Assembly (NCBI RefSeq): GCF_900113525.1
Contig: NZ_FOPP01000002.1
Span: forward strand, 372,001-436,000
Direction of reading: 5' to 3'
From: Pedobacter insulae
GTDB taxonomy: Bacteria > Bacteroidota > Bacteroidia > Sphingobacteriales > Sphingobacteriaceae
Length of the DNA: 64,000 nucleotides
Shown piece by piece: positions 1 through 64,000 of the stretch (position 1 is its first letter; the number at the start of each line of letters is the position of its first letter). Below the pieces are notes generated by a model, which was not told the origin of the DNA, made no database searches, and worked only from the letters and a program-made list of their open reading frames with translations. The position numbers and the translations under genes were made by a program.

Positions 1-327
1 AATGAAGACGGAAAAATCGTGGGTACGGTATATTTAGAACTAAAGCCTGAACAACTATATCTCGGCATGTTTGCGGTTTCACCAATTTCGCAAGGAAAGG
101 GCATTGGTAAGGCCTTTCTAGCGGCAGCCGAAGTCTATGCCTTAGCTAATAATTGCAATCGGATTATCTTAACGGTGATCAGTAGCCGTACAGAACTGAT
201 CGATTGGTACAAAAGACATGGATACATGGCTACAGGCGGTTCTATTGCCTTCGAAGAAATTGAAGGACGCTTTGGCGAACCGAAAGTTCCGACGATCAAG
301 CTTATCGAGATGGAGAAGTTATTGTGA
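1..327 (+). CDS. GNAT family N-acetyltransferase (5' end outside window)
   Basis: The frame is open from base 1 (N-E-D-G-K-I-V-G-T-V...), so the gene enters from the left and only its C-terminal 108 residues are visible. The acetyl-CoA pyrophosphate-binding loop Q-G-K-G-I-G, followed by a helix and the late W-Y-K-R-H-G-Y element, is the standard GNAT core (motifs A and B). The substrate cannot be told. An internal GTG at base 19 could be mistaken for a start, but it lies inside the fold, so I treat the gene as truncated by the window and not by mutation. Confidence 0.85.
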   Translation, partial: NEDGKIVGTVYLELKPEQLYLGMFAVSPISQGKGIGKAFLAAAEVYALANNCNRIILTVISSRTELIDWYKRHGYMATGGSIAFEEIEGRFGEPKVPTIKLIEMEKLL

Positions 328-408
328 TTTCTAAATTCCACCAATTAAGAATTAAGTTTGGCTGAAAGTTTAAAATTACTTACTATTATGGTTCAAACAC
401 ACACATAA

Positions 409-2067
409 ATGAGAATTAATAAAACGTTGCCACTGCTGGTATTATTGTTATTAAGTCAACTTTCTTGGGCCCAAAAAAAGAATCCGAGTACTATTCCCAG
501 ACCTAAATTAGTTGTAGGAATTATGGTAGATCAAATGCGTTGGGACTATCTATATCGGTTTTACGACCGTTACAGTGATAAAGGTTTTAAAAGGATGTTA
601 AATGAGGGGTTCAACTGTGAGAACACTTATATCAACCATCTCCCTACCGTGACCGGTATTGGCCATAGCACTGTTTATACTGGATCAGTTCCAGCCATAC
701 ATGGAATTACGGGCAATAGTATCACTTTTAATGCCACCGGCAAATCAGTTAATTGCGTAGCAGATGACAATGTTGAGAGTGTAGGTATTGCCACCTCAAG
801 TGGAAAAAAATCTCCCGTGAATTTGTTAGTCACTACCATTGGTGATGAGCTAAAACTAGCTACAAACTTTAGGTCAAAAGTGATTGGGCTTGCTGTCAAA
901 GATCGAGGGGCAATTTTACCTGCCGGCCATGCTGCAGATGCCGCCTATTGGTTCGACACTAAAAGTGGAAAATGGATTACAAGCACGTACTATATGGATA
1001 AATTACCACAATGGGTAGACGGCTTCAACAATCAAAACCTTGCAGAAAAATACCTCCTTGGCAATTGGAACACTTTATATCCAATAGATACCTATATTCA
1101 AAGTTCGCCAGATAAGGCTGTTCATGAGGGATTGATGAAAGGACAGCAGGAAGCGGTTTTCCCGATAGAGACATCGAAGCTTTTTACGAAAGATAGTTAT
1201 GAGGTAATTTATACCACTCCCTTTGGAAATTCTATTACGCTGGATTTTGCTAAAACAGTTATTGCCAATGAAAAAATGGGAAAAGGGAAGGAAACCGATC
1301 TTTTAGCCGTAAGTCTTTCCTCACCTGATGCGATCGGTCATTTAATTGGGATGAACTCGGTTGAAATTGAAGATACTTATTTACGTCTTGACCGTGATTT
1401 AGCCGAATTCTTTAAATATCTTGATGCTGAGGTCGGAAAAGGAGAATATACTGTATTCCTTACTGCTGATCATGGTGCTACACATAATCCCAAGTTTTTG
1501 GAAGAGCATAAGATTCCTGTTTTTGCTAGTCAGCCAGGTTTACAAAATAGACTGAATACGCTTTTAGAAAAAAAATTTACTGTGAAGAATTTAGTTTCTG
1601 GTACTAGTTATTCTCAGATACGATTTAATTACAAAGCTCTAAATGAGCATCAATTAAATGAGGAGGCAATTAGGGATGTATGTGTTAATTTTTTAAGAAA
1701 AGAACCAAATGTCCTTTTTGTGGTCGATCTTAACAAGGTTGGTGAGGCTGCCGTGCCACAAGAAATTAAAGAAAGAATTGTAAACGGACATCATCCAGAT
1801 AGATCTGGGGGCATTTTTTACATTCTAACTGGGAATACTGGCTCTTTAAACGCAAAAGGATCTTCACATAGTGAATGGCTCCCGGATGATGCGAAAATAC
1901 CCCTCCTTTGGATGGGGTGGGGTATCAAAAAGGGCCGGTCACTTGAACAGCGGCATATGGTCGATATAGCCCCGACAGTATCGTCTTTATTAAGAATTCA
2001 ACCTCCTAATGGAAACATTGGAAAAGCGATTAGTGAGGTGCTCATCGTCAACCCCGCTAAAAAATAG
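409..2067 (+). CDS. pafA: PafA-type alkaline phosphatase
   Basis: Secreted phosphomonoesterase of the alkaline phosphatase superfamily, 552 aa, with a signal peptide ending near residues 20-22 (L-S-W-A-Q). Metal ligand D41 lies in V-D-Q-M-R-W. The threonine nucleophile is T80 in H-L-P-T-V-T-G-I-G-H-S. N103 and the K164-x-R166 pair (V-K-D-R-G-A-I-L-P-A-G-H) match the T/N/K/R active site known from Elizabethkingia PafA, and further metal ligands are in L-T-A-D-H-G-A. Length and order are as expected for the family. It would release phosphate from organic phosphomonoesters in the periplasm. It is followed 49 bp later by a cytochrome gene with no obvious functional link. The family call is firm; the natural substrate is not known. 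Confidence 0.92.
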   Translation: MRINKTLPLLVLLLLSQLSWAQKKNPSTIPRPKLVVGIMVDQMRWDYLYRFYDRYSDKGFKRMLNEGFNCENTYINHLPTVTGIGHSTVYTGSVPAIHGITGNSITFNATGKSVNCVADDNVESVGIATSSGKKSPVNLLVTTIGDELKLATNFRSKVIGLAVKDRGAILPAGHAADAAYWFDTKSGKWITSTYYMDKLPQWVDGFNNQNLAEKYLLGNWNTLYPIDTYIQSSPDKAVHEGLMKGQQEAVFPIETSKLFTKDSYEVIYTTPFGNSITLDFAKTVIANEKMGKGKETDLLAVSLSSPDAIGHLIGMNSVEIEDTYLRLDRDLAEFFKYLDAEVGKGEYTVFLTADHGATHNPKFLEEHKIPVFASQPGLQNRLNTLLEKKFTVKNLVSGTSYSQIRFNYKALNEHQLNEEAIRDVCVNFLRKEPNVLFVVDLNKVGEAAVPQEIKERIVNGHHPDRSGGIFYILTGNTGSLNAKGSSHSEWLPDDAKIPLLWMGWGIKKGRSLEQRHMVDIAPTVSSLLRIQPPNGNIGKAISEVLIVNPAKK

Positions 2068-2116
2068 TATGAAAAGCCGACTAGGAGGAATAATTGATAT
2101 CACAGCTAATTAGAGA

Positions 2117-3118
2117 ATGAAGAATTTAAGCGAAAGGGAACAGGCAGCTGTTATTTTTTCTCGTTCTATGGTGTTAATAGCTATATTTTTTGTAGTAATA
2201 GCCGCTATGATAATTAGTGTGTTGATGGGCTCCGAACGCCCAGCTCTTACCACAGTTTTAGTAAAACAAAACGTTTCCGAATCATTACCTGTTACGGATG
2301 ATTATACTTGGAAAGCTCCAGATGAAAGTACGATTCCAATGGGAGAAGTAGGCGAGGAAATTCGTTATGGGAAAGAGCTGATTTCGAACACGGCTAAATA
2401 TTTGGGTCCAAAAGGCAGCGTTGCCCAAATTGCTAATGTAATGAATTGTCAGAACTGCCATCATGAAGCTGGCACTAAAGATTTTGCATTGAATTACGCG
2501 GCTGTAAAATCTACTTATCCACAGTTTAAAGCCAGATCTGGTACCTTAGTTTCTATTGCCGATCGCATCAATGGTTGTTTAGAAAGAAGTTTAAATGGAA
2601 GCGGATTAGACACTAATTCTAAAGAAATGCTTGCCATGATAGCCTACATGAAATGGCTTGGAAAAGATGTGCCAGATAGAATAAGACCAAAAAACGCGGG
2701 AATTATGAAATTGGCTTTTTTAGACAGAGCTGCTGATCCTTTAAAAGGTAAAGTGGTGTATTTGGGTAAATGTAAAACTTGTCACGGTAACACAAAAAAT
2801 TATCCTCCTTTGTGGGGGGAAAACAGCTATAATGATGGGGCAGGTTTATACAGGATTAGCAATTTTGCAGGTTTCGTGAAAAACAATATGCCTTTTGGGG
2901 CAAGCTATCAGCACATTGTATTAAGTGACGAAGAAGCTTGGGATGTAGCTGCGTTTGTAAACTCACAACCTCGCCCTCATAAAGATCAAGCTGAGGATTG
3001 GAAAGATTTATCTACAAAACCTATCGACTTTCCATTTGGTCCCTACGCAGATAATTTTTCAGAAGAACAACATAAATACGGTCCTTTTGAGGGAATTGCA
3101 AGGGCTCACAAAAATTAA
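2117..3118 (+). CDS. TsdA-like dihaem c-type cytochrome
   Basis: 333 aa with an N-terminal membrane anchor (about residues 14-37) and two haem c attachment motifs, C111-x-x-C-H115 and C219-x-x-C-H223. The segment R-I-N-G-C154-L-E-R-S between them resembles the conserved region of thiosulfate dehydrogenases (TsdA) that carries the unusual cysteine haem ligand. N-M258-P-F-G is the likely methionine ligand of the second haem. It probably works in the periplasm, oxidising thiosulfate to tetrathionate or the reverse. The next gene is a DsrE-like protein, which supports sulfur chemistry. Alternatives are another dihaem cytochrome of the same fold with a different sulfur substrate. The function is inferred from motifs only. 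Confidence 0.75.
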   Translation: MKNLSEREQAAVIFSRSMVLIAIFFVVIAAMIISVLMGSERPALTTVLVKQNVSESLPVTDDYTWKAPDESTIPMGEVGEEIRYGKELISNTAKYLGPKGSVAQIANVMNCQNCHHEAGTKDFALNYAAVKSTYPQFKARSGTLVSIADRINGCLERSLNGSGLDTNSKEMLAMIAYMKWLGKDVPDRIRPKNAGIMKLAFLDRAADPLKGKVVYLGKCKTCHGNTKNYPPLWGENSYNDGAGLYRISNFAGFVKNNMPFGASYQHIVLSDEEAWDVAAFVNSQPRPHKDQAEDWKDLSTKPIDFPFGPYADNFSEEQHKYGPFEGIARAHKN

Positions 3119-3204
3119 CCCACAATGAAGCGGTGAAAAGAATGAATTTTTATGCTGAGATAAATTAATCGGCTATATTGCAAAGGCTATTAAAACATAT
3201 ATTA

Positions 3205-3660
3205 ATGAAAAGATTACTTATTCCTATTTTATGCTTATTCTTGGCATTCGGCGTTCATCCCTTATTTGCGCAACAACAGAAAGATGTGTTTACTGGTGCA
3301 AAAGCTAACTTAAAAAGCTATAAAGCCCTTTATGTGTTAAATAACGGCGATGAAAAGCACATGAATAGTACGCTAAGGAACATGCGCAATGTACTTACTG
3401 ATCCTCGGTTAAAAGGAAAACTTACTTTAGAATTGGTTGTTTTTGGTGATGGCTTTAAAGTGTTTGATAAAACCGGACTCTTTGAAGCACAACTACTTGA
3501 CCTGCAAAAGCAGGGGGTTATCCTGGCACAATGCGAAAATACCTTAAGGGAAAGGAAAATCGATAAGAATACATTATTTCCTTTCATCAATTTTGTACCA
3601 AGTGGAAACGGGGAAATTGTTATCCGAAGTGCTGATGGATGGGTAGTAGTGCATCCGTAG
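3205..3660 (+). CDS. exported DsrE/DsrF-like protein
   Basis: About 151 aa, starting at the ATG at 3205. An in-frame TTG at 3178 gives nine extra residues but is the weaker start. A signal peptide (M-K-R-L-L-I-P-I-L... to L-F-A-Q) points to the periplasm. The body has the DsrE-type alternating pattern, with the strands K-A-L-Y-V-L-N-N-G and L-E-L-V-V-F-G-D-G and a single cysteine in I-L-A-Q-C-E-N-T-L-R. That is the usual position of the active cysteine in small DsrE-like sulfur carriers. It sits 86 bp after the TsdA-like cytochrome, and the pair may handle sulfane sulfur together. The pairing is an inference; the fold call rests on the motif pattern. Confidence 0.7.
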   Translation: MKRLLIPILCLFLAFGVHPLFAQQQKDVFTGAKANLKSYKALYVLNNGDEKHMNSTLRNMRNVLTDPRLKGKLTLELVVFGDGFKVFDKTGLFEAQLLDLQKQGVILAQCENTLRERKIDKNTLFPFINFVPSGNGEIVIRSADGWVVVHP

Positions 3661-3684
3661 CGACCAGCTGTTTAGTGTAAAATT

Positions 3685-3711
3685 ATATTAATTTGTTTTA
3701 TAAATTAATAT
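3685..3711. promoter_or_regulatory. inverted repeat upstream of marR, candidate operator
   Basis: A perfect 10-bp inverted repeat (ATATTAATTT / AAATTAATAT) with a 7-bp spacer lies 32 bp before the marR start, in very A+T-rich DNA. MarR proteins bind palindromes and often autoregulate, so this is a plausible operator for the carotenoid operon. The low complexity of the region makes a chance palindrome possible. Confidence 0.35.
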
Positions 3712-3743
3712 TTTGGTATATATTTACACAAATTAAATAGCAA

Positions 3744-4403
3744 ATGAAGTATAGCCTCATCAAAGACGTCATTGATTTAACCGATGATTTTGAAAGCTTC
3801 AATAACCTTTCTAAGAGTTATACCAATGATATAGTGGGCTTTAAGGAATGGATTGGAACTGCTTTTGATCATAATTCATCTTTAAGCGAACTTAACTGGG
3901 AAGGGAAGGAAAATGGCAGAACAGCAGAGAGTGTAATCAATACGCTGATCGTTCAAATGAACCGGTACGCAAAATCCTATTCAAAATCGGCTATCCACGG
4001 TTCTGAGTTCTCCGGACAGGAAGATTTTATCTATTTGATTACATTAAAGTCTTTTGGCGAAATGACCAAAACAGCTTTAATAAAAAAAAATGTACACGAT
4101 AAACCTTCTGGTATAAAAATAATTGACCGTTTACTAGAAAAGGACTGGGTAGCCCAGCATGTCTCCGAATCGGACAAAAGAAGTAAGATTTTGTCCATCA
4201 CCGAAAAGGGACTCCAAAAACTTGAAGAACAAATGGGGAAAATTCGACAAGCCAGTACAATTGTGACCGGAAATCTAAACCATTTTGAAAAAATGCAGCT
4301 GATAAAATTATTGCAGAAGCTGGATGATTTTCACAAGCCTATTTATCATGAAAGTATGGATTCCGCCAATTTATTAGATTTGGCATTTGCAAAATTAACC
4401 TAA
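3744..4403 (+). CDS. MarR-family transcriptional regulator of the carotenoid operon
   Basis: 219 aa. The winged-helix region (about residues 85-165) contains the recognition-helix pattern M-T-K-T-A-L-I-K-K-N and the wing S-D-K-R-S-K-I-L-S-I-T-E-K-G, which is typical of MarR repressors (S/D-x-R-S...L-T-x-x-G). The roughly 80-residue N-terminal extension is longer than in simple MarR proteins. Its stop codon shares a base with the crtI start (TAATG), so it is translationally coupled to the pathway genes and almost certainly controls them. MarR-type regulators at the head of crt operons are known in flavobacteria and sphingobacteria. The ligand is unknown. Confidence 0.85.
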   Translation: MKYSLIKDVIDLTDDFESFNNLSKSYTNDIVGFKEWIGTAFDHNSSLSELNWEGKENGRTAESVINTLIVQMNRYAKSYSKSAIHGSEFSGQEDFIYLITLKSFGEMTKTALIKKNVHDKPSGIKIIDRLLEKDWVAQHVSESDKRSKILSITEKGLQKLEEQMGKIRQASTIVTGNLNHFEKMQLIKLLQKLDDFHKPIYHESMDSANLLDLAFAKLT

Positions 4404-5908
4404 TGATGATGTCTTATAAAAAGAAGGTTGCTATAATAGGTTCAGGGTTTTCAGGGTTATCGGCCGCTGCTTATGCTGCTAAGCAAGGCTATGAGGTACA
4501 GGTTTTCGAGAGGCATCATCAGCCAGGTGGAAGAGCTAGGCAATTTACAACCCAAGCGGGCTATGTATTCGATATGGGACCAAGTTGGTATTGGATGCCC
4601 GATATCATAGAGAATTTTTTTGCAGATTTTGATTGTAAAACCTCGCATTTCTTCAACTTGGTTTCTCTTGATCCTCAATTTGAAATGATATTTGAAGATG
4701 GTAATATTAGTGTGCCGCAGTCGTATAAGGACTTAGTAGCACTTTTTGAATCTTTAGAAGCTGGAGCAGGAGCAAAATTAGAGGAGTTTATGAAAGCTGC
4801 TCAATTTAAGTATGAAGTGGGTATGCAAGATTTTGTGAACAAGCCTTGCCACAGTTGGGTAGAGTTTTTGTCGCCGAAAATAGGAATTAGTGCGTTAAGA
4901 CTTGATTTATTGACCGATTTTAGGAGTTACGTTGCCAAGTATTTTACACATCCCAAATTGAGAACATTAATGGAGTTTCCTGTTATCTTTCTGGGCGCTT
5001 CCCCTAAAAATATTCCCGCATTGTATAGTCTGATGAACTATGGAGGATATGCCCTGGGCACTCATTATCCTATGGGCGGGTTTTACCAACTGGTTTTAGC
5101 TATGCAAAAAGTAGCTGAATCGCAGGGAGCTACTTTTCATTTCAACAAAACAGTGGAGAAAATAAATACAGAGGATGGCAGAATCACTTCGCTAACCGTT
5201 AATGGGGCGCAACATCATTTCGATGCCGTTATCGCTTCGTCCGACTATCACCATACTGAGACTTTGCTGGATGAAAATTTAAGAAATTACCAAGAAAAAT
5301 ATTGGCAGGACAAAACTTTTGCCCCTTCTTGCCTGATTTATTACCTGGGACTAAATGAAAAAATTCCAGGCCTTAAACACCATACATTATTTTTTGAGAA
5401 TGATTTAGATATCCATATTGAGGCAATTTATGGAAATAAAAAATGGCCTGAAAATCCCTTGTTTTATGTGTGTTGTCCATCTAAAACGGATGAAAGCGTA
5501 GCCCCTCCCAATTGTGAGAATATGTTTCTTTTAATGCCTTTAGCAATAGGAATTAATGATGAGGAGGAATTACGCGAGCGCTATTTAAAGGAAATGATTG
5601 GCCGAATTGAAAAATTGACAAAGACCGCTAATCTGCTCTCAAAAATCGAGTACAAACGAAGTTACTGTGTGTCGGATTTTAGGCAAGATTATAATGCCTA
5701 TGGGGGAAATGCTTACGGACTCGCAAATACCCTTTCCCAAACTGCGGTATTAAAGCCGAAGATCAGTAATAAGAAAATCAGTAATTTATTATATACAGGA
5801 CAACTAACTGTACCGGGTCCGGGGGTTCCACCATCTATCATCTCCGGAAAAATTGCCGCAAATGAATTGAGCAAAATTAAACATAATACCTATGAAAAAA
5901 CTGTTTGA
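4403..5908 (+). CDS. crtI: phytoene desaturase
   Basis: FAD-dependent CrtI-type desaturase, 501 aa, which introduces the double bonds that turn phytoene into lycopene. The N-terminal dinucleotide motif I-I-G-S-G-F-S-G-L-S-A-A, then V-F-E-R-H-H-Q-P-G-G-R-A-R, and the C-terminal Y-T-G-Q-L-T-V-P-G-P-G-V-P-P-S are the family signature. The start overlaps the marR stop by one base; two further ATGs follow at once, so the exact N-terminus may shift by one or two residues. Its end overlaps crtB by 17 bp. The setting in a complete crt cluster makes the phytoene substrate likely, although sequence alone does not exclude a different desaturation number. Confidence 0.95.
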   Translation: MMMSYKKKVAIIGSGFSGLSAAAYAAKQGYEVQVFERHHQPGGRARQFTTQAGYVFDMGPSWYWMPDIIENFFADFDCKTSHFFNLVSLDPQFEMIFEDGNISVPQSYKDLVALFESLEAGAGAKLEEFMKAAQFKYEVGMQDFVNKPCHSWVEFLSPKIGISALRLDLLTDFRSYVAKYFTHPKLRTLMEFPVIFLGASPKNIPALYSLMNYGGYALGTHYPMGGFYQLVLAMQKVAESQGATFHFNKTVEKINTEDGRITSLTVNGAQHHFDAVIASSDYHHTETLLDENLRNYQEKYWQDKTFAPSCLIYYLGLNEKIPGLKHHTLFFENDLDIHIEAIYGNKKWPENPLFYVCCPSKTDESVAPPNCENMFLLMPLAIGINDEEELRERYLKEMIGRIEKLTKTANLLSKIEYKRSYCVSDFRQDYNAYGGNAYGLANTLSQTAVLKPKISNKKISNLLYTGQLTVPGPGVPPSIISGKIAANELSKIKHNTYEKTV

Positions 5909-6728
5909 TGAATTGTCTTATGAAGTAAGTAAAAGCACGACGAAGAAATACAGTACTAGTTTTTCTTTAGGGATATTGGCTTTAAGTCCTCATATTCGGA
6001 ATGCGATTTATGCAATCTATGGCTACGTAAGATTAGCTGATGAGATTGTTGACAGTTTCCACGATTATGACAAGAAAACACTATTGAATCGCTTTAAAGA
6101 GGAAACCCACGCTGCATTAACTGAAAGAATATCACTTAATCCAATCTTACAATCTTTTCAGGAAACTGTTCATCAATATGACATTGATGGTTCGTTGATA
6201 GCGCAATTTATCCATAGTATGGAAATGGACTTGAATAAGATAGATTATAATTCCGATCTCTATAATGAGTATATCAATGGCTCGGCAGAAGTAGTAGGCT
6301 TAATGTGTTTACAGGTTTTTACTGCAGGTGATAAAAAAGAATACGAGATATTGAAACCTTATGCTATGATCTTAGGTTCAGCGTTTCAAAAGGTAAATTT
6401 TTTACGGGATTTAAAAGATGATTATCAGCTTTTAGGACGAACTTATTTTCCCAATATTCAGATGCATTTGTTTGATAGTGTTACTAAAAGAGAGATTGAA
6501 GACGAAATTGAAGACGAATTTAAAGAAGCGCTGAAAGGAATAAAGCTGCTTCCTAGTTCATCTAAATTCGGTGTATATTTGGCTTATAAATATTACTTAT
6601 CCTTATTTAAAAAAATTAAATCAACCTCTGCGGAGAAAATATTGAACAACCGCATCCGAATACCTAATACGCAAAAATTTTCGGTGATGGTTCGTAGCTA
6701 TATCCGTTATAAAGTTGCTATGTTATGA
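5892..6728 (+). CDS. crtB: phytoene synthase
   Basis: Joins two geranylgeranyl diphosphates to phytoene. 278 aa, all-helical squalene/phytoene synthase fold with both aspartate-rich Mg-diphosphate motifs: R-L-A-D50-E-I-V-D54 and N-F-L-R-D173-L-K-D-D177-Y, followed by L-G-R-T-Y-F-P. The start lies inside the crtI end (17-bp overlap) and the stop overlaps the next gene (ATGA), so the genes are translationally coupled. The length is normal for bacterial CrtB. The enzyme is cytoplasmic and peripheral to the membrane. Confidence 0.95.
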   Translation: MKKLFDELSYEVSKSTTKKYSTSFSLGILALSPHIRNAIYAIYGYVRLADEIVDSFHDYDKKTLLNRFKEETHAALTERISLNPILQSFQETVHQYDIDGSLIAQFIHSMEMDLNKIDYNSDLYNEYINGSAEVVGLMCLQVFTAGDKKEYEILKPYAMILGSAFQKVNFLRDLKDDYQLLGRTYFPNIQMHLFDSVTKREIEDEIEDEFKEALKGIKLLPSSSKFGVYLAYKYYLSLFKKIKSTSAEKILNNRIRIPNTQKFSVMVRSYIRYKVAML

Positions 6729-7171
6729 TAAAATTTACACTTTTAGTGTGGTTACTTATGTTTTATCATCCGAGTCTCGACCTCGCTTATATCCGAAGCA
6801 ATTACAAGGTGGCTGTATCAGATAAGGATGCCTGCGAAGGAATGATTACGGAGCTGAAAAAAGATAATTTAAACAATGTCGGATTAGCCTATTTAGGAGG
6901 CTTTCAAGCTATTTGGGCACATCATACTTTCAATCCAATAACTAAATTAAGCACATTCAACCGCGGAAAAGCAAATATTAATAAAGCCATTTTGACCGAT
7001 AAAAATAACATTGAAACCCGCTTTATAAGGTTATCGATTCAAAAAAACTGCCCAAGATTTTTGGGTTACTATAAAAATATACGCGAAGACGAGGCGTATT
7101 TAAGGAAACATGTAGACGGCGTAAGTGATAGGGATTTGAAAAATATGATTAAAAGCATTTTAAAAAAGTAA
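6725..7171 (+). CDS. conserved-looking hypothetical protein inside the crt operon
   Basis: 148 aa, overlapping crtB by 4 bp (ATGA) and ending 13 bp before crtZ, so it is an integral operon member. It has a hydrophobic N-terminus (L-L-V-W-L-L-M-F-Y) that may be a signal or short anchor, then a helical, tetratricopeptide-like body (G-L-A-Y-L-G-G-F-Q-A-I-W-A... N-K-A-I-L-T-D-K-N-N-I-E-T-R-F-I-R-L). I recognise no enzymatic motif. Its fixed place between two pathway genes suggests an accessory role in pigment synthesis or pigment placement in the membrane. That is inference only. Confidence 0.75.
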   Translation: MIKFTLLVWLLMFYHPSLDLAYIRSNYKVAVSDKDACEGMITELKKDNLNNVGLAYLGGFQAIWAHHTFNPITKLSTFNRGKANINKAILTDKNNIETRFIRLSIQKNCPRFLGYYKNIREDEAYLRKHVDGVSDRDLKNMIKSILKK

Positions 7172-7184
7172 TAAGTTAACCAAA

Positions 7185-7643
7185 ATGAAAGTACTGATTG
7201 TGATCACTGTTTTTGTATTGATGGAATTAGCAACCTGGTTAATTCATAAATATGTAATGCACGGTTTTTTGTGGATACTACATAAAGATCATCACGATCA
7301 CAATAATGACAGTTTTTTTGAACGGAATGATTACTTCTTCGTGATATTTGCTTTGCCAACTATTGTGTTGATGTACTTTGGTTCTCTCCGTGACTTTAAT
7401 TATTTGTTTTATATAGGGTTGGGGATCATGCTATATGGGATGGCCTATTTTTTCGTCCATGATATTTTTATTCATCAGAGAGTGAAGTTCTTTAGCAAAA
7501 CTAAAAACCCTTACTTTCTTGCGTTGCGTCGAGCTCATAAACAGCATCATAAACACATTGGAAAAGAGGAAGGAGAATGTTTTGGCTTTCTTTATGTGCC
7601 TCTTAAGTATTTTAAAATGTATTTTAATAGCCAAAGGCTATGA
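7185..7643 (+). CDS. crtZ: beta-carotene hydroxylase
   Basis: Di-iron membrane hydroxylase of the fatty acid hydroxylase superfamily, 152 aa, which adds 3,3'-hydroxyls to beta-carotene to give zeaxanthin. All four histidine boxes are present: H21-x4-H26, H33-x2-H36-H37, H92-x4-H97 and H118-x2-H121-H122, separated by hydrophobic membrane helices. The length equals typical flavobacterial CrtZ. The stop overlaps the next start (ATGA at 7640). The product suggests that the cells are yellow from zeaxanthin. Confidence 0.93.
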   Translation: MKVLIVITVFVLMELATWLIHKYVMHGFLWILHKDHHDHNNDSFFERNDYFFVIFALPTIVLMYFGSLRDFNYLFYIGLGIMLYGMAYFFVHDIFIHQRVKFFSKTKNPYFLALRRAHKQHHKHIGKEEGECFGFLYVPLKYFKMYFNSQRL

Positions 7644-8320
7644 AAGAATTCACCTATTGCTTAATTCTTTTTTTTACGGTTGTTATCTGTTTTATTGCAT
7701 CATTTGATAAAAGATTACAATTTAATAAGCATTTTGGGGCTTTTTTAAAAGCGGCTATTCTTGTGGCCATTCCATTTATTGCCTGGGATATGTGGTTTAC
7801 TGCTAAAGGAGTTTGGTGGTTTGATTTAACTTATACTGTTGGAATTACCATTGTGGGGCTGCCACTCGAGGAATGCCTGTTTTTTATCTGCATTCCTTTT
7901 TCTTGTGTATTTACCTATTACTGTTTTGATAGGTTTTTTAAATTGGAGTGGGCCGATGCCTTCAGTAACATGATTGTATTTGCAATGGTAATTGTCAGCA
8001 TTCTTATTGCTCTTTTACATTATGACAAAATGTATACCCTTGTTACCGCCGTTGCTACAACCATCACATTAATTTACCTGCATTTTATTGCCCGTGTAAA
8101 TTGGATTGGAAGGGCCACCTTGATATTTATTGTATTAATGTTGGGATTTCTTCCGGTTAACGGCATACTCACCGGAACTGGGCTTGCATCACCCATCGTA
8201 AATTATAACCCAAAAGAGTTTTTGGGAATTCGGGTTCTTACTATTCCCATTGAGGACGCTGTTTATGGATATACGCAATTCTTATTGGTGATGTACTTTT
8301 TTAAACTATTTAAGCGATGA
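7640..8320 (+). CDS. crtYcd: lycopene cyclase, fused CrtYc-CrtYd type
   Basis: 226 aa, about six to seven transmembrane helices arranged as two related halves. The first half carries G-L-P-L-E-E-C-L-F-F (residues 73-82). The second carries the equivalent I-P-I-E-D-A-V-Y-G. This is the pattern of heterodimer-type lycopene cyclases (CrtYc and CrtYd) joined in one chain, as found in Sphingobacteria and archaea, and not the flavoprotein CrtY. It converts lycopene to beta-carotene, the substrate of the gene before it. It overlaps crtZ by 4 bp and precedes idi by 3 bp. The carotenoid domain repeat makes the call strong. Confidence 0.88.
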   Translation: MKEFTYCLILFFTVVICFIASFDKRLQFNKHFGAFLKAAILVAIPFIAWDMWFTAKGVWWFDLTYTVGITIVGLPLEECLFFICIPFSCVFTYYCFDRFFKLEWADAFSNMIVFAMVIVSILIALLHYDKMYTLVTAVATTITLIYLHFIARVNWIGRATLIFIVLMLGFLPVNGILTGTGLASPIVNYNPKEFLGIRVLTIPIEDAVYGYTQFLLVMYFFKLFKR

Positions 8321-8323
8321 AAT

Positions 8324-8848
8324 ATGGTTATTGATAGGAGTAAGGTTGTTTTAGTTGATGAAAATGACCAAGCTATTGGAGTAATGAATAAATTGGAAGC
8401 CCATGAAAAGGGAATGCTGCATAGGGCTTTTTCAGTTTTTATATTTAATGAAAAAGGTGAGATGTTAATTCATCAGCGGGCAAGAGATAAATACCATGGT
8501 TCTGGACTTTGGACGAATGCCTGCTGCTCTCATCCGCAGTGGGATGAAGATGTTAAGGGAGGAGCCCAAGAAAGGTTATTCTATGAGATGGGGATCGCCT
8601 GTGATTTATCCTATAAATTTTCATTCTCCTATAAAATTCCTGTTGAGAATGAACTGATTGAACACGAATTTGATCATGTATTTTTAGGTACCACAAACAA
8701 AAATCCAACCATCAATCTTAATGAAGTAATGGATTATCAGTGGATTAATCCTACGGAACTACAGCGAGATATTATCCTTAGCCCAAATAAATACACATTT
8801 TGGTTCAAAGAGATTTTGCCCATTCTGATGCAGAAGCTAGCTAATTAA
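8324..8848 (+). CDS. idi: isopentenyl-diphosphate delta-isomerase, type I
   Basis: 174-aa Nudix-fold enzyme that interconverts IPP and DMAPP, feeding isoprenoid units to the pathway encoded just upstream. The catalytic cysteine is C67 in N-A-C-C-S-H-P, and the metal/catalytic glutamates are in E113-H-E115-F-D-H-V-F. The sequence R-A-F-S-V-F-I-F-N and the Nudix-like helix G-A-Q-E-R-L-F-Y-E-M-G complete the signature. It is the last gene of the marR-crt run, three bases after crtYcd. The length is close to E. coli Idi. Confidence 0.95.
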   Translation: MVIDRSKVVLVDENDQAIGVMNKLEAHEKGMLHRAFSVFIFNEKGEMLIHQRARDKYHGSGLWTNACCSHPQWDEDVKGGAQERLFYEMGIACDLSYKFSFSYKIPVENELIEHEFDHVFLGTTNKNPTINLNEVMDYQWINPTELQRDIILSPNKYTFWFKEILPILMQKLAN

Positions 8849-8852
8849 AAAT

Positions 8853-8884
8853 TTTGTAACCAACATAAATAAGCCTTATCTTGG
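8853..8884 (+). promoter_or_regulatory. candidate Bacteroidota promoter for the DUF1080 gene
   Basis: TTTG at 8853-8856, a 20-bp spacer, then TATCTTGG at 8877-8884, one mismatch from the TAnnTTTG -7 consensus. It lies 28 bp before the next start and just after idi, so the DUF1080 gene may be transcribed separately from the crt operon. Confidence 0.4.
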
Positions 8885-8912
8885 GAGCTGTTGATTTTAG
8901 AAAAACATACTT

Positions 8913-9887
8913 ATGCGTAAAAGATTCCTTTTAGTTGGTATGAGCTGCTTATTAATTGCTGGCTCTGCGGAAAATATATTCGCGGCAACAAATAGCTCAC
9001 CTGTGGTTACAAGACAGCTTGCTGACCCTAAAGAACTGATTGGTCGTTGGGACATTACTGTTGACATAAACGGCAAAGCGGCGCCATCTTGGTTGGAGGT
9101 TAAACTATCTGGTTATAGAACACTGGTAGGGCATTTCGTAGCAACTTCAGGCAGTGCACGCCCAATCGCAGAGGTAAAATTTGATAATGGAAAATTCAGG
9201 TTTGAAATTCCACCACAATGGGAGAGCGGTACGCAAAATATGGTTATTGAGGGGGAGTTAACGGCTGCCGGTATGCAAGGTGTAATGACCGATTGTGAGG
9301 GCAAAAAGTATAAATGGACAGGTGTAAAAGCACCTTATTTAACCAGAACAACGCCACCGGTGTGGGGTAAGCCAGTCAATCTATTTAATGGGAAAGATTT
9401 GACGGGATGGAAGGCAAGCGGCGAAAATCAATGGGTGGTTAAAAATGGAATTTTGACAAGTCCAAAAGCAGGTTCGAACTTAATTACCACTCAGAAATTC
9501 AATGATTTTAAGTTACACGTAGAATTTAAGTATCCAAAGGGCGGTAATAGTGGCGTATATTTAAGGGGTCGTTATGAAACGCAGATTGAGGACAGCCAGC
9601 AGGATGCGCATCCAAATAGCGTAATATTTGGCGGTATTTATGGTTTTATAGCGGCCAATAAAATGGTAACACTTGGACCAGATACATGGCAAACATACGA
9701 CATTACACTTGTTGGCCGGTTAGTGACGGTGGTGGCAAATGGTATAACTATTATCAGCAATCAGGAAATTCCTGGTATTACTGGCGGAGCTTTAGATAGT
9801 AACGAAGGTGAATCCGGCCCAATTTACCTACAGGGTGATCATATGCCGATTGAATTTAGAAAAATTGTTATTACCCCGGCAAAGTAA
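8913..9887 (+). CDS. exported DUF1080 (3-keto-disaccharide hydrolase-like) protein
   Basis: 324 aa with a signal peptide ending near A-A-T (residues 22-26). Residues from about 155 onward form a DUF1080 (PF06439) beta-sandwich: V-N-L-F-N-G-K-D-L-T-G-W-K-A, N-Q-W-V-V-K-N-G-I-L-T, F-K-L-H-V-E-F-K-Y-P, G-N-S-G-V-Y-L-R-G-R-Y-E-T-Q-I, and the late D-H-M-P-I-E-F-R-K-I. Some family members cleave 3-keto glycosides made by GMC/GFO oxidoreductases. The roughly 110 residues before it (G-R-W-D-I-T-V...) look like a second small beta domain. No partner oxidoreductase is adjacent, so the substrate is open. Confidence 0.82.
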   Translation: MRKRFLLVGMSCLLIAGSAENIFAATNSSPVVTRQLADPKELIGRWDITVDINGKAAPSWLEVKLSGYRTLVGHFVATSGSARPIAEVKFDNGKFRFEIPPQWESGTQNMVIEGELTAAGMQGVMTDCEGKKYKWTGVKAPYLTRTTPPVWGKPVNLFNGKDLTGWKASGENQWVVKNGILTSPKAGSNLITTQKFNDFKLHVEFKYPKGGNSGVYLRGRYETQIEDSQQDAHPNSVIFGGIYGFIAANKMVTLGPDTWQTYDITLVGRLVTVVANGITIISNQEIPGITGGALDSNEGESGPIYLQGDHMPIEFRKIVITPAK

Positions 9888-9888
9888 G

Positions 9889-10025
9889 CGTCATTGCGAG
9901 CGGAGCGAAGCAGCACCTTCCCGTCATTGCGAGGTACGAAGCAATCTATTCGTGAGATTGCTTCGTACCTCGCAATGACGGAATGTACCTCGCAATGACG
10001 GAACTTACCTCGCAATGACGGGAAC
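9889..10025. repeat. REP-like palindromic repeat with 20-bp tandem units
   Basis: A perfect 27-bp inverted repeat (9921-9947 with 9955-9981, 7-nt loop) built on the core CGTCATTGCGAGG. It is preceded by a shorter diverged copy with GAGCGGAGCGAAGC (9889-9911) and followed by three tandem 20-bp units of CCTCGCAATGACGG (9965-9984, 9985-10004, 10005-10024). It is more G+C-rich than its surroundings and lies between the convergent ends of the DUF1080 gene and lutC, where the hairpin could also stop transcription from both sides. This is the kind of dispersed element often called REP or MITE-like. The rest of the genome is not visible, so copy number is unknown. Confidence 0.85.
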
Positions 10026-10047
10026 CCCTCCATGAAGGATCATTAAG

Positions 10048-10635
10048 TTAAACTAAGAATACCAACAACGATCTTGCGCCGTGTGCGCCTAGTACCAAGC
10101 TCTGTTCTATATCGGCAGTTTTTGACGGACCGGCAATGAATGTCCCATAGCCGTATGTTTCATCGCTTATCTTTTGATAAGCCTCGTGCATAGTCGGTAA
10201 AATATCATTTTTGTTAACGACTAAAATTAAATGCTGGGTAATAAAAGGTAGCACTCGTTCTGCCAACAAAGTTTCACTTAACCAGCATGCGCCATTTTCA
10301 GCAACTGCAAAATGTGCTGGTAAGATAGCAAGCTCCACATTTTCAAGCTTATGAGGGTTATTTTCAGCTTCGTAACGGTCTGCAATCCCTTGCATATTTG
10401 CAAGGGGAGAAATAGCTCTTATATTGGCCAAAGGATAGTGTTCTCTAATGAATGCGCCGATCTCCGTTTCGTCCTCCACCTCGATCACGCTACCACCTAT
10501 GGATGATAAAACCTGCGTAAATTTTATAATCAACTCGTTTTTTGGCGACTCAAAAAAGGAATCTAATGCTGGCAAAGTCATTAATGGAGGCTGGTTTGCT
10601 TTTACCGCTGTTAAAATCTGATCTCTACTGCTCAT
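10048..10635 (-). CDS. lutC: lactate utilisation protein C (LUD domain)
   Basis: 195-aa LUD-domain protein (LutC/YkgG). The start chosen is the ATG at 10635 (M-S-S-R-D-Q-I-L), which overlaps the lutB stop by 11 bp. A longer frame from 10716 would run deep into lutB and is rejected. Family landmarks are A-V-A-E-N-G-A-C-W-L-S-E near the middle and the C-terminal I-A-G-P-S-K-T-A-D-I-E-Q-S-L-V-L-G-A-H-G-A-R. LutC acts with LutA and LutB in the cytoplasm to oxidise L-lactate to pyruvate; LUD proteins have no known cofactor signature of their own. It is the last gene of the operon and ends at the palindromic repeat. Confidence 0.92.
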   Translation of the reverse strand: MSSRDQILTAVKANQPPLMTLPALDSFFESPKNELIIKFTQVLSSIGGSVIEVEDETEIGAFIREHYPLANIRAISPLANMQGIADRYEAENNPHKLENVELAILPAHFAVAENGACWLSETLLAERVLPFITQHLILVVNKNDILPTMHEAYQKISDETYGYGTFIAGPSKTADIEQSLVLGAHGARSLLVFLV

Positions 10636-12004
10636 TTTGTTTTCTGTTAGTTTGATACCACTCACTGAAGGAACTTTTCGGTACTTTGGGCATATCCCTT
10701 TGTAAGTACCATGCATTAAATTTATTGTTTACCATAAATGGCGCATATTTTAATGTCACCCTTGCTGTCTTCCCAGCAATTTTAAATAGGGTGGGCGACG
10801 AGAGGGTTGTTGCCATGGTTTGCATAGCAAGTTGCTTTGCGGTAGTTGTATGTCCTTCTTTTACCAGTACTTGCCGCCATTTATAAAGCTGATCGTGAAT
10901 ATCAATTTTAACCGGACAAACATTTGAACATGAGCCACATAAAGTGGATGCAAAAGGCAAGTCCGCATATTCTTTCATCGCTAGGTTTGGCGCTAAAATA
11001 GCGCCAATCGGTCCGGCAATAGCATTATGGTAACTGTGACCGCCACTGCGACGATAAACCGGACAGGTGTTCATACAGGCGCCACAGCGGATACATTTAA
11101 GTGAATTCCTAAATTCCGCTCTTCCTAACTGACGAGTGCGGCCATTGTCAACTAAAACGATGTGCAACTCTTTCCCCGCTCTGGGTTTGGCAAAATGACT
11201 TGAATAAGTAGTAATTGGTTGTCCGGTTGCACTTCTGGCCAATAAACGAAGAAATACCGCCAAGTGCGCCCTGCTAGGAACTAGTTTTTCGATTCCCATA
11301 CAGGCAATATGGAGGTCGGCCAAATGCGCTCCCATGTCTGCATTGCCCTCATTTGTACAGATTACTATTTCTCCGGTTTCGGCAACTGCGAAATTAACCC
11401 CTGTAAGTGCAGCCTTTCGGGTTAAAAAAGTCTCTCTTAAGTGAATACGAGCAGCTTCAGTTAACACCTGAGGATCGGCGTTTCCTGCTGGAGTGCCCAA
11501 ATGTTCGTGAAATAACTCTCCAATTTCCTCCTTTTTCTTGTGAATACAAGGTAAAACAATATGACTAGGTGGCTCTTTTGCCAGTTGAACAATTCGTTCA
11601 CCTAGGTCTGAGTCGATGACTTCAATTCCCTTTCTTTCCAAATACTCATTTAAATGGCATTCCTCGGTTAACATCGATTTGCTTTTAACCATTTTGTCGA
11701 TCCCTTTTTCTTTGAGCAAGCCATAAACAATGTCATTGTGTTCTTTTGCGTCTCTGGCCCAATGGATCTTAACGCCGTTTGCAAGAGCGTTTTTTTCAAA
11801 TTCTATTAAATATTGATGTAAATTAGAAAGAGTATTTGCTTTAATTGCCGATGCAGCATCTCTTAAACTTTCCCATTCGGGAATTTGAAAAGCAGATTTA
11901 TCTCTTTTTTGCCTTATCCACCACAGTGTTTCATCGTGCCAGTCTACGCGTTTTTCATCTTTGTTAAAATTTGCGGCGTTCTGCGCATGGTTTAATGTCT
12001 TCAT
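10625..12004 (-). CDS. lutB: lactate utilisation iron-sulfur protein B
   Basis: 459 aa: an N-terminal LUD-like domain (about residues 60-300, with F-A-V-A-E-T-G-E-I-V-I-C-T-N-E-G-N), then a ferredoxin-type region with C-I-R-C-G-A-C-M-N-T-C-P and C-G-S-C-S-N-V-C-P cysteine clusters, each followed by P and hydrophobic residues as for 4Fe-4S binding. The C-terminal tail (about 75 aa) is the DUF3390-like end of LutB/YkgF. It transfers electrons from L-lactate oxidation in the LutABC complex. It overlaps lutA by 4 bp and lutC by 11 bp, so all three are translationally coupled. Confidence 0.94.
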   Translation of the reverse strand: MKTLNHAQNAANFNKDEKRVDWHDETLWWIRQKRDKSAFQIPEWESLRDAASAIKANTLSNLHQYLIEFEKNALANGVKIHWARDAKEHNDIVYGLLKEKGIDKMVKSKSMLTEECHLNEYLERKGIEVIDSDLGERIVQLAKEPPSHIVLPCIHKKKEEIGELFHEHLGTPAGNADPQVLTEAARIHLRETFLTRKAALTGVNFAVAETGEIVICTNEGNADMGAHLADLHIACMGIEKLVPSRAHLAVFLRLLARSATGQPITTYSSHFAKPRAGKELHIVLVDNGRTRQLGRAEFRNSLKCIRCGACMNTCPVYRRSGGHSYHNAIAGPIGAILAPNLAMKEYADLPFASTLCGSCSNVCPVKIDIHDQLYKWRQVLVKEGHTTTAKQLAMQTMATTLSSPTLFKIAGKTARVTLKYAPFMVNNKFNAWYLQRDMPKVPKSSFSEWYQTNRKQNEQ

Positions 12005-12741
12005 GCTTTTACACCATTTAAAATTTCTGCAATGTGTTTAACGCTAATTGAGCTATTTTGTCGGTTTAAAATACCTTCTAAATGCATTAAACATGACATA
12101 TCAACACCCGTAATATACTCCACATCTTGTTTAGTATGATCATTGATCCTATCTTTTCCCATCTTAACTGAAACAGCTTCCTCAGCTACACAAAAAGTGC
12201 CTCCGAATCCACAACATTCATCTTTTCTATCTAATTCTACTAATTCTATGTCTTTCACTAAACTTAAAAGCTTGCCAGGTTTAGAAAATTCGGGAGCATT
12301 TAACTCGCTCATTTGCGAAAGTTTTAATCCTCTTTGTCCGTGGCAACTCTGATGCATACCCACCCGATAAGGGAAACTACTAGTTAAATGCTCTACTTTT
12401 AAAATATCCACTAGAAAGGAAGTTAGCTCATAAGTGGTGGCTTTAATATGTTTAACCAAATCTAACTGACTGTCGTTTTTAAGATGTTCCTTAATATGTA
12501 ATACGCAGCTTCCGGAAGGTGCCACGATATAGTCGAAGCCGATAAAGTTTTTAACGAATAGTGTATTACAACCATCAGCCAAATGTTCAAATCCAGAATT
12601 TGCCATAGGCTGTCCACAACAAGTTTGGCCGAGGGGGTAACTAACGTCAATGCCTAAGCGTTCTAGCAGTTCTAAGCATGCAATCGCTACTTGGGGATAA
12701 AACTGATCTATGTAACATGGTATAAAGAGGGCTACCTTCAT
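12001..12741 (-). CDS. lutA: lactate utilisation protein A (CCG-domain oxidoreductase)
   Basis: 246 aa with two cysteine-rich CCG domains: P-C-Y-I-D near the start with Q-T-C-C-G-Q-P at about residue 40, and the second with S-C-H-G-Q-R-G-L and D-E-C-C-G-F-G-G-T-F-C. This is the LutA/YkgE pattern, known in B. subtilis for L-lactate oxidation and related to GlcF and HdrD. It opens the lutABC run, 65 bp downstream of an AraC regulator transcribed in the same direction, which probably controls it. In this window it may clear L-lactate formed from L-fucose. Confidence 0.93.
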   Translation of the reverse strand: MKVALFIPCYIDQFYPQVAIACLELLERLGIDVSYPLGQTCCGQPMANSGFEHLADGCNTLFVKNFIGFDYIVAPSGSCVLHIKEHLKNDSQLDLVKHIKATTYELTSFLVDILKVEHLTSSFPYRVGMHQSCHGQRGLKLSQMSELNAPEFSKPGKLLSLVKDIELVELDRKDECCGFGGTFCVAEEAVSVKMGKDRINDHTKQDVEYITGVDMSCLMHLEGILNRQNSSISVKHIAEILNGVKA

Positions 12742-12806
12742 AAAAGTAAAATTAACTAGCGGGGAAATTATAAATAATTAAATGAATATGCATACTGTAC
12801 TGTTTG

Positions 12807-13685
12807 CTAGTTATCGAGATGGGATATGTATTCCTTTTGATAATTTAGCGGGCTTTTTCCGGTGGTGATCTTGAAATATTTGTGAAAACTCGCTAAGTTG
12901 TTAAACCCACTCTCATAACATAATTGCTTGATGTTTAATTTATTTTCTATTAATAGTTTACAAGCGTGTCCGACTTTAATTTCCATTAAAAATTTAGAAT
13001 AGGTTTTGCGGGTTTTCGATTTAAAATACCGGCAAAACGAGTTGGGACTAATTACTGCTACACTCGCAATTTCTTCTAAATGTATTTTTCTTCTGAAATT
13101 ATTTAAGGTATAATCATAAATGGCATTGATGCGGATGTTTTCGGATTCTGCATAATCTTGTTTAAAGCCAATTGACGATAGCTTCACGGTTTTGTTGCAG
13201 TTTGCAATCAGCGTAAGTGCCTCTAGCAGTAGCATAATTCTAAGTGTACCTTCTGCTGTAATCATTTGTGCTAATAAATCAGCTACTTTTATTTTTACTT
13301 TACCGTTAATCTGCAAACCTCTTTTACTATTTTCAAGCAAGGTTTTAATGGCCTTGTTTTCAGGAAGATTTAGAAATTGATCGCCCCAGAAGTTTTCATT
13401 AAAATGGGCAACGCTAAGGTCGGCCGAAACTTTAGCACCCTCCTCAAAATAACTATCGTCAAATCGCCAGTAGTGTGGCAAATGAGCTCCGATTAAAATA
13501 ACATCGCCAGATCGAAAGCCTTTAATGCTATCCCCAATAAATTGTGTGCCATAGCCCTTTTTGAAATGTATCAGTTCCACCTCGGGATGGTAATGCCACT
13601 TATTATTCATATAAGGGACGAGATCTCTCCTCACATTAAAAGACTGTGTGGGGCCTGTAGAGACTTTTAATAATTGGGGTTTCAT
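12807..13685 (-). CDS. AraC-family regulator next to lutABC (paralog of the one at 46152-47030)
   Basis: 292 aa. An N-terminal cupin sensor (N-N-K-W-H-Y-H-P-E-V-E-L-I-H, then G-D-V-I-L-I-G-A-H-L-P-H-Y-W) is followed by a C-terminal AraC double helix-turn-helix (H-L-E-E-I-A-S-V-A-V-I-S-P-N-S-F-C-R-Y-F-K and L-C-Y-E-S-G-F-N-N-L-A-S-F-H-K-Y-F-K). By hand alignment about 247 of 292 residues match the AraC protein at 46152-47030. It lies upstream of lutABC on the same strand and divergent from a decayed SDR gene, mirroring the other locus. It probably senses a sugar or sugar acid of the fucose pathway, but the effector is inferred. Confidence 0.9.
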   Translation of the reverse strand: MKPQLLKVSTGPTQSFNVRRDLVPYMNNKWHYHPEVELIHFKKGYGTQFIGDSIKGFRSGDVILIGAHLPHYWRFDDSYFEEGAKVSADLSVAHFNENFWGDQFLNLPENKAIKTLLENSKRGLQINGKVKIKVADLLAQMITAEGTLRIMLLLEALTLIANCNKTVKLSSIGFKQDYAESENIRINAIYDYTLNNFRRKIHLEEIASVAVISPNSFCRYFKSKTRKTYSKFLMEIKVGHACKLLIENKLNIKQLCYESGFNNLASFHKYFKITTGKSPLNYQKEYISHLDN

Positions 13686-13750
13686 ACAAATTTTAATTTG
13701 GTGTACTAGTCAAATAAAGATACTGTAAAAATCATTTATCTTTAATATTA

Positions 13751-13779
13751 ATGCCAAAATTGTTGATTATTTGGACAAT
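13751..13779. promoter_or_regulatory. 29-bp block shared with the other araC upstream region
   Basis: This block (ATGCCAA-N-ATTGTT-N-ATTATTTGG...AAT) matches 47094-47122 at 25 of 29 positions, and both lie 63-65 bp upstream of an araC start. A second match (TCAAATAAA.ATACTG) lies nearer each gene. Conservation outside coding DNA in two separate loci suggests a binding site for the paralogous regulators, though part of it may be common ancestry. Confidence 0.55.
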
Positions 13780-13820
13780 TCGAGCATAGCATTTGTAATG
13801 CTATTGATATTTACCGCGGA

Positions 13821-14320
13821 ATGATTAAGGTGGGGTGAAGACTCCCAAAGCGGTATTATTAGAAGCAATTACCGTAATCGTTGGAAAAGCACTGCAGACA
13901 ATGACTTGGTCGTAGAACAGTTAAAAGATTTTGGGTGCTAATAGCTAGGCTGTAACGGCTGAATTAAATATTCCTAAGGCTTCAGAAAAGGTAGTCAAAG
14001 AAGTGGTAGCCAAATTTGGTCTTATAAATGGGATTGTAAATAATGCAGGTGCATTACTATTTATCAGTTCATCATGCTTTACCGGAGTTGATTAAAAGTA
14101 AAGGGTCAATTGTGAATATTATTTCTAAAACTACTAATACAGGACAGGGAAATACATCGGCTTATGCGAAGAATACCAGTTAATGCAGTAGTAGTGGAGT
14201 GTTTTACACCACAATGTGAAAAATAAATTACGACTTTAGCCCACCTGGTGATCGAACCATACAACCGGTCAGTTAATTTATATGGATTATGTTCATTTGG
14301 ACAGAGTATTTAGTAAATGC
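13821..14320 (+). pseudogene. decayed short-chain dehydrogenase, relic of an SDR like that at 50544-51332
   Basis: No open frame survives, but pieces in several frames match the intact SDR in order: GGTGGGG (TGG of the nucleotide loop) at 13829; E-A-I-T-V-I-V-G at 13861; I-N-G-I-V-N-N-A-G at 14023-14049; L-P-E-L-I-K-S-K-G-S-I-V-N-I-I-S-K-T; T-G-Q-G-N-T-S-A-Y-A up to 14168; V-N-A-V-V-V-E-C-F-T-P-Q; and D-Y-V-H-L-D-R near 14287-14309. Between them are frameshifts, stops and internal deletions, including the region after the catalytic tyrosine. It lies divergent from the AraC paralog, where the intact locus has the fucose genes. It is clearly nonfunctional. Confidence 0.88.
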
Positions 14321-14357
14321 GTGAAAATTGGAGAGAAATTGCTAAATTACGAGTTCT

Positions 14358-15143
14358 ATGAAAAATATACTATCGCTTATAATTGGCTGTTTGATTTTCA
14401 GTACCGGTTTTGCACAGAAATCTGTTCTTTTGGATTCGTACTTTAACAACGAATTTAAAAAGGGCGCGAATGGTGAGAAAATTTCATTTCATTACAAATG
14501 GGATGAAACCGCGGCTACAGGATTTTCTATTTTAGGAGATGCTTTTAAAAAAGAAGGATTTGCGCTGGCAACTTTAAGGGAAGCTCCAACTACAGCGAAT
14601 CTTAAGAATCATACTGTTTATATTATTGTTGACCCGGATCACATCAAAGATAATCCGACCCCAAACTATGTTGATGCTCAATCTATTTCGGCTATTACTA
14701 AATGGGTAAAAGCTGGTGGAGCATTGGTATTGTTTGCAAATGATAGTTCAAACACCGAGCTTAAACATTTTAATAAACTGGCTAATGTATTCGGCATTAA
14801 CTTTAACGATCAGATGATTAATCATGTAACCAACGATGTTACACGAGAGGGCGGAGGTGTTGACACAAGAAATAATAAAATGTTTCCTACTGCTAAAATG
14901 GTTTATATGAAAGATGCTTGTTCAATTTCCGTAAAGGGTAAGGCTTATCCTCTGTTAAAACAGCGGAACGATATCATTATTGCAGGTAACGATTACGGCA
15001 AGGGTTTCGTAATAGCAATCGGAGATCCCTGGTTATATAATGAATATGTGAATGGAAATTTGCAAGTAGAATTTGAGAACGATAAGGGTGCCAGGGACTT
15101 AGTAAATTGGTTGAAAAATAAGTTAAATAATATTGCGAAATAA
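14358..15143 (+). CDS. exported DUF4350-type protein
   Basis: 261 aa with a signal peptide (to G-F-A-Q at residue 20). The body has a Rossmann-like, glutamine-amidotransferase-like pattern: V-L-L-D-S-Y-F-N-N-E, H-T-V-Y-I-I-V-D-P-D-H, I-T-K-W-V-K-A-G-G-A-L-V-L-F-A-N-D, and F-V-I-A-I-G-D-P-W-L-Y-N-E-Y. This is typical of DUF4350 domains that accompany unsaturated glycuronyl (GH105-type) hydrolases in Bacteroidota. No catalytic Cys-His pair of a true amidotransferase is visible. It stands alone between an SDR relic and tRNA-Pro. A role in glycan handling is only suggested by the family's usual company. Confidence 0.7.
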   Translation: MKNILSLIIGCLIFSTGFAQKSVLLDSYFNNEFKKGANGEKISFHYKWDETAATGFSILGDAFKKEGFALATLREAPTTANLKNHTVYIIVDPDHIKDNPTPNYVDAQSISAITKWVKAGGALVLFANDSSNTELKHFNKLANVFGINFNDQMINHVTNDVTREGGGVDTRNNKMFPTAKMVYMKDACSISVKGKAYPLLKQRNDIIIAGNDYGKGFVIAIGDPWLYNEYVNGNLQVEFENDKGARDLVNWLKNKLNNIAK

Positions 15144-15163
15144 GTTCTGTTTTTATATCTTTG
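15132..15163 (+). promoter_or_regulatory. promoter of tRNA-Pro
   Basis: ATTG at 15132-15135, a 20-bp spacer, and TATCTTTG at 15156-15163, an exact match to the Bacteroidota -7 element TAnnTTTG. It lies 75 bp before the tRNA, so a short leader is processed off. It overlaps the end of the preceding coding sequence. Confidence 0.6.
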
Positions 15164-15237
15164 CAATCCCCAATAACACGGATAGTTAGAAGGGATAAAT
15201 AATTGATTTATATTATTTATAAAGATCGATACCAGTT

Positions 15238-15311
15238 CGGGGTGTAGCGTAGCCCGGTATCGCGCCTGCTTTGGGAGCAGGAGGTCGTAGGTTCGAATCC
15301 TGCCACCCCGA
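15238..15311 (+). tRNA. tRNA-Pro (anticodon UGG)
   Basis: Cloverleaf folds by eye. The acceptor stem CGGGGTG pairs with CACCCCG. The anticodon stem CCTGC/GCAGG holds loop TTTGGGA with anticodon TGG. The T arm has GGTTCGAATCC. The discriminator base is A, and CCA is not encoded. UGG reads proline codons CCN. A promoter (15156) and a hairpin terminator (15318) bracket it as a single-gene unit. Confidence 0.96.
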
Positions 15312-15317
15312 CAAACG

Positions 15318-15349
15318 AAAGCCCCGATTTATCGGGGCTTTATTGTTTT
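15318..15349 (+). terminator. rho-independent terminator after tRNA-Pro
   Basis: Stem AAAGCCCCGA (15318-15327) with TCGGGGCTTT (15332-15341), a 4-nt loop, followed by ATTGTTTT. A strong G+C stem with a T-rich tail starts six bases after the tRNA. Confidence 0.85.
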
Positions 15350-15473
15350 CAGGAAGTGCCAAGCTCGCTTGAAGCACGAACTGTAAGCAACAAAGCAAGC
15401 TTCGACGAAGGAGAAGCGGGGGCTTGATTTTGCGCCAAATTCCCTCCCCAGGATCACCGAGCGTGGCGAAGGT

Positions 15474-15490
15474 AATCCTTCCACCCCGAC
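15474..15490 (+). repeat. partial copy of the tRNA-Pro 3' end
   Basis: AATCCTTCCACCCCGAC repeats the tRNA 3' end (15296-15312) with one mismatch, 178 bp downstream. The DNA between (about 15350-15473) is locally G+C-rich and carries no gene. Such 3'-end duplications arise from tRNA-site integration or from a lost tRNA copy. No integrase is near. Confidence 0.6.
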
Positions 15491-15582
15491 GAAATAGCGT
15501 GCAAATTCTATTTTTTCAAATAATGAAAAAGTCTATATTTTATGAAATTATAATTTGATTAAAAAGATATTAAACCATTTTT

Positions 15583-16701
15583 TTATTCGAACCGGATGAT
15601 ATATTCATTTCTTCCGTCCTTTTTCCATGCATTTGGCTGAGAGGTGGGCGAAATGCCAAATAATGGTGAAAATGTACGTACTTTAACTGTTTTGTTATCT
15701 GGAAAAAATTCCAAAATTCTCAACCAGCCATCTCCACCATTTCCAGTACGTCCGCCGCCGCCCATTGATTGTGCATCAAACATGATCTGGTGGACAGATT
15801 TACCTTTGTCGTTCTTGTTTTTTAAATATCCTTCTCCAGAATAGTGTCCGCTGAGCACTAATTCAATATTAGAAGAAGGTTTTACAAATTTTTCCCAGAT
15901 TTGTTTACCATTATTGGCAAATGGGAGTGTTATTCGTTTTGATTTCTGAATCATGTTGTTCACACGATAGGGCTCCCAGTAGAGCCAACTTATATCTCCT
16001 CCTCCAAGGCTATCTTTAGTTGTAACATAGCTGTGTGTAGACATTACGATACGATGGTTTTTGTACTCTTGCATAGCAGCCACTTTTTTTGCCCAGTTTA
16101 AAACGGTATCTCTTGGAGCATATTCTACGGTCATGAAAAGATAATCTTTGCCGTTCAAGTTTTTAAGTTCATAGGCCGAATTTGCTAGCGTTTGCTGTCC
16201 CTGCTCATCTCTTGAGTTTTGTACCAGGTATTTTTGGTTCAGGTAATTTTTTTCAATATTAAAAAATTGATTGTAAAGTGATGTTCTGTTGCCCTCTCTA
16301 TCTATGCTGTAATCATGATTTCCTGTGGCGGCAATGTAAGGTATTTTTCCATTGAAACGGTCGAATGCATGGGCGGCTGCTTTCCATTGTTGTAAGGTAG
16401 TCTGATCTCCATCATAATCGTTGGTAATTTTCTCGTTATTATTTACCAAGTCGCCCATACAAAGCACCATTTTGATATTCAGCGAATCGATATTGCTATC
16501 AATCCATGCCGACATTAGCTCGAGGATTGGCTGGTTAGCGCCCCATTTTACATAGTTCTGTATGTCAGGTAGCATAATTACCGTAAAAGATTTTTTGTTT
16601 TCAAGAGTGGGCTTCTGGTAGGTAGATTGTGCATGTGCCATAGAAGTATGGAATAAAACACTTCCAGCCAAAAGCAATACATAAAGAAAGTTCTTTTTCA
16701 T
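15583..16701 (-). CDS. exported calcineurin-like metallophosphatase
   Basis: 372 aa, signal peptide to A-H-A-Q (residue 25). Metallophosphoesterase ligands are in order: P-D-I-Q-N-Y (about 45), G-D-L-V-N-N (about 88), G-N-H-D-Y (about 130), S-T-H-S-Y and S-G-H-Y-S-G-E-G-Y. The D-x-Q variant of the first motif is shared with the protein at 32994-34238, and both keep the C-terminal G-G-D-G-(W/F)-(L/M)-R-I motif, so they are one subfamily. It would hydrolyse phosphate mono- or diesters outside the cytoplasm. It is 9 bp after an EEP-family gene and is probably the last gene of the 22.1-15.6 kb operon. Confidence 0.88.
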   Translation of the reverse strand: MKKNFLYVLLLAGSVLFHTSMAHAQSTYQKPTLENKKSFTVIMLPDIQNYVKWGANQPILELMSAWIDSNIDSLNIKMVLCMGDLVNNNEKITNDYDGDQTTLQQWKAAAHAFDRFNGKIPYIAATGNHDYSIDREGNRTSLYNQFFNIEKNYLNQKYLVQNSRDEQGQQTLANSAYELKNLNGKDYLFMTVEYAPRDTVLNWAKKVAAMQEYKNHRIVMSTHSYVTTKDSLGGGDISWLYWEPYRVNNMIQKSKRITLPFANNGKQIWEKFVKPSSNIELVLSGHYSGEGYLKNKNDKGKSVHQIMFDAQSMGGGGRTGNGGDGWLRILEFFPDNKTVKVRTFSPLFGISPTSQPNAWKKDGRNEYIIRFE

Positions 16702-16710
16702 TTTGTAAAT

Positions 16711-17604
16711 TTATTTCCAGATGATATATACTGGGTAATGGTCAGACAATTGATTGGTTTGTTCATCTTGGATCACATCAGCAGCTTTAACCTTAGCAGC
16801 GATCGGTTTATTTACCCAAATATAATCTATACGGATCTTTTTGCCATGTTCAGCCGCATGCGCCTTGGTAGGTGCACTATATTTAAATTGAGTATTGGTT
16901 AAATAATAGGAATCTTTAAAACCAGCTTGTATCATTCGATTGGTAACTGTATAATCTAAACGCCCTTGGTTAAGGTTATTGTAGTAAATGGTTTTAAATT
17001 TAACAATTGCGGTACCGCTCTTGGGCTGTAATTTGCCGTCTGTTTTCAGGAATGCATCAAGCAACGGCTGTCCGTATTGAGCCGAATCTGCAGCTGCTAG
17101 TGCATTAAAATCCCCAGCAATTATTATTTTTTCATTTGAAGGGATCAATTTTGCATGGGCTAAAATGCGATCAATATCATTCCGTCTAATTTGCACTTCA
17201 AAAGGCGAAAGGTGTATGATAAAGAAATGGATGCCCTTGATGTTGCCGTAAAGATAGGAGTGCCACATGTTTGTGGTAACCTGTTGTGCCATAACAATGG
17301 GGTATCGAGAGGTAATACCAATCGGATGAGTTACACCAGTATTTAGCAGAGCATATGGATGACCATACTTTTTTCCTAGATTTTCAAGGCTGTCTTGTGT
17401 AAATCCGTTGAGTTCCTGATAGGCAATCACATCCGGATTTTCCTTGGTTATCCAATCGATATAGCGTTTTTGTAACAAAACATCGTTGTTAAATCCATGA
17501 AGAACATTGTAGCTGATGAACTTCATTTCGTTCTTGTTATTTTGGGCGTTTAGATTAGCAGACGCTACTATCAACAAAAGCCCTAAGAGAATATTTCTTG
17601 CCAT
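16711..17604 (-). CDS. exported endonuclease/exonuclease/phosphatase (EEP) family protein
   Basis: 297 aa, signal peptide to L-N-A-Q (residue 21). EEP (DNase I-like) motifs: I-S-Y-N-V-L-H-G, D-V-I-A-Y-Q-E-L (metal Glu), I-I-H-L-S-P-F-E, I-I-A-G-D-F-N-A-L, R-I-D-Y-I-W-V and S-D-H-Y-P-V. The family includes nucleases, sphingomyelinases and inositol-phosphate phosphatases, all phosphoester hydrolases. Its place beside a metallophosphatase and downstream of sugar kinases favours a small phosphodiester over DNA. It is 66 bp after the histidine phosphatase gene. A second, distantly similar EEP protein is at 28640-29575. Confidence 0.88.
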   Translation of the reverse strand: MARNILLGLLLIVASANLNAQNNKNEMKFISYNVLHGFNNDVLLQKRYIDWITKENPDVIAYQELNGFTQDSLENLGKKYGHPYALLNTGVTHPIGITSRYPIVMAQQVTTNMWHSYLYGNIKGIHFFIIHLSPFEVQIRRNDIDRILAHAKLIPSNEKIIIAGDFNALAAADSAQYGQPLLDAFLKTDGKLQPKSGTAIVKFKTIYYNNLNQGRLDYTVTNRMIQAGFKDSYYLTNTQFKYSAPTKAHAAEHGKKIRIDYIWVNKPIAAKVKAADVIQDEQTNQLSDHYPVYIIWK

Positions 17605-17670
17605 TAAATTGAGTTTAAAATAAAAATTCTATAAGGATGGATAACATAACTACTCTAATTAAACCTATCG

Positions 17671-18270
17671 TTAAGAAATTATTGCATTTAGCTTTGTTAG
17701 TGTTAGTATGTTATCTTCATCAATTTCAAATGTTGTTATTGATGAATTTTCCTGAGCCAATTGTCGATAGTTTTTTAATGGCATACCAAGTTTATGAGCT
17801 AAATACAGTCTGTTGATGCCATTATGGGCTACAACCAAGATTGTTCCGTTGAGGTGTTTGTGTAGCATTTCACTGAAAAATTCATCAACACGTTTAACAA
17901 CCTGCTCGCCGCTCTCCCCATTGCCTCCAGCTTTCGTCAATAGCGGATCATTACTCCAGTTTTTCCATAGTATTTCATTCTCAGCAATAAATTCCACCCG
18001 AGTTTTCCCTTCCCAGATCCCAAAGTCTACTTCAGTTAATCTGTTGTCGGTATTAATAGCGGTTCCGGAAGCAATTTCTGCAGTAATTTTTGCACGCTGT
18101 AGGGGCGAGGAATAAACAGCGTCAAATTTAATCTCTTTTAATAGCTGATGAACAAGGTTTGCTTGAGCTATCCCTTTATCTGTTAACTCGATATCAGTTC
18201 TGCCACAATACCTATTTCCGCTAGCGTTATAAGCTGTTTCTCCATGACGCAATAAATAAACTTTAAGCAT
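17671..18270 (-). CDS. histidine phosphatase (phosphoglycerate mutase-like / CobC-like)
   Basis: 199 aa, cytoplasmic. The phosphohistidine motif L-L-R-H9-G-E-T-A-Y-N, the Y-S-S-P-L-Q-R-A-K-I-T-A loop, the acidic catalytic E-V-D-F-G-I-W-E-G and the second histidine V-V-A-H-N-G-I are all present. The pattern D-I-E-L-T-D-K-G is close to alpha-ribazole phosphatases, but there are no cobalamin genes around. The start overlaps the FGGY kinase end by 8 bp, so it probably removes a phosphate from, or regulates the level of, an intermediate made by the kinases upstream. The exact substrate is unknown. Confidence 0.87.
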   Translation of the reverse strand: MLKVYLLRHGETAYNASGNRYCGRTDIELTDKGIAQANLVHQLLKEIKFDAVYSSPLQRAKITAEIASGTAINTDNRLTEVDFGIWEGKTRVEFIAENEILWKNWSNDPLLTKAGGNGESGEQVVKRVDEFFSEMLHKHLNGTILVVAHNGINRLYLAHKLGMPLKNYRQLAQENSSITTFEIDEDNILTLTKLNAIIS

Positions 18271-19723
18271 GAATTTTATTTTTGATATAGCCTTTGCTGG
18301 TTAACAAAGCGATGAATTTATGATAGTTATTGTTGTAATTATTTGAAAGTATAGCTTCCGGGTAAACTTCTTTTTCTATGCAAGTCATTTGCGCAACAGC
18401 TTCAATTAGTGATTTAAAATAGGTGTTAGAGGCGGCTAAAATTGCAGCACCAACAGCTCCGCTTATATGTTTCATTTTAAAGATGGGAAGATTTAGCACA
18501 TTACTTCTAATTTTTAACCACGTCTCGTTATTGCTGCCACCCCCAGCAGTGTAAACCGCGTTAATATCTTCTTGTGTAAACTGTTTAATAAGCTCAAAAG
18601 CATATCGTTCTAAATAAGCCACACCTTCCATGTTGGCTGTAAATTTTTCTTCCATACTTAATCCGGCAGGCTCAAAACCAACAGCATGAGGTGCCAGCAT
18701 TGGAAATCTTTCACCTTTTTGTCTTAATGGATAAGAGAAATTGTTTGAAGGAATTAGTTTTGCTGCTGCTTCGCTAAGGTATTCAATGTTATTGCCAAAT
18801 TCATTTGTTACCCAATCTGCTCCGGTGTTACTTGCGCCACCTGGCATCCAATAACCTGCTGGGTGTCTGTGACTGTAAATTCTTCCTTCATCATCAAGTA
18901 ATTGCTTGGTAGTTACACCCTTAATTACCATTGTTGTGCCTATTGTTGTATTCCAATCTCCAAGTCTGATAGCACCTGATGCAATTTGCGAAGCGCATCC
19001 ATCAGTAATGCCATTAATGATTTTAATATTTTTTGGGAGACTGATTTTTTTTGCTAACTGTGGTTCAATTGTTCCAATTACACTTCCAGAGGGCAATACA
19101 TTTGGTAGCCAATTTTTCTTAATCAATAAATCAGTTGTGAGATAAGCTGGCCATTCTAGTTTGTTCACGTCGTAACCAGATTTAAAGGCATTGGTATAAT
19201 CTGTCACTCCCCAAACTCCGCTTAACAATCCGGTAATGTAATCTGCAGCGTGTACCCATTTGGCTATTTGATTTACTTTTTCGGGATATGTTTCTTGAAA
19301 CCAAATCATCTTTGCTAAACCACTTGAAGAGTTGAAACCAGTAAATCCTTGTACATTGTTTTTAGTGGCTATTGAGATGCATTTTTCGCCTTGGGGTGTA
19401 GAACGCTTGTCGCTGTACATAATCGCATTATGAAGTGGATTATGGAATTGATCTAAGGGGATAACTGTTCCGGAGGTAGAAGTAACTGCAATGGCGATGA
19501 TTTTGGAGATTATTTTTTGATTTGATTTTGCAGCACTTAATTTCAATAAACATTCTTCACACGCTTTCCACCACATTACTGGCGATTGTTCTTCTCTTGA
19601 TTGATCGTCTAAGCCGAAGTTTTTTTCAGTGCTTGCGGCAACTTCTCCATTAGAATCTAATATAACCATACGTGCACCTTGTGTTCCAATATCAATTCCT
19701 AAAAAATATGCTTCCATTAACAA
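18263..19723 (-). CDS. FGGY-family carbohydrate kinase (second of pair)
   Basis: 486 aa with the FGGY two-domain actin-like fold: G-I-D-I-G-T-Q-G-A-R-M (phosphate 1), T-S-T-S-G-T-V-I-P-L-D, K-W-V-H-A-A-D-Y (sugar domain), N-G-I-T-D-G-C-A-S-Q (catalytic Asp region), T-T-I-G-T-T-M-V-I-K (phosphate 2) and Y-T-A-G-G-G-S-N-N-E-T-W (adenosine). The T-S-G-T-V pattern places it nearer ribulokinase/xylulokinase-like members than glycerol kinase. The start may be the ATG at 19723 or 19717. It overlaps the first kinase by 7 bp. It phosphorylates a ketose or polyol in the cytoplasm; the substrate cannot be read from sequence. Confidence 0.88.
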   Translation of the reverse strand: MLMEAYFLGIDIGTQGARMVILDSNGEVAASTEKNFGLDDQSREEQSPVMWWKACEECLLKLSAAKSNQKIISKIIAIAVTSTSGTVIPLDQFHNPLHNAIMYSDKRSTPQGEKCISIATKNNVQGFTGFNSSSGLAKMIWFQETYPEKVNQIAKWVHAADYITGLLSGVWGVTDYTNAFKSGYDVNKLEWPAYLTTDLLIKKNWLPNVLPSGSVIGTIEPQLAKKISLPKNIKIINGITDGCASQIASGAIRLGDWNTTIGTTMVIKGVTTKQLLDDEGRIYSHRHPAGYWMPGGASNTGADWVTNEFGNNIEYLSEAAAKLIPSNNFSYPLRQKGERFPMLAPHAVGFEPAGLSMEEKFTANMEGVAYLERYAFELIKQFTQEDINAVYTAGGGSNNETWLKIRSNVLNLPIFKMKHISGAVGAAILAASNTYFKSLIEAVAQMTCIEKEVYPEAILSNNYNNNYHKFIALLTSKGYIKNKIHA

Positions 19724-21165
19724 AAAGTTTGTTTAAATACAGCTCTAGTCTGCTTCCATTCGGCATAGCGTTGCTGGTATTGTTCGATATTTTTGGGGAC
19801 GGTTTCTGCTAAGATTGATGAATTTAATGCTGCAAAACCTAATGCTTTATTGCAAATATAAACTCCACCAATTACCGATGCTTGACGATAATCGGTATTG
19901 ATTTTGATTTTTTTACCTATTAGATTAGCTAAAAACTGTCGTAACAGTGGGCTTTGCACCCCCCCTCCGCAAGCCCAAATATAATCAGCTTCATGCGTGG
20001 TCACTTCACATAAACTTTTGTAGTTTTCATTAATACTACAGGCTATGTCCCAAAGAGTAGCCCAAACAAAACTTGCTCTAGTTAATTGATGCGATACAGG
20101 TACATTGAATATAAAGCCCCCTTTAGTTAGCGGAGTTTCTTCGTCTGCAAGTAGCGAACCTAAAGAAGCTACACACTGAAAATCTTTAAGTTCGGCCAGT
20201 TCCTTCTCAATTATATCATAATCTTCAGTTGGATAAAAAATTTCTTTTAACCGTTGATAGTTTAATCCGGTTACACCAGCATTTGTTTCTAAAATAAAAC
20301 TGTTTTCATCTGTATGTCTGTTTGTCCAGGTGCGCTGTAGATGATCTGTAATATAACTATCGGTTAATTTTATAATAGGAGTTGTCGTGCCAGAAACTAT
20401 TACAATATCATTTGCACAGGGTTGTGTGCTAATTACTGCTAATTGTGTATCTGCTCCACCTACTACTACTTTAGCATCAGCTGAAATCTGAATTGCTTCA
20501 GCCTCGCTTTTGAGTACCTTTCCAAGTATAGTTCCAGATGGTGTTAATTTTGGGAGAAGTTTGGGGTTAATATTAAATAAATTGCAAAGCCGATCTGACC
20601 AGTTTTTTTGAGCTACATCGTAAAGCAAAGTTTCTGATGCTTGGGAATGTTCATAATGTATTACACCACTCATTTTATATTCAACCCAATCACTAATGCT
20701 CAAAAAAGTAGCAACCTTATTCCATATTTCTGTTTTTTTTTTCTCAATCCCGATTAATTTATAGGCAGAAAATAATGAATTAGGAAAACGTCCGGTCAAT
20801 TGATAGACCTCTTTTTTATCCGCTAGTAAATTTTCCCATTGTCTTCCGCGATGGTCAATATTAGGTAGGCCTATGAGCGATTTTCCTTCTTTGTCGATCA
20901 GCACTATGCCTTCTCTTTGACTAGTAGCTGTTATTCCTTCAATATGAATTTCTGGAGCCTGAGCTAGACTTAGTCTGGCTAATTGTTGAATCTGAATCCA
21001 TAAATCACCAGGGTCAAAATACAAACTATCAGGATAATCACTATCCTTTACATTTTGTAAATCTGCTCTTGCTATTCCTAAAATTTCGCCATCAATTGTT
21101 GCTACGGCTACACGTACATTGCCTGTACCTACATCTATAATTAAATATCCTTGCTGGTTATTCAT
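19717..21165 (-). CDS. FGGY-family carbohydrate kinase (first of pair, LsrK/YoaC-like)
   Basis: 482 aa from the ATG at 21165; a longer frame to 21201 would overlap the dehydrogenase and lacks support. Motifs: I-I-D-V-G-T-G-N-V-R-V, G-I-T-A-T-S-Q-R-E-G-I-V-L-I-D, S-I-S-D-W-V-E-Y, V-V-G-G-A-D-T-Q and W-A-C-G-G-G-V-Q-S. The T-S-x-R-E-G-I-V-L-x-D string resembles autoinducer-2 kinase LsrK and B. subtilis YoaC, though no other lsr genes are here. It lies 5 bp after the 2-hydroxyacid dehydrogenase gene. Two non-identical kinases in tandem suggest two related substrates or successive steps. Confidence 0.87.
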   Translation of the reverse strand: MNNQQGYLIIDVGTGNVRVAVATIDGEILGIARADLQNVKDSDYPDSLYFDPGDLWIQIQQLARLSLAQAPEIHIEGITATSQREGIVLIDKEGKSLIGLPNIDHRGRQWENLLADKKEVYQLTGRFPNSLFSAYKLIGIEKKKTEIWNKVATFLSISDWVEYKMSGVIHYEHSQASETLLYDVAQKNWSDRLCNLFNINPKLLPKLTPSGTILGKVLKSEAEAIQISADAKVVVGGADTQLAVISTQPCANDIVIVSGTTTPIIKLTDSYITDHLQRTWTNRHTDENSFILETNAGVTGLNYQRLKEIFYPTEDYDIIEKELAELKDFQCVASLGSLLADEETPLTKGGFIFNVPVSHQLTRASFVWATLWDIACSINENYKSLCEVTTHEADYIWACGGGVQSPLLRQFLANLIGKKIKINTDYRQASVIGGVYICNKALGFAALNSSILAETVPKNIEQYQQRYAEWKQTRAVFKQTFC

Positions 21166-21170
21166 ACCAT

Positions 21171-22133
21171 CTATATTTTGCTCATTTGCTTTGCAAACCA
21201 TTTGATAATTCTATCATTCATAATTGCCACATGATGATCTTCAACCTCATGTGTGGCGCCTGCAATATGTGGAGTTGCCAATACATTTGGGTGATGAATT
21301 AATCTATAATCTTTCTCATCTGGTGGTTCGTGATCAAATACATCCAATACAGCACCTCTAATTAAATTGTTTTCTATGGCATATAAAAGATCATCACGTT
21401 TTACTACTGCAGCCCTTGCGGTGTTAACAAATATGGCACCAGTTTGCATCGTAGATATTAGATCATTGTTAATCATTTCAATTGTGGTTTCATTAACTGG
21501 TAAATGAATAGATACAATATCTGAAGTTTTAAACACTTCTGCTAAACTTGTTTTCTTATATTTAGAACTGGCTTGTTCCACAAAAGGATCATAAAATTGA
21601 ATGGTGCATGGAAAATTTTCTACCATGTTAGCAATGCGTTGCGGTACTGCCCCAAAACCAACCATGCCTATTGTTTTATTTGCCAATTCATTTCCCTTAA
21701 ATTGAAGATAGGAGGTGTGGGCACCATTATCCCAATTTTTTTCTTTTAACCATTTGGTACTGGCTGCAGTGTTGCGTAATATATCTATAACAGTAGCTAA
21801 AAATAACTCAGCAACCGCTTGAGAATTTCTGGCAGGGGTATGGAAAACAGGGATATTTTTCTCTTTTGCAGTTTTTAAGCAAACATTAGAAGGTGTGCCT
21901 CTGCAAACGCCAATAAATTCTAAATGTGGAAAAGAATTAATCACTTTAGCAGTTACATGGTCATGTTCGGTTATTAATGCATCTGCTTTCGATGTATCCA
22001 GTAGGTTAATAAGCTCATCCTCGCTAAATGCCCTACCATTAGTTTTCCATGGCTTATATATAACTTCTCCGAGCACAGCTGAAAGTTCTGCTTGTCCTTT
22101 TGCATGATAAGGTGCTGTAACTAATATCCTCAT
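21171..22133 (-). CDS. NAD-dependent D-isomer-specific 2-hydroxyacid dehydrogenase
   Basis: 320 aa, cytoplasmic. Nucleotide loop G-M-V-G-F-G-A-V-P-Q-R (about residues 158-168). Catalytic arginine in N-T-A-R-A-A-V-V, glutamate in D-V-F-D-H-E-P-P and histidine in T-P-H-I-A-G-A-T complete the phosphoglycerate dehydrogenase-like triad. It heads the minus-strand operon with two FGGY kinases. The pairing recalls B. subtilis yoaD-yoaC, whose physiological substrate I do not know to be established. It would interconvert a 2-hydroxy acid and a 2-keto acid, perhaps a sugar-acid or phosphorylated acid. A divergent DeoR gene starts 272 bp away. Confidence 0.88.
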   Translation of the reverse strand: MRILVTAPYHAKGQAELSAVLGEVIYKPWKTNGRAFSEDELINLLDTSKADALITEHDHVTAKVINSFPHLEFIGVCRGTPSNVCLKTAKEKNIPVFHTPARNSQAVAELFLATVIDILRNTAASTKWLKEKNWDNGAHTSYLQFKGNELANKTIGMVGFGAVPQRIANMVENFPCTIQFYDPFVEQASSKYKKTSLAEVFKTSDIVSIHLPVNETTIEMINNDLISTMQTGAIFVNTARAAVVKRDDLLYAIENNLIRGAVLDVFDHEPPDEKDYRLIHHPNVLATPHIAGATHEVEDHHVAIMNDRIIKWFAKQMSKI

Positions 22134-22405
22134 TTTTGTTGTTTGTATTGGTTAATTATTTAATAATGTGATTCACGTCAATTTAACTGTGAACGGAGTT
22201 GTGATTAATTGGTGGTATGGCTAGCTGATGAACAAATTAACATAATTAAACTTAAAAAAACAAAATTAAAATTAATTTAAACAAAATTTTAGTTTTTTAT
22301 TACAATTTTGCGTTTAAAAGTAAATTATAGCTTTAATTAATCACATTTTAATTAAGTTTGTATTTTAGAAATCAAAAATTAAATCCTCTTAGCCAAGCAA
22401 CGCTT
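22134..22405. promoter_or_regulatory. divergent control region of the kinase operon and deoR
   Basis: 272 bp of very A+T-rich DNA. On the plus strand TAAGTTTG (22353-22360) matches the -7 consensus TAnnTTTG and lies 46 bp before the deoR ATG, but no good -33 element precedes it. On the minus strand TAATTTTG (22268-22261) is another -7 match, about 130 bp before the dehydrogenase start. DeoR-type repressors usually bind such divergent regions, and the operator here is not resolved. Confidence 0.4.
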
Positions 22406-23170
22406 ATGAAAAACATTACCGATAGACACGAGCTTATTCTGCAAAGACTTAAAGAAAATGGAAAAGTTAGTATTGCAGAACTTGCTGAGCTAATGAATGT
22501 AACTGGGGTGACAATTAGAAAGGATTTGAAAATCCTGGAAGACAAAAATCTCCTATTCCGTACCAAGGGTGGAGCTTCTGTAAGTAATCCCTATGCTTCT
22601 GAAAGAACGATTAACGAAAAGGAATTTATCAATTCTGATCAGAAAAAGAGGATCGCGAAGGCGGCTATGGCGTTAATAGGTAGTAGCGATTCGATTAGCA
22701 TTGGTTCTGGTACTACGGTTTTCGAACTTGCAAGGTGCTTATTTCCTGCTAATCATTTAACGGTAATTACTCCTGCTTTAAAGGTTGGGTTAGAATTAAG
22801 TAACCGTCCAAATGTTGAAGTCTTGCAACTTGGTGGCCTGATAAGATCCAATTCATCTTCGGTGGCGGGTACCTACGCAGAAAGAACACTTCAAGAATTA
22901 TCCTGTGAAATTATATTCCTCGGGGTGGATGGTATTGATTTTGATTTTGGTTTTTCTATCACAAACATCGCCGAAGCAACACTTAACCAAAAAATGATTG
23001 AAACTGCCCAAACTGTAGTGATTATGGCGGATAGCACTAAATTTAACAAAAGAGGTTTAGGTAAAATCTGTAGCTTCGATCAGGTTCAGTATGTGATTAC
23101 TGATGATAAAGTTTCTGAAAAGAATATTAGACAATTGGAAGATAGAAGTGTAAAAGTTATTGTAGTTTGA
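22406..23170 (+). CDS. DeoR/GlpR-family repressor
   Basis: 254 aa from the ATG at 22406; an upstream in-frame TTG at 22358 would start on the promoter element and is rejected. The N-terminal helix-turn-helix is I-A-E-L-A-E-L-M-N-V-T-G-V-T-I-R-K-D-L-K-I-L-E, followed by the effector domain with I-G-S-G-T-T (phosphate-sugar loop), L-G-G-L-I-R and the late M-A-D-S-T-K-F. DeoR proteins usually sense a phosphorylated sugar. Here the product of the divergent FGGY kinases is the natural candidate. It may also govern the SusCD genes that follow 654 bp later. Confidence 0.9.
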   Translation: MKNITDRHELILQRLKENGKVSIAELAELMNVTGVTIRKDLKILEDKNLLFRTKGGASVSNPYASERTINEKEFINSDQKKRIAKAAMALIGSSDSISIGSGTTVFELARCLFPANHLTVITPALKVGLELSNRPNVEVLQLGGLIRSNSSSVAGTYAERTLQELSCEIIFLGVDGIDFDFGFSITNIAEATLNQKMIETAQTVVIMADSTKFNKRGLGKICSFDQVQYVITDDKVSEKNIRQLEDRSVKVIVV

Positions 23171-23824
23171 GGTTTCTTAAGCTTATGTTCATCTTTCCAT
23201 TTAAGCTGATTAACTCTGATTAGCTGAATCGTCAATTTTTAAACGAAATAATCAAATTTTTGTCTTAAAAAAATTAAGGTCGTCATGCCGATGTTTTTAA
23301 TTTAATCTTCTTTTACTTAAAATATATTTTTTTCAGTTGATTTATCAGGAATGCTTTTGAAATTAAAAATATTGGGTATTACATTTTAATTTTAAGGTAA
23401 ATCGGCGTTGCCTTATGGGTTTTCCATAGAGAAATCTAACTAGCTGTAACAGTGAAGATGGTTAAAAAGTTTGGTAAAGTCTGCCTGAATGTAAGTATAG
23501 TCTAATTCTAGTGGTATTGTCAACTCTTAAATATTTACAATCATTTGTAGCTTACGTTTGATTAAAACTCGTGTGAGCTCTTCCATTTTCCACTTTTTTA
23601 ACAATTTTTTTACTACGCGATAGGTTAATTAATTGTTAATATATCTTTACTATTTACTTATATTTTGTTTTATTTAATTTTATTTTATTTATTTACATAA
23701 AATTATGTTAATAACTTGAAATGAAATTAAACTTAACTTCTGCTAATTTGAGTGTTTAGATTTTTCAATCAATTTCTTAACTAGTTACTTTTACCAATTT
23801 TTTATCGAACAGAAGATAACCCTT
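23171..23824. other. 654-bp A+T-rich intergenic region before susC
   Basis: No open frame of note and no RNA gene that I recognise. A TACGTTTG string at 23553-23560 matches the -7 consensus, but its spacing to a -33 element is poor. The last 200 bp are rich in TTTA and TTAAT runs, as is usual before susC genes. A leader RNA or distant operator could be here, but nothing specific can be shown. Confidence 0.4.
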
Positions 23825-26800
23825 ATGACAAAAAAAAACTTTTACGTATTGCTTTTATTGCTAATGTCGTTTGTAACGGCGTTAGCACAACAAATACAGG
23901 TAACTGGAAAGGTTACTGATGATCTTGGAGGAGTTCTTCCGGGAGTTACCATAATGATTAAAGGCACAACTAATGCTGTTGTTACTAATGAAAGAGGGGT
24001 ATATGTATTGCCAAAAGTTTCAGGTAACGCAATCTTGGTGTTTTCTATGCTAGGAATGAAACCACAAGAAGTTACAGTGGACAACCGCAACACAATTGAT
24101 GTCTCTTTACATGGCGAAGCTTTTAGCTTAAACGAAGTTGTAGCTATTGGTTATGGTGTGTCTAAGAAAAAAGACCTTACGGGCTCTGTGGCTACAGTTA
24201 GTGGTGAAACTTTAGCTAAAAGAGCCACTACACAAGTTTCTCAAGCATTGCAAGGTGCCATGCCAGGTGTAACCGTAACCCGATCAAACACCGAGCCGGG
24301 TGCTACTGCCACGGTTAGGGTAAGGGGCGTAACTACTATTGGTGATAGTAGCCCTTTGGTAATTGTTGATGGTGTGCCGGTTAGTAGTATGGATGATGTT
24401 AATCCGGATGATATTGAAGATATTTCGGTTCTAAAAGACGCTGCTTCTGCTTCTATTTATGGGGCAAGGGCGGCAGCTGGAGTTGTGATCATTACCACTA
24501 AAAGAGCCAAATCTAATCAGGTGCATATCGATTTTACCTCCAATTTTGGTTTCGATTCTCCTACAGCTTTTCCAGAAACTGTGGGTGTGCAAAGATACAT
24601 GCAAATGATTAATGAGTTTTCATGGAATGATGCAGGTAATGTAGCCGGAGGGGAATACAGTTTGTATCCTAAAAATGATGTCGAAAATTGGTTAACATTA
24701 AACCAAACTAACCCAAACCGTTATCCCAATACAAATTGGTTAGATTTAATTGTAAGAGATAGAGCACCACGTTTCAGTCAGAACATCTCATTTTCCGGAA
24801 GCTCTGGTAAGATCAAAACTTTTGCATCCTTAAATTATGAAAATGTAGATGCATTGTATGCACATAGAAATTACGAAAGAACAATGGCCAGGGTTAACAA
24901 CAGCATTGATATTTCGGATAAGTTTACGGCAAATATAGATTTCTCTTACAATTACGTAGTAAGGAAAAATCCTTCTGTGAACCCTATCTGGGATGCACAA
25001 CGATACCCTGCGGTATTTGCAGCCACCTGGGCCGATGGAAGAATTGCAAGTGGACAAAACGGGAGCAATGGTTATGCCGCATTAGAACATGGTGGTTTTA
25101 ATAATAGTACTGTTAGTAGGTTAAATGGCAGAATTTCATTACAATATAAACCTATTAAGGACCTTAGTTTTACAGCGGTAGTTTCACCTTATCTATCAAA
25201 CACCAAAGGAAAACAGTTCACCAAGCAAATCCCCTATTATTCTGATGAAGACCCTGCTGTGCGTTTGGGCTATATTGCTGGTTATGCTACAACTTTCTTA
25301 GCAGAAACTCGTGATGACAGTAAAACGTTTACCAAGCAGTTATTAGCTAACTACGACAAGCAAATTGGAGGTCATAGCTTTAGTGTATTGGCAGGTTATG
25401 AAGATTATACCTTTTTTGCCGAATCGCTAGGTGCCCGTGCAGATAACTATACTTTAATTAATTTCCCTTATCTGGATTTAGGTCCGTTAGACTATACCTC
25501 TAATACAGGTAATGCAGTAGAAACTGCTTACCGTTCTTATTTCGGCCGGGTGAATTACGATTATAAAAAGCGTTATTTGCTTCAGGCTAATATCAGGTAT
25601 GATGGCTCATCTCGTTTTCATCCAGATTACCGTTGGGGAGCATTTAGCTCAGCATCTGTTGGTTGGGTGTTAACGGAAGAAGCATTTATGCCCAAAATTA
25701 AAGGCTTATCTTATTTAAAGTTTAGGGGGTCTTGGGGCCAATTGGGTAACGAAAGAATCGGTAATTATCCATACCAATCATCAATCGGTTATTCTAATGC
25801 TTTGTTTTACCAAGGGAATACAGTAGTTTCAGCTACTACAGCAGCTCAGTTTGCTTATGCTATCAAAGATATTTCTTGGGAAACCACCGAAACTGCTAAC
25901 ATTGGTTTCGATGCTACTTTTTTAAATAACCGTTTATCGCTTACAACAGATTATTTTCAAAAGAAAACCAAAGATATGCTGCTAGAATTAGAAATTCCTG
26001 ATTACATGGGTTTCGAAAATCCTAATCAAAATACCGGTGTAATGACTACCAAAGGCTGGGATGCTCAGTTATCATGGAAAGATAAAATCGGAAAATTTGG
26101 CTATTCTGCAACTGTCAACCTATCAGATTCTAAATCAAAAATGGGTAATTTAGGCGGTACTGTATTTACAGGATCTCAAATTACCAGAGAAGGAAGTGAG
26201 TTTAAGGAATGGTACGGTTATCGATCAAATGGTATTTACCAAACGACAGCAGAAATTACAGGGTCTCCAAAATTATACAATAGTGTAAAACCTGGCGATA
26301 TCAGGTATGTAGATATTAGTGGTCCTAACGGAGTACCTGATGGTATTATTAGTCCAGATTACGACCGCGTTCAGTTGGGTGGCTCTTTACCGCGTTACGT
26401 TTTTGGTGGTGTTATCAACATGGATTATAGTGGTTTGGATCTGTCATTGGCTTTTCAAGGTGTGGGTAAGCAAAATGCAAGGTTAGCAGAGCAAGTGGTT
26501 AAGCCATTTAATTCTTCATGGACTAATCCGCCAGCAATTATAGATGGTAAATATTGGAGTGTTTACAACACACCGGAGCAAAATTTAAATGCTCAATATC
26601 CACGATTATCCTACACCTCAGGAGAAAATAATAATTATGTGATGTCTGATTATTGGATGATCAATGGTGCATATTTTCGTCTTAAAAACGTAGTGTTAGG
26701 ATATACTTTTCCAACGGCATGGACATCGAAAATAAAAATAGATCGTGTTAGGCTTTTTGCTTCGGCTACCGATTTATTTTCAATAGATAATTACCCAAAA

Positions 26801-26875
26801 GGATGGGATCCAGAAGTTGCCTACAACACTTATATCAGCAAAACATTCAATTTCGGACTATCAGTTAAATTTTAA
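23825..26875 (+). CDS. SusC-family TonB-dependent outer membrane transporter (pair 1)
   Basis: 1016 aa. Signal peptide to T-A-L-A-Q (residue 22); a carboxypeptidase-regulatory-like beta-sandwich (I-Q-V-T-G-K-V-T-D-D to about 100); the SusC linker L-N-E-V-V-A-I-G-Y-G; plug domain with V-R-V-R-G-V-T-T-I-G and I-E-D-I-S-V-L-K-D-A-A-S-A-S-I-Y-G-A-R; then the 22-strand barrel ending in F-G-L-S-V-K-F. There is no N-terminal STN domain, so control by an anti-sigma/ECF pair is unlikely. It imports an oligomer with the SusD lipoprotein encoded 5 bp later. Context of phosphoesterases and FGGY kinases suggests a phosphate-bearing or polyol-rich ligand. Confidence 0.95.
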   Translation: MTKKNFYVLLLLLMSFVTALAQQIQVTGKVTDDLGGVLPGVTIMIKGTTNAVVTNERGVYVLPKVSGNAILVFSMLGMKPQEVTVDNRNTIDVSLHGEAFSLNEVVAIGYGVSKKKDLTGSVATVSGETLAKRATTQVSQALQGAMPGVTVTRSNTEPGATATVRVRGVTTIGDSSPLVIVDGVPVSSMDDVNPDDIEDISVLKDAASASIYGARAAAGVVIITTKRAKSNQVHIDFTSNFGFDSPTAFPETVGVQRYMQMINEFSWNDAGNVAGGEYSLYPKNDVENWLTLNQTNPNRYPNTNWLDLIVRDRAPRFSQNISFSGSSGKIKTFASLNYENVDALYAHRNYERTMARVNNSIDISDKFTANIDFSYNYVVRKNPSVNPIWDAQRYPAVFAATWADGRIASGQNGSNGYAALEHGGFNNSTVSRLNGRISLQYKPIKDLSFTAVVSPYLSNTKGKQFTKQIPYYSDEDPAVRLGYIAGYATTFLAETRDDSKTFTKQLLANYDKQIGGHSFSVLAGYEDYTFFAESLGARADNYTLINFPYLDLGPLDYTSNTGNAVETAYRSYFGRVNYDYKKRYLLQANIRYDGSSRFHPDYRWGAFSSASVGWVLTEEAFMPKIKGLSYLKFRGSWGQLGNERIGNYPYQSSIGYSNALFYQGNTVVSATTAAQFAYAIKDISWETTETANIGFDATFLNNRLSLTTDYFQKKTKDMLLELEIPDYMGFENPNQNTGVMTTKGWDAQLSWKDKIGKFGYSATVNLSDSKSKMGNLGGTVFTGSQITREGSEFKEWYGYRSNGIYQTTAEITGSPKLYNSVKPGDIRYVDISGPNGVPDGIISPDYDRVQLGGSLPRYVFGGVINMDYSGLDLSLAFQGVGKQNARLAEQVVKPFNSSWTNPPAIIDGKYWSVYNTPEQNLNAQYPRLSYTSGENNNYVMSDYWMINGAYFRLKNVVLGYTFPTAWTSKIKIDRVRLFASATDLFSIDNYPKGWDPEVAYNTYISKTFNFGLSVKF

Positions 26876-26880
26876 ACAGG

Positions 26881-28575
26881 ATGAAAAAAATATTAATAAT
26901 ATTAGTGTGTATCAATCTATTTGTGGGATGCGCAAAATTAGATCTCAATCCATTATCTGAGGGATCTTCTGAAAATTGGTATTCAGATGAAACAGAAATC
27001 GGATTATCTTTAAACGACTTGTATAGAACCTATTTATGGGAATTAGAGAGTGATTTTAACGCAGAGCGAATGAGTGATAACTGGACACAGCGACAGGCTA
27101 TTGACGCTTTTCCGGCCGGATCGGTTACCAGTACATGGGGCAGAGGTACGGATCTATGGTTAAATACCTATAAAGGAATTACCAGAGCAAATACCATTTT
27201 AAGTAGTTTAGGTAATGCTGTGGGTAAAGTGTCTGAGGCAAAAATTAAGCAATTTGCAGGTGAGGCTTATTTTATGCGTGCCGCTTTTTATTCGCGCCTA
27301 ATTTTTTACTATGGGGATGTTCCTTTTTATAAAGAAACCATTAGTATTGAAGATGCATTTAAGCTTGGGCGTACCAATAAGGCTACTATTTTAGCAAGTG
27401 TTTACGAAGATTATGATAAAGCAATAGCAAGCTTACCTGTTACATACTCATCTTCTGAACTTAAACGTGCTACCAAAGGGGCGGCTTTGGCCTTTAAGGC
27501 AAGAACTGCCTTGTATATGGGCGATTTTGCTCTTGCCAGAGATGCTGCAAAGGCTTGTATGGATTTAAAAACCTACACGCTTCATGCAAACTATGGCGAC
27601 TATTTTTTGTCTAAAACCAGAAATTCGACAGAAACCATTTTTGCAATCCCACGGTCTTTTACTTTGGGTGTTTCGTGGACAGCTACAAATTTTTATACCC
27701 GAACAGCGGGAGGTAGTGCCGTTGCTCAACCATCATGGGAAGTTTTTTGTGCTTATACCTGTACTGATGGATTACCTATTGATGAATCGCCATTGTTTAA
27801 CCCAAGGTTACCTTTTAATAACCGTGACCCAAGGTTAAAAGCGACCATTGCAGAGTTTGGTAAAGAGCATTTAGGCTTTATTTACGATCCAAATCCAACT
27901 GCGTTAACGGTGCTAAATGTAGCTACAGGTAATAAAGTGGCTAATAAAGACAATAGGGCAATAGATACTTTTGCTGCCTATAACGGTTTAGCTTTAAAAA
28001 AAGGGGTTGATGCAGATTGGTCGGATGATAAACAGACAGATTTTGATATTAGGATAATGAGATATGCAGATGTGCTGTTGATGTATGCCGAGGCCAAAAT
28101 AGAATTGAATGAGATTGATGCTGCTACCTTAACGGCAATCAATATGGTAAGGGCAAGGGCTTATGACGTTCCAGTTACTTCAACTACCTTGTATCCTGCA
28201 GTTACCATAACCGATCAAACGCAGTTAAGAAAAATATTAAGAAATGAGCGCCGCGTAGAGTTTGTATGGGAAAATAGAAGATTTGATGATTTATTGAGAT
28301 GGCGCTTAGCGGAAAAAGCATTGAAAAAGCCAATATTTGGTGTGCTTGATCCTGCTGTTTTTAAAACCAAGGTGGTAGATAAGGGTTTATATTTCTTCTC
28401 TCAGACCCCACAAATAGACGATGATGGAATTGCCGACTTTAGCGCTTTGCAAGCGGAAGGAACGGTTAAGTTATTAGTGAACAGAGCTTTTGATAAATCG
28501 AAACAATATTTGTTTCCTATCCCTTCTAAAGAAATCTTGATCAATAAAAACCTAGTTCAAAATCCAGGTTACTAA
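26881..28575 (+). CDS. SusD/RagB-family substrate-binding lipoprotein (pair 1)
   Basis: 564 aa. Lipoprotein signal with lipobox L-F-V-G-C (Cys16). The all-helical TPR-bearing SusD fold is indicated by Y-F-M-R-A-A-F-Y-S-R-L-I-F-Y-Y-G-D-V-P, R-A-T-K-G-A-A-L-A-F-K-A-R-T-A-L-Y, M-R-Y-A-D-V-L-L-M-Y-A-E-A-K, the N-E-R-R-V-E-F-V-W-E-N-R-R-F-D-D-L-L-R-W motif, and the C-terminal Y-L-F-P-I-P-x-x-E...N-P-G-Y. It caps the SusC barrel at the cell surface and is followed by a bidirectional terminator. Confidence 0.95.
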   Translation: MKKILIILVCINLFVGCAKLDLNPLSEGSSENWYSDETEIGLSLNDLYRTYLWELESDFNAERMSDNWTQRQAIDAFPAGSVTSTWGRGTDLWLNTYKGITRANTILSSLGNAVGKVSEAKIKQFAGEAYFMRAAFYSRLIFYYGDVPFYKETISIEDAFKLGRTNKATILASVYEDYDKAIASLPVTYSSSELKRATKGAALAFKARTALYMGDFALARDAAKACMDLKTYTLHANYGDYFLSKTRNSTETIFAIPRSFTLGVSWTATNFYTRTAGGSAVAQPSWEVFCAYTCTDGLPIDESPLFNPRLPFNNRDPRLKATIAEFGKEHLGFIYDPNPTALTVLNVATGNKVANKDNRAIDTFAAYNGLALKKGVDADWSDDKQTDFDIRIMRYADVLLMYAEAKIELNEIDAATLTAINMVRARAYDVPVTSTTLYPAVTITDQTQLRKILRNERRVEFVWENRRFDDLLRWRLAEKALKKPIFGVLDPAVFKTKVVDKGLYFFSQTPQIDDDGIADFSALQAEGTVKLLVNRAFDKSKQYLFPIPSKEILINKNLVQNPGY

Positions 28576-28589
28576 ATTAACTAAAGCAT

Positions 28590-28622
28590 AAAAAACCATC
28601 TGTATGATGCAGGTGGTTTTTT
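28590..28622. terminator. bidirectional terminator between susD and the minus-strand EEP gene
   Basis: Stem AAAAAACCATCTG (28590-28602) pairs with CAGGTGGTTTTTT (28610-28622) with one G-T wobble and a 7-nt loop. A-run on the left and T-run on the right serve both convergent transcripts. Confidence 0.85.
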
Positions 28623-28639
28623 AAATCTTTAAATTATAC

Positions 28640-29575
28640 CTAGACAAAAGCAATCTCGGCGCTTACAAAATAATGATCGCTTGGATAAATCCCATCTGCC
28701 ATTTCATCAATAATTTTAGCATTGGTAGTTTTGATGTTTCCTTTGGAAAAGATAAAATCGATTTTTCCGGTATTCTTTTGGGTAGATTTTGAATATGCTT
28801 TGCCTAGAAAATTATGGAAGGTTGCTCCCGGTTCCGAATCCCCATGTATAGTGCGGTAAGTATCTCTCCAGCCGCCGTTGGTTATAATGCTATAAACTGG
28901 GTTTGCAGAATCAACATTAAAATCACCTATTAATAATTGCGGAAAATCTGGTGCATATTGGTTGCTTTCCTTCACAATCAGTTGCCCCTGTTTATTTCTA
29001 GCTTCCTGATCTTTATGGTCTAAATGAACAGCCATTATTCTAAACTGCTTCCCTGTGTTTTTATCTGCTAATCTGAGCCAATTCACATGTCTTGCTCTGG
29101 CAGTATTCCATGATTTGCTACCTCCAATTTCTGGTGTTTCCGATAGCCAATAGCAGCCAGCAGAAATCATTTCATACCTGTTTTTAGCATACATAATTAA
29201 GTTTTTCGCAATGCCATTATAGGTTTCTGGATTAAGATCCATTTCTGGGCCTTCAAAACCAAAACATCCATATGCTGGCATTTCTTTTTTAAGGTCTTCT
29301 GCCTGTACCTTCAATACCTCTTGAAAGCCTATTAGATCTGCTTTTTGAACTTTAATGAGTTTAATGCAAGCTGTTTTTCTTGCTGCCCATCCTTTTCCAA
29401 TAGCATCATCTTCTGGTAATGCTACCCTAATATTGCAACTAAGCACTTTATGGATGTTTAGATTAACAGGGGTTGGAGTTTTCGGAACCACAGCGGTAAA
29501 TCCCGAATTAGGGAGGTAAGAAGCCGATATTGCTAAACTTGATCCCTTAATAAAATTTCTTCTAGATAAAGACAT
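28640..29575 (-). CDS. Tat-exported EEP family phosphoesterase
   Basis: 311 aa. N-terminal twin-arginine signal (S-R-R-N-F-I-K-G-S-S-L-A). EEP motifs: V-L-S-C-N-I-R-V, D-L-I-G-F-Q-E-V (metal Glu), M-A-V-H-L-D-H, L-L-I-G-D-F-N-V-D, K-I-D-F-I-F-S and S-D-H-Y-F-V. Tat export implies folding in the cytoplasm, often with a bound cofactor. It would cleave phosphoester bonds in the periplasm. It is the last gene of MFS-FAD oxidoreductase-EEP, 10 bp after the oxidoreductase, and is a functional counterpart of the EEP protein at 16711-17604. Confidence 0.87.
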   Translation of the reverse strand: MSLSRRNFIKGSSLAISASYLPNSGFTAVVPKTPTPVNLNIHKVLSCNIRVALPEDDAIGKGWAARKTACIKLIKVQKADLIGFQEVLKVQAEDLKKEMPAYGCFGFEGPEMDLNPETYNGIAKNLIMYAKNRYEMISAGCYWLSETPEIGGSKSWNTARARHVNWLRLADKNTGKQFRIMAVHLDHKDQEARNKQGQLIVKESNQYAPDFPQLLIGDFNVDSANPVYSIITNGGWRDTYRTIHGDSEPGATFHNFLGKAYSKSTQKNTGKIDFIFSKGNIKTTNAKIIDEMADGIYPSDHYFVSAEIAFV

Positions 29576-29585
29576 TTTAATTGAC

Positions 29586-30983
29586 TTAAGATTCTACTAA
29601 TGCAACCGGATTTAAAAAGGCTCCTTTTTCTATCAGCTCTTCCCGAAGTTTAGATATATCTAACTGAGAAGGAGCTACACCAGTACGAATAGCTAATTTT
29701 GCTGCTCTACCGGCGGCTTCCCCCATGGCCATACAAGGCGCCATTACACGTATTGCCGACATGGCCTCGTGTGTGGTAGAAATACATCTTCCAGCAACAA
29801 TTAAATTTTCTATGTTTTCAGGGATTAATGAGCGATACGGGATGTCGTAGCAATCTCCACACCACTCTAAAGTACAACCGCCACCCTGAGGATGGTGAAG
29901 ATCTAAAGGGTAACTAGCAACTGCAATTGCATCGTCAAATCTTTGGCAACCTAAAATATCGGCGGCAGTCATTATATATTTACCTACAATTCTACGAGTT
30001 TCTCTGATGCCAATAAAAGGTGCCATCTTGGTAAAATAAGCATTTTCAAAACCAGGCACATAATCAATTAAATATTTTTGTATATCATGTATCTGTCTTC
30101 TGCCTTCGGCCTCGCCCCAAGTTAAACCTGCAGGGTCTGTTCCGTCTAATCCATTTACCCTAGTCATATTTACCCAAACTTCTCCCTCTCTTAATCCTGT
30201 AATTACAATGGTTCGCTCTGTAGGTAGTTTTAATCCATCTTCAGTAGCTTTTTGAATCAATGAACGTAGGCCAACTACAATAAATTGATTGTTTTGTCCA
30301 AAATATTCGTTAGGGATAAAATCTGTCAAATAGGTACGTGGTTCTTCAGCAATGCTTAAGCGTAATTTTTCGGTATCAACTCCACCCAATGCAAACATCA
30401 AAGTTGGGGGCTGTACACCGCCAATATCATTGCCTTGTTCGCAAGTTACTCCTGCACGATAAGCTACATCTGCATCACCTGTACAATCTATAACTGTTTT
30501 GGCTAATATAACTTCTCTGCCAGATTTACTTTCTATAATTACCCCCTTAACGGCATTGCCTTCTTTGATTACACCGGCAAAAAATACATATAGCATTACT
30601 TCAACACCGCTTTCAATCAGCATCTCTAATCCTACATTTTTTACGGCCTCAGGTTCTACCAAAGTTAGGCTCATATGTAAAGGGCAGGGGCGATGCTCAC
30701 TTGCTGCGTTTTTTGCTTTAAGTCTATCAATAAATTTCTGCGGAATACCTTTAATAATCTGATTTCCTTTTTGCCCTAAAAAGCCTAAAATAGGCAAGCC
30801 GATAGTCATGTTGCCGCCCACAAAACTACGGCTGTCAATTAACATCACTCTTAATCCATCTTCCACTGCCGCTTGTGCTGCAATTAAGCCTGCAGGGCCT
30901 CCGCCTACCACCAGTACATCTACATTGGCGCGTACTGGTAATTCTTTAGCTGCTTCTGTTATTTTTTGCATTTCAATTTTCAT
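29586..30983 (-). CDS. FAD-dependent oxidoreductase (PF12831 type)
   Basis: 465 aa, no signal peptide, so cytoplasmic. FAD-binding loop V-L-V-V-G-G-G-P-A-G-L-I-A-A at about 23-36, the second half I-D-S-R-S-F-V-G-G-N-M, the V-I-D-C-T-G-D-A-D-V-A motif about residue 165, and C-terminal L-I-V-A-G-R-C-I-S-T-T-H-E-A-M-S-A-I-R-V-M. This is the FAD_oxidored family, whose members oxidise polyols or ring compounds with few defined substrates. Cotranscription with an MFS transporter and an EEP phosphoesterase suggests that it acts on the imported, dephosphorylated product. An M-K-I-E-M alternative start shifts the end by four residues. Confidence 0.85.
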   Translation of the reverse strand: MKIEMQKITEAAKELPVRANVDVLVVGGGPAGLIAAQAAVEDGLRVMLIDSRSFVGGNMTIGLPILGFLGQKGNQIIKGIPQKFIDRLKAKNAASEHRPCPLHMSLTLVEPEAVKNVGLEMLIESGVEVMLYVFFAGVIKEGNAVKGVIIESKSGREVILAKTVIDCTGDADVAYRAGVTCEQGNDIGGVQPPTLMFALGGVDTEKLRLSIAEEPRTYLTDFIPNEYFGQNNQFIVVGLRSLIQKATEDGLKLPTERTIVITGLREGEVWVNMTRVNGLDGTDPAGLTWGEAEGRRQIHDIQKYLIDYVPGFENAYFTKMAPFIGIRETRRIVGKYIMTAADILGCQRFDDAIAVASYPLDLHHPQGGGCTLEWCGDCYDIPYRSLIPENIENLIVAGRCISTTHEAMSAIRVMAPCMAMGEAAGRAAKLAIRTGVAPSQLDISKLREELIEKGAFLNPVALVES

Positions 30984-31082
30984 CTGTATTGATTTGTTTT
31001 TAATTGTGATGAAGCTTTCATGATTTATTTAGCAAAATCATGATGGTTTCATAACTATAATGATATAACGTCTTTTTTATTT

Positions 31083-32327
31083 TTAATTACTTGTTGTTTT
31101 AGGTTTTTCCGGTTTAATCATCGTCCATAAAATGATAACTCCTATTGGGTGTAAAAATGCCATGGCGGTAAAAATTTGTTCGGCACCAACCTTACCCATA
31201 AATTGACCTACAAAATAATTGAAGCATACAGCTCCAACAGCTCCAAAACCACCTGCTATGCCTAATACACTGGCAACGTTTCTGCTCGGAAATGCTTCAG
31301 CAACTACCACGCTAATTGTAAATAGCCAGCTTAAACATGCGATAGCAACTACACTAAAAATCAATAAAGTAGAAAATGCTGAAGGCAGATATGGGGTTAA
31401 AATGCATAGAGGAGAAAGTACAGCAACGGCACTAAGCATTATTTTTCTGGCATTCAAGGGTTGTCTTCCTTTTCTTACCATATAATCAGACCATGCCGAA
31501 GTGCCTATTGCGCCTAAATCTGCCACTAAAAACGGTATCCATCCATATAGCCCCATTTCTTTTAATGATAAACCAGATTGTTCTTGCAAATACCCTGGAA
31601 GCCAAAATAGGCAGAAGTACCAAACTGGATCTGTTACAAATCGGATCAATAGGATACCCCATAAACTTTTGGTTTTCCATAACTGGCCCCAGCTAAAACC
31701 TTCTCTTTCCACAGCTGCAGATCTGCCGGTTGCTTCTTCTAAAATATTTGCTGGCGGATCGATATAAATTAAAATCCACATTAAGGCTATAATTAAGCCA
31801 ACAACACCAGCAACAATAAATACCGTATGCCAATCATATTTGATGGCAAGCCAAGCCACCAATGGCGGTGCAATAATGGCACCAATAGAACTTCCTGCTA
31901 CACAAAGACTGTTTGCGGTTGCTCTTAATTTTCCAGGAAACCAGATAGTAACAACTCTTAATTGAGCTGGAAAATTAGTAGGCTCGGCTGCGCCTAACAT
32001 GCCTCTGAAGAATGAAAATTGACCTACTGTTTTCGAAATTCCTCCGCCTATAGAGGCTAATGACCAGCCGATGATACCAAAAAACATGGTCAATCTTGAT
32101 CCAAATCTATCAACTAGCCATCCGGTTACCGGATACATAAGGGCATAACAAATGGTAAAAATGTTTAGAATGAATGCGTATCCGTCATCACCAAGGTTGT
32201 ATTCTTTTTTAATGATTGGTTTTAGAATGGATACAATTTGCCTGTCGAAATAATTAAAAACGATTGCCAGAAAAATAACTGCAATAATGAGCCATCTTCT
32301 TTTTTCTGGAGCTAGTGTTTTTGTCAT
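31083..32327 (-). CDS. MFS transporter, anion:cation symporter (hexuronate/sugar-acid) type
   Basis: 414 aa, about 12 transmembrane helices. N-terminal N-Y-F-D-R-Q-I-V-S-I-L-K-P and the loop 2-3 motif G-W-L-V-D-R-F-G-S-R fit the ACS subfamily (ExuT, GudP, GarP and phosphate-linked relatives). It would carry an organic anion such as a sugar acid through the inner membrane with protons. It heads the minus-strand unit with the FAD oxidoreductase 99 bp downstream. This gives the locus an inner-membrane uptake step after periplasmic hydrolysis. Confidence 0.87.
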   Translation of the reverse strand: MTKTLAPEKRRWLIIAVIFLAIVFNYFDRQIVSILKPIIKKEYNLGDDGYAFILNIFTICYALMYPVTGWLVDRFGSRLTMFFGIIGWSLASIGGGISKTVGQFSFFRGMLGAAEPTNFPAQLRVVTIWFPGKLRATANSLCVAGSSIGAIIAPPLVAWLAIKYDWHTVFIVAGVVGLIIALMWILIYIDPPANILEEATGRSAAVEREGFSWGQLWKTKSLWGILLIRFVTDPVWYFCLFWLPGYLQEQSGLSLKEMGLYGWIPFLVADLGAIGTSAWSDYMVRKGRQPLNARKIMLSAVAVLSPLCILTPYLPSAFSTLLIFSVVAIACLSWLFTISVVVAEAFPSRNVASVLGIAGGFGAVGAVCFNYFVGQFMGKVGAEQIFTAMAFLHPIGVIILWTMIKPEKPKTTSN

Positions 32328-32993
32328 TGAGTTTTATATTTGGTTAAACTAGGGATATCATATTAACTTAATGTATTATATGTATTATCAAATCAACAAA
32401 ATAAATGTTTTAAAACAAAATTAAATCAAATAAAAAATAAATAAAATATTTTTAAATGTATTTGGGTTAGTTTTAATTTAAAATTTCATGATTTGAATTA
32501 TCTATTCTAACTACGTTAGAGGTTTCTCCTAAAACAGGTGGGGTTATAAATTCGAACCTATGAAGCCAAGATGTTGAGCTCTTAAGAGATTACTGATATT
32601 GAGTTTTATTCCGTTGTTTTTTTAAAGCTTTAATTTCGTTACATAAGTTTAACATTGTGTTAATATGAAAATATGGTTGCAAAAGTCTTTTGTAAGCTGT
32701 TTTTGTTCATTTTGGCTTCTTTTTGTGATGTTTCTCCACTTAAAAAATGTTTATTTTAATTTTATTTGCTTTTAAAAATATTTTATTTAGTTTTGATATG
32801 AAGTAAAAAAGTTATTATTTATTTATTTTACTTTATTAAAAATTAATCTATAGAGATTCTATAAGATTAAAAATAAAATATGAAAGCGACCTTAAGGATG
32901 CAATAGTTTGGGTAAAAAGGTTGGTTTCGTGTAATACTAAAGGATAGAGGTTAAATCCATAATCAATATAAATATTAAACTAAACCAATTAAA
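32328..32993. other. 666-bp divergent intergenic region
   Basis: Very A+T-rich DNA between the MFS gene (minus) and the metallophosphatase gene (plus). It holds the plus-strand promoter listed at 32765-32795. A minus-strand -7 match, TAATTTTG, lies at 32423-32416, about 90 bp from the MFS start, without a good -33 box. No RNA gene or repeat was recognised. Confidence 0.4.
32765..32795 (+). promoter_or_regulatory. promoter for the metallophosphatase-FKBP-SusCD operon
   Basis: TTTG (32765-32768), exactly 19 bp, then TAGTTTTG (32788-32795), which fits TAnnTTTG. This is the best match in the window to the Bacteroidota primary sigma consensus. It would give a leader of roughly 190 nt before 32994. 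Confidence 0.55.
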
Positions 32994-34238
32994 ATGAAAA
33001 TTTTTGAACGAATTGACCAAAACATGTTTTGGTACGGATCCCATACACATCTTTCGAGAAAGGGGTTATTTGTAATGTTGCTGCTAATCGCATTCAGCTG
33101 TAAAAAAAATAGTCAAGGCCTCATTAAAACTGATTCTGAAAGCAATCTATTAGCTGCAACAGCTGCAAACGAAACAACAGCGGTAGATGAAACATTTTAT
33201 ATCGCTGTTATTCCCGATACGCAGTATTATACTGATCCTGGGGGTTCACACAACGGTACCATGAACATGTTTACAAATCAAATAGATTGGATATTAGCTA
33301 ATAGAGCAAGTTTGAATATCCAGTATGTTGCTCATGTAGGAGATATTACCGATAATGGCGACAAGCCTGGTCATTTTTATGAATGGCAAAATGCAGATAG
33401 CCAAATTAAGAGATTGCATAATGCAGACTTGCCTTACGGCCTTGCTGTTGGCAACCATGATCAATGGTGTAATGGTGATCCTGGGTCTGGGGCTACAAAT
33501 AATGGTTATGGTTACTATTATAGTAAAACCCGTTTTACCGGAAAAACATGGTACGGTGGTAACTTTACTACTGTAGGGTCAGACAATAACGATAACCATT
33601 GGGATAAATTTACTGTGTTTGGACAAAAATATGTAGTCATTTACATAGAGTTTAATGAACCAAACAATGGTTTTATGCCCAATGGTAGTGGTGGATGTAT
33701 AGAGATCGCCGGTCAATCGCCATACAGTTCAACCATAGAAAGTAATGTTTTTGCTTGGGCAGACAATGTAATTCAAGCTAATCTAGATGCAAAAGTGATT
33801 ATTGTTAGTCACAGCATAGTAGCTCCTTCGGGTGGGATAAATGGAACGCATGGCGCAAAGGCTGGCTTGGCAACAGACAACCCTCAGGCACCATATACTG
33901 CTCAGGGAAATATTATTTCAGCATTTGCCCAAGCACATCCTACAGTATTTATGATGCTTTCTGGTCACAGAACGGGAGAAGGCTATCGCAGAGATGTATA
34001 TTCTGGTCATGTTGTGAAAACTTTCTTAGCTGATTACCAAGGTAGAGAGGTAGCTGATGTCAATGGTGTTGATGTGCCTAATAATACTGCCACAAAAGGC
34101 GGTGATGGTTTTATGCGCATCATGAAATTTAACAAAACAGCAGGTACAATAGAGGTTCGTACCATCCAGCCTTTACCAGGTCCTAATGTGGAAGAAACTG
34201 ACAAAGACAGTAAGTTTACTGTTAGCATGTATAACTAA
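32994..34238 (+). CDS. calcineurin-like metallophosphatase lipoprotein
   Basis: 414 aa with a long, charged n-region and lipobox L-I-A-F-S-C at about residue 36, so it is lipid-anchored. A shorter start at M11 is possible. Metal ligands: I-P-D-T-Q-Y-Y (about 76), H-V-G-D-I-T-D-N-G-D, G-N-H-D-Q-W, V-S-H-S and S-G-H-R-T-G-E-G-Y. It shares the P-D-x-Q and G-G-D-G-F-M-R-I motifs with the protein at 15583-16701, so the two are paralogs serving neighbouring operons. It opens a plus-strand run with an FKBP-like lipoprotein and SusCD, probably acting at the cell surface or periplasm before or during uptake. Confidence 0.87.
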   Translation: MKIFERIDQNMFWYGSHTHLSRKGLFVMLLLIAFSCKKNSQGLIKTDSESNLLAATAANETTAVDETFYIAVIPDTQYYTDPGGSHNGTMNMFTNQIDWILANRASLNIQYVAHVGDITDNGDKPGHFYEWQNADSQIKRLHNADLPYGLAVGNHDQWCNGDPGSGATNNGYGYYYSKTRFTGKTWYGGNFTTVGSDNNDNHWDKFTVFGQKYVVIYIEFNEPNNGFMPNGSGGCIEIAGQSPYSSTIESNVFAWADNVIQANLDAKVIIVSHSIVAPSGGINGTHGAKAGLATDNPQAPYTAQGNIISAFAQAHPTVFMMLSGHRTGEGYRRDVYSGHVVKTFLADYQGREVADVNGVDVPNNTATKGGDGFMRIMKFNKTAGTIEVRTIQPLPGPNVEETDKDSKFTVSMYN

Positions 34239-34292
34239 TATTACTTAATGGCTGGTTCACTAGTTTCTGAATCAGCCATCAAACTTATTTGT

Positions 34293-35141
34293 ATGAAAAA
34301 TATACCTACTTGTTTTTTGGTATTGATTGTTTTGAGCTTAACCGGGTGTTCAAAGCCTGGTTTTAAAAAAGGCAATGGGGCATTGGAATACCAAATTGTG
34401 GAAGACATTAGTGGTCCGGTAATTGGGAAATTGGCAACAGTGTATATTACCTACAGTGAGGCTACAGGGAATGGTAAATTACTTGCAGGTACTGGGAAAT
34501 TCGATCCGCAACTTACAACAGTTTACGCAACAAATATCAAATTTCAAGGCGATCTTCAGGATGCTTTTAAGTATCTAAGCGAAGGTGATAGTGCTCTAGT
34601 TAAAGTTAGCCTCGATTCTATTAAAAAATTTAACAACTCTCCACTACTTGCAAAAGATACCTCAAAATACATGCTGTATACATTGCGTATCCATAAAGTA
34701 ATCAATCAAAATGGAAAAACTGATAGCGGTTATCTCCAGAGGGTACAAGCCTATGAAAATGAAGCAAAACTAAAACGGAAAAAAGATGAGCCTGAGAAAA
34801 TCAAAAGGTATTTAGCTTTTAACAAGATGAATTATAAAGCTACATCGACAGGGTTGTTGTACCCAGCTGATTTAAAAACTGTAAATAATACAGGAAAAGA
34901 ATTGTACATAAGTTATACAGTAACCTCATTAGATGGTTTAGCGTACCTTACACGATATGAGAAGATTAGGCCAGACCAGTCTCGCTTCATCGGACTTAAA
35001 GAAGCGCTCACTCTTGCTCCCAAAGGGATTAAGACGAAAGTCATCATTCCATCTCATTTAGCTTATAACGCCACTGGAGACAAGTTTAAAATGCCTCCAT
35101 ACACACCCCTCATTTGTGAATTTACCATCCTGAATAAATAA
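34293..35141 (+). CDS. FKBP-like lipoprotein in a SusCD operon
   Basis: 282 aa from the ATG at 34293; a longer frame from 34248 lacks a signal in its first part. Lipobox L-S-L-T-G-C (Cys18-19). Two FKBP-type folds are suggested, each with a flap and late strand: the first with L-S-E-G-D-S-A-L-V-K-V and M-L-Y-T-L-R-I-H-K-V, the second with L-A-P-K-G-I-K-T-K-V-I-I-P and P-L-I-C-E-F-T-I-L. The aromatic active-site set of true prolyl isomerases is not obvious, so it may bind substrate or assist folding of the outer-membrane complex. It is 22 bp before susC. The fold call is moderate, the role inferred. Confidence 0.65.
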   Translation: MKNIPTCFLVLIVLSLTGCSKPGFKKGNGALEYQIVEDISGPVIGKLATVYITYSEATGNGKLLAGTGKFDPQLTTVYATNIKFQGDLQDAFKYLSEGDSALVKVSLDSIKKFNNSPLLAKDTSKYMLYTLRIHKVINQNGKTDSGYLQRVQAYENEAKLKRKKDEPEKIKRYLAFNKMNYKATSTGLLYPADLKTVNNTGKELYISYTVTSLDGLAYLTRYEKIRPDQSRFIGLKEALTLAPKGIKTKVIIPSHLAYNATGDKFKMPPYTPLICEFTILNK

Positions 35142-35163
35142 GATTAAAATCAAACCACTTATT

Positions 35164-38100
35164 ATGAACCTATTTTTACCAAAATTCTTAAAAGGCAAAT
35201 GGCATTATTTGTGCTTCCTCCTGCTTTTTACCAGTAGCTTTAGCTATGCCCAAACGGTTGTTACGGGAACTGTAAAAGATGAAAAAGGCGAAATTTTACC
35301 CCGTGTTGGCGTAAAGCTAAAAGCTAGTACTATCACAACTGTGTCGGATATCGACGGAAAATATAAAATACAGGTTAGTAAACCAACCGACACCCTAATT
35401 TTCAGCTACATTGGCTATAAACAATTGGAAGTGCCATTGGAAGGCAGAACTAACCTAAATGTATCTTTGGTTGCCGATAATCAGGTGTTAGGTGAAGTTG
35501 TTGTTGTAGGTTATGGCACACAAAAGAAAGTTAATTTAACTGGTGCAGTATCAGTTGTTTCATCAAAGGATTTAACCATGCGACCTGTGGGACAAACGTC
35601 TGCAGCATTACAGGGCTTAGCACCTGGAGTTACGGTTACACAAAACTCAGGCCGTCCTGGTGGTGATGCTGGAACAATTAGAATACGTGGAATAGGCACG
35701 CTAAATGATGCAAATCCACTTGTACTTATCGACAATGTTGAAGGCTCATTAAATAATATCGATCCAAATATTATTGAATCAGTATCAATTTTGAAAGATG
35801 CTGCCTCAGCGTCTATTTATGGCTCTAGAGCTGCTAATGGGGTGATTTTAGTGACAACAAAAAGAGCAAAATCTAAACAGCTAACAGTAAGTTACAATTC
35901 ATATGCAGGTGTTCAGAAGCTAACCAATTTGCCTGATCTTGTTAATGCAGTTGATCATATGAATTTGACCAACCTTGCTTATACCAATACAGATCGAGCA
36001 CCACTGTTTAGTAACGCTGTAATAGAAAATACCCGAAACAGAACTAATCCTGATTTGTATCCTGATACGGATTGGCAAAAGGAAGTGCTTACGGGTTCTG
36101 GCTTTATGCAAAACCACTTTGTAACAATTAATGGGGGCGGTGAAAAAGTAAGATTTTTAACTTCATTTGGATATTTCGATCAAGCGGGGTTATTAGAAAC
36201 TTCTAATTTTAGAAGATTTACAATCCGCAATAATGCAGATATGAAATTCTCTGATAAACTGAACATGAGCATTGATGTGCAGATTAATAATAGAATTACC
36301 AAAGAGCCTGGTCGTGGAAGCAATTCGGTTTTTAACCAGATGAACAGAATTGCGCCTATTTTTGCTGGCGTATTTTCAAATGGAAATTACGGCGAGGGCT
36401 CAAATGGAAATAATCCAATAGCCTATAGCGGACCAAATGGTGGATTATCTAAAATAAGTAATCCTGGTCTGTTGCTGAATGCTACATTAAGTTACAAGCC
36501 GTTTAACTGGTTGCAAGCAGACATAACAGTTGCTCCACGCTATGACCAAGCAGATGAGGATGTCTTTGTAACAGCCATCAAAACTTACAAGGCAGACGGC
36601 ACAGTTGCCTTCACTTCTCCTGCACTAGCATCTCTAGATGTGACAAACAGCAGGAGCCTTTATAATAATTTTCGCGGAACTTTAACTGCAACAAAAGCGC
36701 TTAGTAAACATAATTTTAAACTATTAGCTGGAGCTTCTAGAGAAGATTATACCAATAATAATCTTACAGCATCTAGAACAACCTTTATCTTTCCAGATTA
36801 CCCGGTATTAGGAACAGGTTCTTCTGCAACACAATTAAATAATGGATCTAAATCTGAATGGGCGCTTCAGTCTGTTTTTGGAAGGTTTAATTATAATTTT
36901 GATGAACGCTATCTTCTTGAAGTTAACGGTAGATATGATGGTTCTTCAAGATTTGCTCAAGGAAAACGTTACGGATTCTTTCCGTCTGTTTCTGCAGGTT
37001 GGCGAGTGTCTCAAGAGAAATTTTTTCAATCCTTATCATCTGGAATTCCAGAATTTAAGATTAGAGCATCGTGGGGTAAATTAGGTAATCAAAACATTGG
37101 GACTTATCCAGCTATTTCACTGATACAGCTGGGAGCTTATTCTATTGGAAACCAAACTTATACCGTAGGGGCGCTTAATGATGCATCTAACAGTAATATA
37201 ACTTGGGAAAGTACAGAAATGAAAGATATTGGTTTTGATGCGGTAATTTTTAAGAAGTTGAATATAACATTTGATTACTATGAGCGTATCACAACAGACA
37301 TTCTTTTGAAACTAGATGTGCCAATTATTACTGGCCAGGCACCGCCTTTCCAAAACGCAGGAACTGTAAAAAACAAAGGATGGGAACTAGGTTTAAATTA
37401 TGCGGGAAATGTTAAGGAGTTTAAATACTCTATCGGTATTAACTTTTCTGATGTGAAGAATAAAGTTACTGACTTAAAAGGAGTTAACCGTACCGGTATT
37501 ACGGTAAGCAATGAGGGGTATGCCATTAATTCTTTATACGGTTTTGAAGCGATAGGCTATTTTGCCTCTGATGCGGAAGTTGCTGCAAGCCCGGTTCAGT
37601 TTGGTGCAGTAAAGGCTGGCGATATCAAATATAAAGACCAAAACGGCGATAATAAAATTACCGACTTAGATAATGTTATTATTGGCAATACCATACCAAG
37701 ATATACCTACAGTGCAAACATTAATTTAGCTTACAAAAATCTAGATCTTGGTATATTTTTGCAAGGTGTGGGCAAAGCCAATGGTTATTTATACGCGCAG
37801 TCTGTTATGCCGTTCTTTAATGGTGGTACTGTTCAAGAGATGCATAAAGACAATTGGAATCCTCAAAATACAAATGCAGCATTTCCACGTTTAGCTTTTG
37901 GCGAATCTAATAATGAAAAGACATCAAGCTTTTGGATTAAGGATGCTTCTTATCTGCGTTTAAAAAATATTCAGCTTGGCTATAAATTTTCTCCCGAAGT
38001 TATTAAAAAGATGGGACTGAAAAGTGTTAGGATTTATGCAAACGCAAGCAATCTTTTTACGTTCGACAAATTTTGGGATGGATATGATGTAGAGGCACCT

Positions 38101-38166
38101 GTAGGAACAGGAAATATATATCCGCAAGTTAAAGTATATAATTTTGGTTTAGATGTTAATTTTTAA
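35164..38166 (+). CDS. SusC-family TonB-dependent outer membrane transporter (pair 2)
   Basis: 1000 aa. Signal peptide ending S-Y-A-Q (residue 30); carboxypeptidase-regulatory domain (V-V-T-G-T-V-K-D-E to about 105); L-G-E-V-V-V-V-G-Y-G-T-Q-K-K; plug with I-R-I-R-G-I-G-T-L-N-D and I-E-S-V-S-I-L-K-D-A-A-S-A-S-I-Y-G-S-R; barrel ending F-G-L-D-V-N-F. No STN domain. It follows the FKBP-like lipoprotein by 22 bp and precedes its SusD by 4 bp. It belongs with the metallophosphatase operon, so a phosphorylated or phosphodiester ligand is my working idea. Confidence 0.95.
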   Translation: MNLFLPKFLKGKWHYLCFLLLFTSSFSYAQTVVTGTVKDEKGEILPRVGVKLKASTITTVSDIDGKYKIQVSKPTDTLIFSYIGYKQLEVPLEGRTNLNVSLVADNQVLGEVVVVGYGTQKKVNLTGAVSVVSSKDLTMRPVGQTSAALQGLAPGVTVTQNSGRPGGDAGTIRIRGIGTLNDANPLVLIDNVEGSLNNIDPNIIESVSILKDAASASIYGSRAANGVILVTTKRAKSKQLTVSYNSYAGVQKLTNLPDLVNAVDHMNLTNLAYTNTDRAPLFSNAVIENTRNRTNPDLYPDTDWQKEVLTGSGFMQNHFVTINGGGEKVRFLTSFGYFDQAGLLETSNFRRFTIRNNADMKFSDKLNMSIDVQINNRITKEPGRGSNSVFNQMNRIAPIFAGVFSNGNYGEGSNGNNPIAYSGPNGGLSKISNPGLLLNATLSYKPFNWLQADITVAPRYDQADEDVFVTAIKTYKADGTVAFTSPALASLDVTNSRSLYNNFRGTLTATKALSKHNFKLLAGASREDYTNNNLTASRTTFIFPDYPVLGTGSSATQLNNGSKSEWALQSVFGRFNYNFDERYLLEVNGRYDGSSRFAQGKRYGFFPSVSAGWRVSQEKFFQSLSSGIPEFKIRASWGKLGNQNIGTYPAISLIQLGAYSIGNQTYTVGALNDASNSNITWESTEMKDIGFDAVIFKKLNITFDYYERITTDILLKLDVPIITGQAPPFQNAGTVKNKGWELGLNYAGNVKEFKYSIGINFSDVKNKVTDLKGVNRTGITVSNEGYAINSLYGFEAIGYFASDAEVAASPVQFGAVKAGDIKYKDQNGDNKITDLDNVIIGNTIPRYTYSANINLAYKNLDLGIFLQGVGKANGYLYAQSVMPFFNGGTVQEMHKDNWNPQNTNAAFPRLAFGESNNEKTSSFWIKDASYLRLKNIQLGYKFSPEVIKKMGLKSVRIYANASNLFTFDKFWDGYDVEAPVGTGNIYPQVKVYNFGLDVNF

Positions 38167-38170
38167 GATC

Positions 38171-39865
38171 ATGATAAATAAAAATTTAATTTCAGCTGTT
38201 GCTGGATGTTTATTTTTGGCCCTATTTGGAGGCTGTAAAGACGAATACCTAGAAAAAATACCATTTAATCCATCGTCTGTATCATTTTATTCCAATCAAG
38301 AAGAATTACAGATTGGTTTGTTGGGATGTTACTCCCAATTAAATTATCAGGAGCAGAACTATGGCCTCGGGAATTTACGTGTGCCATGGCATATTTTTAT
38401 AGACGCTACCACAGATATTTGTTGGGACCGAACCAATGGCGCTCTTCAAGACATTGGGAAAGGGACTATAGATGCAAATAATGGAGTTGTTTTGGTAAAA
38501 TTTAGAGAAGCTTACAAAGGAATAGCTCGATGTAATTTTCTTTTGGATAATGTTGTTAAGTTAAAGGATAAAATTCCATCAACCGTTTACAACCAGTCTA
38601 TTGCCGAAGCTCGCTTTATTAGAGCACTGAATTATAGTTATTTGCTCACTTTGTATGGCGGAGTTCCTTTAGTAACTACAACACTAACAATCAATGATTC
38701 GCAGATTGCTAAAAGTACCAAAGCAGAAATTGCGGATTTTGTAATCAATGAAATGGATGCAGCAGCAAAGGATTTACCACTTAATCAGGCCATAATAAAT
38801 GATGGGCGTGCAACAAAAGGGGCAGCGCTCGCCATTAAAGCAAGGACAGCTTTGTATAACGAAAAATGGGATGTTGCTGCTCAAGCTGCTAAGCAAGTAA
38901 TGGATTTAAACAAATATGCGCTTCATGCCAATTATGGCGAATTATTTAAGTATTCAGGTGAAACGTCGAAAGAAATTATCTTTTCACTTCAATATGCCAA
39001 AAATGTAAATACGCATACCACGCCAAGGTACTTCCTTCCAAGGCTTCCGGGCGGGGTTTGTGATAAAGTACCTTTTCAGAGTTTTATAGATTCTTACGAG
39101 TGTACAGACGGATTGTCAATCGATTCTTCTCCTTTGTACAATCCGCAAAAGCCGTTTGCAAACCGAGATCCCAGATTATCATATACTTGTGGTGTACCAG
39201 GCGATCGATTATTTGGATATCAGTTTGAAACTCATAAAGATAGTTTACAGATTTGGAATTACAATGTTACTCCAGCTGTAAGAATAGCCAATACGGAGGC
39301 AACACATGCATTTGCCACATTTACCGGATATGTATTCAGGAAATATTGTGATGAAACTGATAGAACTGATTTACAGAACTCTGAAATAAACATTATTCTT
39401 ATGCGTTATGCGGAAGTGCTTTTAACTTACGCCGAGGCTAAAATAGAACTTGATCAGATCGATCAATCTGTATATGATGCTATAAATTTAGTACGCAGAA
39501 GAGCCACGGTTAATATGCCAGCTATTACCGCAAATAAAACACAGGCACAATTAAGATCAATTGTTCGCAAAGAGCGTAAATATGAATTTGCCATGGAAGG
39601 CTTACGTTTGGCAGATATTCGCCGTTGGAAAATTGCAGAACAGGTTTTAGTAGGACCAGCTTATGGTAGAATACCGAAAGGTCTATTGGCAAATGCGCCA
39701 ATAATTGATGCAAACGGATCACCGAATTACAGTAATGTTACCAACCGTGCCGATATGCGTATCATTGAGACAAAGGTATTTAATAAAAATCGAGATTATT
39801 TATGGCCTTTCCCAGCTATAGAAGTGCAAACAAATAAAAAACTTGTTCAAAATCCTAATTATTAA
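38171..39865 (+). CDS. SusD/RagB-family lipoprotein (pair 2)
   Basis: 564 aa from the ATG at 38171, 4 bp after susC; an upstream in-frame start at 38153 would overlap susC. Lipobox A-L-F-G-G-C. SusD core: F-I-R-A-L-N-Y-S-Y-L-L-T-L-Y-G-G-V-P, R-A-T-K-G-A-A-L-A-I-K-A-R-T-A-L-Y, L-M-R-Y-A-E-V-L-L-T-Y-A-E-A-K, R-K-E-R-K-Y-E-F-A-M-E-G-L-R-L-A-D-I-R-R-W and Y-L-W-P-F-P...N-P-N-Y. It is the surface binding partner of the preceding SusC and is followed by a terminator. Confidence 0.95.
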   Translation: MINKNLISAVAGCLFLALFGGCKDEYLEKIPFNPSSVSFYSNQEELQIGLLGCYSQLNYQEQNYGLGNLRVPWHIFIDATTDICWDRTNGALQDIGKGTIDANNGVVLVKFREAYKGIARCNFLLDNVVKLKDKIPSTVYNQSIAEARFIRALNYSYLLTLYGGVPLVTTTLTINDSQIAKSTKAEIADFVINEMDAAAKDLPLNQAIINDGRATKGAALAIKARTALYNEKWDVAAQAAKQVMDLNKYALHANYGELFKYSGETSKEIIFSLQYAKNVNTHTTPRYFLPRLPGGVCDKVPFQSFIDSYECTDGLSIDSSPLYNPQKPFANRDPRLSYTCGVPGDRLFGYQFETHKDSLQIWNYNVTPAVRIANTEATHAFATFTGYVFRKYCDETDRTDLQNSEINIILMRYAEVLLTYAEAKIELDQIDQSVYDAINLVRRRATVNMPAITANKTQAQLRSIVRKERKYEFAMEGLRLADIRRWKIAEQVLVGPAYGRIPKGLLANAPIIDANGSPNYSNVTNRADMRIIETKVFNKNRDYLWPFPAIEVQTNKKLVQNPNY

Positions 39866-39894
39866 AAGCGTTTAGGATAAGGAATTTGGTTAGT

Positions 39895-39928
39895 AAACCA
39901 TAGCAATAATTAATTGCTATGGTTTTTT
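39895..39928 (+). terminator. rho-independent terminator after susD (pair 2)
   Basis: Stem AAACCATAGCAAT (39895-39907) with ATTGCTATGGTTT (39913-39925), a 5-nt loop and a following T-run. A perfect 13-bp stem 30 bp after the stop codon closes the 32.8-39.9 kb transcript. Confidence 0.88.
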
Positions 39929-40521
39929 ATAAAATAAACTTGTATTGAGGTGGTAATCTTAAATTCTATAATCGAGCCCTCCTTAATATTTGGAAGCGTG
40001 AATTTCTTGAAATTTTGTCATTGGCAAATTCATACCCGTACTTGTTTACACTAAGATATTGCACTATCAAATTATGCAATTAATTCAACTATTTTGACAC
40101 TCAAGAGATTAGTCGATTACTTGCTCCAGGGAAATTTTCTGATAGACCCTCCAAAAGTTTAATTATTTATTTCTCTTAAAATTGGTAAAACATGCTTGAT
40201 AAGTGTGTTTTTTGCCTATATCCGCTATGGCACCCTTTAATGTTTTCTATCGTCGTATAAACTTCCTTTGGTATTGCTAGCAGAACTTTAAAAACGCTGA
40301 TGCCAAAATCGTTGAATAATTCGCCAATTCTAATACGTATTAATTTTAGGTTTATCATTTACTTGCATCTACCAAATATAAAACTACAGCGTATGAAATC
40401 AGAAATTCATCCATGGCCAAATGGTCATCGACGGTTAACAGGTAACTTGTTATTTGTGTGGCGTCCTACAACTCAGCTTGTCTATCCAGATTTAGTTTCC
40501 ATTAATTTAAGCTAACCCAAT
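39929..40521. other. 593-bp intergenic region before susC (pair 3)
   Basis: No supported gene. A 60-codon minus frame (40358-40176) has a protein-like look (F-N-D-F-G-I-S-V-F-K-V-L-L), but I recognise no family and no ribosome or promoter context supports it. It may be a worn fragment of an older gene. No clear TAnnTTTG promoter was found for the susC that follows. Confidence 0.4.
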
Positions 40522-43500
40522 ATGAAAAGAAAAATTACCAAGATTTTCCCTATGAAGGTGATGGCGTTCAGATTTGCATTAATCACTATCCTATGCGCGG
40601 TGCTCAACCTTCATGTGTCTGCACAGGGCCAAACACAAACTAAGGTTACGGGAACTGTAAAAGATGCCAACGACGTTGCTATACCCGGCGTTGCAATCCG
40701 AATAAAAAACCAAACTGGAGGTGTAGTGACTGATGGAGAAGGGAAATATACCATTTCTGCGCCGAAAGGTGCCATTTTGGTGTTTAGTTTGATAGGTTTT
40801 ACCACCATAGAAAAGCCAGTAAGTACTGCAATAATTAATGTGGTAATGACTGAATCTTTAAGCAGTTTAAATGAAGTTGTTGTAACAGGGTTCGGCGGAA
40901 GAGTGAAAAGAAGCGACCTCGCATCAGCCGTATCTTCAATTTCGGCAAAAGACATTGAAGATAGGCAACCAGTGGATTTACTTACTGCGTTGCAAGGAAA
41001 AGCTTCGGGAGTATTAGTTACTACTGACGGTGCTCCGGGGGCCGAAGGTACCATTCAAATTAGGGGTGTTACTACACTAAATGGGGGGGCAGGACCGCTT
41101 TACGTTGTGGATGGGGTAATTACCGACAATGGAAGAAACATTAACCCCTTAGATATGGCAAGCATCGAGGTTTTAAAGGATGCAGCATCGGCTTCAATTT
41201 ACGGAGCACAGGCAGCCAATGGTGTTATTTTAATTACCACCAAAAAGGGTACTGAGGGTAAGGCAAAGTTAGATGTACAATATACGAGCCTTTTCGGTAG
41301 GCTGGCTCATAAATTGCCACAAAGTAATTCTGCAGAAGTAAGGGCTTTCCGTAGAATGCAGACCCCTGCCAATGCGAATGCCGGAGGTAATACAGATTCG
41401 CTAAATGTAGCCTTTAACGCCGATAATGATTTGCAAGATATATTGATGGGTAATACAGGACAAAGGCAGCAGGTAAATACCAGTTTATCAGGCGCTTCTA
41501 AAACGTTCAATTTTTATGCTAGCGTAAATTATATCGACGATAAATCTATTATTGTGAATAGTTATGCAAAATCATTGCAGTCTAGATTAAATATCTCTTA
41601 TCAGGCAATGCCTAAATTAAAGTATACTGCGAATCTTTCGTTGTATTATCAAATGAAAAATGAAGTTCCGGTTGCTAGAACGATTAACGTTATTTTCGAC
41701 AGACCTGCATTTTCATTAATTTATTATCCTGATGGTACCTTAACGAGCTATATCGGCTCTAAAAGAAATCCTTTAGCTAATGCGCTTTATGAGATTAATA
41801 AAACAGAAACCCATTCGGCTCAGGTTAATAATCAAGTGGACTATGATATTACTAAACATATCAAATGGACTACGCTTTTTAATTTAGCTTTTGAAAATCC
41901 ACAAATTACTGTCTTTTCACCAAGATATTTAGGGGGCCCTGCTCGCAATGTCAATAATGGTAGAAATGAGATGCGTAAAAGTTTTAGGTATGAGGCACAA
42001 ACTTATTTCAACTATAATCAAATCTTTAAAGATCATACGGTGAGTGCAACATTAGGAGCAAATGCTATTCGTAGAACATTAAACACATTTAGGTCAGAGT
42101 ATCAGAATACGGTAAGCGAAGAGCTTTTAGTAACCCTACCAGCTTACATTATTGCAGCTAATACGTTTACTAATGGTACGGCCAATACAAATCAAGCAAT
42201 TTTTGCTAGGGTAAATTACGATTACAAGAGCAGATATATTGCAAGTGCTGTGTATCGCAATGATGGGTCATCAAGATTTGGTGTTGATAATAAACGGGGG
42301 TCTTTTTATTCGGGATCATTAGCTTGGCGTTTTTCAGCTGAAAGTTTCATGACCTGGTCTAACAAGTTTTTGGATGACGCAAAACTTCGGGCAAGCTATG
42401 GTAGAGTAGGTAATGACCAGATTGACGATTATGGCTCAATTACAAAGGTACTTTTTGGGGAGAGTTATAATGGTGTTGGAGGAGCTGCTTATAGTACTAC
42501 ATTAGGTAATAATCTGATTAAATGGGAAACCGGAGTTCAAAAGAATTTGGGAATAGACCTTACTTTCCTTAAAGGAAGATTATCATTTACTGCTGAGGTT
42601 TATGAAAAAGAATCGAAAGATTTGTTGTATCCACAACAATTGGTTAGAGAAACTGGTTTTACTAACGTTATTGTAAACGTTGGTACCATCGCAAACAAAG
42701 GACTTGAACTTTCTGTTTCAGGAACTCCAATTGCTAAAAAGAATTTCTCATGGGGTATAGATGCAAACATTTATTTCGAAAGGGGGAAAATAAAAGACCT
42801 TGCAGGTGGTGCACCATTTATTGCCGGCAATAAATGGTATGTACAACAAGGCGGTAGAATTGGAGATTTTTACGGGTGGAAGAACTTAGGTGTTTACCAA
42901 TGGAACGAATCAAATGCCTATAATGATAATTGGGATAAACTAACTGTTGTTTTGGGTGCAGATAACAAACCATTGTATGTTGGCGGAAAACCTCAGTACA
43001 CTTTTAATGGACAGCCATATAGTGGCAATGTTCACAACATGTATGATCCAGGAGGTAAATTAATTGGGGGCGATACAGAATGGGCAAATATACAACGTGA
43101 TAGTTTAATTGATGATGGTGATCGCCATGTGATTGGTAATGCACAACCCAAATTTAATGTAGGCTTTGGTAATAATTTTACGTATAAAAGATTTGCATTC
43201 AATATTTTATTTAATGCTTCTGTAGGTGGGCAAATCTACAATACCTTACAGTACAATGCCAACTACCCATCAGCAACAGGTCCTGGTCACCCAGATGTGT
43301 TGTACAACTCTTGGCAAAATCAAGGTGACATTGCTAAATATCCATATTATGCAACTCGTAACAGTCGAGGTAGCTTAAAACAACACGGTAATAGTGCGTA
43401 CCTAGAAGATGCTACTTTTATAAGACTTGCAAGCACGAGACTAGCCTATGGTTTGGATCGAGAGATTGCTAAAAAGCTTCACCTAAGGGGTGTTAGTGCA

Positions 43501-43650
43501 TTTATTTATGGCACTAATTTGTTAACATGGACAAACTATAGGGGCTATGATCCGGAATTTAGCACTTCGAATCCGCTGACACCTGGAGATGATACCGGAA
43601 AGTATCCCAGGAGAAGAGAGTTAGGTTTAGGTTTAAACATTAGTTTATAG
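40522..43650 (+). CDS. SusC-family TonB-dependent outer membrane transporter (pair 3, fucose PUL)
   Basis: 1042 aa. Signal sequence through about residue 35 (H-V-S-A-Q); internal ATGs at codons 11 and 14 could be the true start. Carboxypeptidase-regulatory domain (K-V-T-G-T-V-K-D-A), then L-N-E-V-V-V-T-G-F-G, plug with I-Q-I-R-G-V-T-T-L-N and I-E-V-L-K-D-A-A-S-A-S-I-Y-G-A-Q, and a barrel ending L-G-L-N-I-S-L. No STN domain. It starts the locus whose later genes encode fucosidases and uronate lyases, so its ligand is likely a fucose- and uronate-containing oligosaccharide. Confidence 0.94.
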   Translation: MKRKITKIFPMKVMAFRFALITILCAVLNLHVSAQGQTQTKVTGTVKDANDVAIPGVAIRIKNQTGGVVTDGEGKYTISAPKGAILVFSLIGFTTIEKPVSTAIINVVMTESLSSLNEVVVTGFGGRVKRSDLASAVSSISAKDIEDRQPVDLLTALQGKASGVLVTTDGAPGAEGTIQIRGVTTLNGGAGPLYVVDGVITDNGRNINPLDMASIEVLKDAASASIYGAQAANGVILITTKKGTEGKAKLDVQYTSLFGRLAHKLPQSNSAEVRAFRRMQTPANANAGGNTDSLNVAFNADNDLQDILMGNTGQRQQVNTSLSGASKTFNFYASVNYIDDKSIIVNSYAKSLQSRLNISYQAMPKLKYTANLSLYYQMKNEVPVARTINVIFDRPAFSLIYYPDGTLTSYIGSKRNPLANALYEINKTETHSAQVNNQVDYDITKHIKWTTLFNLAFENPQITVFSPRYLGGPARNVNNGRNEMRKSFRYEAQTYFNYNQIFKDHTVSATLGANAIRRTLNTFRSEYQNTVSEELLVTLPAYIIAANTFTNGTANTNQAIFARVNYDYKSRYIASAVYRNDGSSRFGVDNKRGSFYSGSLAWRFSAESFMTWSNKFLDDAKLRASYGRVGNDQIDDYGSITKVLFGESYNGVGGAAYSTTLGNNLIKWETGVQKNLGIDLTFLKGRLSFTAEVYEKESKDLLYPQQLVRETGFTNVIVNVGTIANKGLELSVSGTPIAKKNFSWGIDANIYFERGKIKDLAGGAPFIAGNKWYVQQGGRIGDFYGWKNLGVYQWNESNAYNDNWDKLTVVLGADNKPLYVGGKPQYTFNGQPYSGNVHNMYDPGGKLIGGDTEWANIQRDSLIDDGDRHVIGNAQPKFNVGFGNNFTYKRFAFNILFNASVGGQIYNTLQYNANYPSATGPGHPDVLYNSWQNQGDIAKYPYYATRNSRGSLKQHGNSAYLEDATFIRLASTRLAYGLDREIAKKLHLRGVSAFIYGTNLLTWTNYRGYDPEFSTSNPLTPGDDTGKYPRRRELGLGLNISL

Positions 43651-43658
43651 ATTGAGTT

Positions 43659-45224
43659 ATGATAAAATTATTAAAATATACTTGCATGATGATGTTGCTC
43701 TTAACCATGGGCAGCTGTAAAAAATTTCTTACCGAAACTCCAGTTGCACAGTTGGCTGCAGAGAAATTTTACAAATCGAAATATGATATAGACGCAGCAA
43801 TGGCAGGGATGTATTCTGCATTTCAGCAAACAATGGTTGGCGAGGGACAATACTTAGATCGCTATCATTATTGGGGAGACTATAGGTCTGATAATTTCGA
43901 TAGATTTTTAAACTACACGACAACACATGTTTCAGAAATTGCCTTGAATGCCATCACACCAGATAATATCTATACCGATTGGAGTATGCTTTATACGGTT
44001 ATTGCAAGGGCAAATAACAATATTAAATATATACCACCGGTAATGGCTTTAGATCTAAGTGTAACGCCAGTGGTTGTAGATGCGAATTTGGCACAATCTT
44101 ATGCCATGCGTGCTATGTGTTATTTTTACATTGTAAGGGTTTGGGGCGATGCGCCTATTTGGTTAGAACCCTATGACGATGTTAACATGGATGCGCAACG
44201 TCCTCGAGAATCGGCGGCTAAAATTTTAGATGAAGTAGTCATTAAAGATTTAACCAAGGCTTATGGGATGATTGTAAAAAACCAAACTGCCGCAGTATAT
44301 AATATCAATGAGGGTGCAATATGTGCTGCATTGGCGGATGCTTATATGTGGAAAAAGGATTATCCTAATGCCATTATCTGGATCAAAAATCTTTTTAAAG
44401 CCAGATCTCCGAAAGGCGCTGCTTATGCTGGTGTATCTGATGTAAATTTAGAACCTACTGCAACTTGGAAAAACATCTTTACTTCACCTAGTACTAGCCC
44501 AGAAACAATTTGGTCGCTTCACTGGGACTTTGTAGCGAATGGATGTGCGTGCAACGTAACTTCGTGGACATCTAACAATAAAACGTTTCAGGTTGATCCA
44601 ATTTTGTACACTAATTATTTCTTCCCGCATAGTCAAACGGTTCGTCCCAATACTGATATTAGACCAAAGCAAACGCTTGATTTATATACGGTTGCCAATC
44701 CTGCAAATAACAACAGAGATCGCTTCTTGAAATATTATGCAAGTCCTACCAATCCAACGGCGACGACTTCAACCGCAGCACTTGCGCTATTTTACAACCA
44801 ACAGGTACCGGTTTACCTTACCATGTATCGGTTGTCTGATATGTATCTGCTTTATGCAGAAGCTTTGAACGGAAGTGGTGATTTGTCAAATGCCCTGAGA
44901 TATTTAAACTATATCAGAAAAAGAGCAACACTGCAAGAATATTTAGTGACTGATCCTAAAGTAAGTACGCAAGCAGCCATGGAAAATGCAATTCTCGAAG
45001 AGCGCCAGTATGAGCTGATTGGTGAAGGTAAACGCTGGTTCGATTTGGTAAGAACCAATAAAGTGAAAGAAGTAATGGATCCTGTACTTAAAGACCGCCA
45101 AACTAGAGCAGGAAACAATGATATAAATGGTTTTGTAGATGTGCGTCGTGCATATTGGCCAATAAGTAGAGCTGTATTAAATGCCAATAAAAAATTGGTG
45201 CAAAATCCAGGTTATGGTGAGTAA
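43659..45224 (+). CDS. SusD/RagB-family lipoprotein (pair 3, fucose PUL)
   Basis: 521 aa. Lipobox T-M-G-S-C (Cys20). SusD features: the early F-L-T-E-T-P-V-A-Q-L, the N-terminal TPR region (A-M-R-A-M-C-Y-F-Y-I-V-R-V-W-G-D-A-P-I-W), L-Y-A-E-A-L-N-G-S-G-D, L-E-E-R-Q-Y-E-L-I-G-E-G-K-R-W-F-D-L-V-R, and Y-W-P-I-S-R-x-x-L-N-x-N-K-K-L-V-Q-N-P-G-Y. It is 8 bp after its SusC and 19 bp before the fasciclin-like gene, so the three form one surface complex unit. Confidence 0.95.
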   Translation: MIKLLKYTCMMMLLLTMGSCKKFLTETPVAQLAAEKFYKSKYDIDAAMAGMYSAFQQTMVGEGQYLDRYHYWGDYRSDNFDRFLNYTTTHVSEIALNAITPDNIYTDWSMLYTVIARANNNIKYIPPVMALDLSVTPVVVDANLAQSYAMRAMCYFYIVRVWGDAPIWLEPYDDVNMDAQRPRESAAKILDEVVIKDLTKAYGMIVKNQTAAVYNINEGAICAALADAYMWKKDYPNAIIWIKNLFKARSPKGAAYAGVSDVNLEPTATWKNIFTSPSTSPETIWSLHWDFVANGCACNVTSWTSNNKTFQVDPILYTNYFFPHSQTVRPNTDIRPKQTLDLYTVANPANNNRDRFLKYYASPTNPTATTSTAALALFYNQQVPVYLTMYRLSDMYLLYAEALNGSGDLSNALRYLNYIRKRATLQEYLVTDPKVSTQAAMENAILEERQYELIGEGKRWFDLVRTNKVKEVMDPVLKDRQTRAGNNDINGFVDVRRAYWPISRAVLNANKKLVQNPGYGE

Positions 45225-45243
45225 TAATTTAAAGAAAAGAAAA

Positions 45244-46017
45244 ATGAAGATTTTTAAAAATAATATGTTGCCAGCAATTATCCTCTTGCTGGTTGCAATA
45301 ACCCAAAGTGGTTGCGAAAAGATGTTTGGCTTAAACCGTCAAAAAGATTACGATTATGAAAAGAAAACGCTTGATCCGAACATTGGTGTTTCTGCAAGAA
45401 AATTTCTGGAAGATAGAGCAACAGGTACCGGAATGGCCAATGGCGTAAACGACACCGTTTTTAAGTACATGAAATTAGGCCTTGAGTACGCAGGTATTGA
45501 TTTATCGGAGTATGAAAAAGGAGATCGTACCTTTCTTTTTTTACACAACGACGCAATTAGAGTATTACCTAATAAAAACCCTAATATCCCAACAGCAGGA
45601 CTATGGTTCGATTTTCCGATTGTTACAGGTATTAACCCTACAACCGGGCTGCCAATAACCAAACCTGCAACCCAATGGAGCGATTACCCTAAGGAAGATG
45701 TAAGAAACTATTTTTTATACTTGATTGGGCAGGGTAAACATAATTTTGATAATTTAAATGCAACTAATAAAACAGTGAAATCATTTTTACCTACCGGTGC
45801 AATCTTGTCAAAATCATCAATGCTGGGCTATGCTAATGAAGGTAAAGGATTTGATGAGGGTGGCAATTTCTATTTAAGACTATTGAATAATAGCGATTTG
45901 GCGCCAATTGTGCACAACAATAGAACTAATGATAGAAGTGCCGGGTATGTAGCTACCAATGGTATTATCCATGTTTTTGGCGCATCTTTAGCGCCGGCAT
46001 TATCCGTAACACCATAA
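45244..46017 (+). CDS. fasciclin-like surface lipoprotein
   Basis: 257 aa from the ATG at 45244; a frame from 45181 overlaps susD and is less likely. Lipobox T-Q-S-G-C. The rest resembles a single divergent fasciclin (FAS1) domain: early helix F-K-Y-M-K-L-G-L-E-Y-A-G-I-D-L, D-R-T-F-L-F-L-H-N-D-A-I-R, D-V-R-N-Y-F-L-Y-L-I-G-Q-G, and the ending V-A-T-N-G-I-I-H-V-F-G-A-S-L. Such lipoproteins are common third members of SusCD operons and probably bind glycan at the cell surface. No enzyme motif is present. Confidence 0.72.
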   Translation: MKIFKNNMLPAIILLLVAITQSGCEKMFGLNRQKDYDYEKKTLDPNIGVSARKFLEDRATGTGMANGVNDTVFKYMKLGLEYAGIDLSEYEKGDRTFLFLHNDAIRVLPNKNPNIPTAGLWFDFPIVTGINPTTGLPITKPATQWSDYPKEDVRNYFLYLIGQGKHNFDNLNATNKTVKSFLPTGAILSKSSMLGYANEGKGFDEGGNFYLRLLNNSDLAPIVHNNRTNDRSAGYVATNGIIHVFGASLAPALSVTP

Positions 46018-46041
46018 TGTAGACAATGTTTCTTAATAGTT

Positions 46042-46085
46042 AAAAAATGGTCTCTCAGCTCATTAGCCAGGAGGCCATTTTTTTT
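46042..46085. terminator. bidirectional terminator between the SusCD operon and araC
   Basis: AAAAAATGGTCTC (46042-46054) pairs with GAGGCCATTTTTT (46071-46083) with one wobble pair; A-runs and T-runs on both sides serve the convergent genes. Confidence 0.78.
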
Positions 46086-46151
46086 GCGCTAAGTTCGTTT
46101 AATTTCCATTTAACTAAAGCGGAATACTGCTCAGTGATGAAAGAGTTAAGA

Positions 46152-47030
46152 CTAATTGGTATGTCCTGAAATGAACTCCTTCTGGTAGTTCAGCGGACTT
46201 TTTCCAGTAGTAATCTTAAAATATTTGTGAAAACTTGCCAGATTATTAAAGCCGCTCTCGTAACAGAGCTGTTTCATATTAAGTTTATTTTCCATTAATA
46301 ACTTACAGGCATGGCCGACTTTAATCTCGGTAAGAAACCTTGAATATGTTTTCCGGGTTTTAGATTTAAAATATCTGCAGAATGAATTTGGACTGATTAC
46401 AGCCACACCTGCAATTTCCTCTAAGTGTATTTTCCTCCTGAAATTTTTCAATGTATAATCATAGATGGCGTTAATTCTGATATTTTCTGATTCGTCATAA
46501 TCTTGTTTAAAGCCGATGGAAGATAGTTTTACGATTTGGTTGCAATTAGCAATTAGTGTTAGTGCTTCCAACAATAAGATAATTCGATTTGTGCCATCAG
46601 CAGGTACCATTTGTTCTAATAGCTCAGCAACTTTAGGTTTAATTTTTCCGTTAACCTGTAGCCCTCTTCTACTATTTTCGAGTAGTGTTTTAATGGCTTT
46701 ATTTTCTGGAAGACCAAGGAATTGCTCACCCCAGAAATTTTCGCTGAAGTGGGCTACACGTACATCAGCCGTAGCTTTAGATTGCTCATTGAAATATACG
46801 TCGTCGAATCTCCAATAATGTGCCAGATGCGCACCTACCAATATAATATCTCCCGATCTAAAACTTCTGATGCTGTCGCCGATAAACTGTGTGCCCACTC
46901 CTTTTTTTAGATGTATAAGCTCAACTTCAGGATGGTAATGCCACTTGTTGTTCATGTAAGGAACCAAATCTCGCCTTACACTGAAAGAGTGGGCGGGTCC
47001 AGTTGAAACTTTTAATAGTTGCGGTTTCAT
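46152..47030 (-). CDS. AraC-family regulator of the fucose genes
   Basis: 292 aa, cupin sensor (W-H-Y-H-P-E-V-E-L-I-H; G-D-I-I-L-V-G-A-H-L-A-H-Y-W) plus AraC helix-turn-helix pair (E-E-I-A-G-V-A-V-I-S-P-N-S-F-C-R-Y-F; C-Y-E-S-G-F-N-N-L-A-S-F-H). About 85% identical to the protein at 12807-13685; the DNA-binding helices differ at only a few positions, so both probably read the same site. It is divergent from fucP by 234 bp. It most likely activates fucose uptake and oxidation when L-fucose or an acid derived from it is present. Confidence 0.91.
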   Translation of the reverse strand: MKPQLLKVSTGPAHSFSVRRDLVPYMNNKWHYHPEVELIHLKKGVGTQFIGDSIRSFRSGDIILVGAHLAHYWRFDDVYFNEQSKATADVRVAHFSENFWGEQFLGLPENKAIKTLLENSRRGLQVNGKIKPKVAELLEQMVPADGTNRIILLLEALTLIANCNQIVKLSSIGFKQDYDESENIRINAIYDYTLKNFRRKIHLEEIAGVAVISPNSFCRYFKSKTRKTYSRFLTEIKVGHACKLLMENKLNMKQLCYESGFNNLASFHKYFKITTGKSPLNYQKEFISGHTN

Positions 47031-47093
47031 GTCAATATAGTTTTATAAATGGTCAAATAAATATACTGGAAAATATTATAATGTTTCATTACA

Positions 47094-47122
47094 ATGCCAA
47101 TATTGTTTATTATTTGGGTAAT
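47094..47122. promoter_or_regulatory. 29-bp block shared with the araC region at 13751-13779
   Basis: Matches the other locus at 25 of 29 bases and sits in the araC-fucP divergent region, 63 bp before the araC start. It holds CCAA and TTGG ends about 16 bp apart, a weak dyad. Candidate shared operator of the two AraC paralogs. Confidence 0.55.
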
Positions 47123-47264
47123 CTTGGTAAATATTTAAATTGGAATACTTCTTTCTTTGTATTAACCAAATGATATCATCTGTACGGAACAAATCGCCTT
47201 TTGCTAAATAAGCATAGACAATTCCTATAACATAAAATTTGGGCAAACCTAGAACCAAATTTAT

Positions 47265-48515
47265 ATGTCGAAAAACAAATACTTGTTTGCATTTATCCTT
47301 GTTACCTCTTTATTTTTCCTTTGGGCATTGCTGCATAATATTAATCCAATTTTAATTCCGCATTTAAAAAAAGCCTGTAGGTTAACAGACACAGAATCTT
47401 CCTTAATTGACCTTTTTGTATATTTAGCTTATTTCCTAGTGGCTTTACCAGCTGGGTTGTTCATGCATAAGTATGGTTACAAAAAGGGTATCATATTTGG
47501 ACTTTGCCTTTATGCAATGGGGGCATTGCTCGTAATTGCGGCGGCTACCGAAAGAAGTTACCTATTTTTCTTGTGTGCATTTTTTGTCATTGCCAGTGGA
47601 GCTACCTTTTTAGAAACCGTAGCTAATCCGTACATCGCGGTATTGGGGCCAAAAGAAAACTCAGAACAGCGTTTAAATTTTGCACAGTCATTTAATGGGG
47701 TGGGATCATTTTTAGCTCCGATTTTAGGTGGTCAGTTTATTCTTTCAGGAATTGAATACAGCAAAGATACCCTAGACAATATGAGTGCAAGTCAGTTAAA
47801 TGCCTACTTGCAAACCGAGGCAGACTCAATTAAAGTACCATATCTAATTATAGCAGTAGTTGTAATTCTTTTGATTATTCTTTTTGCGTTTATCAAAATT
47901 CCAGAAATTAAAGGTGAGGATGACCATATTCATGGTCCAACAAAGTTTTCGGCTAAAGTTTTAAGACATTCCCATACTCGTTGGGCAATTATTGCACAAT
48001 TTTTTTACGTTGGTGCGCAAGTAGGTATTGGTAGTTTCTTCATCAGGTATGCTAAATTTGTAAATGATGTTAATGAGAAAGATGCAGCATTAATTTGGGG
48101 ATCTGTTGCCATGGTTGGTTTTATGGCTGGCAGATTTATGGGTACCTTCATGATGCGTTATATCAAAGCTCCAAAGTTATTGGCACTTTATGCTGTAATT
48201 AATATATTATTATTGGTTTTGGCAATGTTCACCAGTGGAGAACTTTCCTTATATTGCGTAGTAGCTGTACCATTTTTCATGTCGATTATGTTTCCTACTA
48301 TTTTTGCACTAGGTATTAAAGATCTTGGAGAGGAAACCAAGATAGCTGCATCGTTTATTGTAATGTCTATTATTGGCGGGGCATTGGCGCCTGTAGTAAT
48401 GGGCTTAATCTCTGATGCGACAGAAAGTATTCAAAAGGCATATGTTGTTCCATTATGTTGCTTTGTGGTTATTTTATATTATTCGGTAAAAACCTATAAA
48501 GTGAAACCATTTTAA
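47265..48515 (+). CDS. fucP: FucP-type L-fucose:H+ symporter
   Basis: 416 aa, 12 transmembrane helices, MFS. FHS-family features: N-terminal F-L-W-A-L-L-H-N-I-N-P-I-L-I-P-H-L-K, the Y-F-L-V-A-L-P-A-G-L-F-M-H-K-Y-G-Y-K loop, and the acidic G-A-T-F-L-E-T-V-A-N-P-Y-I (equivalent to the functional Glu of E. coli FucP). Loop N-F-A-Q-S-F-N-G-V-G-S is also typical. It brings L-fucose released by the GH95/GH29 enzymes through the inner membrane. It begins the run with the mutarotase 2 bp later. Close relatives transport glucose or galactose, so specificity comes from context. Confidence 0.88.
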   Translation: MSKNKYLFAFILVTSLFFLWALLHNINPILIPHLKKACRLTDTESSLIDLFVYLAYFLVALPAGLFMHKYGYKKGIIFGLCLYAMGALLVIAAATERSYLFFLCAFFVIASGATFLETVANPYIAVLGPKENSEQRLNFAQSFNGVGSFLAPILGGQFILSGIEYSKDTLDNMSASQLNAYLQTEADSIKVPYLIIAVVVILLIILFAFIKIPEIKGEDDHIHGPTKFSAKVLRHSHTRWAIIAQFFYVGAQVGIGSFFIRYAKFVNDVNEKDAALIWGSVAMVGFMAGRFMGTFMMRYIKAPKLLALYAVINILLLVLAMFTSGELSLYCVVAVPFFMSIMFPTIFALGIKDLGEETKIAASFIVMSIIGGALAPVVMGLISDATESIQKAYVVPLCCFVVILYYSVKTYKVKPF

Positions 48516-48517
48516 AG

Positions 48518-48847
48518 ATGAAAAAATTTGCATTAACGCTAGCGCTTAAAGACGACCCTGAATTAATTGGGGAATATGAGAGATTTCACAAGAATGTTTG
48601 GCCTGAGGTTTTAAAAAGTATCTTGGATTCAGGGATTCGGGAAATGGAGATTTATAGACTTGGTACAAGACTTTTTATGACTATCACAGCAGATGCTGAT
48701 TTTTCTTTCGATAAAAAATCAGCAATGGACAAGAACAATGACAGGGTTCAGGAATGGGAAGAGCTGATGTGGAATTATCAGCAAAAAATACCAGGCTCGG
48801 CACCTGATGAAAAATGGGTTTTAATGAAAAAAATATTTGAGTTATAA
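48518..48847 (+). CDS. RhaM-type sugar mutarotase (L-fucose or L-rhamnose)
   Basis: 109 aa, single PF05336 domain: N-terminal F-A-L-T-L-A-L-K-D-D-P, Y-E-R-F-H-K-N-V-W-P-E-V, G-I-R-E-M-E-I-Y-R-L-G and the C-terminal W-V-L-M-K-K-I-F. This family interconverts the alpha and beta anomers of 6-deoxy-hexoses. Although named for rhamnose, it lies in a fucose cluster, so L-fucose is the more likely substrate here. Two bases separate it from fucP and one from the dehydratase gene. It is cytoplasmic. Confidence 0.88.
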   Translation: MKKFALTLALKDDPELIGEYERFHKNVWPEVLKSILDSGIREMEIYRLGTRLFMTITADADFSFDKKSAMDKNNDRVQEWEELMWNYQQKIPGSAPDEKWVLMKKIFEL

Positions 48848-48848
48848 T

Positions 48849-50516
48849 ATGTTTACGATCGAAACGGAAGTAAGTTATCTGCAAATTCATCCAAAAGATA
48901 ACATATTAGTGGCACTGAAAGATCTTGAAAAAGGTTTTGCAGTAGATTTTCAGAATGAAATTACATACTTAAAAGACCACGTTCAGTGTAAGCACAAATT
49001 TAGTACTACTGATTTAAAGGAAGGAGATGAGCTTTATATGTACGGAGTGTTAGTAGGGGAAGCTACTAAAGCTATTCCAGCTGGATCGGCTCTTACTACA
49101 GCAAACATTCATCATGCAACTGCTCCTTTTAGTATGGGCGAAAGAAAACTCACCTGGCAAAAACCCGATATTTCTAAGTTTGAAGCTTTATCTTTTAATG
49201 GATTTGCGCGTGCTGATGGTAGTGTAGGTACTGCTAACTATTGGTTAGTTATTCCTATGGTTTTTTGTGAGAATAGAAATGTAGGAGTATTAAAGGATGC
49301 ATTAGTTGAAAAATTAGGTTATAAAAAAGCAAAGGGTTGGGCACCCGAAGTAGATCAATTAATTGGCTTGTACAAAACTGGTCTATCTGTGAGTGATATT
49401 TTGGAAACAGAGTTTGAACAAAACAGTTCGACGAAAGTCACGGATAGAGTATTCGCTAATGTAGATGGAATTAAATTTTTAACCCATGATTTAGGCTGTG
49501 GCGGAATTCGACTAGATTCTGAGGCATTATGCGGTTTGTTAGCGGGCTATATAACACATCCAAATGTGGCGGGTGCAACAGTCCTTTCCTTGGGCTGCCA
49601 ACATGCTCAAACTAGCATTCTTATGAATGAGATTTTTAAAAGGGATGCAAAATTCGATAAACCATTAGTGGTGCTGGAGCAACAAGTTTCTGGTACCGAG
49701 CAGCAAATGCTCAAAGATGCGTTAAAGCAGACCTTTGCGGGACTGATTAAGGCTAATGAACAACATCGTACACCCGCGCCACTTCATAAACTCTGTATAG
49801 GAATGGAGTGTGGGGGCTCTGATGGTTTTTCTGGGATTTCTGCAAATCCAGCGCTTGGCTACGTTTCTGATCTTTTAGTATCACTTGGCGGCTCTGTAAT
49901 TTTAGCTGAATTTCCGGAACTGTGTGGTGTTGAGCAAGAACTGAGCGATAGATGTATCGATGAAGATGTTGCGCAACGGTTTATGGATCTAATGACCACT
50001 TATAATGCGAAGGCTCTACAAGATGGTTCTGGTTTTCATGCTAACCCATCACCAGGTAATATTAGAGATGGCTTAATTACTGACGCAATAAAATCTGCTG
50101 GTGCTGCCAAGAAAGGGGGCAATTCACCAATTGTTGCAGTACTAGATTACCCAGAAAAAGTAACCAGTTCCGGTCTAAACTTACTTTGTACACCTGGAAG
50201 TGACGTAGAAAGTACCACGGCAGAAGTTGCTGCAGGTGCCAGTATTGTGTTATTTACCACTGGTTTAGGAACCCCAACAGGTAATCCAATTACACCGGTG
50301 ATTAAAATAGCAACAAATTCAGCCTTAGCACAAAGAATGCCAGATATCATTGATATTGATTGTGGCACCATTATTATAGGAAAAGAGACCATCGAGGAGG
50401 CTGGTGAAAGGATTTTAAACTACATTATTGCGGTAGCTAGTGGAGAAGAAATTCCTAAGGCGGTACAATTAGAACAAGATGATTTTATTCCTTGGAAAAG
50501 AGGAGTAAGCTTGTAG
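48849..50516 (+). CDS. UxaA-family sugar-acid dehydratase
   Basis: 555 aa from the ATG at 48849; an upstream TTG at 48837 would overlap the mutarotase. N-terminal SAF domain (about 1-95) and a long C-terminal altronate/galactarate dehydratase domain with G-T-A-N-Y-W-L-V-I-P, H-D-L-G-C-G-G-I-R (metal site), L-S-L-G-C-Q-H-A-Q-T, G-M-E-C-G-G-S-D-G-F-S-G and I-I-I-G-K-E-T-I-E-E-A-G. UxaA normally dehydrates D-altronate; in this cluster L-fuconate to 2-keto-3-deoxy-L-fuconate is the probable reaction. That replaces the enolase-superfamily FucD. Substrate is inferred from context. Confidence 0.88.
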   Translation: MFTIETEVSYLQIHPKDNILVALKDLEKGFAVDFQNEITYLKDHVQCKHKFSTTDLKEGDELYMYGVLVGEATKAIPAGSALTTANIHHATAPFSMGERKLTWQKPDISKFEALSFNGFARADGSVGTANYWLVIPMVFCENRNVGVLKDALVEKLGYKKAKGWAPEVDQLIGLYKTGLSVSDILETEFEQNSSTKVTDRVFANVDGIKFLTHDLGCGGIRLDSEALCGLLAGYITHPNVAGATVLSLGCQHAQTSILMNEIFKRDAKFDKPLVVLEQQVSGTEQQMLKDALKQTFAGLIKANEQHRTPAPLHKLCIGMECGGSDGFSGISANPALGYVSDLLVSLGGSVILAEFPELCGVEQELSDRCIDEDVAQRFMDLMTTYNAKALQDGSGFHANPSPGNIRDGLITDAIKSAGAAKKGGNSPIVAVLDYPEKVTSSGLNLLCTPGSDVESTTAEVAAGASIVLFTTGLGTPTGNPITPVIKIATNSALAQRMPDIIDIDCGTIIIGKETIEEAGERILNYIIAVASGEEIPKAVQLEQDDFIPWKRGVSL

Positions 50517-50543
50517 TAAGGTTTTTGATTTAAAACAACGAAC

Positions 50544-51332
50544 ATGAATTTAGTATTAAAAGATAAAGTAATTATAATAACAGGTGGGGCAAAAGGTATT
50601 GGACTAGGAATTGCCAAAGTATTGGCGGGGGAAGGTGCTATTCCAGTTGTCATTGGTAGGAATAAACAAGATAACGAAATTGCAATAACGCAACTCTGCG
50701 CTTATGGGGTTGATGCATTCGCTATTCAAGCAGAACTAAGTGAACCTGCAGCTGTTGAGATAGCTGTAAAAAGTGTCATTTCCAAATATGGAAGAATAGA
50801 TGGTATTGTAAATAATGCAGGTTTAAATGATGGCGTTGGACTGGAACATGGGAATTATGAACGGTTTATGCAAAGCCTTCATAGCAATTTGGTGCACTAC
50901 TATTTAATGGTTCATTATGCACTCCCGGAACTGAAAAAAAGTAAGGGTGCTATTGTTAATATTACCTCAAAAACTGCCGATACTGGTCAAGGTAATACCT
51001 CAGCTTACGCAGCAGCAAACGGTGGTAGGAATGCGTTGACAAGAGAGTGGGCGGTAGAACTTTTAAAATATGGCATTCGGGTAAATGCCGTTGTGGTAGC
51101 AGAGTGTTGGACGCCGCAATATGCTAAGTGGATTACCACCTTGAATAACCCTGATGCGATGTTAAAAGAAATTACGCGTAAAATTCCATTCGAAAATAGA
51201 ATGACTACCGCAGAAGAGATCGGAAATATGACCGCTTTTTTACTGAGCGAAAAGTCAAGCCACACCACAGGTCAGTTAATTTATGTAGACGGTGGTTATG
51301 TACATTTAGATCGGGCATTAGCCAATCAATAG
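50544..51332 (+). CDS. SDR-family sugar dehydrogenase with Asn in place of the catalytic Lys
   Basis: 262 aa, NAD(P) Rossmann fold: T-G-G-A-K-G-I-G (residues about 12-19), V-N-N-A-G, N-I-T-S142-K and the catalytic S-A-Y155-A-A-A-N159. The usual Y-x-x-x-K lysine is Asn (codon aac at 51018-51020), an odd change at a core residue. C-terminal D-G-G-Y-V-H-L-D-R. In context it would oxidise L-fucose to the lactone or 2-keto-3-deoxy-L-fuconate to the 2,4-diketo acid. It follows the dehydratase by 27 bp. A decayed relative lies at 13821-14320. Confidence 0.82.
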   Translation: MNLVLKDKVIIITGGAKGIGLGIAKVLAGEGAIPVVIGRNKQDNEIAITQLCAYGVDAFAIQAELSEPAAVEIAVKSVISKYGRIDGIVNNAGLNDGVGLEHGNYERFMQSLHSNLVHYYLMVHYALPELKKSKGAIVNITSKTADTGQGNTSAYAAANGGRNALTREWAVELLKYGIRVNAVVVAECWTPQYAKWITTLNNPDAMLKEITRKIPFENRMTTAEEIGNMTAFLLSEKSSHTTGQLIYVDGGYVHLDRALANQ

Positions 51333-51405
51333 GATTTTTGAATTCTGCTTGTCTTCACGAGTTTTTCGCAAGGCAATCTCATATTAATTACATTTTATCT
51401 CTACC

Positions 51406-53943
51406 ATGAACCGTTTACTCCTGCTATTTTTATTTTTAACCGCACTTCAAGCGAGTGCACAAGAAAACGATGATTTAAAACTTTGGTATAACCGTCCCGC
51501 TAGCGTTTGGGAAGAGGCTTTGCCATTGGGGAATGGCAAAACAGGGGCGATGGTGTTCGGTGGAATTAAAACAGAAAGATATCAGCTCAATGATAATACC
51601 TTATGGTCTGGCTACCCAATTTCAGGGAATAACCCAGACGGTCCGGCTATACTTCCGCAGGTGCGGAAAGCAATATTTGAAGGTGATTATACCAAGGCGA
51701 CAACACTTTGGCGCAAAATGCAAGGACCGTACTCTGCTAGATATTTACCACTGGGAGATTTGCTGATTAATTATGATCTTAAAGATTCGATAGCAGCAAC
51801 TTACTATCGTGATTTAAATCTTCATAATGCTGTTTCAACAGTACGCTATAAAATTGGAGCGATTATTTATACACGCGAAACATTGATTAGTTTTCCTGAA
51901 AAGATGATGGTTGTGCATTTAACGGCCGATCAAAAAGGTGCGCTTAATTTCAATGTAGGTCTCTCTAGTCAGCTACGTTACAAAAGTACAGCAACCGCAG
52001 ATGATTATCTGCTATTAAAAGGGAAAGCACCTAAACACGTTGCAAATCGTGACTATGAACCTTTTCAGATCGTATATGATGAAGACCCAAAAGGAGAGGG
52101 AATGAATTTTGAAATTCATGTAAAGGTGAAACTAGATGGTGGAAGCGTAAAAGCCAGTGGAGAGCAATTAAAGGTGGAAAATGCAAATTCGGTTACGTTA
52201 TATCTTTCAGAAGCCACGAGTTTCAATGGTTTTGATAAATCTCCAGGATTTGAAGGGAAAGATCCGGCTGTTGAGGCCAAAAGCAAGTTGCAAAATGCGC
52301 TTGTAAAGTCATATACTGAAATTAAAGCGGCACACATTGGCGATTATCAAAAACTATTTAATCGTGTCGCTTTTAATTTAAAAGGCAATAATGAGTTTTT
52401 GAGACAGCCAACAAACGAACGCCTATTTAAGTTTAAAGAAAATAAGAATGATCGTCAGCTACAAGTCCTTTATTATCAATTTGGTCGCTATCTGATGATT
52501 GCCAGTTCGCGACCAGGATCTAGACCTACCAATTTGCAAGGAATTTGGAATGATAAGGTTATTCCGCCATGGGGTAGCAACTACACTACCAATATTAATA
52601 CGGAAATGAATTATTGGCTGGCAGAAAACACTAACCTTTCTGAGTGCCACCAGCCTTTGTTTGATTTTATGAAAGAGCTGGCAGTGAATGGTGCAAAAAC
52701 TGCGAAGGTAAACTACAATATTAAAGAGGGTTGGACCGCCCATCACAATTCCGACTTATGGGCTAAAACCTCTCCTCCCGGGGGATACGATTGGGATCCT
52801 AAAGGTTTACCTAGATGGTCGGCATGGCCGATGGCCGGTGGATGGCTTAGTACACACCTATGGGAACATTATTTATTTACTGGCGACAAAGGATTTTTGG
52901 TAAGAGATGGCTATCCCTTAATGAAAGGAGCTGCACAATTTTTATTGAAATGGCTTATCATAGATTCTAAAACAGGATACTTAGTCACCAATCCATCTAC
53001 CTCTCCAGAAAATACTGTCAAAATTAAAGGGAGGGAATATCAGTTGAGCATGGCTAGTACGATGGACATGGCCATTATTAGAGAGCTATTTACCGATTGT
53101 ATTAGTGCATCAAAGGTGCTAAATATTGATGCAGATTTCCGTGTAAAATTGCAAGTTGCTAAAAGTAAACTCTATCCTTACCACATAGGTCAATATGGAC
53201 AATTGCAAGAATGGTATAATGATTGGGATGATCCCAAAGACATCCATCGACATATTTCACATTTGTTTGGTCTTTTTCCTGGGAATCAGATTTCGGTGCA
53301 CAAGACACCTGAATTAGCTGCCGCAGCCAAACAAACGCTTATTCACCGAGGTGATATTAGCACAGGATGGTCTATGGCCTGGAAAATAAACTGGTGGGCA
53401 AGAATGAAGGATGGTAATCATGCTTATGAAATATTGAATACAGCCTTCAACTATATTGACCCTACTCAGAGCCGTGCGCAAATGAGTGGAGGGGGTACTT
53501 ATCCGAATCTATTTGATGCACACCCTCCATTTCAAATTGATGGCAATTTTGGGGGGACTGCTGGCATGACAGAAATGCTATTGCAAAGCCATGAAGGTGA
53601 AATTAGCCTGTTACCAGCTTTACCCGATGCTTGGCCAAACGGCTCAATCAAAGGAATTAAAGCAAGGGGCAATTTTGAAGTAGCCATTGACTGGGGAAAT
53701 GGGAAATTAACCAAAGCAACTATTACGGCCGTGATTGGGGGTAATTGCCGATTGAGAACACCTATTCCGGTAAGGGTGATAGAGGTGCCGTACATTACCA
53801 ACCCACCTATGCCAAGCTTTGATGTGGTGACTTATCAAAATAAAACGAAAGCGAAGCTTCTAGAAGTTAAAGCAAGTAGCGGTTATACCATTAATTTCAA
53901 AACACAGAAAGGGAAATCTTATACCATTGTTCCCATAAAATAG
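51406..53943 (+). CDS. GH95 alpha-L-fucosidase (or alpha-L-galactosidase)
   Basis: 845 aa, signal peptide to A-S-A-Q. GH95 layout: N-terminal beta-sandwich ([19 protein letters not shown]), then an (alpha/alpha)6 barrel with T-N396-I-N398-T-E-M-N-Y-W, N-P-S-T-S-P-E535-[14 protein letters not shown], and Q-I-D712-G-N-F-G-G, matching the inverting enzyme's Asn pair, acid Glu and Asp. It removes alpha-1,2-type fucose (some members remove L-galactose) from oligosaccharides in the periplasm. It begins the run of glycan-degrading enzymes, 73 bp after the SDR gene. A normal family length. Confidence 0.93.
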
Positions 53944-54102
53944 GGGTAGCTTAAATTCAATAAATAAATGCCAATTCAGTTGACATGGTTGATGCAAATA
54001 TTGCTGAATGATGAGGTAAAAAGACAGAATAAAACCCCGGTATTTATCCCTTATTTGCATAGATTAGGATTAACTCCTACTACTAACCAAATATAGTAAA
54101 TC

Positions 54103-56250
54103 ATGAAGGTTGTTCGAATACTAGTGTGTATTATGCTATTGCTTTTCCCATTTTTGAGCGCTCACTCTCAAAACATCAGCTGGTATGAAGTTGCTCCTGG
54201 TGTATGGAAGGGTTTAGTGGGAACACCTGAAACCTACGACCTTTTAAAAGCTGCTGGAGCTATCCCAAATTTGGATGGCTTAGCTAAACTCGGAAAAGCT
54301 GAATTTCCTTTACCACAACAACTGATTGCCGCAAGTTTAAATGATGGTAAAACTCAGCTACGTATCCCGCTGTTGAAAGGCGAACAACTTTATGGTTTTG
54401 GTTTAAATTTTCAAACGGTTCATCAGCGCGGTAAAATACTTGAACTCCATGTAGACCATTATGGCGGAAAAGATAATGGACGGACACATGCGCCAACTCC
54501 ATTCTATATTTCTTCGAACGGTTATGGGGTGTTTATTAACAGTGCCAGGTACATTAAAGTATGGGCGGGAACGGGTGTGAGAAAAGATAGCGAAAATTTT
54601 CCTGTGCCCAAAGATAGAAATACGGATAAAACTTGGTCTTCAAGACCGTATGCTGATGCTGTAGAAATTCTTGTGCCAGCCGCTGGTGTAGAAATCTATG
54701 TATTTGCTGGTCCGAAGCCATTAGATGCTATTAAGAGGTATAACCTATTTAATGGGGGTGGTTATTTGCCTCCCAGATGGGGACTTGGGTTTACGCAGCG
54801 TGTAATGACCCGTTCTACAGTGGCCGATGTGGAGAAGGAAGTAGCTACATTTGCCGAAAAGGGTTACCCACTTGATTTTGTCGGCTTAGAACCTGGATGG
54901 CAGAGCAAAGCCTACCCTGGAACTTTTACCTGGGACAATAACCGTTTTCCAAACCCTCAAAGGTTTGTAAGCGACATGTTAAATAAAGGAATTAGACTTA
55001 ATTTGTGGCTCAATCCATATGTGTCTCCTGATGCTCCGTTTTACAAAGAAATTCTCCCGCTTACGAGCTCCCATACTGTTTGGTTAGGTGCAATACCCGA
55101 TTTAACATTGGCAAAGGCAAGGGGAATATTTTTTTCTCAGCTTCAACAAGATCAGGTTGCAATAGGCATAAGTGGTTATAAAATAGATGAGGTAGATGGC
55201 TATGACCATTACCTTTGGCCTGATGTAGCCACCTTTCCATCTGGATTGAGCGCTGAGCAAATGCGGCAAACTTATGGGCTGTTGATGCAAAGGTATAGCG
55301 CAGATTTATTCAAAAAACGTAATCAAAGAACTTTTGGTTTAGTAAGGGCGTCCAATGGGGGTGGTACCTCTTTCCCATATGTATTATATAATGATTACTA
55401 TAATCACGAAGACTTTATTACGGCTTTAATTAATAGTGGCTTTGCAGGTGTATTGTGGACACCCGAAGTGCGTGCTTCAAAAACTGGCGAAGAATGGTTA
55501 AGACGATTTCAGTCGAACGTTTTCTCGCCTATGGCTATGATTAACGCATGGTCTAGTGGTACCAAGCCTTGGAGTTATCCAGAAGTAGAAAAGCAAGTAA
55601 AAACATTTGCGCTGTTACGGATGCAGATGATGCCATACTGGTATACCGAATTTGCAAAATACCATTTTGAAGGTACGCCTCCATTTAGAGCCATGAATTT
55701 AGAGGCTGGATTTAATCAGGAACCGAAAAAAGAAATGAGTGGCACCATTAACCTCGAAGAAAACCCTTATGCGGAAGCAATTTCAAAAGAAATAAAGGAT
55801 CAATATATGGCAGGAGAATATCTTTTAGTAGCACCTATGTTTGCTGGACAGTTGACAAGAAAAGTGGTGCTGCCTAAAGGCCGATGGTATGATTTTTATA
55901 ATGGTGCATTTGTAGGTGATGGGGAGGTCTTAATTGTCAACCCGGGTTTGGACAAAATTCCAGTGTACGTGAAAGATGGAGGTATTATACCAATGATGCC
56001 ACCTATGCTTCATGCCCCAAAAGTTGGTGAAAAGGCTGACCTTGAGTTTCGCTATTACGGCGAAAAGATGGGTACCTATCGGTTATATGATGATGATGGG
56101 GAGACATTTAATTATGAGAAGGGTCAGTATAGTTGGCGTGAAATTAAGGTTCAACGCACGGCAACTGGAATAAAAGGAACAATTTCAGCGCCGGAGAAAA
56201 ATAAGCCAAATACAATTGGTAAAATTACATGGACTTTAATGACTAAATAA
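54103..56250 (+). CDS. GH31 glycoside hydrolase, possible alpha-galactosidase
   Basis: 715 aa, signal peptide to A-H-S-Q. GH31 core: an N-terminal beta domain, then a TIM barrel with nucleophile D362 in G-Y-K-I-D-E-V-D-G-Y and a C-terminal beta domain (G-E-Y-L-L-V-A-P-M-F-A-G). The usual W-S-G-D acid/base motif is not seen; the region F-P-Y-V-L-Y-N-D-Y-Y-N-H-E-D-F probably supplies it. The set resembles the Pedobacter saltans GH31 alpha-galactosidase group (from memory, not searched), which would fit a galactose under a fucose. Its stop overlaps the next start by one base. Family firm, specificity tentative. Confidence 0.85.
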   Translation: MKVVRILVCIMLLLFPFLSAHSQNISWYEVAPGVWKGLVGTPETYDLLKAAGAIPNLDGLAKLGKAEFPLPQQLIAASLNDGKTQLRIPLLKGEQLYGFGLNFQTVHQRGKILELHVDHYGGKDNGRTHAPTPFYISSNGYGVFINSARYIKVWAGTGVRKDSENFPVPKDRNTDKTWSSRPYADAVEILVPAAGVEIYVFAGPKPLDAIKRYNLFNGGGYLPPRWGLGFTQRVMTRSTVADVEKEVATFAEKGYPLDFVGLEPGWQSKAYPGTFTWDNNRFPNPQRFVSDMLNKGIRLNLWLNPYVSPDAPFYKEILPLTSSHTVWLGAIPDLTLAKARGIFFSQLQQDQVAIGISGYKIDEVDGYDHYLWPDVATFPSGLSAEQMRQTYGLLMQRYSADLFKKRNQRTFGLVRASNGGGTSFPYVLYNDYYNHEDFITALINSGFAGVLWTPEVRASKTGEEWLRRFQSNVFSPMAMINAWSSGTKPWSYPEVEKQVKTFALLRMQMMPYWYTEFAKYHFEGTPPFRAMNLEAGFNQEPKKEMSGTINLEENPYAEAISKEIKDQYMAGEYLLVAPMFAGQLTRKVVLPKGRWYDFYNGAFVGDGEVLIVNPGLDKIPVYVKDGGIIPMMPPMLHAPKVGEKADLEFRYYGEKMGTYRLYDDDGETFNYEKGQYSWREIKVQRTATGIKGTISAPEKNKPNTIGKITWTLMTK

Positions 56251-57416
56251 TGATGAGACGCTGGTTTACTTTTATTTTATTTTTCCTTGTAATTAATGCT
56301 TCCAATAAAGCTCTGGGGCAATCGTATCGAGATGATGTTGCAAGAACATTACGTCGCCAAATTCTTAGTGAAGCTGCATGGGCTATTAAGCAGCAACCTA
56401 TTACGGTTACTGCGCAAAGTTCGAGCAGAAGTGCAGGAGATAAGCATGATTTTTTTTCTGAGGGCGATTATTGGTGGCCTGATCCGCAGAACCCCTCTGG
56501 GCCATATATCCAAAAGGACGGTCTTACCAATCCCGAGATTTTTGTAGCGCACCGCTTGGCGATGATTAGATTTAGCCGAATTGTTGGCGCACTTGCTTCA
56601 GCATACAAGCTAACCGGTGAGGCAAAATACGTGTCTGCGGCCTTGCTTCATTTAAAAGCTTGGTTCAGTGATCCCGCCACCCTGATGAATCCTAACCTCT
56701 TATTTGCTCAAGCTATACAAGGGAGATTTACAGGACGCGGTATAGGTATTATTGACACCATCCAATTGATGGAAGTGGCGCAAGGTATATTGGTTATGGA
56801 AAAAGCTATTGAGCCTGCTGATTTAAAGCTTATTAAGCAGTGGTTCACTGACTATCTGACCTGGCTTACTACCCATCAATATGGTAAGGATGAACTAAAT
56901 GCTAAAAATAACCATGGTACTTGTTGGGTGATGCAAGTGGCCTCATTTGCTACTTTGACAGGAGATCAAAAAATGCTTGATTTTTGCCGAGAGCGCTTTA
57001 AAAATGTGCTTTTGCCAGATCAAATGGCAAAGGACGGAAGTTTTCCATTGGAATTAGCTCGTACTAAGCCTTACGGTTACTCAATTTTTAACCTTGATGC
57101 AATGACCATGATTTGCCAAATATTATCTGTAGATGGGAACAATTTATGGACTTACCAAACGGAAGACGGCAGATCGATTAAAAAAGGGATTGAATTCCTC
57201 TATCCTTTTGTGGCTGACAAAGATAAATGGCCTTTTAAAAAGGATGTAATGCACTGGGAGAATTGGCCGGTCGCACAACCTTTTTTAGTAATGGGTGCTC
57301 ATGCTTACCAAAATAATGAGTGGCTTGTCACTTGGAAAAAACTAGAACACCAACCAGCTGTAGAAGAGGTGATTAGGAACTTACCTATTCGCCATCCGTT
57401 TATCTGGCTAAATTAA
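56250..57416 (+). CDS. alginate-lyase-family (PF05426) polysaccharide lyase
   Basis: 388 aa, signal peptide to L-G-Q (about residue 24). An all-helical (alpha/alpha) toroid is indicated by G-D-Y-W-W-P-D-P-Q-N-P-S-G-P-Y near residue 73, A-I-Q-G-R-F-T-G-R-G-I-G-I-I-D, the A-K-N-N221-H222-G-T-C-W motif and G-Y277-S-I-F-N-L-D. These match the Asn/His/Tyr set of PF05426 lyases, which cleave uronic acid chains by beta-elimination; the related PL38 family contains glucuronan lyases. It starts within the GH31 stop. It yields 4,5-unsaturated ends for the GH88 enzyme encoded next. Confidence 0.8.
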   Translation: MMRRWFTFILFFLVINASNKALGQSYRDDVARTLRRQILSEAAWAIKQQPITVTAQSSSRSAGDKHDFFSEGDYWWPDPQNPSGPYIQKDGLTNPEIFVAHRLAMIRFSRIVGALASAYKLTGEAKYVSAALLHLKAWFSDPATLMNPNLLFAQAIQGRFTGRGIGIIDTIQLMEVAQGILVMEKAIEPADLKLIKQWFTDYLTWLTTHQYGKDELNAKNNHGTCWVMQVASFATLTGDQKMLDFCRERFKNVLLPDQMAKDGSFPLELARTKPYGYSIFNLDAMTMICQILSVDGNNLWTYQTEDGRSIKKGIEFLYPFVADKDKWPFKKDVMHWENWPVAQPFLVMGAHAYQNNEWLVTWKKLEHQPAVEEVIRNLPIRHPFIWLN

Positions 57417-57463
57417 TATTACATGCACACTATCCTTCAATTTTTAGCATACAGAAAGAAATA

Positions 57464-58678
57464 ATGAAACTCAAAACACCGATATATATTGCCACACTGT
57501 TAACCATTTTACATACGAGTTGTGTTGCTCAACAAGTAAGGGTGAATCAGGCTTTTGATCATGCTATTAAGCAAACAAAGATTCTTTTGGAAGAAATTGA
57601 GAAGAATAAAACCACTGCCAAGCCAGAACTCGTTTCACCAAGAACAATAGAGAATGGTAAGCTGAAGCTAGTTGCCTCTAAAGATTGGACCAGTGGCTTT
57701 TTTCCTGGAGTGTTGTGGTACCTATATGAATTTAGCCAAGATAAAGGATGGCTGCCAGAAGCAAGGGAGTATTCGGCAGCTATTGAGGCTGAAAAAAACA
57801 ATGGAGTAACCCATGATATGGGCTTCAAAGTTTATTGTAGCATTGGAAACGGTTATCGTTTGACCAATGATTCGCATTACCGTGATATATTAATTACAGC
57901 GGCAAAAACATTAGCTACACGTTTCAACCCAAAAACAGGGGTGATTTTATCTTGGGATCATAGTAGAGACAAGTGGGTAAATCCGGTTATTATTGATAAC
58001 ATGATGAACCTTGAGCTTTTATTTGAAACCACTAAGCTTACTGGTGATTCTTCTTTATATAAAATTGCCGTAAGTCATGCCAATACCACCATCAAAAATC
58101 ACTTCCGTGCAGATTATAGTTCTTACCATGTAATAGACTATGATCCAAATACTGGGGTAGTTTTAAAAAAGAATACACATCAAGGCTATAGTCATGAATC
58201 TGCCTGGGCACGTGGACAAGCTTGGGCGCTGTATGGTTATACAATGGCTTATCGTTACACAAAAGATCCGGTTTATCTCAAGCAAGCAGAAAACGTGGCT
58301 AAGTTTATCCTTAACCATCCAAATTTACCGAAAGATATGGTACCCTATTATGATTTTAATGCACCTGGAATTCCTAATGAGCCGAGAGATGCATCAGCGG
58401 CTGCAGTGATATCTTCTGCACTTTATGAATTGGCACAGTACAGTAATGAAGGAAAAACCTACCATAAAAAAGCAGGACAAATTCTCCAATCATTAGCTAC
58501 GAAATATATTGCTCCAGTTGGATCTGCCTTTGGTTTTATCTTATTGCATAGCACTGGATCGAAACCAGGTAATTCAGAAATTGATGTTCCCTTGAGTTAT
58601 GCCGATTATTATTATTTAGAAGCTTTATTAAGATATAAAAATAGCTTCGTACCTGGCAATGACGCCCATAACAAATAA
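57464..58678 (+). CDS. GH88 unsaturated glucuronyl hydrolase
   Basis: 404 aa, N-terminal signal with T-S-C at about 18-20 that could be a lipobox. The (alpha/alpha)6 barrel carries the known catalytic pair, D118 in T-H-D-M-G-F and D178 in I-I-D-N-M-M-N-L-E-L-L, plus W-A-R-G-Q-A-W-A-L-Y-G and P-Y-Y-D-F-N-A-P. It hydrates the 4,5 double bond on unsaturated uronic acid ends made by lyases and so releases the keto-acid. Placement between the PF05426 lyase and two PL6 lyases is fully consistent. No sulfatase accompanies it. Confidence 0.93.
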   Translation: MKLKTPIYIATLLTILHTSCVAQQVRVNQAFDHAIKQTKILLEEIEKNKTTAKPELVSPRTIENGKLKLVASKDWTSGFFPGVLWYLYEFSQDKGWLPEAREYSAAIEAEKNNGVTHDMGFKVYCSIGNGYRLTNDSHYRDILITAAKTLATRFNPKTGVILSWDHSRDKWVNPVIIDNMMNLELLFETTKLTGDSSLYKIAVSHANTTIKNHFRADYSSYHVIDYDPNTGVVLKKNTHQGYSHESAWARGQAWALYGYTMAYRYTKDPVYLKQAENVAKFILNHPNLPKDMVPYYDFNAPGIPNEPRDASAAAVISSALYELAQYSNEGKTYHKKAGQILQSLATKYIAPVGSAFGFILLHSTGSKPGNSEIDVPLSYADYYYLEALLRYKNSFVPGNDAHNK

Positions 58679-58709
58679 AAAGAGATAAAGAATTTAAAAA
58701 CGCAATACA

Positions 58710-60104
58710 ATGAACCTAAAAATCTACTTCACAAGCTTGCTATTAGCTTGTACCCTTTCTGGATTTACAAAAGAATATAAAATAGGCTCAGCTTCCGAAC
58801 TGATTGCGTTAAAACTGCTACCTGGTGATCAAGTAATTCTAAGAAACGGCGATTGGGAAGATCAAAATTTGCTTTTTAAAGGAAATGGTACCAGTCAGAA
58901 ACCCATTATACTGAAAGCTGAAAACGCACTACTGGTAAATTTTAAAGGTAACTCATCCCTTAAAATAGCGGGAACCTGGTTAGTTGTAGATGGTTTGAAT
59001 TTTAAGGAAGGTGCGACGAGCGGGGAAGACGTTATATTGTTTGCAGAAAACTCCTCCAATTGTCGTTTGACCAATTCTAGCGTGGTAAATTTTAATCCTA
59101 ACGATAAAGCCAAAGAGTATACCTATGTTTCACTTTATGGTAATCGCCATCGCGTTGACCACTGCTATTTTGAAGGGAAAACTAATATCGGACCGACACT
59201 TGTAGTATGGCTATCAGCTATTGCCAATTACCACCAAATAGATCACAACTATTTTGGGCCAAGACCCGATATTAATGGAAATGGCGGTGAAAGTATTCGT
59301 ATCGGAACCAGTACCTGGTCGATGTATGATTCTTTTACAACAGTAAATGCAAATATTTTCGCCCAATGTAACGGAGAAACGGAAATCATTTCTGTAAAGT
59401 CTTGCCGCAATACTGTCTCCAACAACTTATTTTATGAAAGTGTAGGCACTTTAACCTTAAGACATGGGAATTACAATGCTGTTTTTGGAAATATCTTTAT
59501 TGGAAATGGTATCAAAGATACCGGTGGTATTAGGATTATAGGTGAACACCACAATGTTTACAATAACTATTTACAGGGGCTAGCAGGAACAGGATTGAGG
59601 GCTGCGGTTTCGGTAATGGATGGCCTGCCAAATCCCATTTTAGTAAGTCATTGGCAAGTTAAAAATGCAACGGTTGTTGCGAATACAATTGTTGATTGCA
59701 AAGAAGCTTTTTCTGTAGGTGCAGGAAAAAATACCGAAAGGATTTTACCACCACAAAGAGTACTGATTGCGAATAATTTGATTGGGAATACTTCGACAGC
59801 CGTTACCATGGTTGATCAGGCCGCTGATGTTACTTTCAATGGAAACATGGTGGATGATAAAGGTACTATCACCACACTTCCTGCAGGATTTAAACTTGTT
59901 GATGCTAAACTTAAAAAGCATGAAGGAATTTGGCAACCGGAGCCCACAAGTGTTGTAAAAGGCGCATTTACTGGAAACTTTGATTTTATCCACCAAAAAG
60001 ATGTCGGGGCAAGCTTAAGCGAAGGACAATTGTCGATCTTACAGTCTAAAAATGTTGGTCCTAACTGGATGAACACCAATAAAATAACAATATCAAATAA
60101 GTAG
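58710..60104 (+). CDS. PL6-family lyase (chondroitinase B/alginate lyase fold), copy 1
   Basis: 464 aa, signal peptide about 1-20 (a lipobox-like L-L-A-C at residue 14 is possible). Right-handed beta-helix of PL6: V-D-H-C-Y-F-E-G-K, I-D-H-N-Y-F-G-P-R-P-D, G-N-G-G-E-S-I-R-I-G, the calcium site N-G-E223-T-E225-I-I-S, and catalytic K230 and R251 (L-T-L-R-H-G-N). The K to R spacing of 21 equals K250 to R271 of chondroitinase B. It cleaves uronate chains by beta-elimination. It is 32 bp after GH88 and 4 bp before a second PL6 gene. Confidence 0.9.
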   Translation: MNLKIYFTSLLLACTLSGFTKEYKIGSASELIALKLLPGDQVILRNGDWEDQNLLFKGNGTSQKPIILKAENALLVNFKGNSSLKIAGTWLVVDGLNFKEGATSGEDVILFAENSSNCRLTNSSVVNFNPNDKAKEYTYVSLYGNRHRVDHCYFEGKTNIGPTLVVWLSAIANYHQIDHNYFGPRPDINGNGGESIRIGTSTWSMYDSFTTVNANIFAQCNGETEIISVKSCRNTVSNNLFYESVGTLTLRHGNYNAVFGNIFIGNGIKDTGGIRIIGEHHNVYNNYLQGLAGTGLRAAVSVMDGLPNPILVSHWQVKNATVVANTIVDCKEAFSVGAGKNTERILPPQRVLIANNLIGNTSTAVTMVDQAADVTFNGNMVDDKGTITTLPAGFKLVDAKLKKHEGIWQPEPTSVVKGAFTGNFDFIHQKDVGASLSEGQLSILQSKNVGPNWMNTNKITISNK

Positions 60105-60107
60105 GCA

Positions 60108-61586
60108 ATGAAGAGCATCAAATATTTCTTGATTGTACTTGCAAGCGTGAGTTTATTATCCGGTTGTGAGAAGAGTGTTAAGGTAATAGATCCACCTATC
60201 GTGGTAAAACCTAAACCTAGCTGTACTTCCTGTAAGATGATTTCTTCCGCCGCTGAACTCGCGGCTCTTACTCTAAATGCTGGCGATACGGTGATGATGA
60301 AATCAGGAGATTGGAACAACCAGCGTTTAATTTTTAAAGGCAATGGTACTGCCCAAGCTGCTATTGTTTTGATCGCTGAAAAAGCTGGAGAAGTTAACCT
60401 TAAAGGAGCATCTTCTTTAGCAATTGATGGACAGTGGCTCGTGGTAGACGGCCTTAATTTTAATAATGGAAATTTGGGTGTTTCAAAGTTAAATGTGGTC
60501 GATTTTAGTTCAGCTTCCCGAAATTGCAGACTTACAAATACCTCCATTGTTGATTACAGTCCAGCTAATCAAACTATCGATTATAGATGGGTGTCTATGA
60601 ATGGAAAGAACAATAGAATGGATCACTGCTATCTGAAGGGGAAAGCCCATCAAGGTCCAACGGTGGTGTTATGGGGTGCAAGCACAGCTATAAGCCACCG
60701 GATAGATCATAACTATTTTGGCGCTAGGCCTGATTTGGGTAATAATGGCGGCGAAACAATCCGTGTTGGTACTTCAGAATACTATCTCAGCGAGGCTTTG
60801 GTACTGATAGAACAAAATATCTTTGAGCATTGCAATGGTGAAACGGAGATTATCTCTAATAAGATGAGCAAGAATGTAATTCGCAATAACTTCTTTTTTG
60901 AAAGCAGAGGCACTTTGTCGCTCCGTCATGGTAATGGTACTGAAGTTTATGGAAATTATTTTGTGGGGAATGATGTAAAAGATGCTGGAGGTATTCGCAT
61001 TATCGGAGAGAACCATTTGGTCTATAACAATTATCTTCAAGGTATTGCTACAACGGGGCAAACCTGTGCAATTGCTATTTTAGATGGTGTGCCCCACTCT
61101 GAGCCAAGTGGTTATTTCCAAGTAAAAAATGTGAAAATTGTAGGTAATACTATCGTGAATTGTGCCCAAGCGTTTGACATTGGGGCCGGGAAAGGTGGAA
61201 ACGGTAGGACTGTTCCTCCAGCCGATTGTACCATTGCGAACAACCTGATTCAGGCAAAAGGAGGAATAGCAATTGCCTACACAGATCAGCCACAAAACTT
61301 TTTTTATGAAGGGAATCTAGCATTTGGTATGGGGGGTGGACAAACACTTGCGCTACCAACGGGGTTTCTGCAAGAGGACGCTAAGTTGGAAGTAGTAGAT
61401 TTGAATACCTATTTCCCTGTTGCTGGCAGTGTTGCTTTAGGTGGCTTTAAGGGATCCTATAACTTTTTCCAATCCGTTAATGTGGGTTCAAATGCTTTAG
61501 ATGAACTGCATAAGGCTTTGTTGAAATGTGTAGATATTGGCCCTGCGCGGTTAAGCTTAGGTGGCTTGTTAACCATAAAAAAATAA
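60108..61586 (+). CDS. PL6-family lyase lipoprotein, copy 2
   Basis: 492 aa, lipobox L-L-S-G-C20. The same beta-helix order as copy 1: G-N-N-G-G-E-T-I-R-V-G, calcium site N243-G-E-T-E247-I-I-S, K252 in I-I-S-N-K-M, R273 in L-S-L-R-H-G-N (spacing again 21). About half of the residues look identical by eye to copy 1, with an added Cys-rich N-terminal stretch (K-P-S-C-T-S-C-K). A lipid anchor suggests a surface or different compartment from copy 1, so one may act outside and the other in the periplasm. Differences around the substrate groove suggest division of labour. Confidence 0.9.
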   Translation: MKSIKYFLIVLASVSLLSGCEKSVKVIDPPIVVKPKPSCTSCKMISSAAELAALTLNAGDTVMMKSGDWNNQRLIFKGNGTAQAAIVLIAEKAGEVNLKGASSLAIDGQWLVVDGLNFNNGNLGVSKLNVVDFSSASRNCRLTNTSIVDYSPANQTIDYRWVSMNGKNNRMDHCYLKGKAHQGPTVVLWGASTAISHRIDHNYFGARPDLGNNGGETIRVGTSEYYLSEALVLIEQNIFEHCNGETEIISNKMSKNVIRNNFFFESRGTLSLRHGNGTEVYGNYFVGNDVKDAGGIRIIGENHLVYNNYLQGIATTGQTCAIAILDGVPHSEPSGYFQVKNVKIVGNTIVNCAQAFDIGAGKGGNGRTVPPADCTIANNLIQAKGGIAIAYTDQPQNFFYEGNLAFGMGGGQTLALPTGFLQEDAKLEVVDLNTYFPVAGSVALGGFKGSYNFFQSVNVGSNALDELHKALLKCVDIGPARLSLGGLLTIKK

Positions 61587-61613
61587 TTGTAAGAAATTAA
61601 AATTCAATAAATC

Positions 61614-63047
61614 ATGGGAAAAAAATTAGGTAGCTTATTGCTTTTATGGGTATTTGCAGCAACTTGCGTAAGTGCACAACAAGCAATTCCAAAAGAAGAA
61701 CGAATGAAATGGTGGAGTGAAGCACGATTTGGAATGTTTATCCATTTTGGTATATATGCGCAAATGGCTGGTCAATACAAAGGACATGAACAAGCAAGAG
61801 GAGGTGCTGAATGGATTATGAACCGGATGAAGGTGCCAGTTGCAGAGTATAAAGACATTGCGAGACAATTTAATCCTGTTAAGTATGATGCTGATGCTTG
61901 GGTGAAAACTGCGAAGGATGCTGGTATGAAATACATAGTGATTACTGCAAAACACCACGATGGGTTTGCCTTGTTTAATTCAAAAGCAAGCGATTGGGAT
62001 ATTACAGATGCAACGCCCTATGGCAAGGATTTATTAAAACCTTTAGCGGAAGCCTGTAAGAAATATGGTATCAAATTGGGGTTTTATTACTCACAAGCAC
62101 AAGATTGGGGTAATGCTGGGGGTGCGGTGGCGCGTAAAGTAATGCGTGAAGGGTGGCCTAACCCTGATAGTACAGGCGTAGATGCTTATACTGCTGCGCG
62201 CAAAGGTAAATGGGATCCCGTCCAAGAGACAAAAACATTTGATCAATATATTAATGATGTAGCCGTACCACAACTGAAAGAACTGATGACTAATTATGGT
62301 GAGATTGCTGTGTTATGGTGGGATACGCCAACTAATATGACAGATGAGGCTGCTTTAAAGCTTCAGGAAGTATTGAAACTGCAACCGAAAATTATTACCA
62401 ATGATAGATTAAAACGTCCAAATTTTTTAGGAGATACCAAAACTCCGGAACAGAAAATACCTGATCTGAGCGAATTGGATGGACAGTTTTGGGAAACATG
62501 TATGACGATGAACGGCACTTGGGGGTATCGGAAATCTGATCAAAAATGGAAATCTTCAGCTATATTAATACAAAATTTGATAGATATTGCTTCAAAAGGG
62601 GGTAATTACTTGCTTAATGTAGGGCCCAAACCAGACGGGTCTTTTCCGAAAGAGAGCATTGACAGATTAAAAGATGTTGGGGCTTGGATGAAAGTAAACC
62701 ATGAGGCTATATACGCAACTTCAGCTAATCCTTTGCCAGCCGTGCCTTGGGGGCGAATTACTAAGAAAAATGTCAAAACAAATACTGTTTTATACCTTTC
62801 TGTGTTCGAGTGGCCAAAAGATGGAAAATTAAAAGTAAGTGGCCTTCCAAACAAAATATTAGGAGCAACATTATTATCTACGAGTGCAAAATTGAAAGCA
62901 AGTTCAGATAATGATGTAGTAACCGTTCAGGTTCCATTAAGAGCTGTAGACCAAGTTGCTACCGTTATTAAATTAGAAGTTGAAGGTGCGGTAATTGGAA
63001 AGAACCTTAAGCCAGCCGCCAAAATGAAAACAGGAGCAATAGATTAA
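61614..63047 (+). CDS. GH29 alpha-L-fucosidase
   Basis: 477 aa, signal peptide to V-S-A-Q (residue 22). Retaining enzyme with a TIM barrel: R-F-G-M-F-I-H-F-G-I-Y-A, A-K-H-H-D-G-F-A-L-F, nucleophile D237 in V-L-W-W-D-T-P, and G-G-N-Y-L-L-N-V-G-P-K-P-D-G. A small C-terminal beta domain follows. It removes fucose of linkages not taken by the GH95 enzyme. The two families together give full defucosylation. It is 27 bp after PL6 copy 2 and 29 bp before the next gene. Confidence 0.94.
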   Translation: MGKKLGSLLLLWVFAATCVSAQQAIPKEERMKWWSEARFGMFIHFGIYAQMAGQYKGHEQARGGAEWIMNRMKVPVAEYKDIARQFNPVKYDADAWVKTAKDAGMKYIVITAKHHDGFALFNSKASDWDITDATPYGKDLLKPLAEACKKYGIKLGFYYSQAQDWGNAGGAVARKVMREGWPNPDSTGVDAYTAARKGKWDPVQETKTFDQYINDVAVPQLKELMTNYGEIAVLWWDTPTNMTDEAALKLQEVLKLQPKIITNDRLKRPNFLGDTKTPEQKIPDLSELDGQFWETCMTMNGTWGYRKSDQKWKSSAILIQNLIDIASKGGNYLLNVGPKPDGSFPKESIDRLKDVGAWMKVNHEAIYATSANPLPAVPWGRITKKNVKTNTVLYLSVFEWPKDGKLKVSGLPNKILGATLLSTSAKLKASSDNDVVTVQVPLRAVDQVATVIKLEVEGAVIGKNLKPAAKMKTGAID

Positions 63048-63076
63048 AGTACACCACAAGTATATAGTTAATTCTT

Positions 63077-64000
63077 ATGAAAAAAATTATCGTAATCTTA
63101 CTATTGCTAGCATTTGTAACTACTTTGTCTGCACAAAAGGTAGCTCAATCTTGGATAGATTTTGTGAGTGCTAAGCAAGCTGGGACCCCCCCCTTGCTAC
63201 CAGATTTTTCTTATGCAGGCTATCATTTTTCTGAAAAGAAAATCCCTGCATCGTCAGGTAAAAAGATATTTAACGTAGTTGATTATGGAGCGAAGCCAAA
63301 TGATGAGGGTTATGATGACGATGCTATTCAAAAGACCATAAGTGCTGCTGAGAAAGGCGATGATGGTGGAATAGTATTTTTCCCGCCTGGAAAATATTTG
63401 ATTGCTGCTGATGGTGACAGTACTAAGCAAATTCTTATTTCTAAAAGTAATATTATACTAAAAGGAAGTGGGAGCGGTGCAGGAGGAACTGAAATTTACC
63501 AAGATAAAATGCGTGTTAATGGTCGGCAAATTTTATTTAAGCCTGCCAATACCAACGTTAAAAAATTAACGACTATTACCAAGGATGCAGATCGTGAGAG
63601 CTTTTGGGTTGAAGTGGCTGATGTTGCAGCATTAAAAGTTGGACAAGATGTGGTGATTCGCCATCGCAGTGAAGAATTTACAAAGATTTATTTTGCACCC
63701 TTATCCTTAAAACAGGAATGGTCGAGATTATTTGGTGCAAATGGTGGTATGCTGATTAACGAAATTCATACCATTGAAAAAATTGACGGAAACAACGTGA
63801 AATTTAAAAATCCCTTACATTTTGATTTAAGGATTGTAAAAAACGCTGCATTTGAATTGACGTCGTATAGTTTTATAGAAGAATGTGGCATAGAGGATAT
63901 TTTATTTACGAGCAATTGGAAAAATTACGATGAGGATTTTATACATCATAAAAATGCAATTCACGATTATGCATGGGAGGCAGTTGGGATGGAATATGTT
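63077..64000 (+). CDS. exported pectate-lyase-superfamily (beta-helix) protein, cut by window end
   Basis: Open to the last base, 308 codons visible, so it is not in complete form. Signal peptide M-K-K-I-I-V-I-L-L-L to L-S-A-Q. The segment V-V-D-Y-G-A-K-P-N-D-E-G-Y-D-D-D-A-I-Q-K and F-F-P-P-G-K-Y is the start of a right-handed beta-helix of the pectate lyase superfamily (PF12708), with later I-L-K-G-S-G-S-G-A-G-G-T-E-I. Some Bacteroidota relatives carry DUF4955. It continues the enzyme run, so a lyase or glycosidase on the same glycan is likely. An 8-base C tract lies in frame at 63186-63193. Confidence 0.75.
   Translation, partial: MKKIIVILLLLAFVTTLSAQKVAQSWIDFVSAKQAGTPPLLPDFSYAGYHFSEKKIPASSGKKIFNVVDYGAKPNDEGYDDDAIQKTISAAEKGDDGGIVFFPPGKYLIAADGDSTKQILISKSNIILKGSGSGAGGTEIYQDKMRVNGRQILFKPANTNVKKLTTITKDADRESFWVEVADVAALKVGQDVVIRHRSEEFTKIYFAPLSLKQEWSRLFGANGGMLINEIHTIEKIDGNNVKFKNPLHFDLRIVKNAAFELTSYSFIEECGIEDILFTSNWKNYDEDFIHHKNAIHDYAWEAVGMEYV

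Follow-up and report, generated by a model that had tools for sequence, protein, structure and literature searches.

A conserved dehydrogenase, two-kinase and phosphatase cassette of Bacteroidota as a candidate phosphate-relocating route of polyol catabolism

Introduction

The genes of the yoaDCB operon of Bacillus subtilis are annotated as an LsrK-like kinase, a 2-hydroxyacid dehydrogenase and an MFS transporter. The locus presented here belongs to Pedobacter insulae and lies in a window of 64,000 nucleotides, the whole stretch of DNA that was analysed. It consists of a dehydrogenase of the same family (DH), two FGGY kinases (K1 and K2) and a histidine phosphatase (HisP). Its likeness to yoaDCB is one of annotation, and the name of the Bacillus operon includes neither a K2 nor a phosphatase. 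In an excerpt of PMC2743287, yoaDCB is listed among the S-box-regulated units; no S-box was found between positions 10000 and 48000 of the window. Term searches returned no mention of YoaC or LsrK in PMC3245297, and none of yoa or LsrK in PMC6302742.

LsrK is the best match of K1 among the sequences of solved structures (PDB), but the gene neighbours of the lsr system differ from those found here. The best PDB sequence matches of K2 are Arabidopsis AtXK-1 and Synechococcus SePSK, the latter of which phosphorylates D-ribulose according to an excerpt of PMC4880283. Both share 27–28% identity with K2, which is longer.

The eryA/lalA-rbtABC locus of Sinorhizobium meliloti has in common with the present one an FGGY kinase, a DH of the same clade, an RbtB-type FGGY kinase, a phosphatase-family gene and a DeoR regulator; its second kinase groups with K2 and its dehydrogenase with DH. 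In contrast, its first kinase comes from another FGGY clade (EryA-type) than K1, a HAD protein takes the place of the histidine phosphatase, and an ABC transporter that of the MFS found in the Bacteroidota cassette. It also has extra G3P-dehydrogenase-like and class II aldolase-family genes, and no annotated phosphodiesterase within the stretch examined. One of its genes, rbtC, is listed among the adonitol/L-arabitol catabolism genes (PMC3599248). The locus of the Sinorhizobium K2-clade kinase reads FGGY, 2-hydroxyacid dehydrogenase, class II aldolase, G3P-dehydrogenase-like, class II aldolase-like, FGGY, HAD-like stretch, EryC-like, DeoR, TIM and RpiB. This order agrees with the genes listed in the literature for the erythritol/adonitol/L-arabitol locus, and rbtA, rbtB and rbtC were assigned to protein families by gene order in the present analysis. 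No literature description of the Bacteroidota cassette was found, judging by titles and the beginnings of abstracts.

Results and Discussion

Layout of the operon

The first-pass annotation had described four overlapping or abutting enzyme genes at 19717-22133. All four are present on the minus strand and their families were confirmed by Pfam (2-Hacid_dh for DH, FGGY_N/FGGY_C for each kinase, His_Phos_1 for HisP), but that interval holds DH and K1, while K2 and HisP fall outside (Table 1). Alignment with homologues favours the ATG at 21165 as the start of K1, which leaves a gap of 5 bases after DH. K2 overlaps K1 by 7 bases if started at TTG; with the ATG at 19717, likely its true start, the overlap with the K1 stop is 1 base. 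K2 and HisP overlap by 8 bases. The same-strand run extends past HisP with EEP and then MPE. These two phosphoesterases, the DeoR gene and the nearby operon of MFS, FADox and EEP2 had gone unmentioned in the earlier annotation.

Table 1. Features of the locus (positions in the window)
Feature	Positions	Strand	Basis or remark
DH, 2-hydroxyacid-dehydrogenase-family oxidoreductase, kinase-partnered subfamily	21171..22133	-	Pfam PF02826/PF00389, alignment, clade
K1, FGGY kinase nearest LsrK	19717..21201	-	Pfam, PDB sequence match, model, Foldseek, active-site alignment
K2, FGGY kinase, AtXK-1/SePSK-like (D-ribulokinase-like) and rhizobial RbtB-type clade	18263..19723	-	Pfam, PDB match, tree
HisP, histidine phosphatase, branch 1 (RHG motif, no signal-like N-terminus)	17671..18270	-	
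EEP, endonuclease/exonuclease/phosphatase-family protein, export-signal-like N-terminus	16711..17604	-	
MPE, calcineurin-like phosphoesterase, export-signal-like N-terminus	15583..16701	-	
DeoR-family regulator, divergent from operon	22403..23170	+	
Candidate DeoR operator AAACAAAATTAAA, exact copy	22258..22270	+	
Candidate operator, second exact copy, upstream of MFS-FADox-EEP2 genes	32413..32425	+	
MFS transporter nearest D-galactonate transporter model	31083..32327	-	
FADox, FAD-dependent oxidoreductase (PF12831)	29586..30983	-	
EEP2, EEP-family phosphatase, Tat-like N-terminus by eye	28640..29575	-	
SusC-like TonB-dependent receptor	23825-26875	+	between DeoR gene and MFS genes
SusD-like protein	26881-28575	+	between DeoR gene and MFS genes

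Conservation across Bacteroidota

A first sample of 20 family loci was fetched from the 27 genomes, other than that of the window, in which K1 had a match. Gene order and strand were preserved in all 20; the four genes were uninterrupted in 18, and one gene was inserted between DH and K1 in the other two. K1 was split across two frames in one of the fetched loci (G007). The comparison was extended to 80 named Bacteroidota loci, collected through K1 matches, of which 75 contained all four enzymes, and 73 had DH-K1-K2-HisP uninterrupted on one strand. Such conservation goes beyond chance and agrees with the earlier claim that they form one metabolic unit.

The commonest order was DeoR< >MFS1-DH-K1-K2-HisP-GDPD, all seven genes being found in 50/80 loci. 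MFS1, a polyol transporter of the RbtT/DalT family, occurred in 74/80 loci, HisP in 79/80, and a phosphodiesterase of the GDPD family, which in most cases begins with a signal-like sequence, in 64/80. A DeoR homologue was detected in 66 loci, and was divergent with a gap of 30-900 bases in 64. Homologues of MPE (at least 35% identity), FADox and EEP2 were present in 6, 19 and 18 of the 80 loci, respectively. A class II aldolase of the PF00596 type was not seen in 78/80 loci.

The dehydrogenase subfamily

DH carries a CRGTPSN loop and a PARNS motif. In alignment, the canonical GxGxDN-like substrate loop is replaced by R[GA]xPx(1-2)N, and together with P[AG]RN[AST] this forms a signature with two extra arginines. 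Searched over full-length proteins, the signature was found in 77/77 cassette dehydrogenases, in 7/7 distant kinase-partnered ones and in that of locus L155, and in 0/29 other members of the 2-hydroxyacid dehydrogenase family checked. The kinase-partnered dehydrogenases form one clade (98/98), seen in Bacteroidota, Actinomycetota, Bacillota, Pseudomonadota and a haloarchaeon, with one to a few records per phylum outside Bacteroidota. The catalytic Arg, Glu and His of acid-specific family members are retained in DH. We know of no 2-hydroxyacid dehydrogenase that oxidises a polyol phosphate.

The two kinases

K1 scored 158.2 bits against the curated LsrK model, where 528 are required, and both were placed as weak sisters on long branches (82/75). 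Its active-site alignment shows an Arg-Glu pair as in GlpK and LsrK. The closest distant relative of K1 is from Enterococcus raffinosus (32%), and the Bacteroidota/Enterococcus K1 clade is separate from the EryA-type kinases, which include the first kinase of L153. K2 forms one clade (99/99) with four FGGY kinases, two from Streptomyces and two from rhizobia, those of L151 and L153 included, and with 217.9 bits did not reach the cut-off of the xylulokinase XylB model TIGR01312 (380.25). Structure prediction, proposed in the first-pass annotation, gave models of pLDDT 85 (K1) and 87 (K2) and confirmed the FGGY fold of both; the top Foldseek matches, spread over xylulose, gluconate, glycerol, LsrK and AtXK-1/SePSK kinases, left the substrate unfixed.

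A role in autoinducer-2 processing had been judged unlikely. This was borne out by the low LsrK score of K1, by the RbtT/DalT-family transporter usually present, and by a search with E. coli LsrA, which gave no full-length match in the genome of the window (22 partial ABC-ATPase matches, the best of 95.8 bits) and no match within the window. Autoinducer-2 processing was rejected on LsrK score and gene context.

Alternative gene sets in distant loci

In five of the eight distant DH loci a class II aldolase stands in place of K2 and HisP. Loci L145, L148, L149, L150 and L155 combine the DH type with a PF00596 or annotated class II aldolase, and neither K2 nor HisP was seen in them. In L147 and L152, K2 and HisP are present and no aldolase is annotated, and L153 carries both exits, the aldolase and the K2/phosphatase side. 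Such alternatives are expected if both exits begin at a ketose-1-phosphate. In L147, from Streptomyces, K2, HisP, DH, DeoR and an MFS1 homologue are together again. In an Aminobacter relative the gene next after the K2-type kinase encodes a HAD hydrolase; the succession of kinase and phosphatase thus recurs with an unrelated phosphatase family. The stretch of L151 lists a K2-type kinase and a HAD hydrolase but no DH; in L154, DeoR, MFS1, an L147-like kinase and a K2-like match are present, and DH and HisP were not detected by ORF calling. The Enterococcus raffinosus locus encodes homologues of methylthioribose kinase and isomerase together with an iron alcohol dehydrogenase and a class II aldolase; the methylthioribose genes could on their own account for the presence of that aldolase.

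Proposed pathway and rival explanations

Building on the families, gene order, conservation, clades and DH signature established here, we infer the substrate, direction, regulation and every reaction of the following pathway. With a probability of about 0.5, the four genes constitute a phosphate-relocating pathway by which a sugar alcohol is broken down. A polyol would be released from an organophosphate by exported phosphodiesterases, a task that would fall to GDPD in most relatives and to EEP and MPE in the window, and the permease would import it. K1 would phosphorylate one end to polyol-1-phosphate, DH with its altered substrate loop would oxidise the adjoining C2 to ketulose-1-phosphate, and HisP would remove the phosphate. 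The D-ribulokinase-like K2 would then phosphorylate the other end of the ketulose, and the resulting ketulose-5-phosphate would enter the pentose phosphate pathway, DeoR controlling the operon. The substrate would most probably be a pentitol, for example ribitol or an arabitol, and possibly a tetritol. Phosphate relocation would explain why a single catabolic operon combines two kinases with a phosphatase, a set that looks wasteful. It would also provide a chemical rationale for the rhizobial rbtABC genes, give the DH subfamily a testable reaction, and correct the automatic annotation of these proteins under names such as phosphoglycerate dehydrogenase, xylulokinase and autoinducer-2 kinase. 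The cassette would be a novel version of polyol catabolism in bacteria.

In favour of the polyol route were counted the common Bacteroidota gene order with its RbtT/DalT-family transporter, the clade of K2 with Streptomyces and rhizobial kinases together with the gene order of the Sinorhizobium locus, the kinase-phosphatase succession in Aminobacter, the signature and clade of the kinase-partnered dehydrogenases, the alternative exits of the distant loci, the assignment of each enzyme to one step and the R-E pair of glycerol kinase in K1. The gene contents of L151 and L154 were among the results that contradict or do not suit this reading. Against it were counted the acid-specific catalytic residues kept in DH and the want of a family member known to us to act on a polyol phosphate, the K1 partner that is not one clade across phyla, the assignment of rbtA, rbtB and rbtC by gene order, the methylthioribose genes of the Enterococcus locus, the presence of both exits in L153, the kinase-like ORFs of L155 that do not adjoin DH, and, in the genome of the window, the lack of MFS1 and GDPD together with a nearby MFS nearest a sugar-acid transporter model. 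More tentatively, and somewhat doubtfully at present, the whole unnamed dehydrogenase branch with two substrate-loop arginines may oxidise polyols or sugars phosphorylated by a partner FGGY kinase. It would then stand at the centre of a modular pathway whose two exits are interchangeable, one through an aldolase and the other through a phosphatase-kinase pair shifting the phosphate from C1 to C5. In Bacteroidota this pathway would be fed by exported phosphodiesterases freeing polyols from phosphodiester polymers, teichoic acids for example.

A sugar-acid route would also suit the family of DH and its kept catalytic residues, as well as the MFS next to the operon in the window, for which the D-galactonate transporter model is the nearest, at a score under the cut-off. 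By the logic of 2-ketogluconate use in Pseudomonas (kgu), K1 would phosphorylate an imported 2-keto acid, DH would reduce it to a phosphorylated aldonate, and K2 and HisP would serve a second, related substrate. We consider this unlikely, given the usual RbtT/DalT-type transporter, a DH substrate loop unlike that of all 29 other family members checked, and the clustering of K2 with a kinase from a pentitol-type locus. It is rather improbable that the K1-DH pair acts on deoxy- or methylthio-pentoses formed as by-products of S-adenosylmethionine, or on an AI-2-like compound: in Bacteroidota the pair is accompanied by a permease of the RbtT/DalT type, a phosphodiesterase of the GDPD family and a kinase of the RbtB type. 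That reading draws on LsrK as the best PDB sequence match of K1, on the Enterococcus relative with its methylthioribose genes, on the S-box listing of yoaDCB, and on the salvage of 5-deoxyribose by kinase-isomerase-class II aldolase clusters described in an excerpt of PMC6079011.

Phosphate removal, as suggested in the first-pass annotation, stands as the best reading of a kinase followed by a phosphatase; salvage or detoxification does not, as the set looks catabolic with its own transporter, phosphoesterases and regulator. Repair phosphatases acting on toxic phosphorylated side products exist, and a phosphatase without a signal-like start beside two kinases could be one, HisP, perhaps with DH, destroying a side product of the kinases. 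Its presence in nearly every locus, the HAD hydrolase replacing it in Aminobacter, and the place of rbtC among catabolic genes (PMC3599248) make this very unlikely. As for unrelated recruits sharing no common pathway, the K1-type partners do differ between phyla. The conserved four-gene order, however, already contradicts this explanation, and the regrouping in L147 likewise speaks against it, so that it is given hardly any credence. Neighbours varying freely in other genomes, which the annotation had named as its own refutation, were thus not what the relatives showed.

Regulation and transport

The DeoR regulator is AgaR-like (228 bits, 260 needed). With at most one mismatch, the candidate operator gave 54 matches in the 18.9 kb of gaps of 64 loci (41 loci with a match), 12 in 76.5 kb of other intergenic DNA and 7 in 1.11 Mb of coding DNA. 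It is weak evidence for DeoR control, because the motif was chosen from the same DeoR-side gaps in which it was later counted and these gaps are also richer in A+T (71% vs 62%), estimated to account for about five-fold enrichment; as many matches were obtained in 9 of 100 shuffles of the window. An Rfam search over positions 10000-48000 returned only a tRNA.

The N-terminus of EEP2 is not flagged by a simple signal rule. MFS1 of L034, the single member tested, reached 562.9 bits against TIGR00897 (RbtT/DalT/CsbX, cut-off 375). Neither MFS1 nor GDPD was found when searched for in the genome of the window; its nearby MFS, which scored 222.6 bits against the D-galactonate transporter model (cut-off 395), is a possible stand-in for the RbtT-type importer. 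The transporter alone is insufficient to fix the substrate, because the MFS1 relatives have differing neighbours: among five close ones examined (51-68%), those of L140, L143 and L144 are grouped with alcohol dehydrogenase, RpiB and DhaKL genes, and those of L141 and L142 sit beside other genes.

Gene organization

A first-pass annotation had described four genes, coding for a 2-hydroxyacid-dehydrogenase-family protein (DH), two FGGY kinases (K1, K2) and a histidine phosphatase (HisP). This observation was confirmed: the four genes of the cassette all lie on the minus strand, with neighbours overlapping or almost abutting. None of the NCBIfam cut-offs listed for them was attained, and therefore superfamily-level names alone are safe for these proteins.

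Features of the cassette and its surroundings in the window
Feature	Position	Strand	Remarks
DH	22133-21171	-	2-hydroxyacid dehydrogenase family
K1	21201-19717	-	FGGY kinase; start at 21165 more likely
K2	19723-18263	-	FGGY kinase; start at 19717 more likely
HisP	18270-17671	-	histidine phosphatase
EEP-family protein	17604-16711		downstream of HisP; export-signal-like N-terminus
Calcineurin-like phosphoesterase	16701-15583		after EEP gene; export-signal-like N-terminus
DeoR regulator	22403-23170		divergent from DH-K1-K2-HisP
EEP2	28640-29575		in one run with FADox and MFS gene
FADox	29586-30983		in one run with EEP2 and MFS gene
MFS gene	31083-32327		transporter nearest to the cassette in the window; same run as FADox and EEP2

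A tRNA gene (15238-15311; Rfam RF00005, 67.1 bits) is located shortly past the operon end, and positions 14358-15143 encode a protein of 261 aa that weakly matches the lacto-N-biose phosphorylase central domain.

Conservation in Bacteroidota

Among 201 genomes sampled within the family, 28 have K1 (E <= 1e-40); in a phylum-wide sample of 395 genomes, 3 do. Both counts include the window's own genome. K1 is thus a patchy, optional trait. Loci were fetched from 20 of the 27 other K1-containing family genomes. All 20 display the order DH-K1-K2-HisP on a single strand; 18 of them are uninterrupted, and in two a single gene separates DH from K1. One of the 20 (G007, L031/L032) has K1 spread over two frames, either from recent loss or from an assembly error. 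In the Parapedobacter-type locus L041, a second gene of the GDPD phosphodiesterase family (11085-12002) is inserted between DH and K1.

Scanning named GTDB genomes with the K1 alignment gave 162 relatives. The best 80 of these 162 loci, which judging by genus names we assign to Sphingobacteriales, Cytophagales and Chitinophagales, were analysed, partner genes being counted at a minimum of 35% identity; some loci end at contig edges, and the ORF caller missed K1 in L117. Among these 80, K2 was found in 80, K1 in 79, HisP in 79 and DH in 77, accompanied by an RbtT/DalT-family permease (MFS1, 74), DeoR (66) and GDPD (64). The four enzymes occur together in 75 loci, uninterrupted on a single strand in 73, and all seven genes in 50. 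The usual operon in relatives is MFS1-DH-K1-K2-HisP-GDPD with a divergent DeoR gene. The earlier view of the four genes as one unit is strongly borne out by the 73 uninterrupted sets among these 80 loci and by the order kept in 20/20 family loci.

With 562.9 bits against a cut-off of 375, the one MFS1 tested (from L034) is a member of the RbtT/DalT/CsbX family. The GDPDs tested are PF03009 proteins; a basic hydrophobicity criterion assigns 61 of the 64 GDPDs a signal-like N-terminus, and 3mz2 is the PDB entry closest to that of L034. In the window's genome, a search for GDPD gave no match and one for MFS1 nothing convincing (one partial match, 25%, E 6.4e-4). The MFS-FADox-EEP2 module of the window adjoins the cassette in other named loci too, homologues of FADox, EEP2 and the MFS gene being present in 19, 18 and 16 of the best 80. 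In seven Dyadobacter loci (L074-L076, L087, L089, L093, L101), the DeoR gene is directly preceded by one gene, presumably inositol-phosphate-synthase-like.

Within the 64 kb, a candidate operator, AAACAAAATTAAA, has two exact copies, one between DeoR and DH and one ahead of the MFS gene; copies with one mismatch precede SusC and the gene at 32994. Because 9 of 100 shuffles contained an equal number of matches and the motif was picked from DeoR/DH-type gaps themselves, this distribution is suggestive only.

The dehydrogenase subfamily

In kinase-partnered DHs, the GxGxDN-like loop of ordinary members is replaced by R[GA]xPx(1-2)N, directly followed by a second motif, P[AG]RN[AST]. This signature was found in 77/77 Bacteroidota DHs, in 7/7 distant ones and in the haloarchaeal L155. 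For comparison, the 31 loci scoring best within the window's class supplied 30 2-hydroxyacid dehydrogenases. Either motif was detected in only one of these 30, the cassette DH of G016, which is also the sole one to share its locus with an FGGY gene, and in 0/29 of the others. In the DH tree, a single branch (support 98/98) separates the 15 signature rows from the 19 others. All three catalytic residues (Arg, Glu, His) are retained. Since the corresponding loop of phosphoglycerate dehydrogenase touches the substrate, the additional arginines could bind a phosphate. If its predicted enzymatic activity is confirmed, the subfamily merits its own name.

The two kinases

An FGGY tree of 32 rows was built, in which long branches, among them LsrK and Enterococcus K1, were flagged. 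Bacteroidota K2 forms a clade (99/99) with two Streptomyces K2 and two rhizobial kinases, and Bacteroidota K1 groups with Enterococcus K1 (100/100). The latter clade weakly adjoins LsrK (82/75; long branches). DH-partnered kinases from Klebsiella, Streptomyces and Sinorhizobium make up a third clade (100/97). K1 carries the R-E pair common to glycerol kinase and LsrK. K2, predicted to be D-ribulokinase-like, has AtXK-1 and SePSK as best PDB sequence matches; phosphorylation of D-ribulose by SePSK is described in PMC4880283.

Proposed pathway

Besides its two kinases, the set has a single oxidoreductase and a single phosphatase. In the proposed route, all reactions of which are predicted from sequence with a polyol as likely substrate, K1 would produce polyol-1-phosphate, DH would oxidize it to ketulose-1-phosphate, HisP would release the ketulose and K2 would convert it to ketulose-5-phosphate. 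Each enzyme would be employed once, and the route would end in the pentose phosphate pathway. The initial suggestion that the phosphate is removed again is plausible and would find a chemical reason in this route; detoxification as its purpose is less likely. The cassette may represent a novel form of polyol catabolism in bacteria.

Related loci in other phyla

Class II aldolases include ketose-1-phosphate aldolases, which could offer another exit from the putative ketulose-1-phosphate. Among eight distant loci with the DH type, five show a class II aldolase with neither K2 nor HisP seen, two show K2 and HisP, and one both exits. Only 2 of the best 80 Bacteroidota loci contain a class II aldolase-like protein, in both cases encoded distally beside RhaI-like genes.

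On a Streptomyces plasmid (L147), a K1-type FGGY kinase, K2 (33% identity), HisP (39%), DH (32%), DeoR and MFS1 (49%) are clustered, and a second Streptomyces plasmid (L152) has the four enzymes and DeoR. Enterococcus raffinosus (L145) combines DeoR, a Na+/H+-antiporter-family gene, DH (43%) and K1 (32%) with a class II aldolase attaining the L-fuculose-phosphate aldolase model (276 vs 264 bits), an iron alcohol dehydrogenase, and homologues of methylthioribose kinase and isomerase. FGGY-DH pairs with a PF00596 class II aldolase occur in Klebsiella (L148, where the aldolase is annotated as methylthioribulose-1-phosphate dehydratase) and in two near-identical Streptomyces loci (L149, and by annotation only L150). 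L155 has DH and a double class II aldolase, with FGGY kinases at greater distance. In Aminobacter (L151), a TIGR01459 HAD hydrolase immediately follows a K2-type kinase.

The Sinorhizobium locus L153 reads FGGY, 2-hydroxyacid dehydrogenase, class II aldolase, G3P-dehydrogenase-like, class II aldolase-like, FGGY, HAD-like stretch, EryC-like, DeoR, TIM and RpiB; the HAD-like stretch is unannotated, was recognised by eye and is interrupted in that record. This order agrees with the genes listed for the erythritol/adonitol/L-arabitol locus in PMC3599248, and on that basis rbtA, rbtB and rbtC may correspond to the 2-hydroxyacid dehydrogenase, an FGGY kinase and the HAD gene of L153. The same source reports that EryA is able to use adonitol and L-arabitol, that lalA-rbtABC has a role in adonitol and L-arabitol catabolism and none in that of erythritol, and that fucA is dispensable (PMC3599248).

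MFS1-like transporters (51-68% identical) were also observed on Pseudalkalibacillus, Klebsiella and Salmonella plasmids (L140, L143, L144), accompanied by alcohol dehydrogenase, RpiB and DhaK/DhaL genes, an arrangement suggestive of a route for tetritols or pentitols.

Wider surroundings

Two AraC-family-like regulators with very similar N-termini (12807-13685, 46152-47030) flank a region with several SusC/SusD-like pairs in addition to the cassette. Adjacent to the 46152-47030 regulator are genes for an MFS protein, which we take to be FucP-like, for a member of the altronate dehydratase family and for an SDR. The interval 32994-46017 holds another metallophosphoesterase and two further large ORF pairs resembling SusC/SusD in size and order, which suggests a larger uptake island. 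At 10625-12741 lie LutA/LutB-like genes (CCG domain; LUD and ferredoxin domains), with lactate or a similar acid as the expected substrate.
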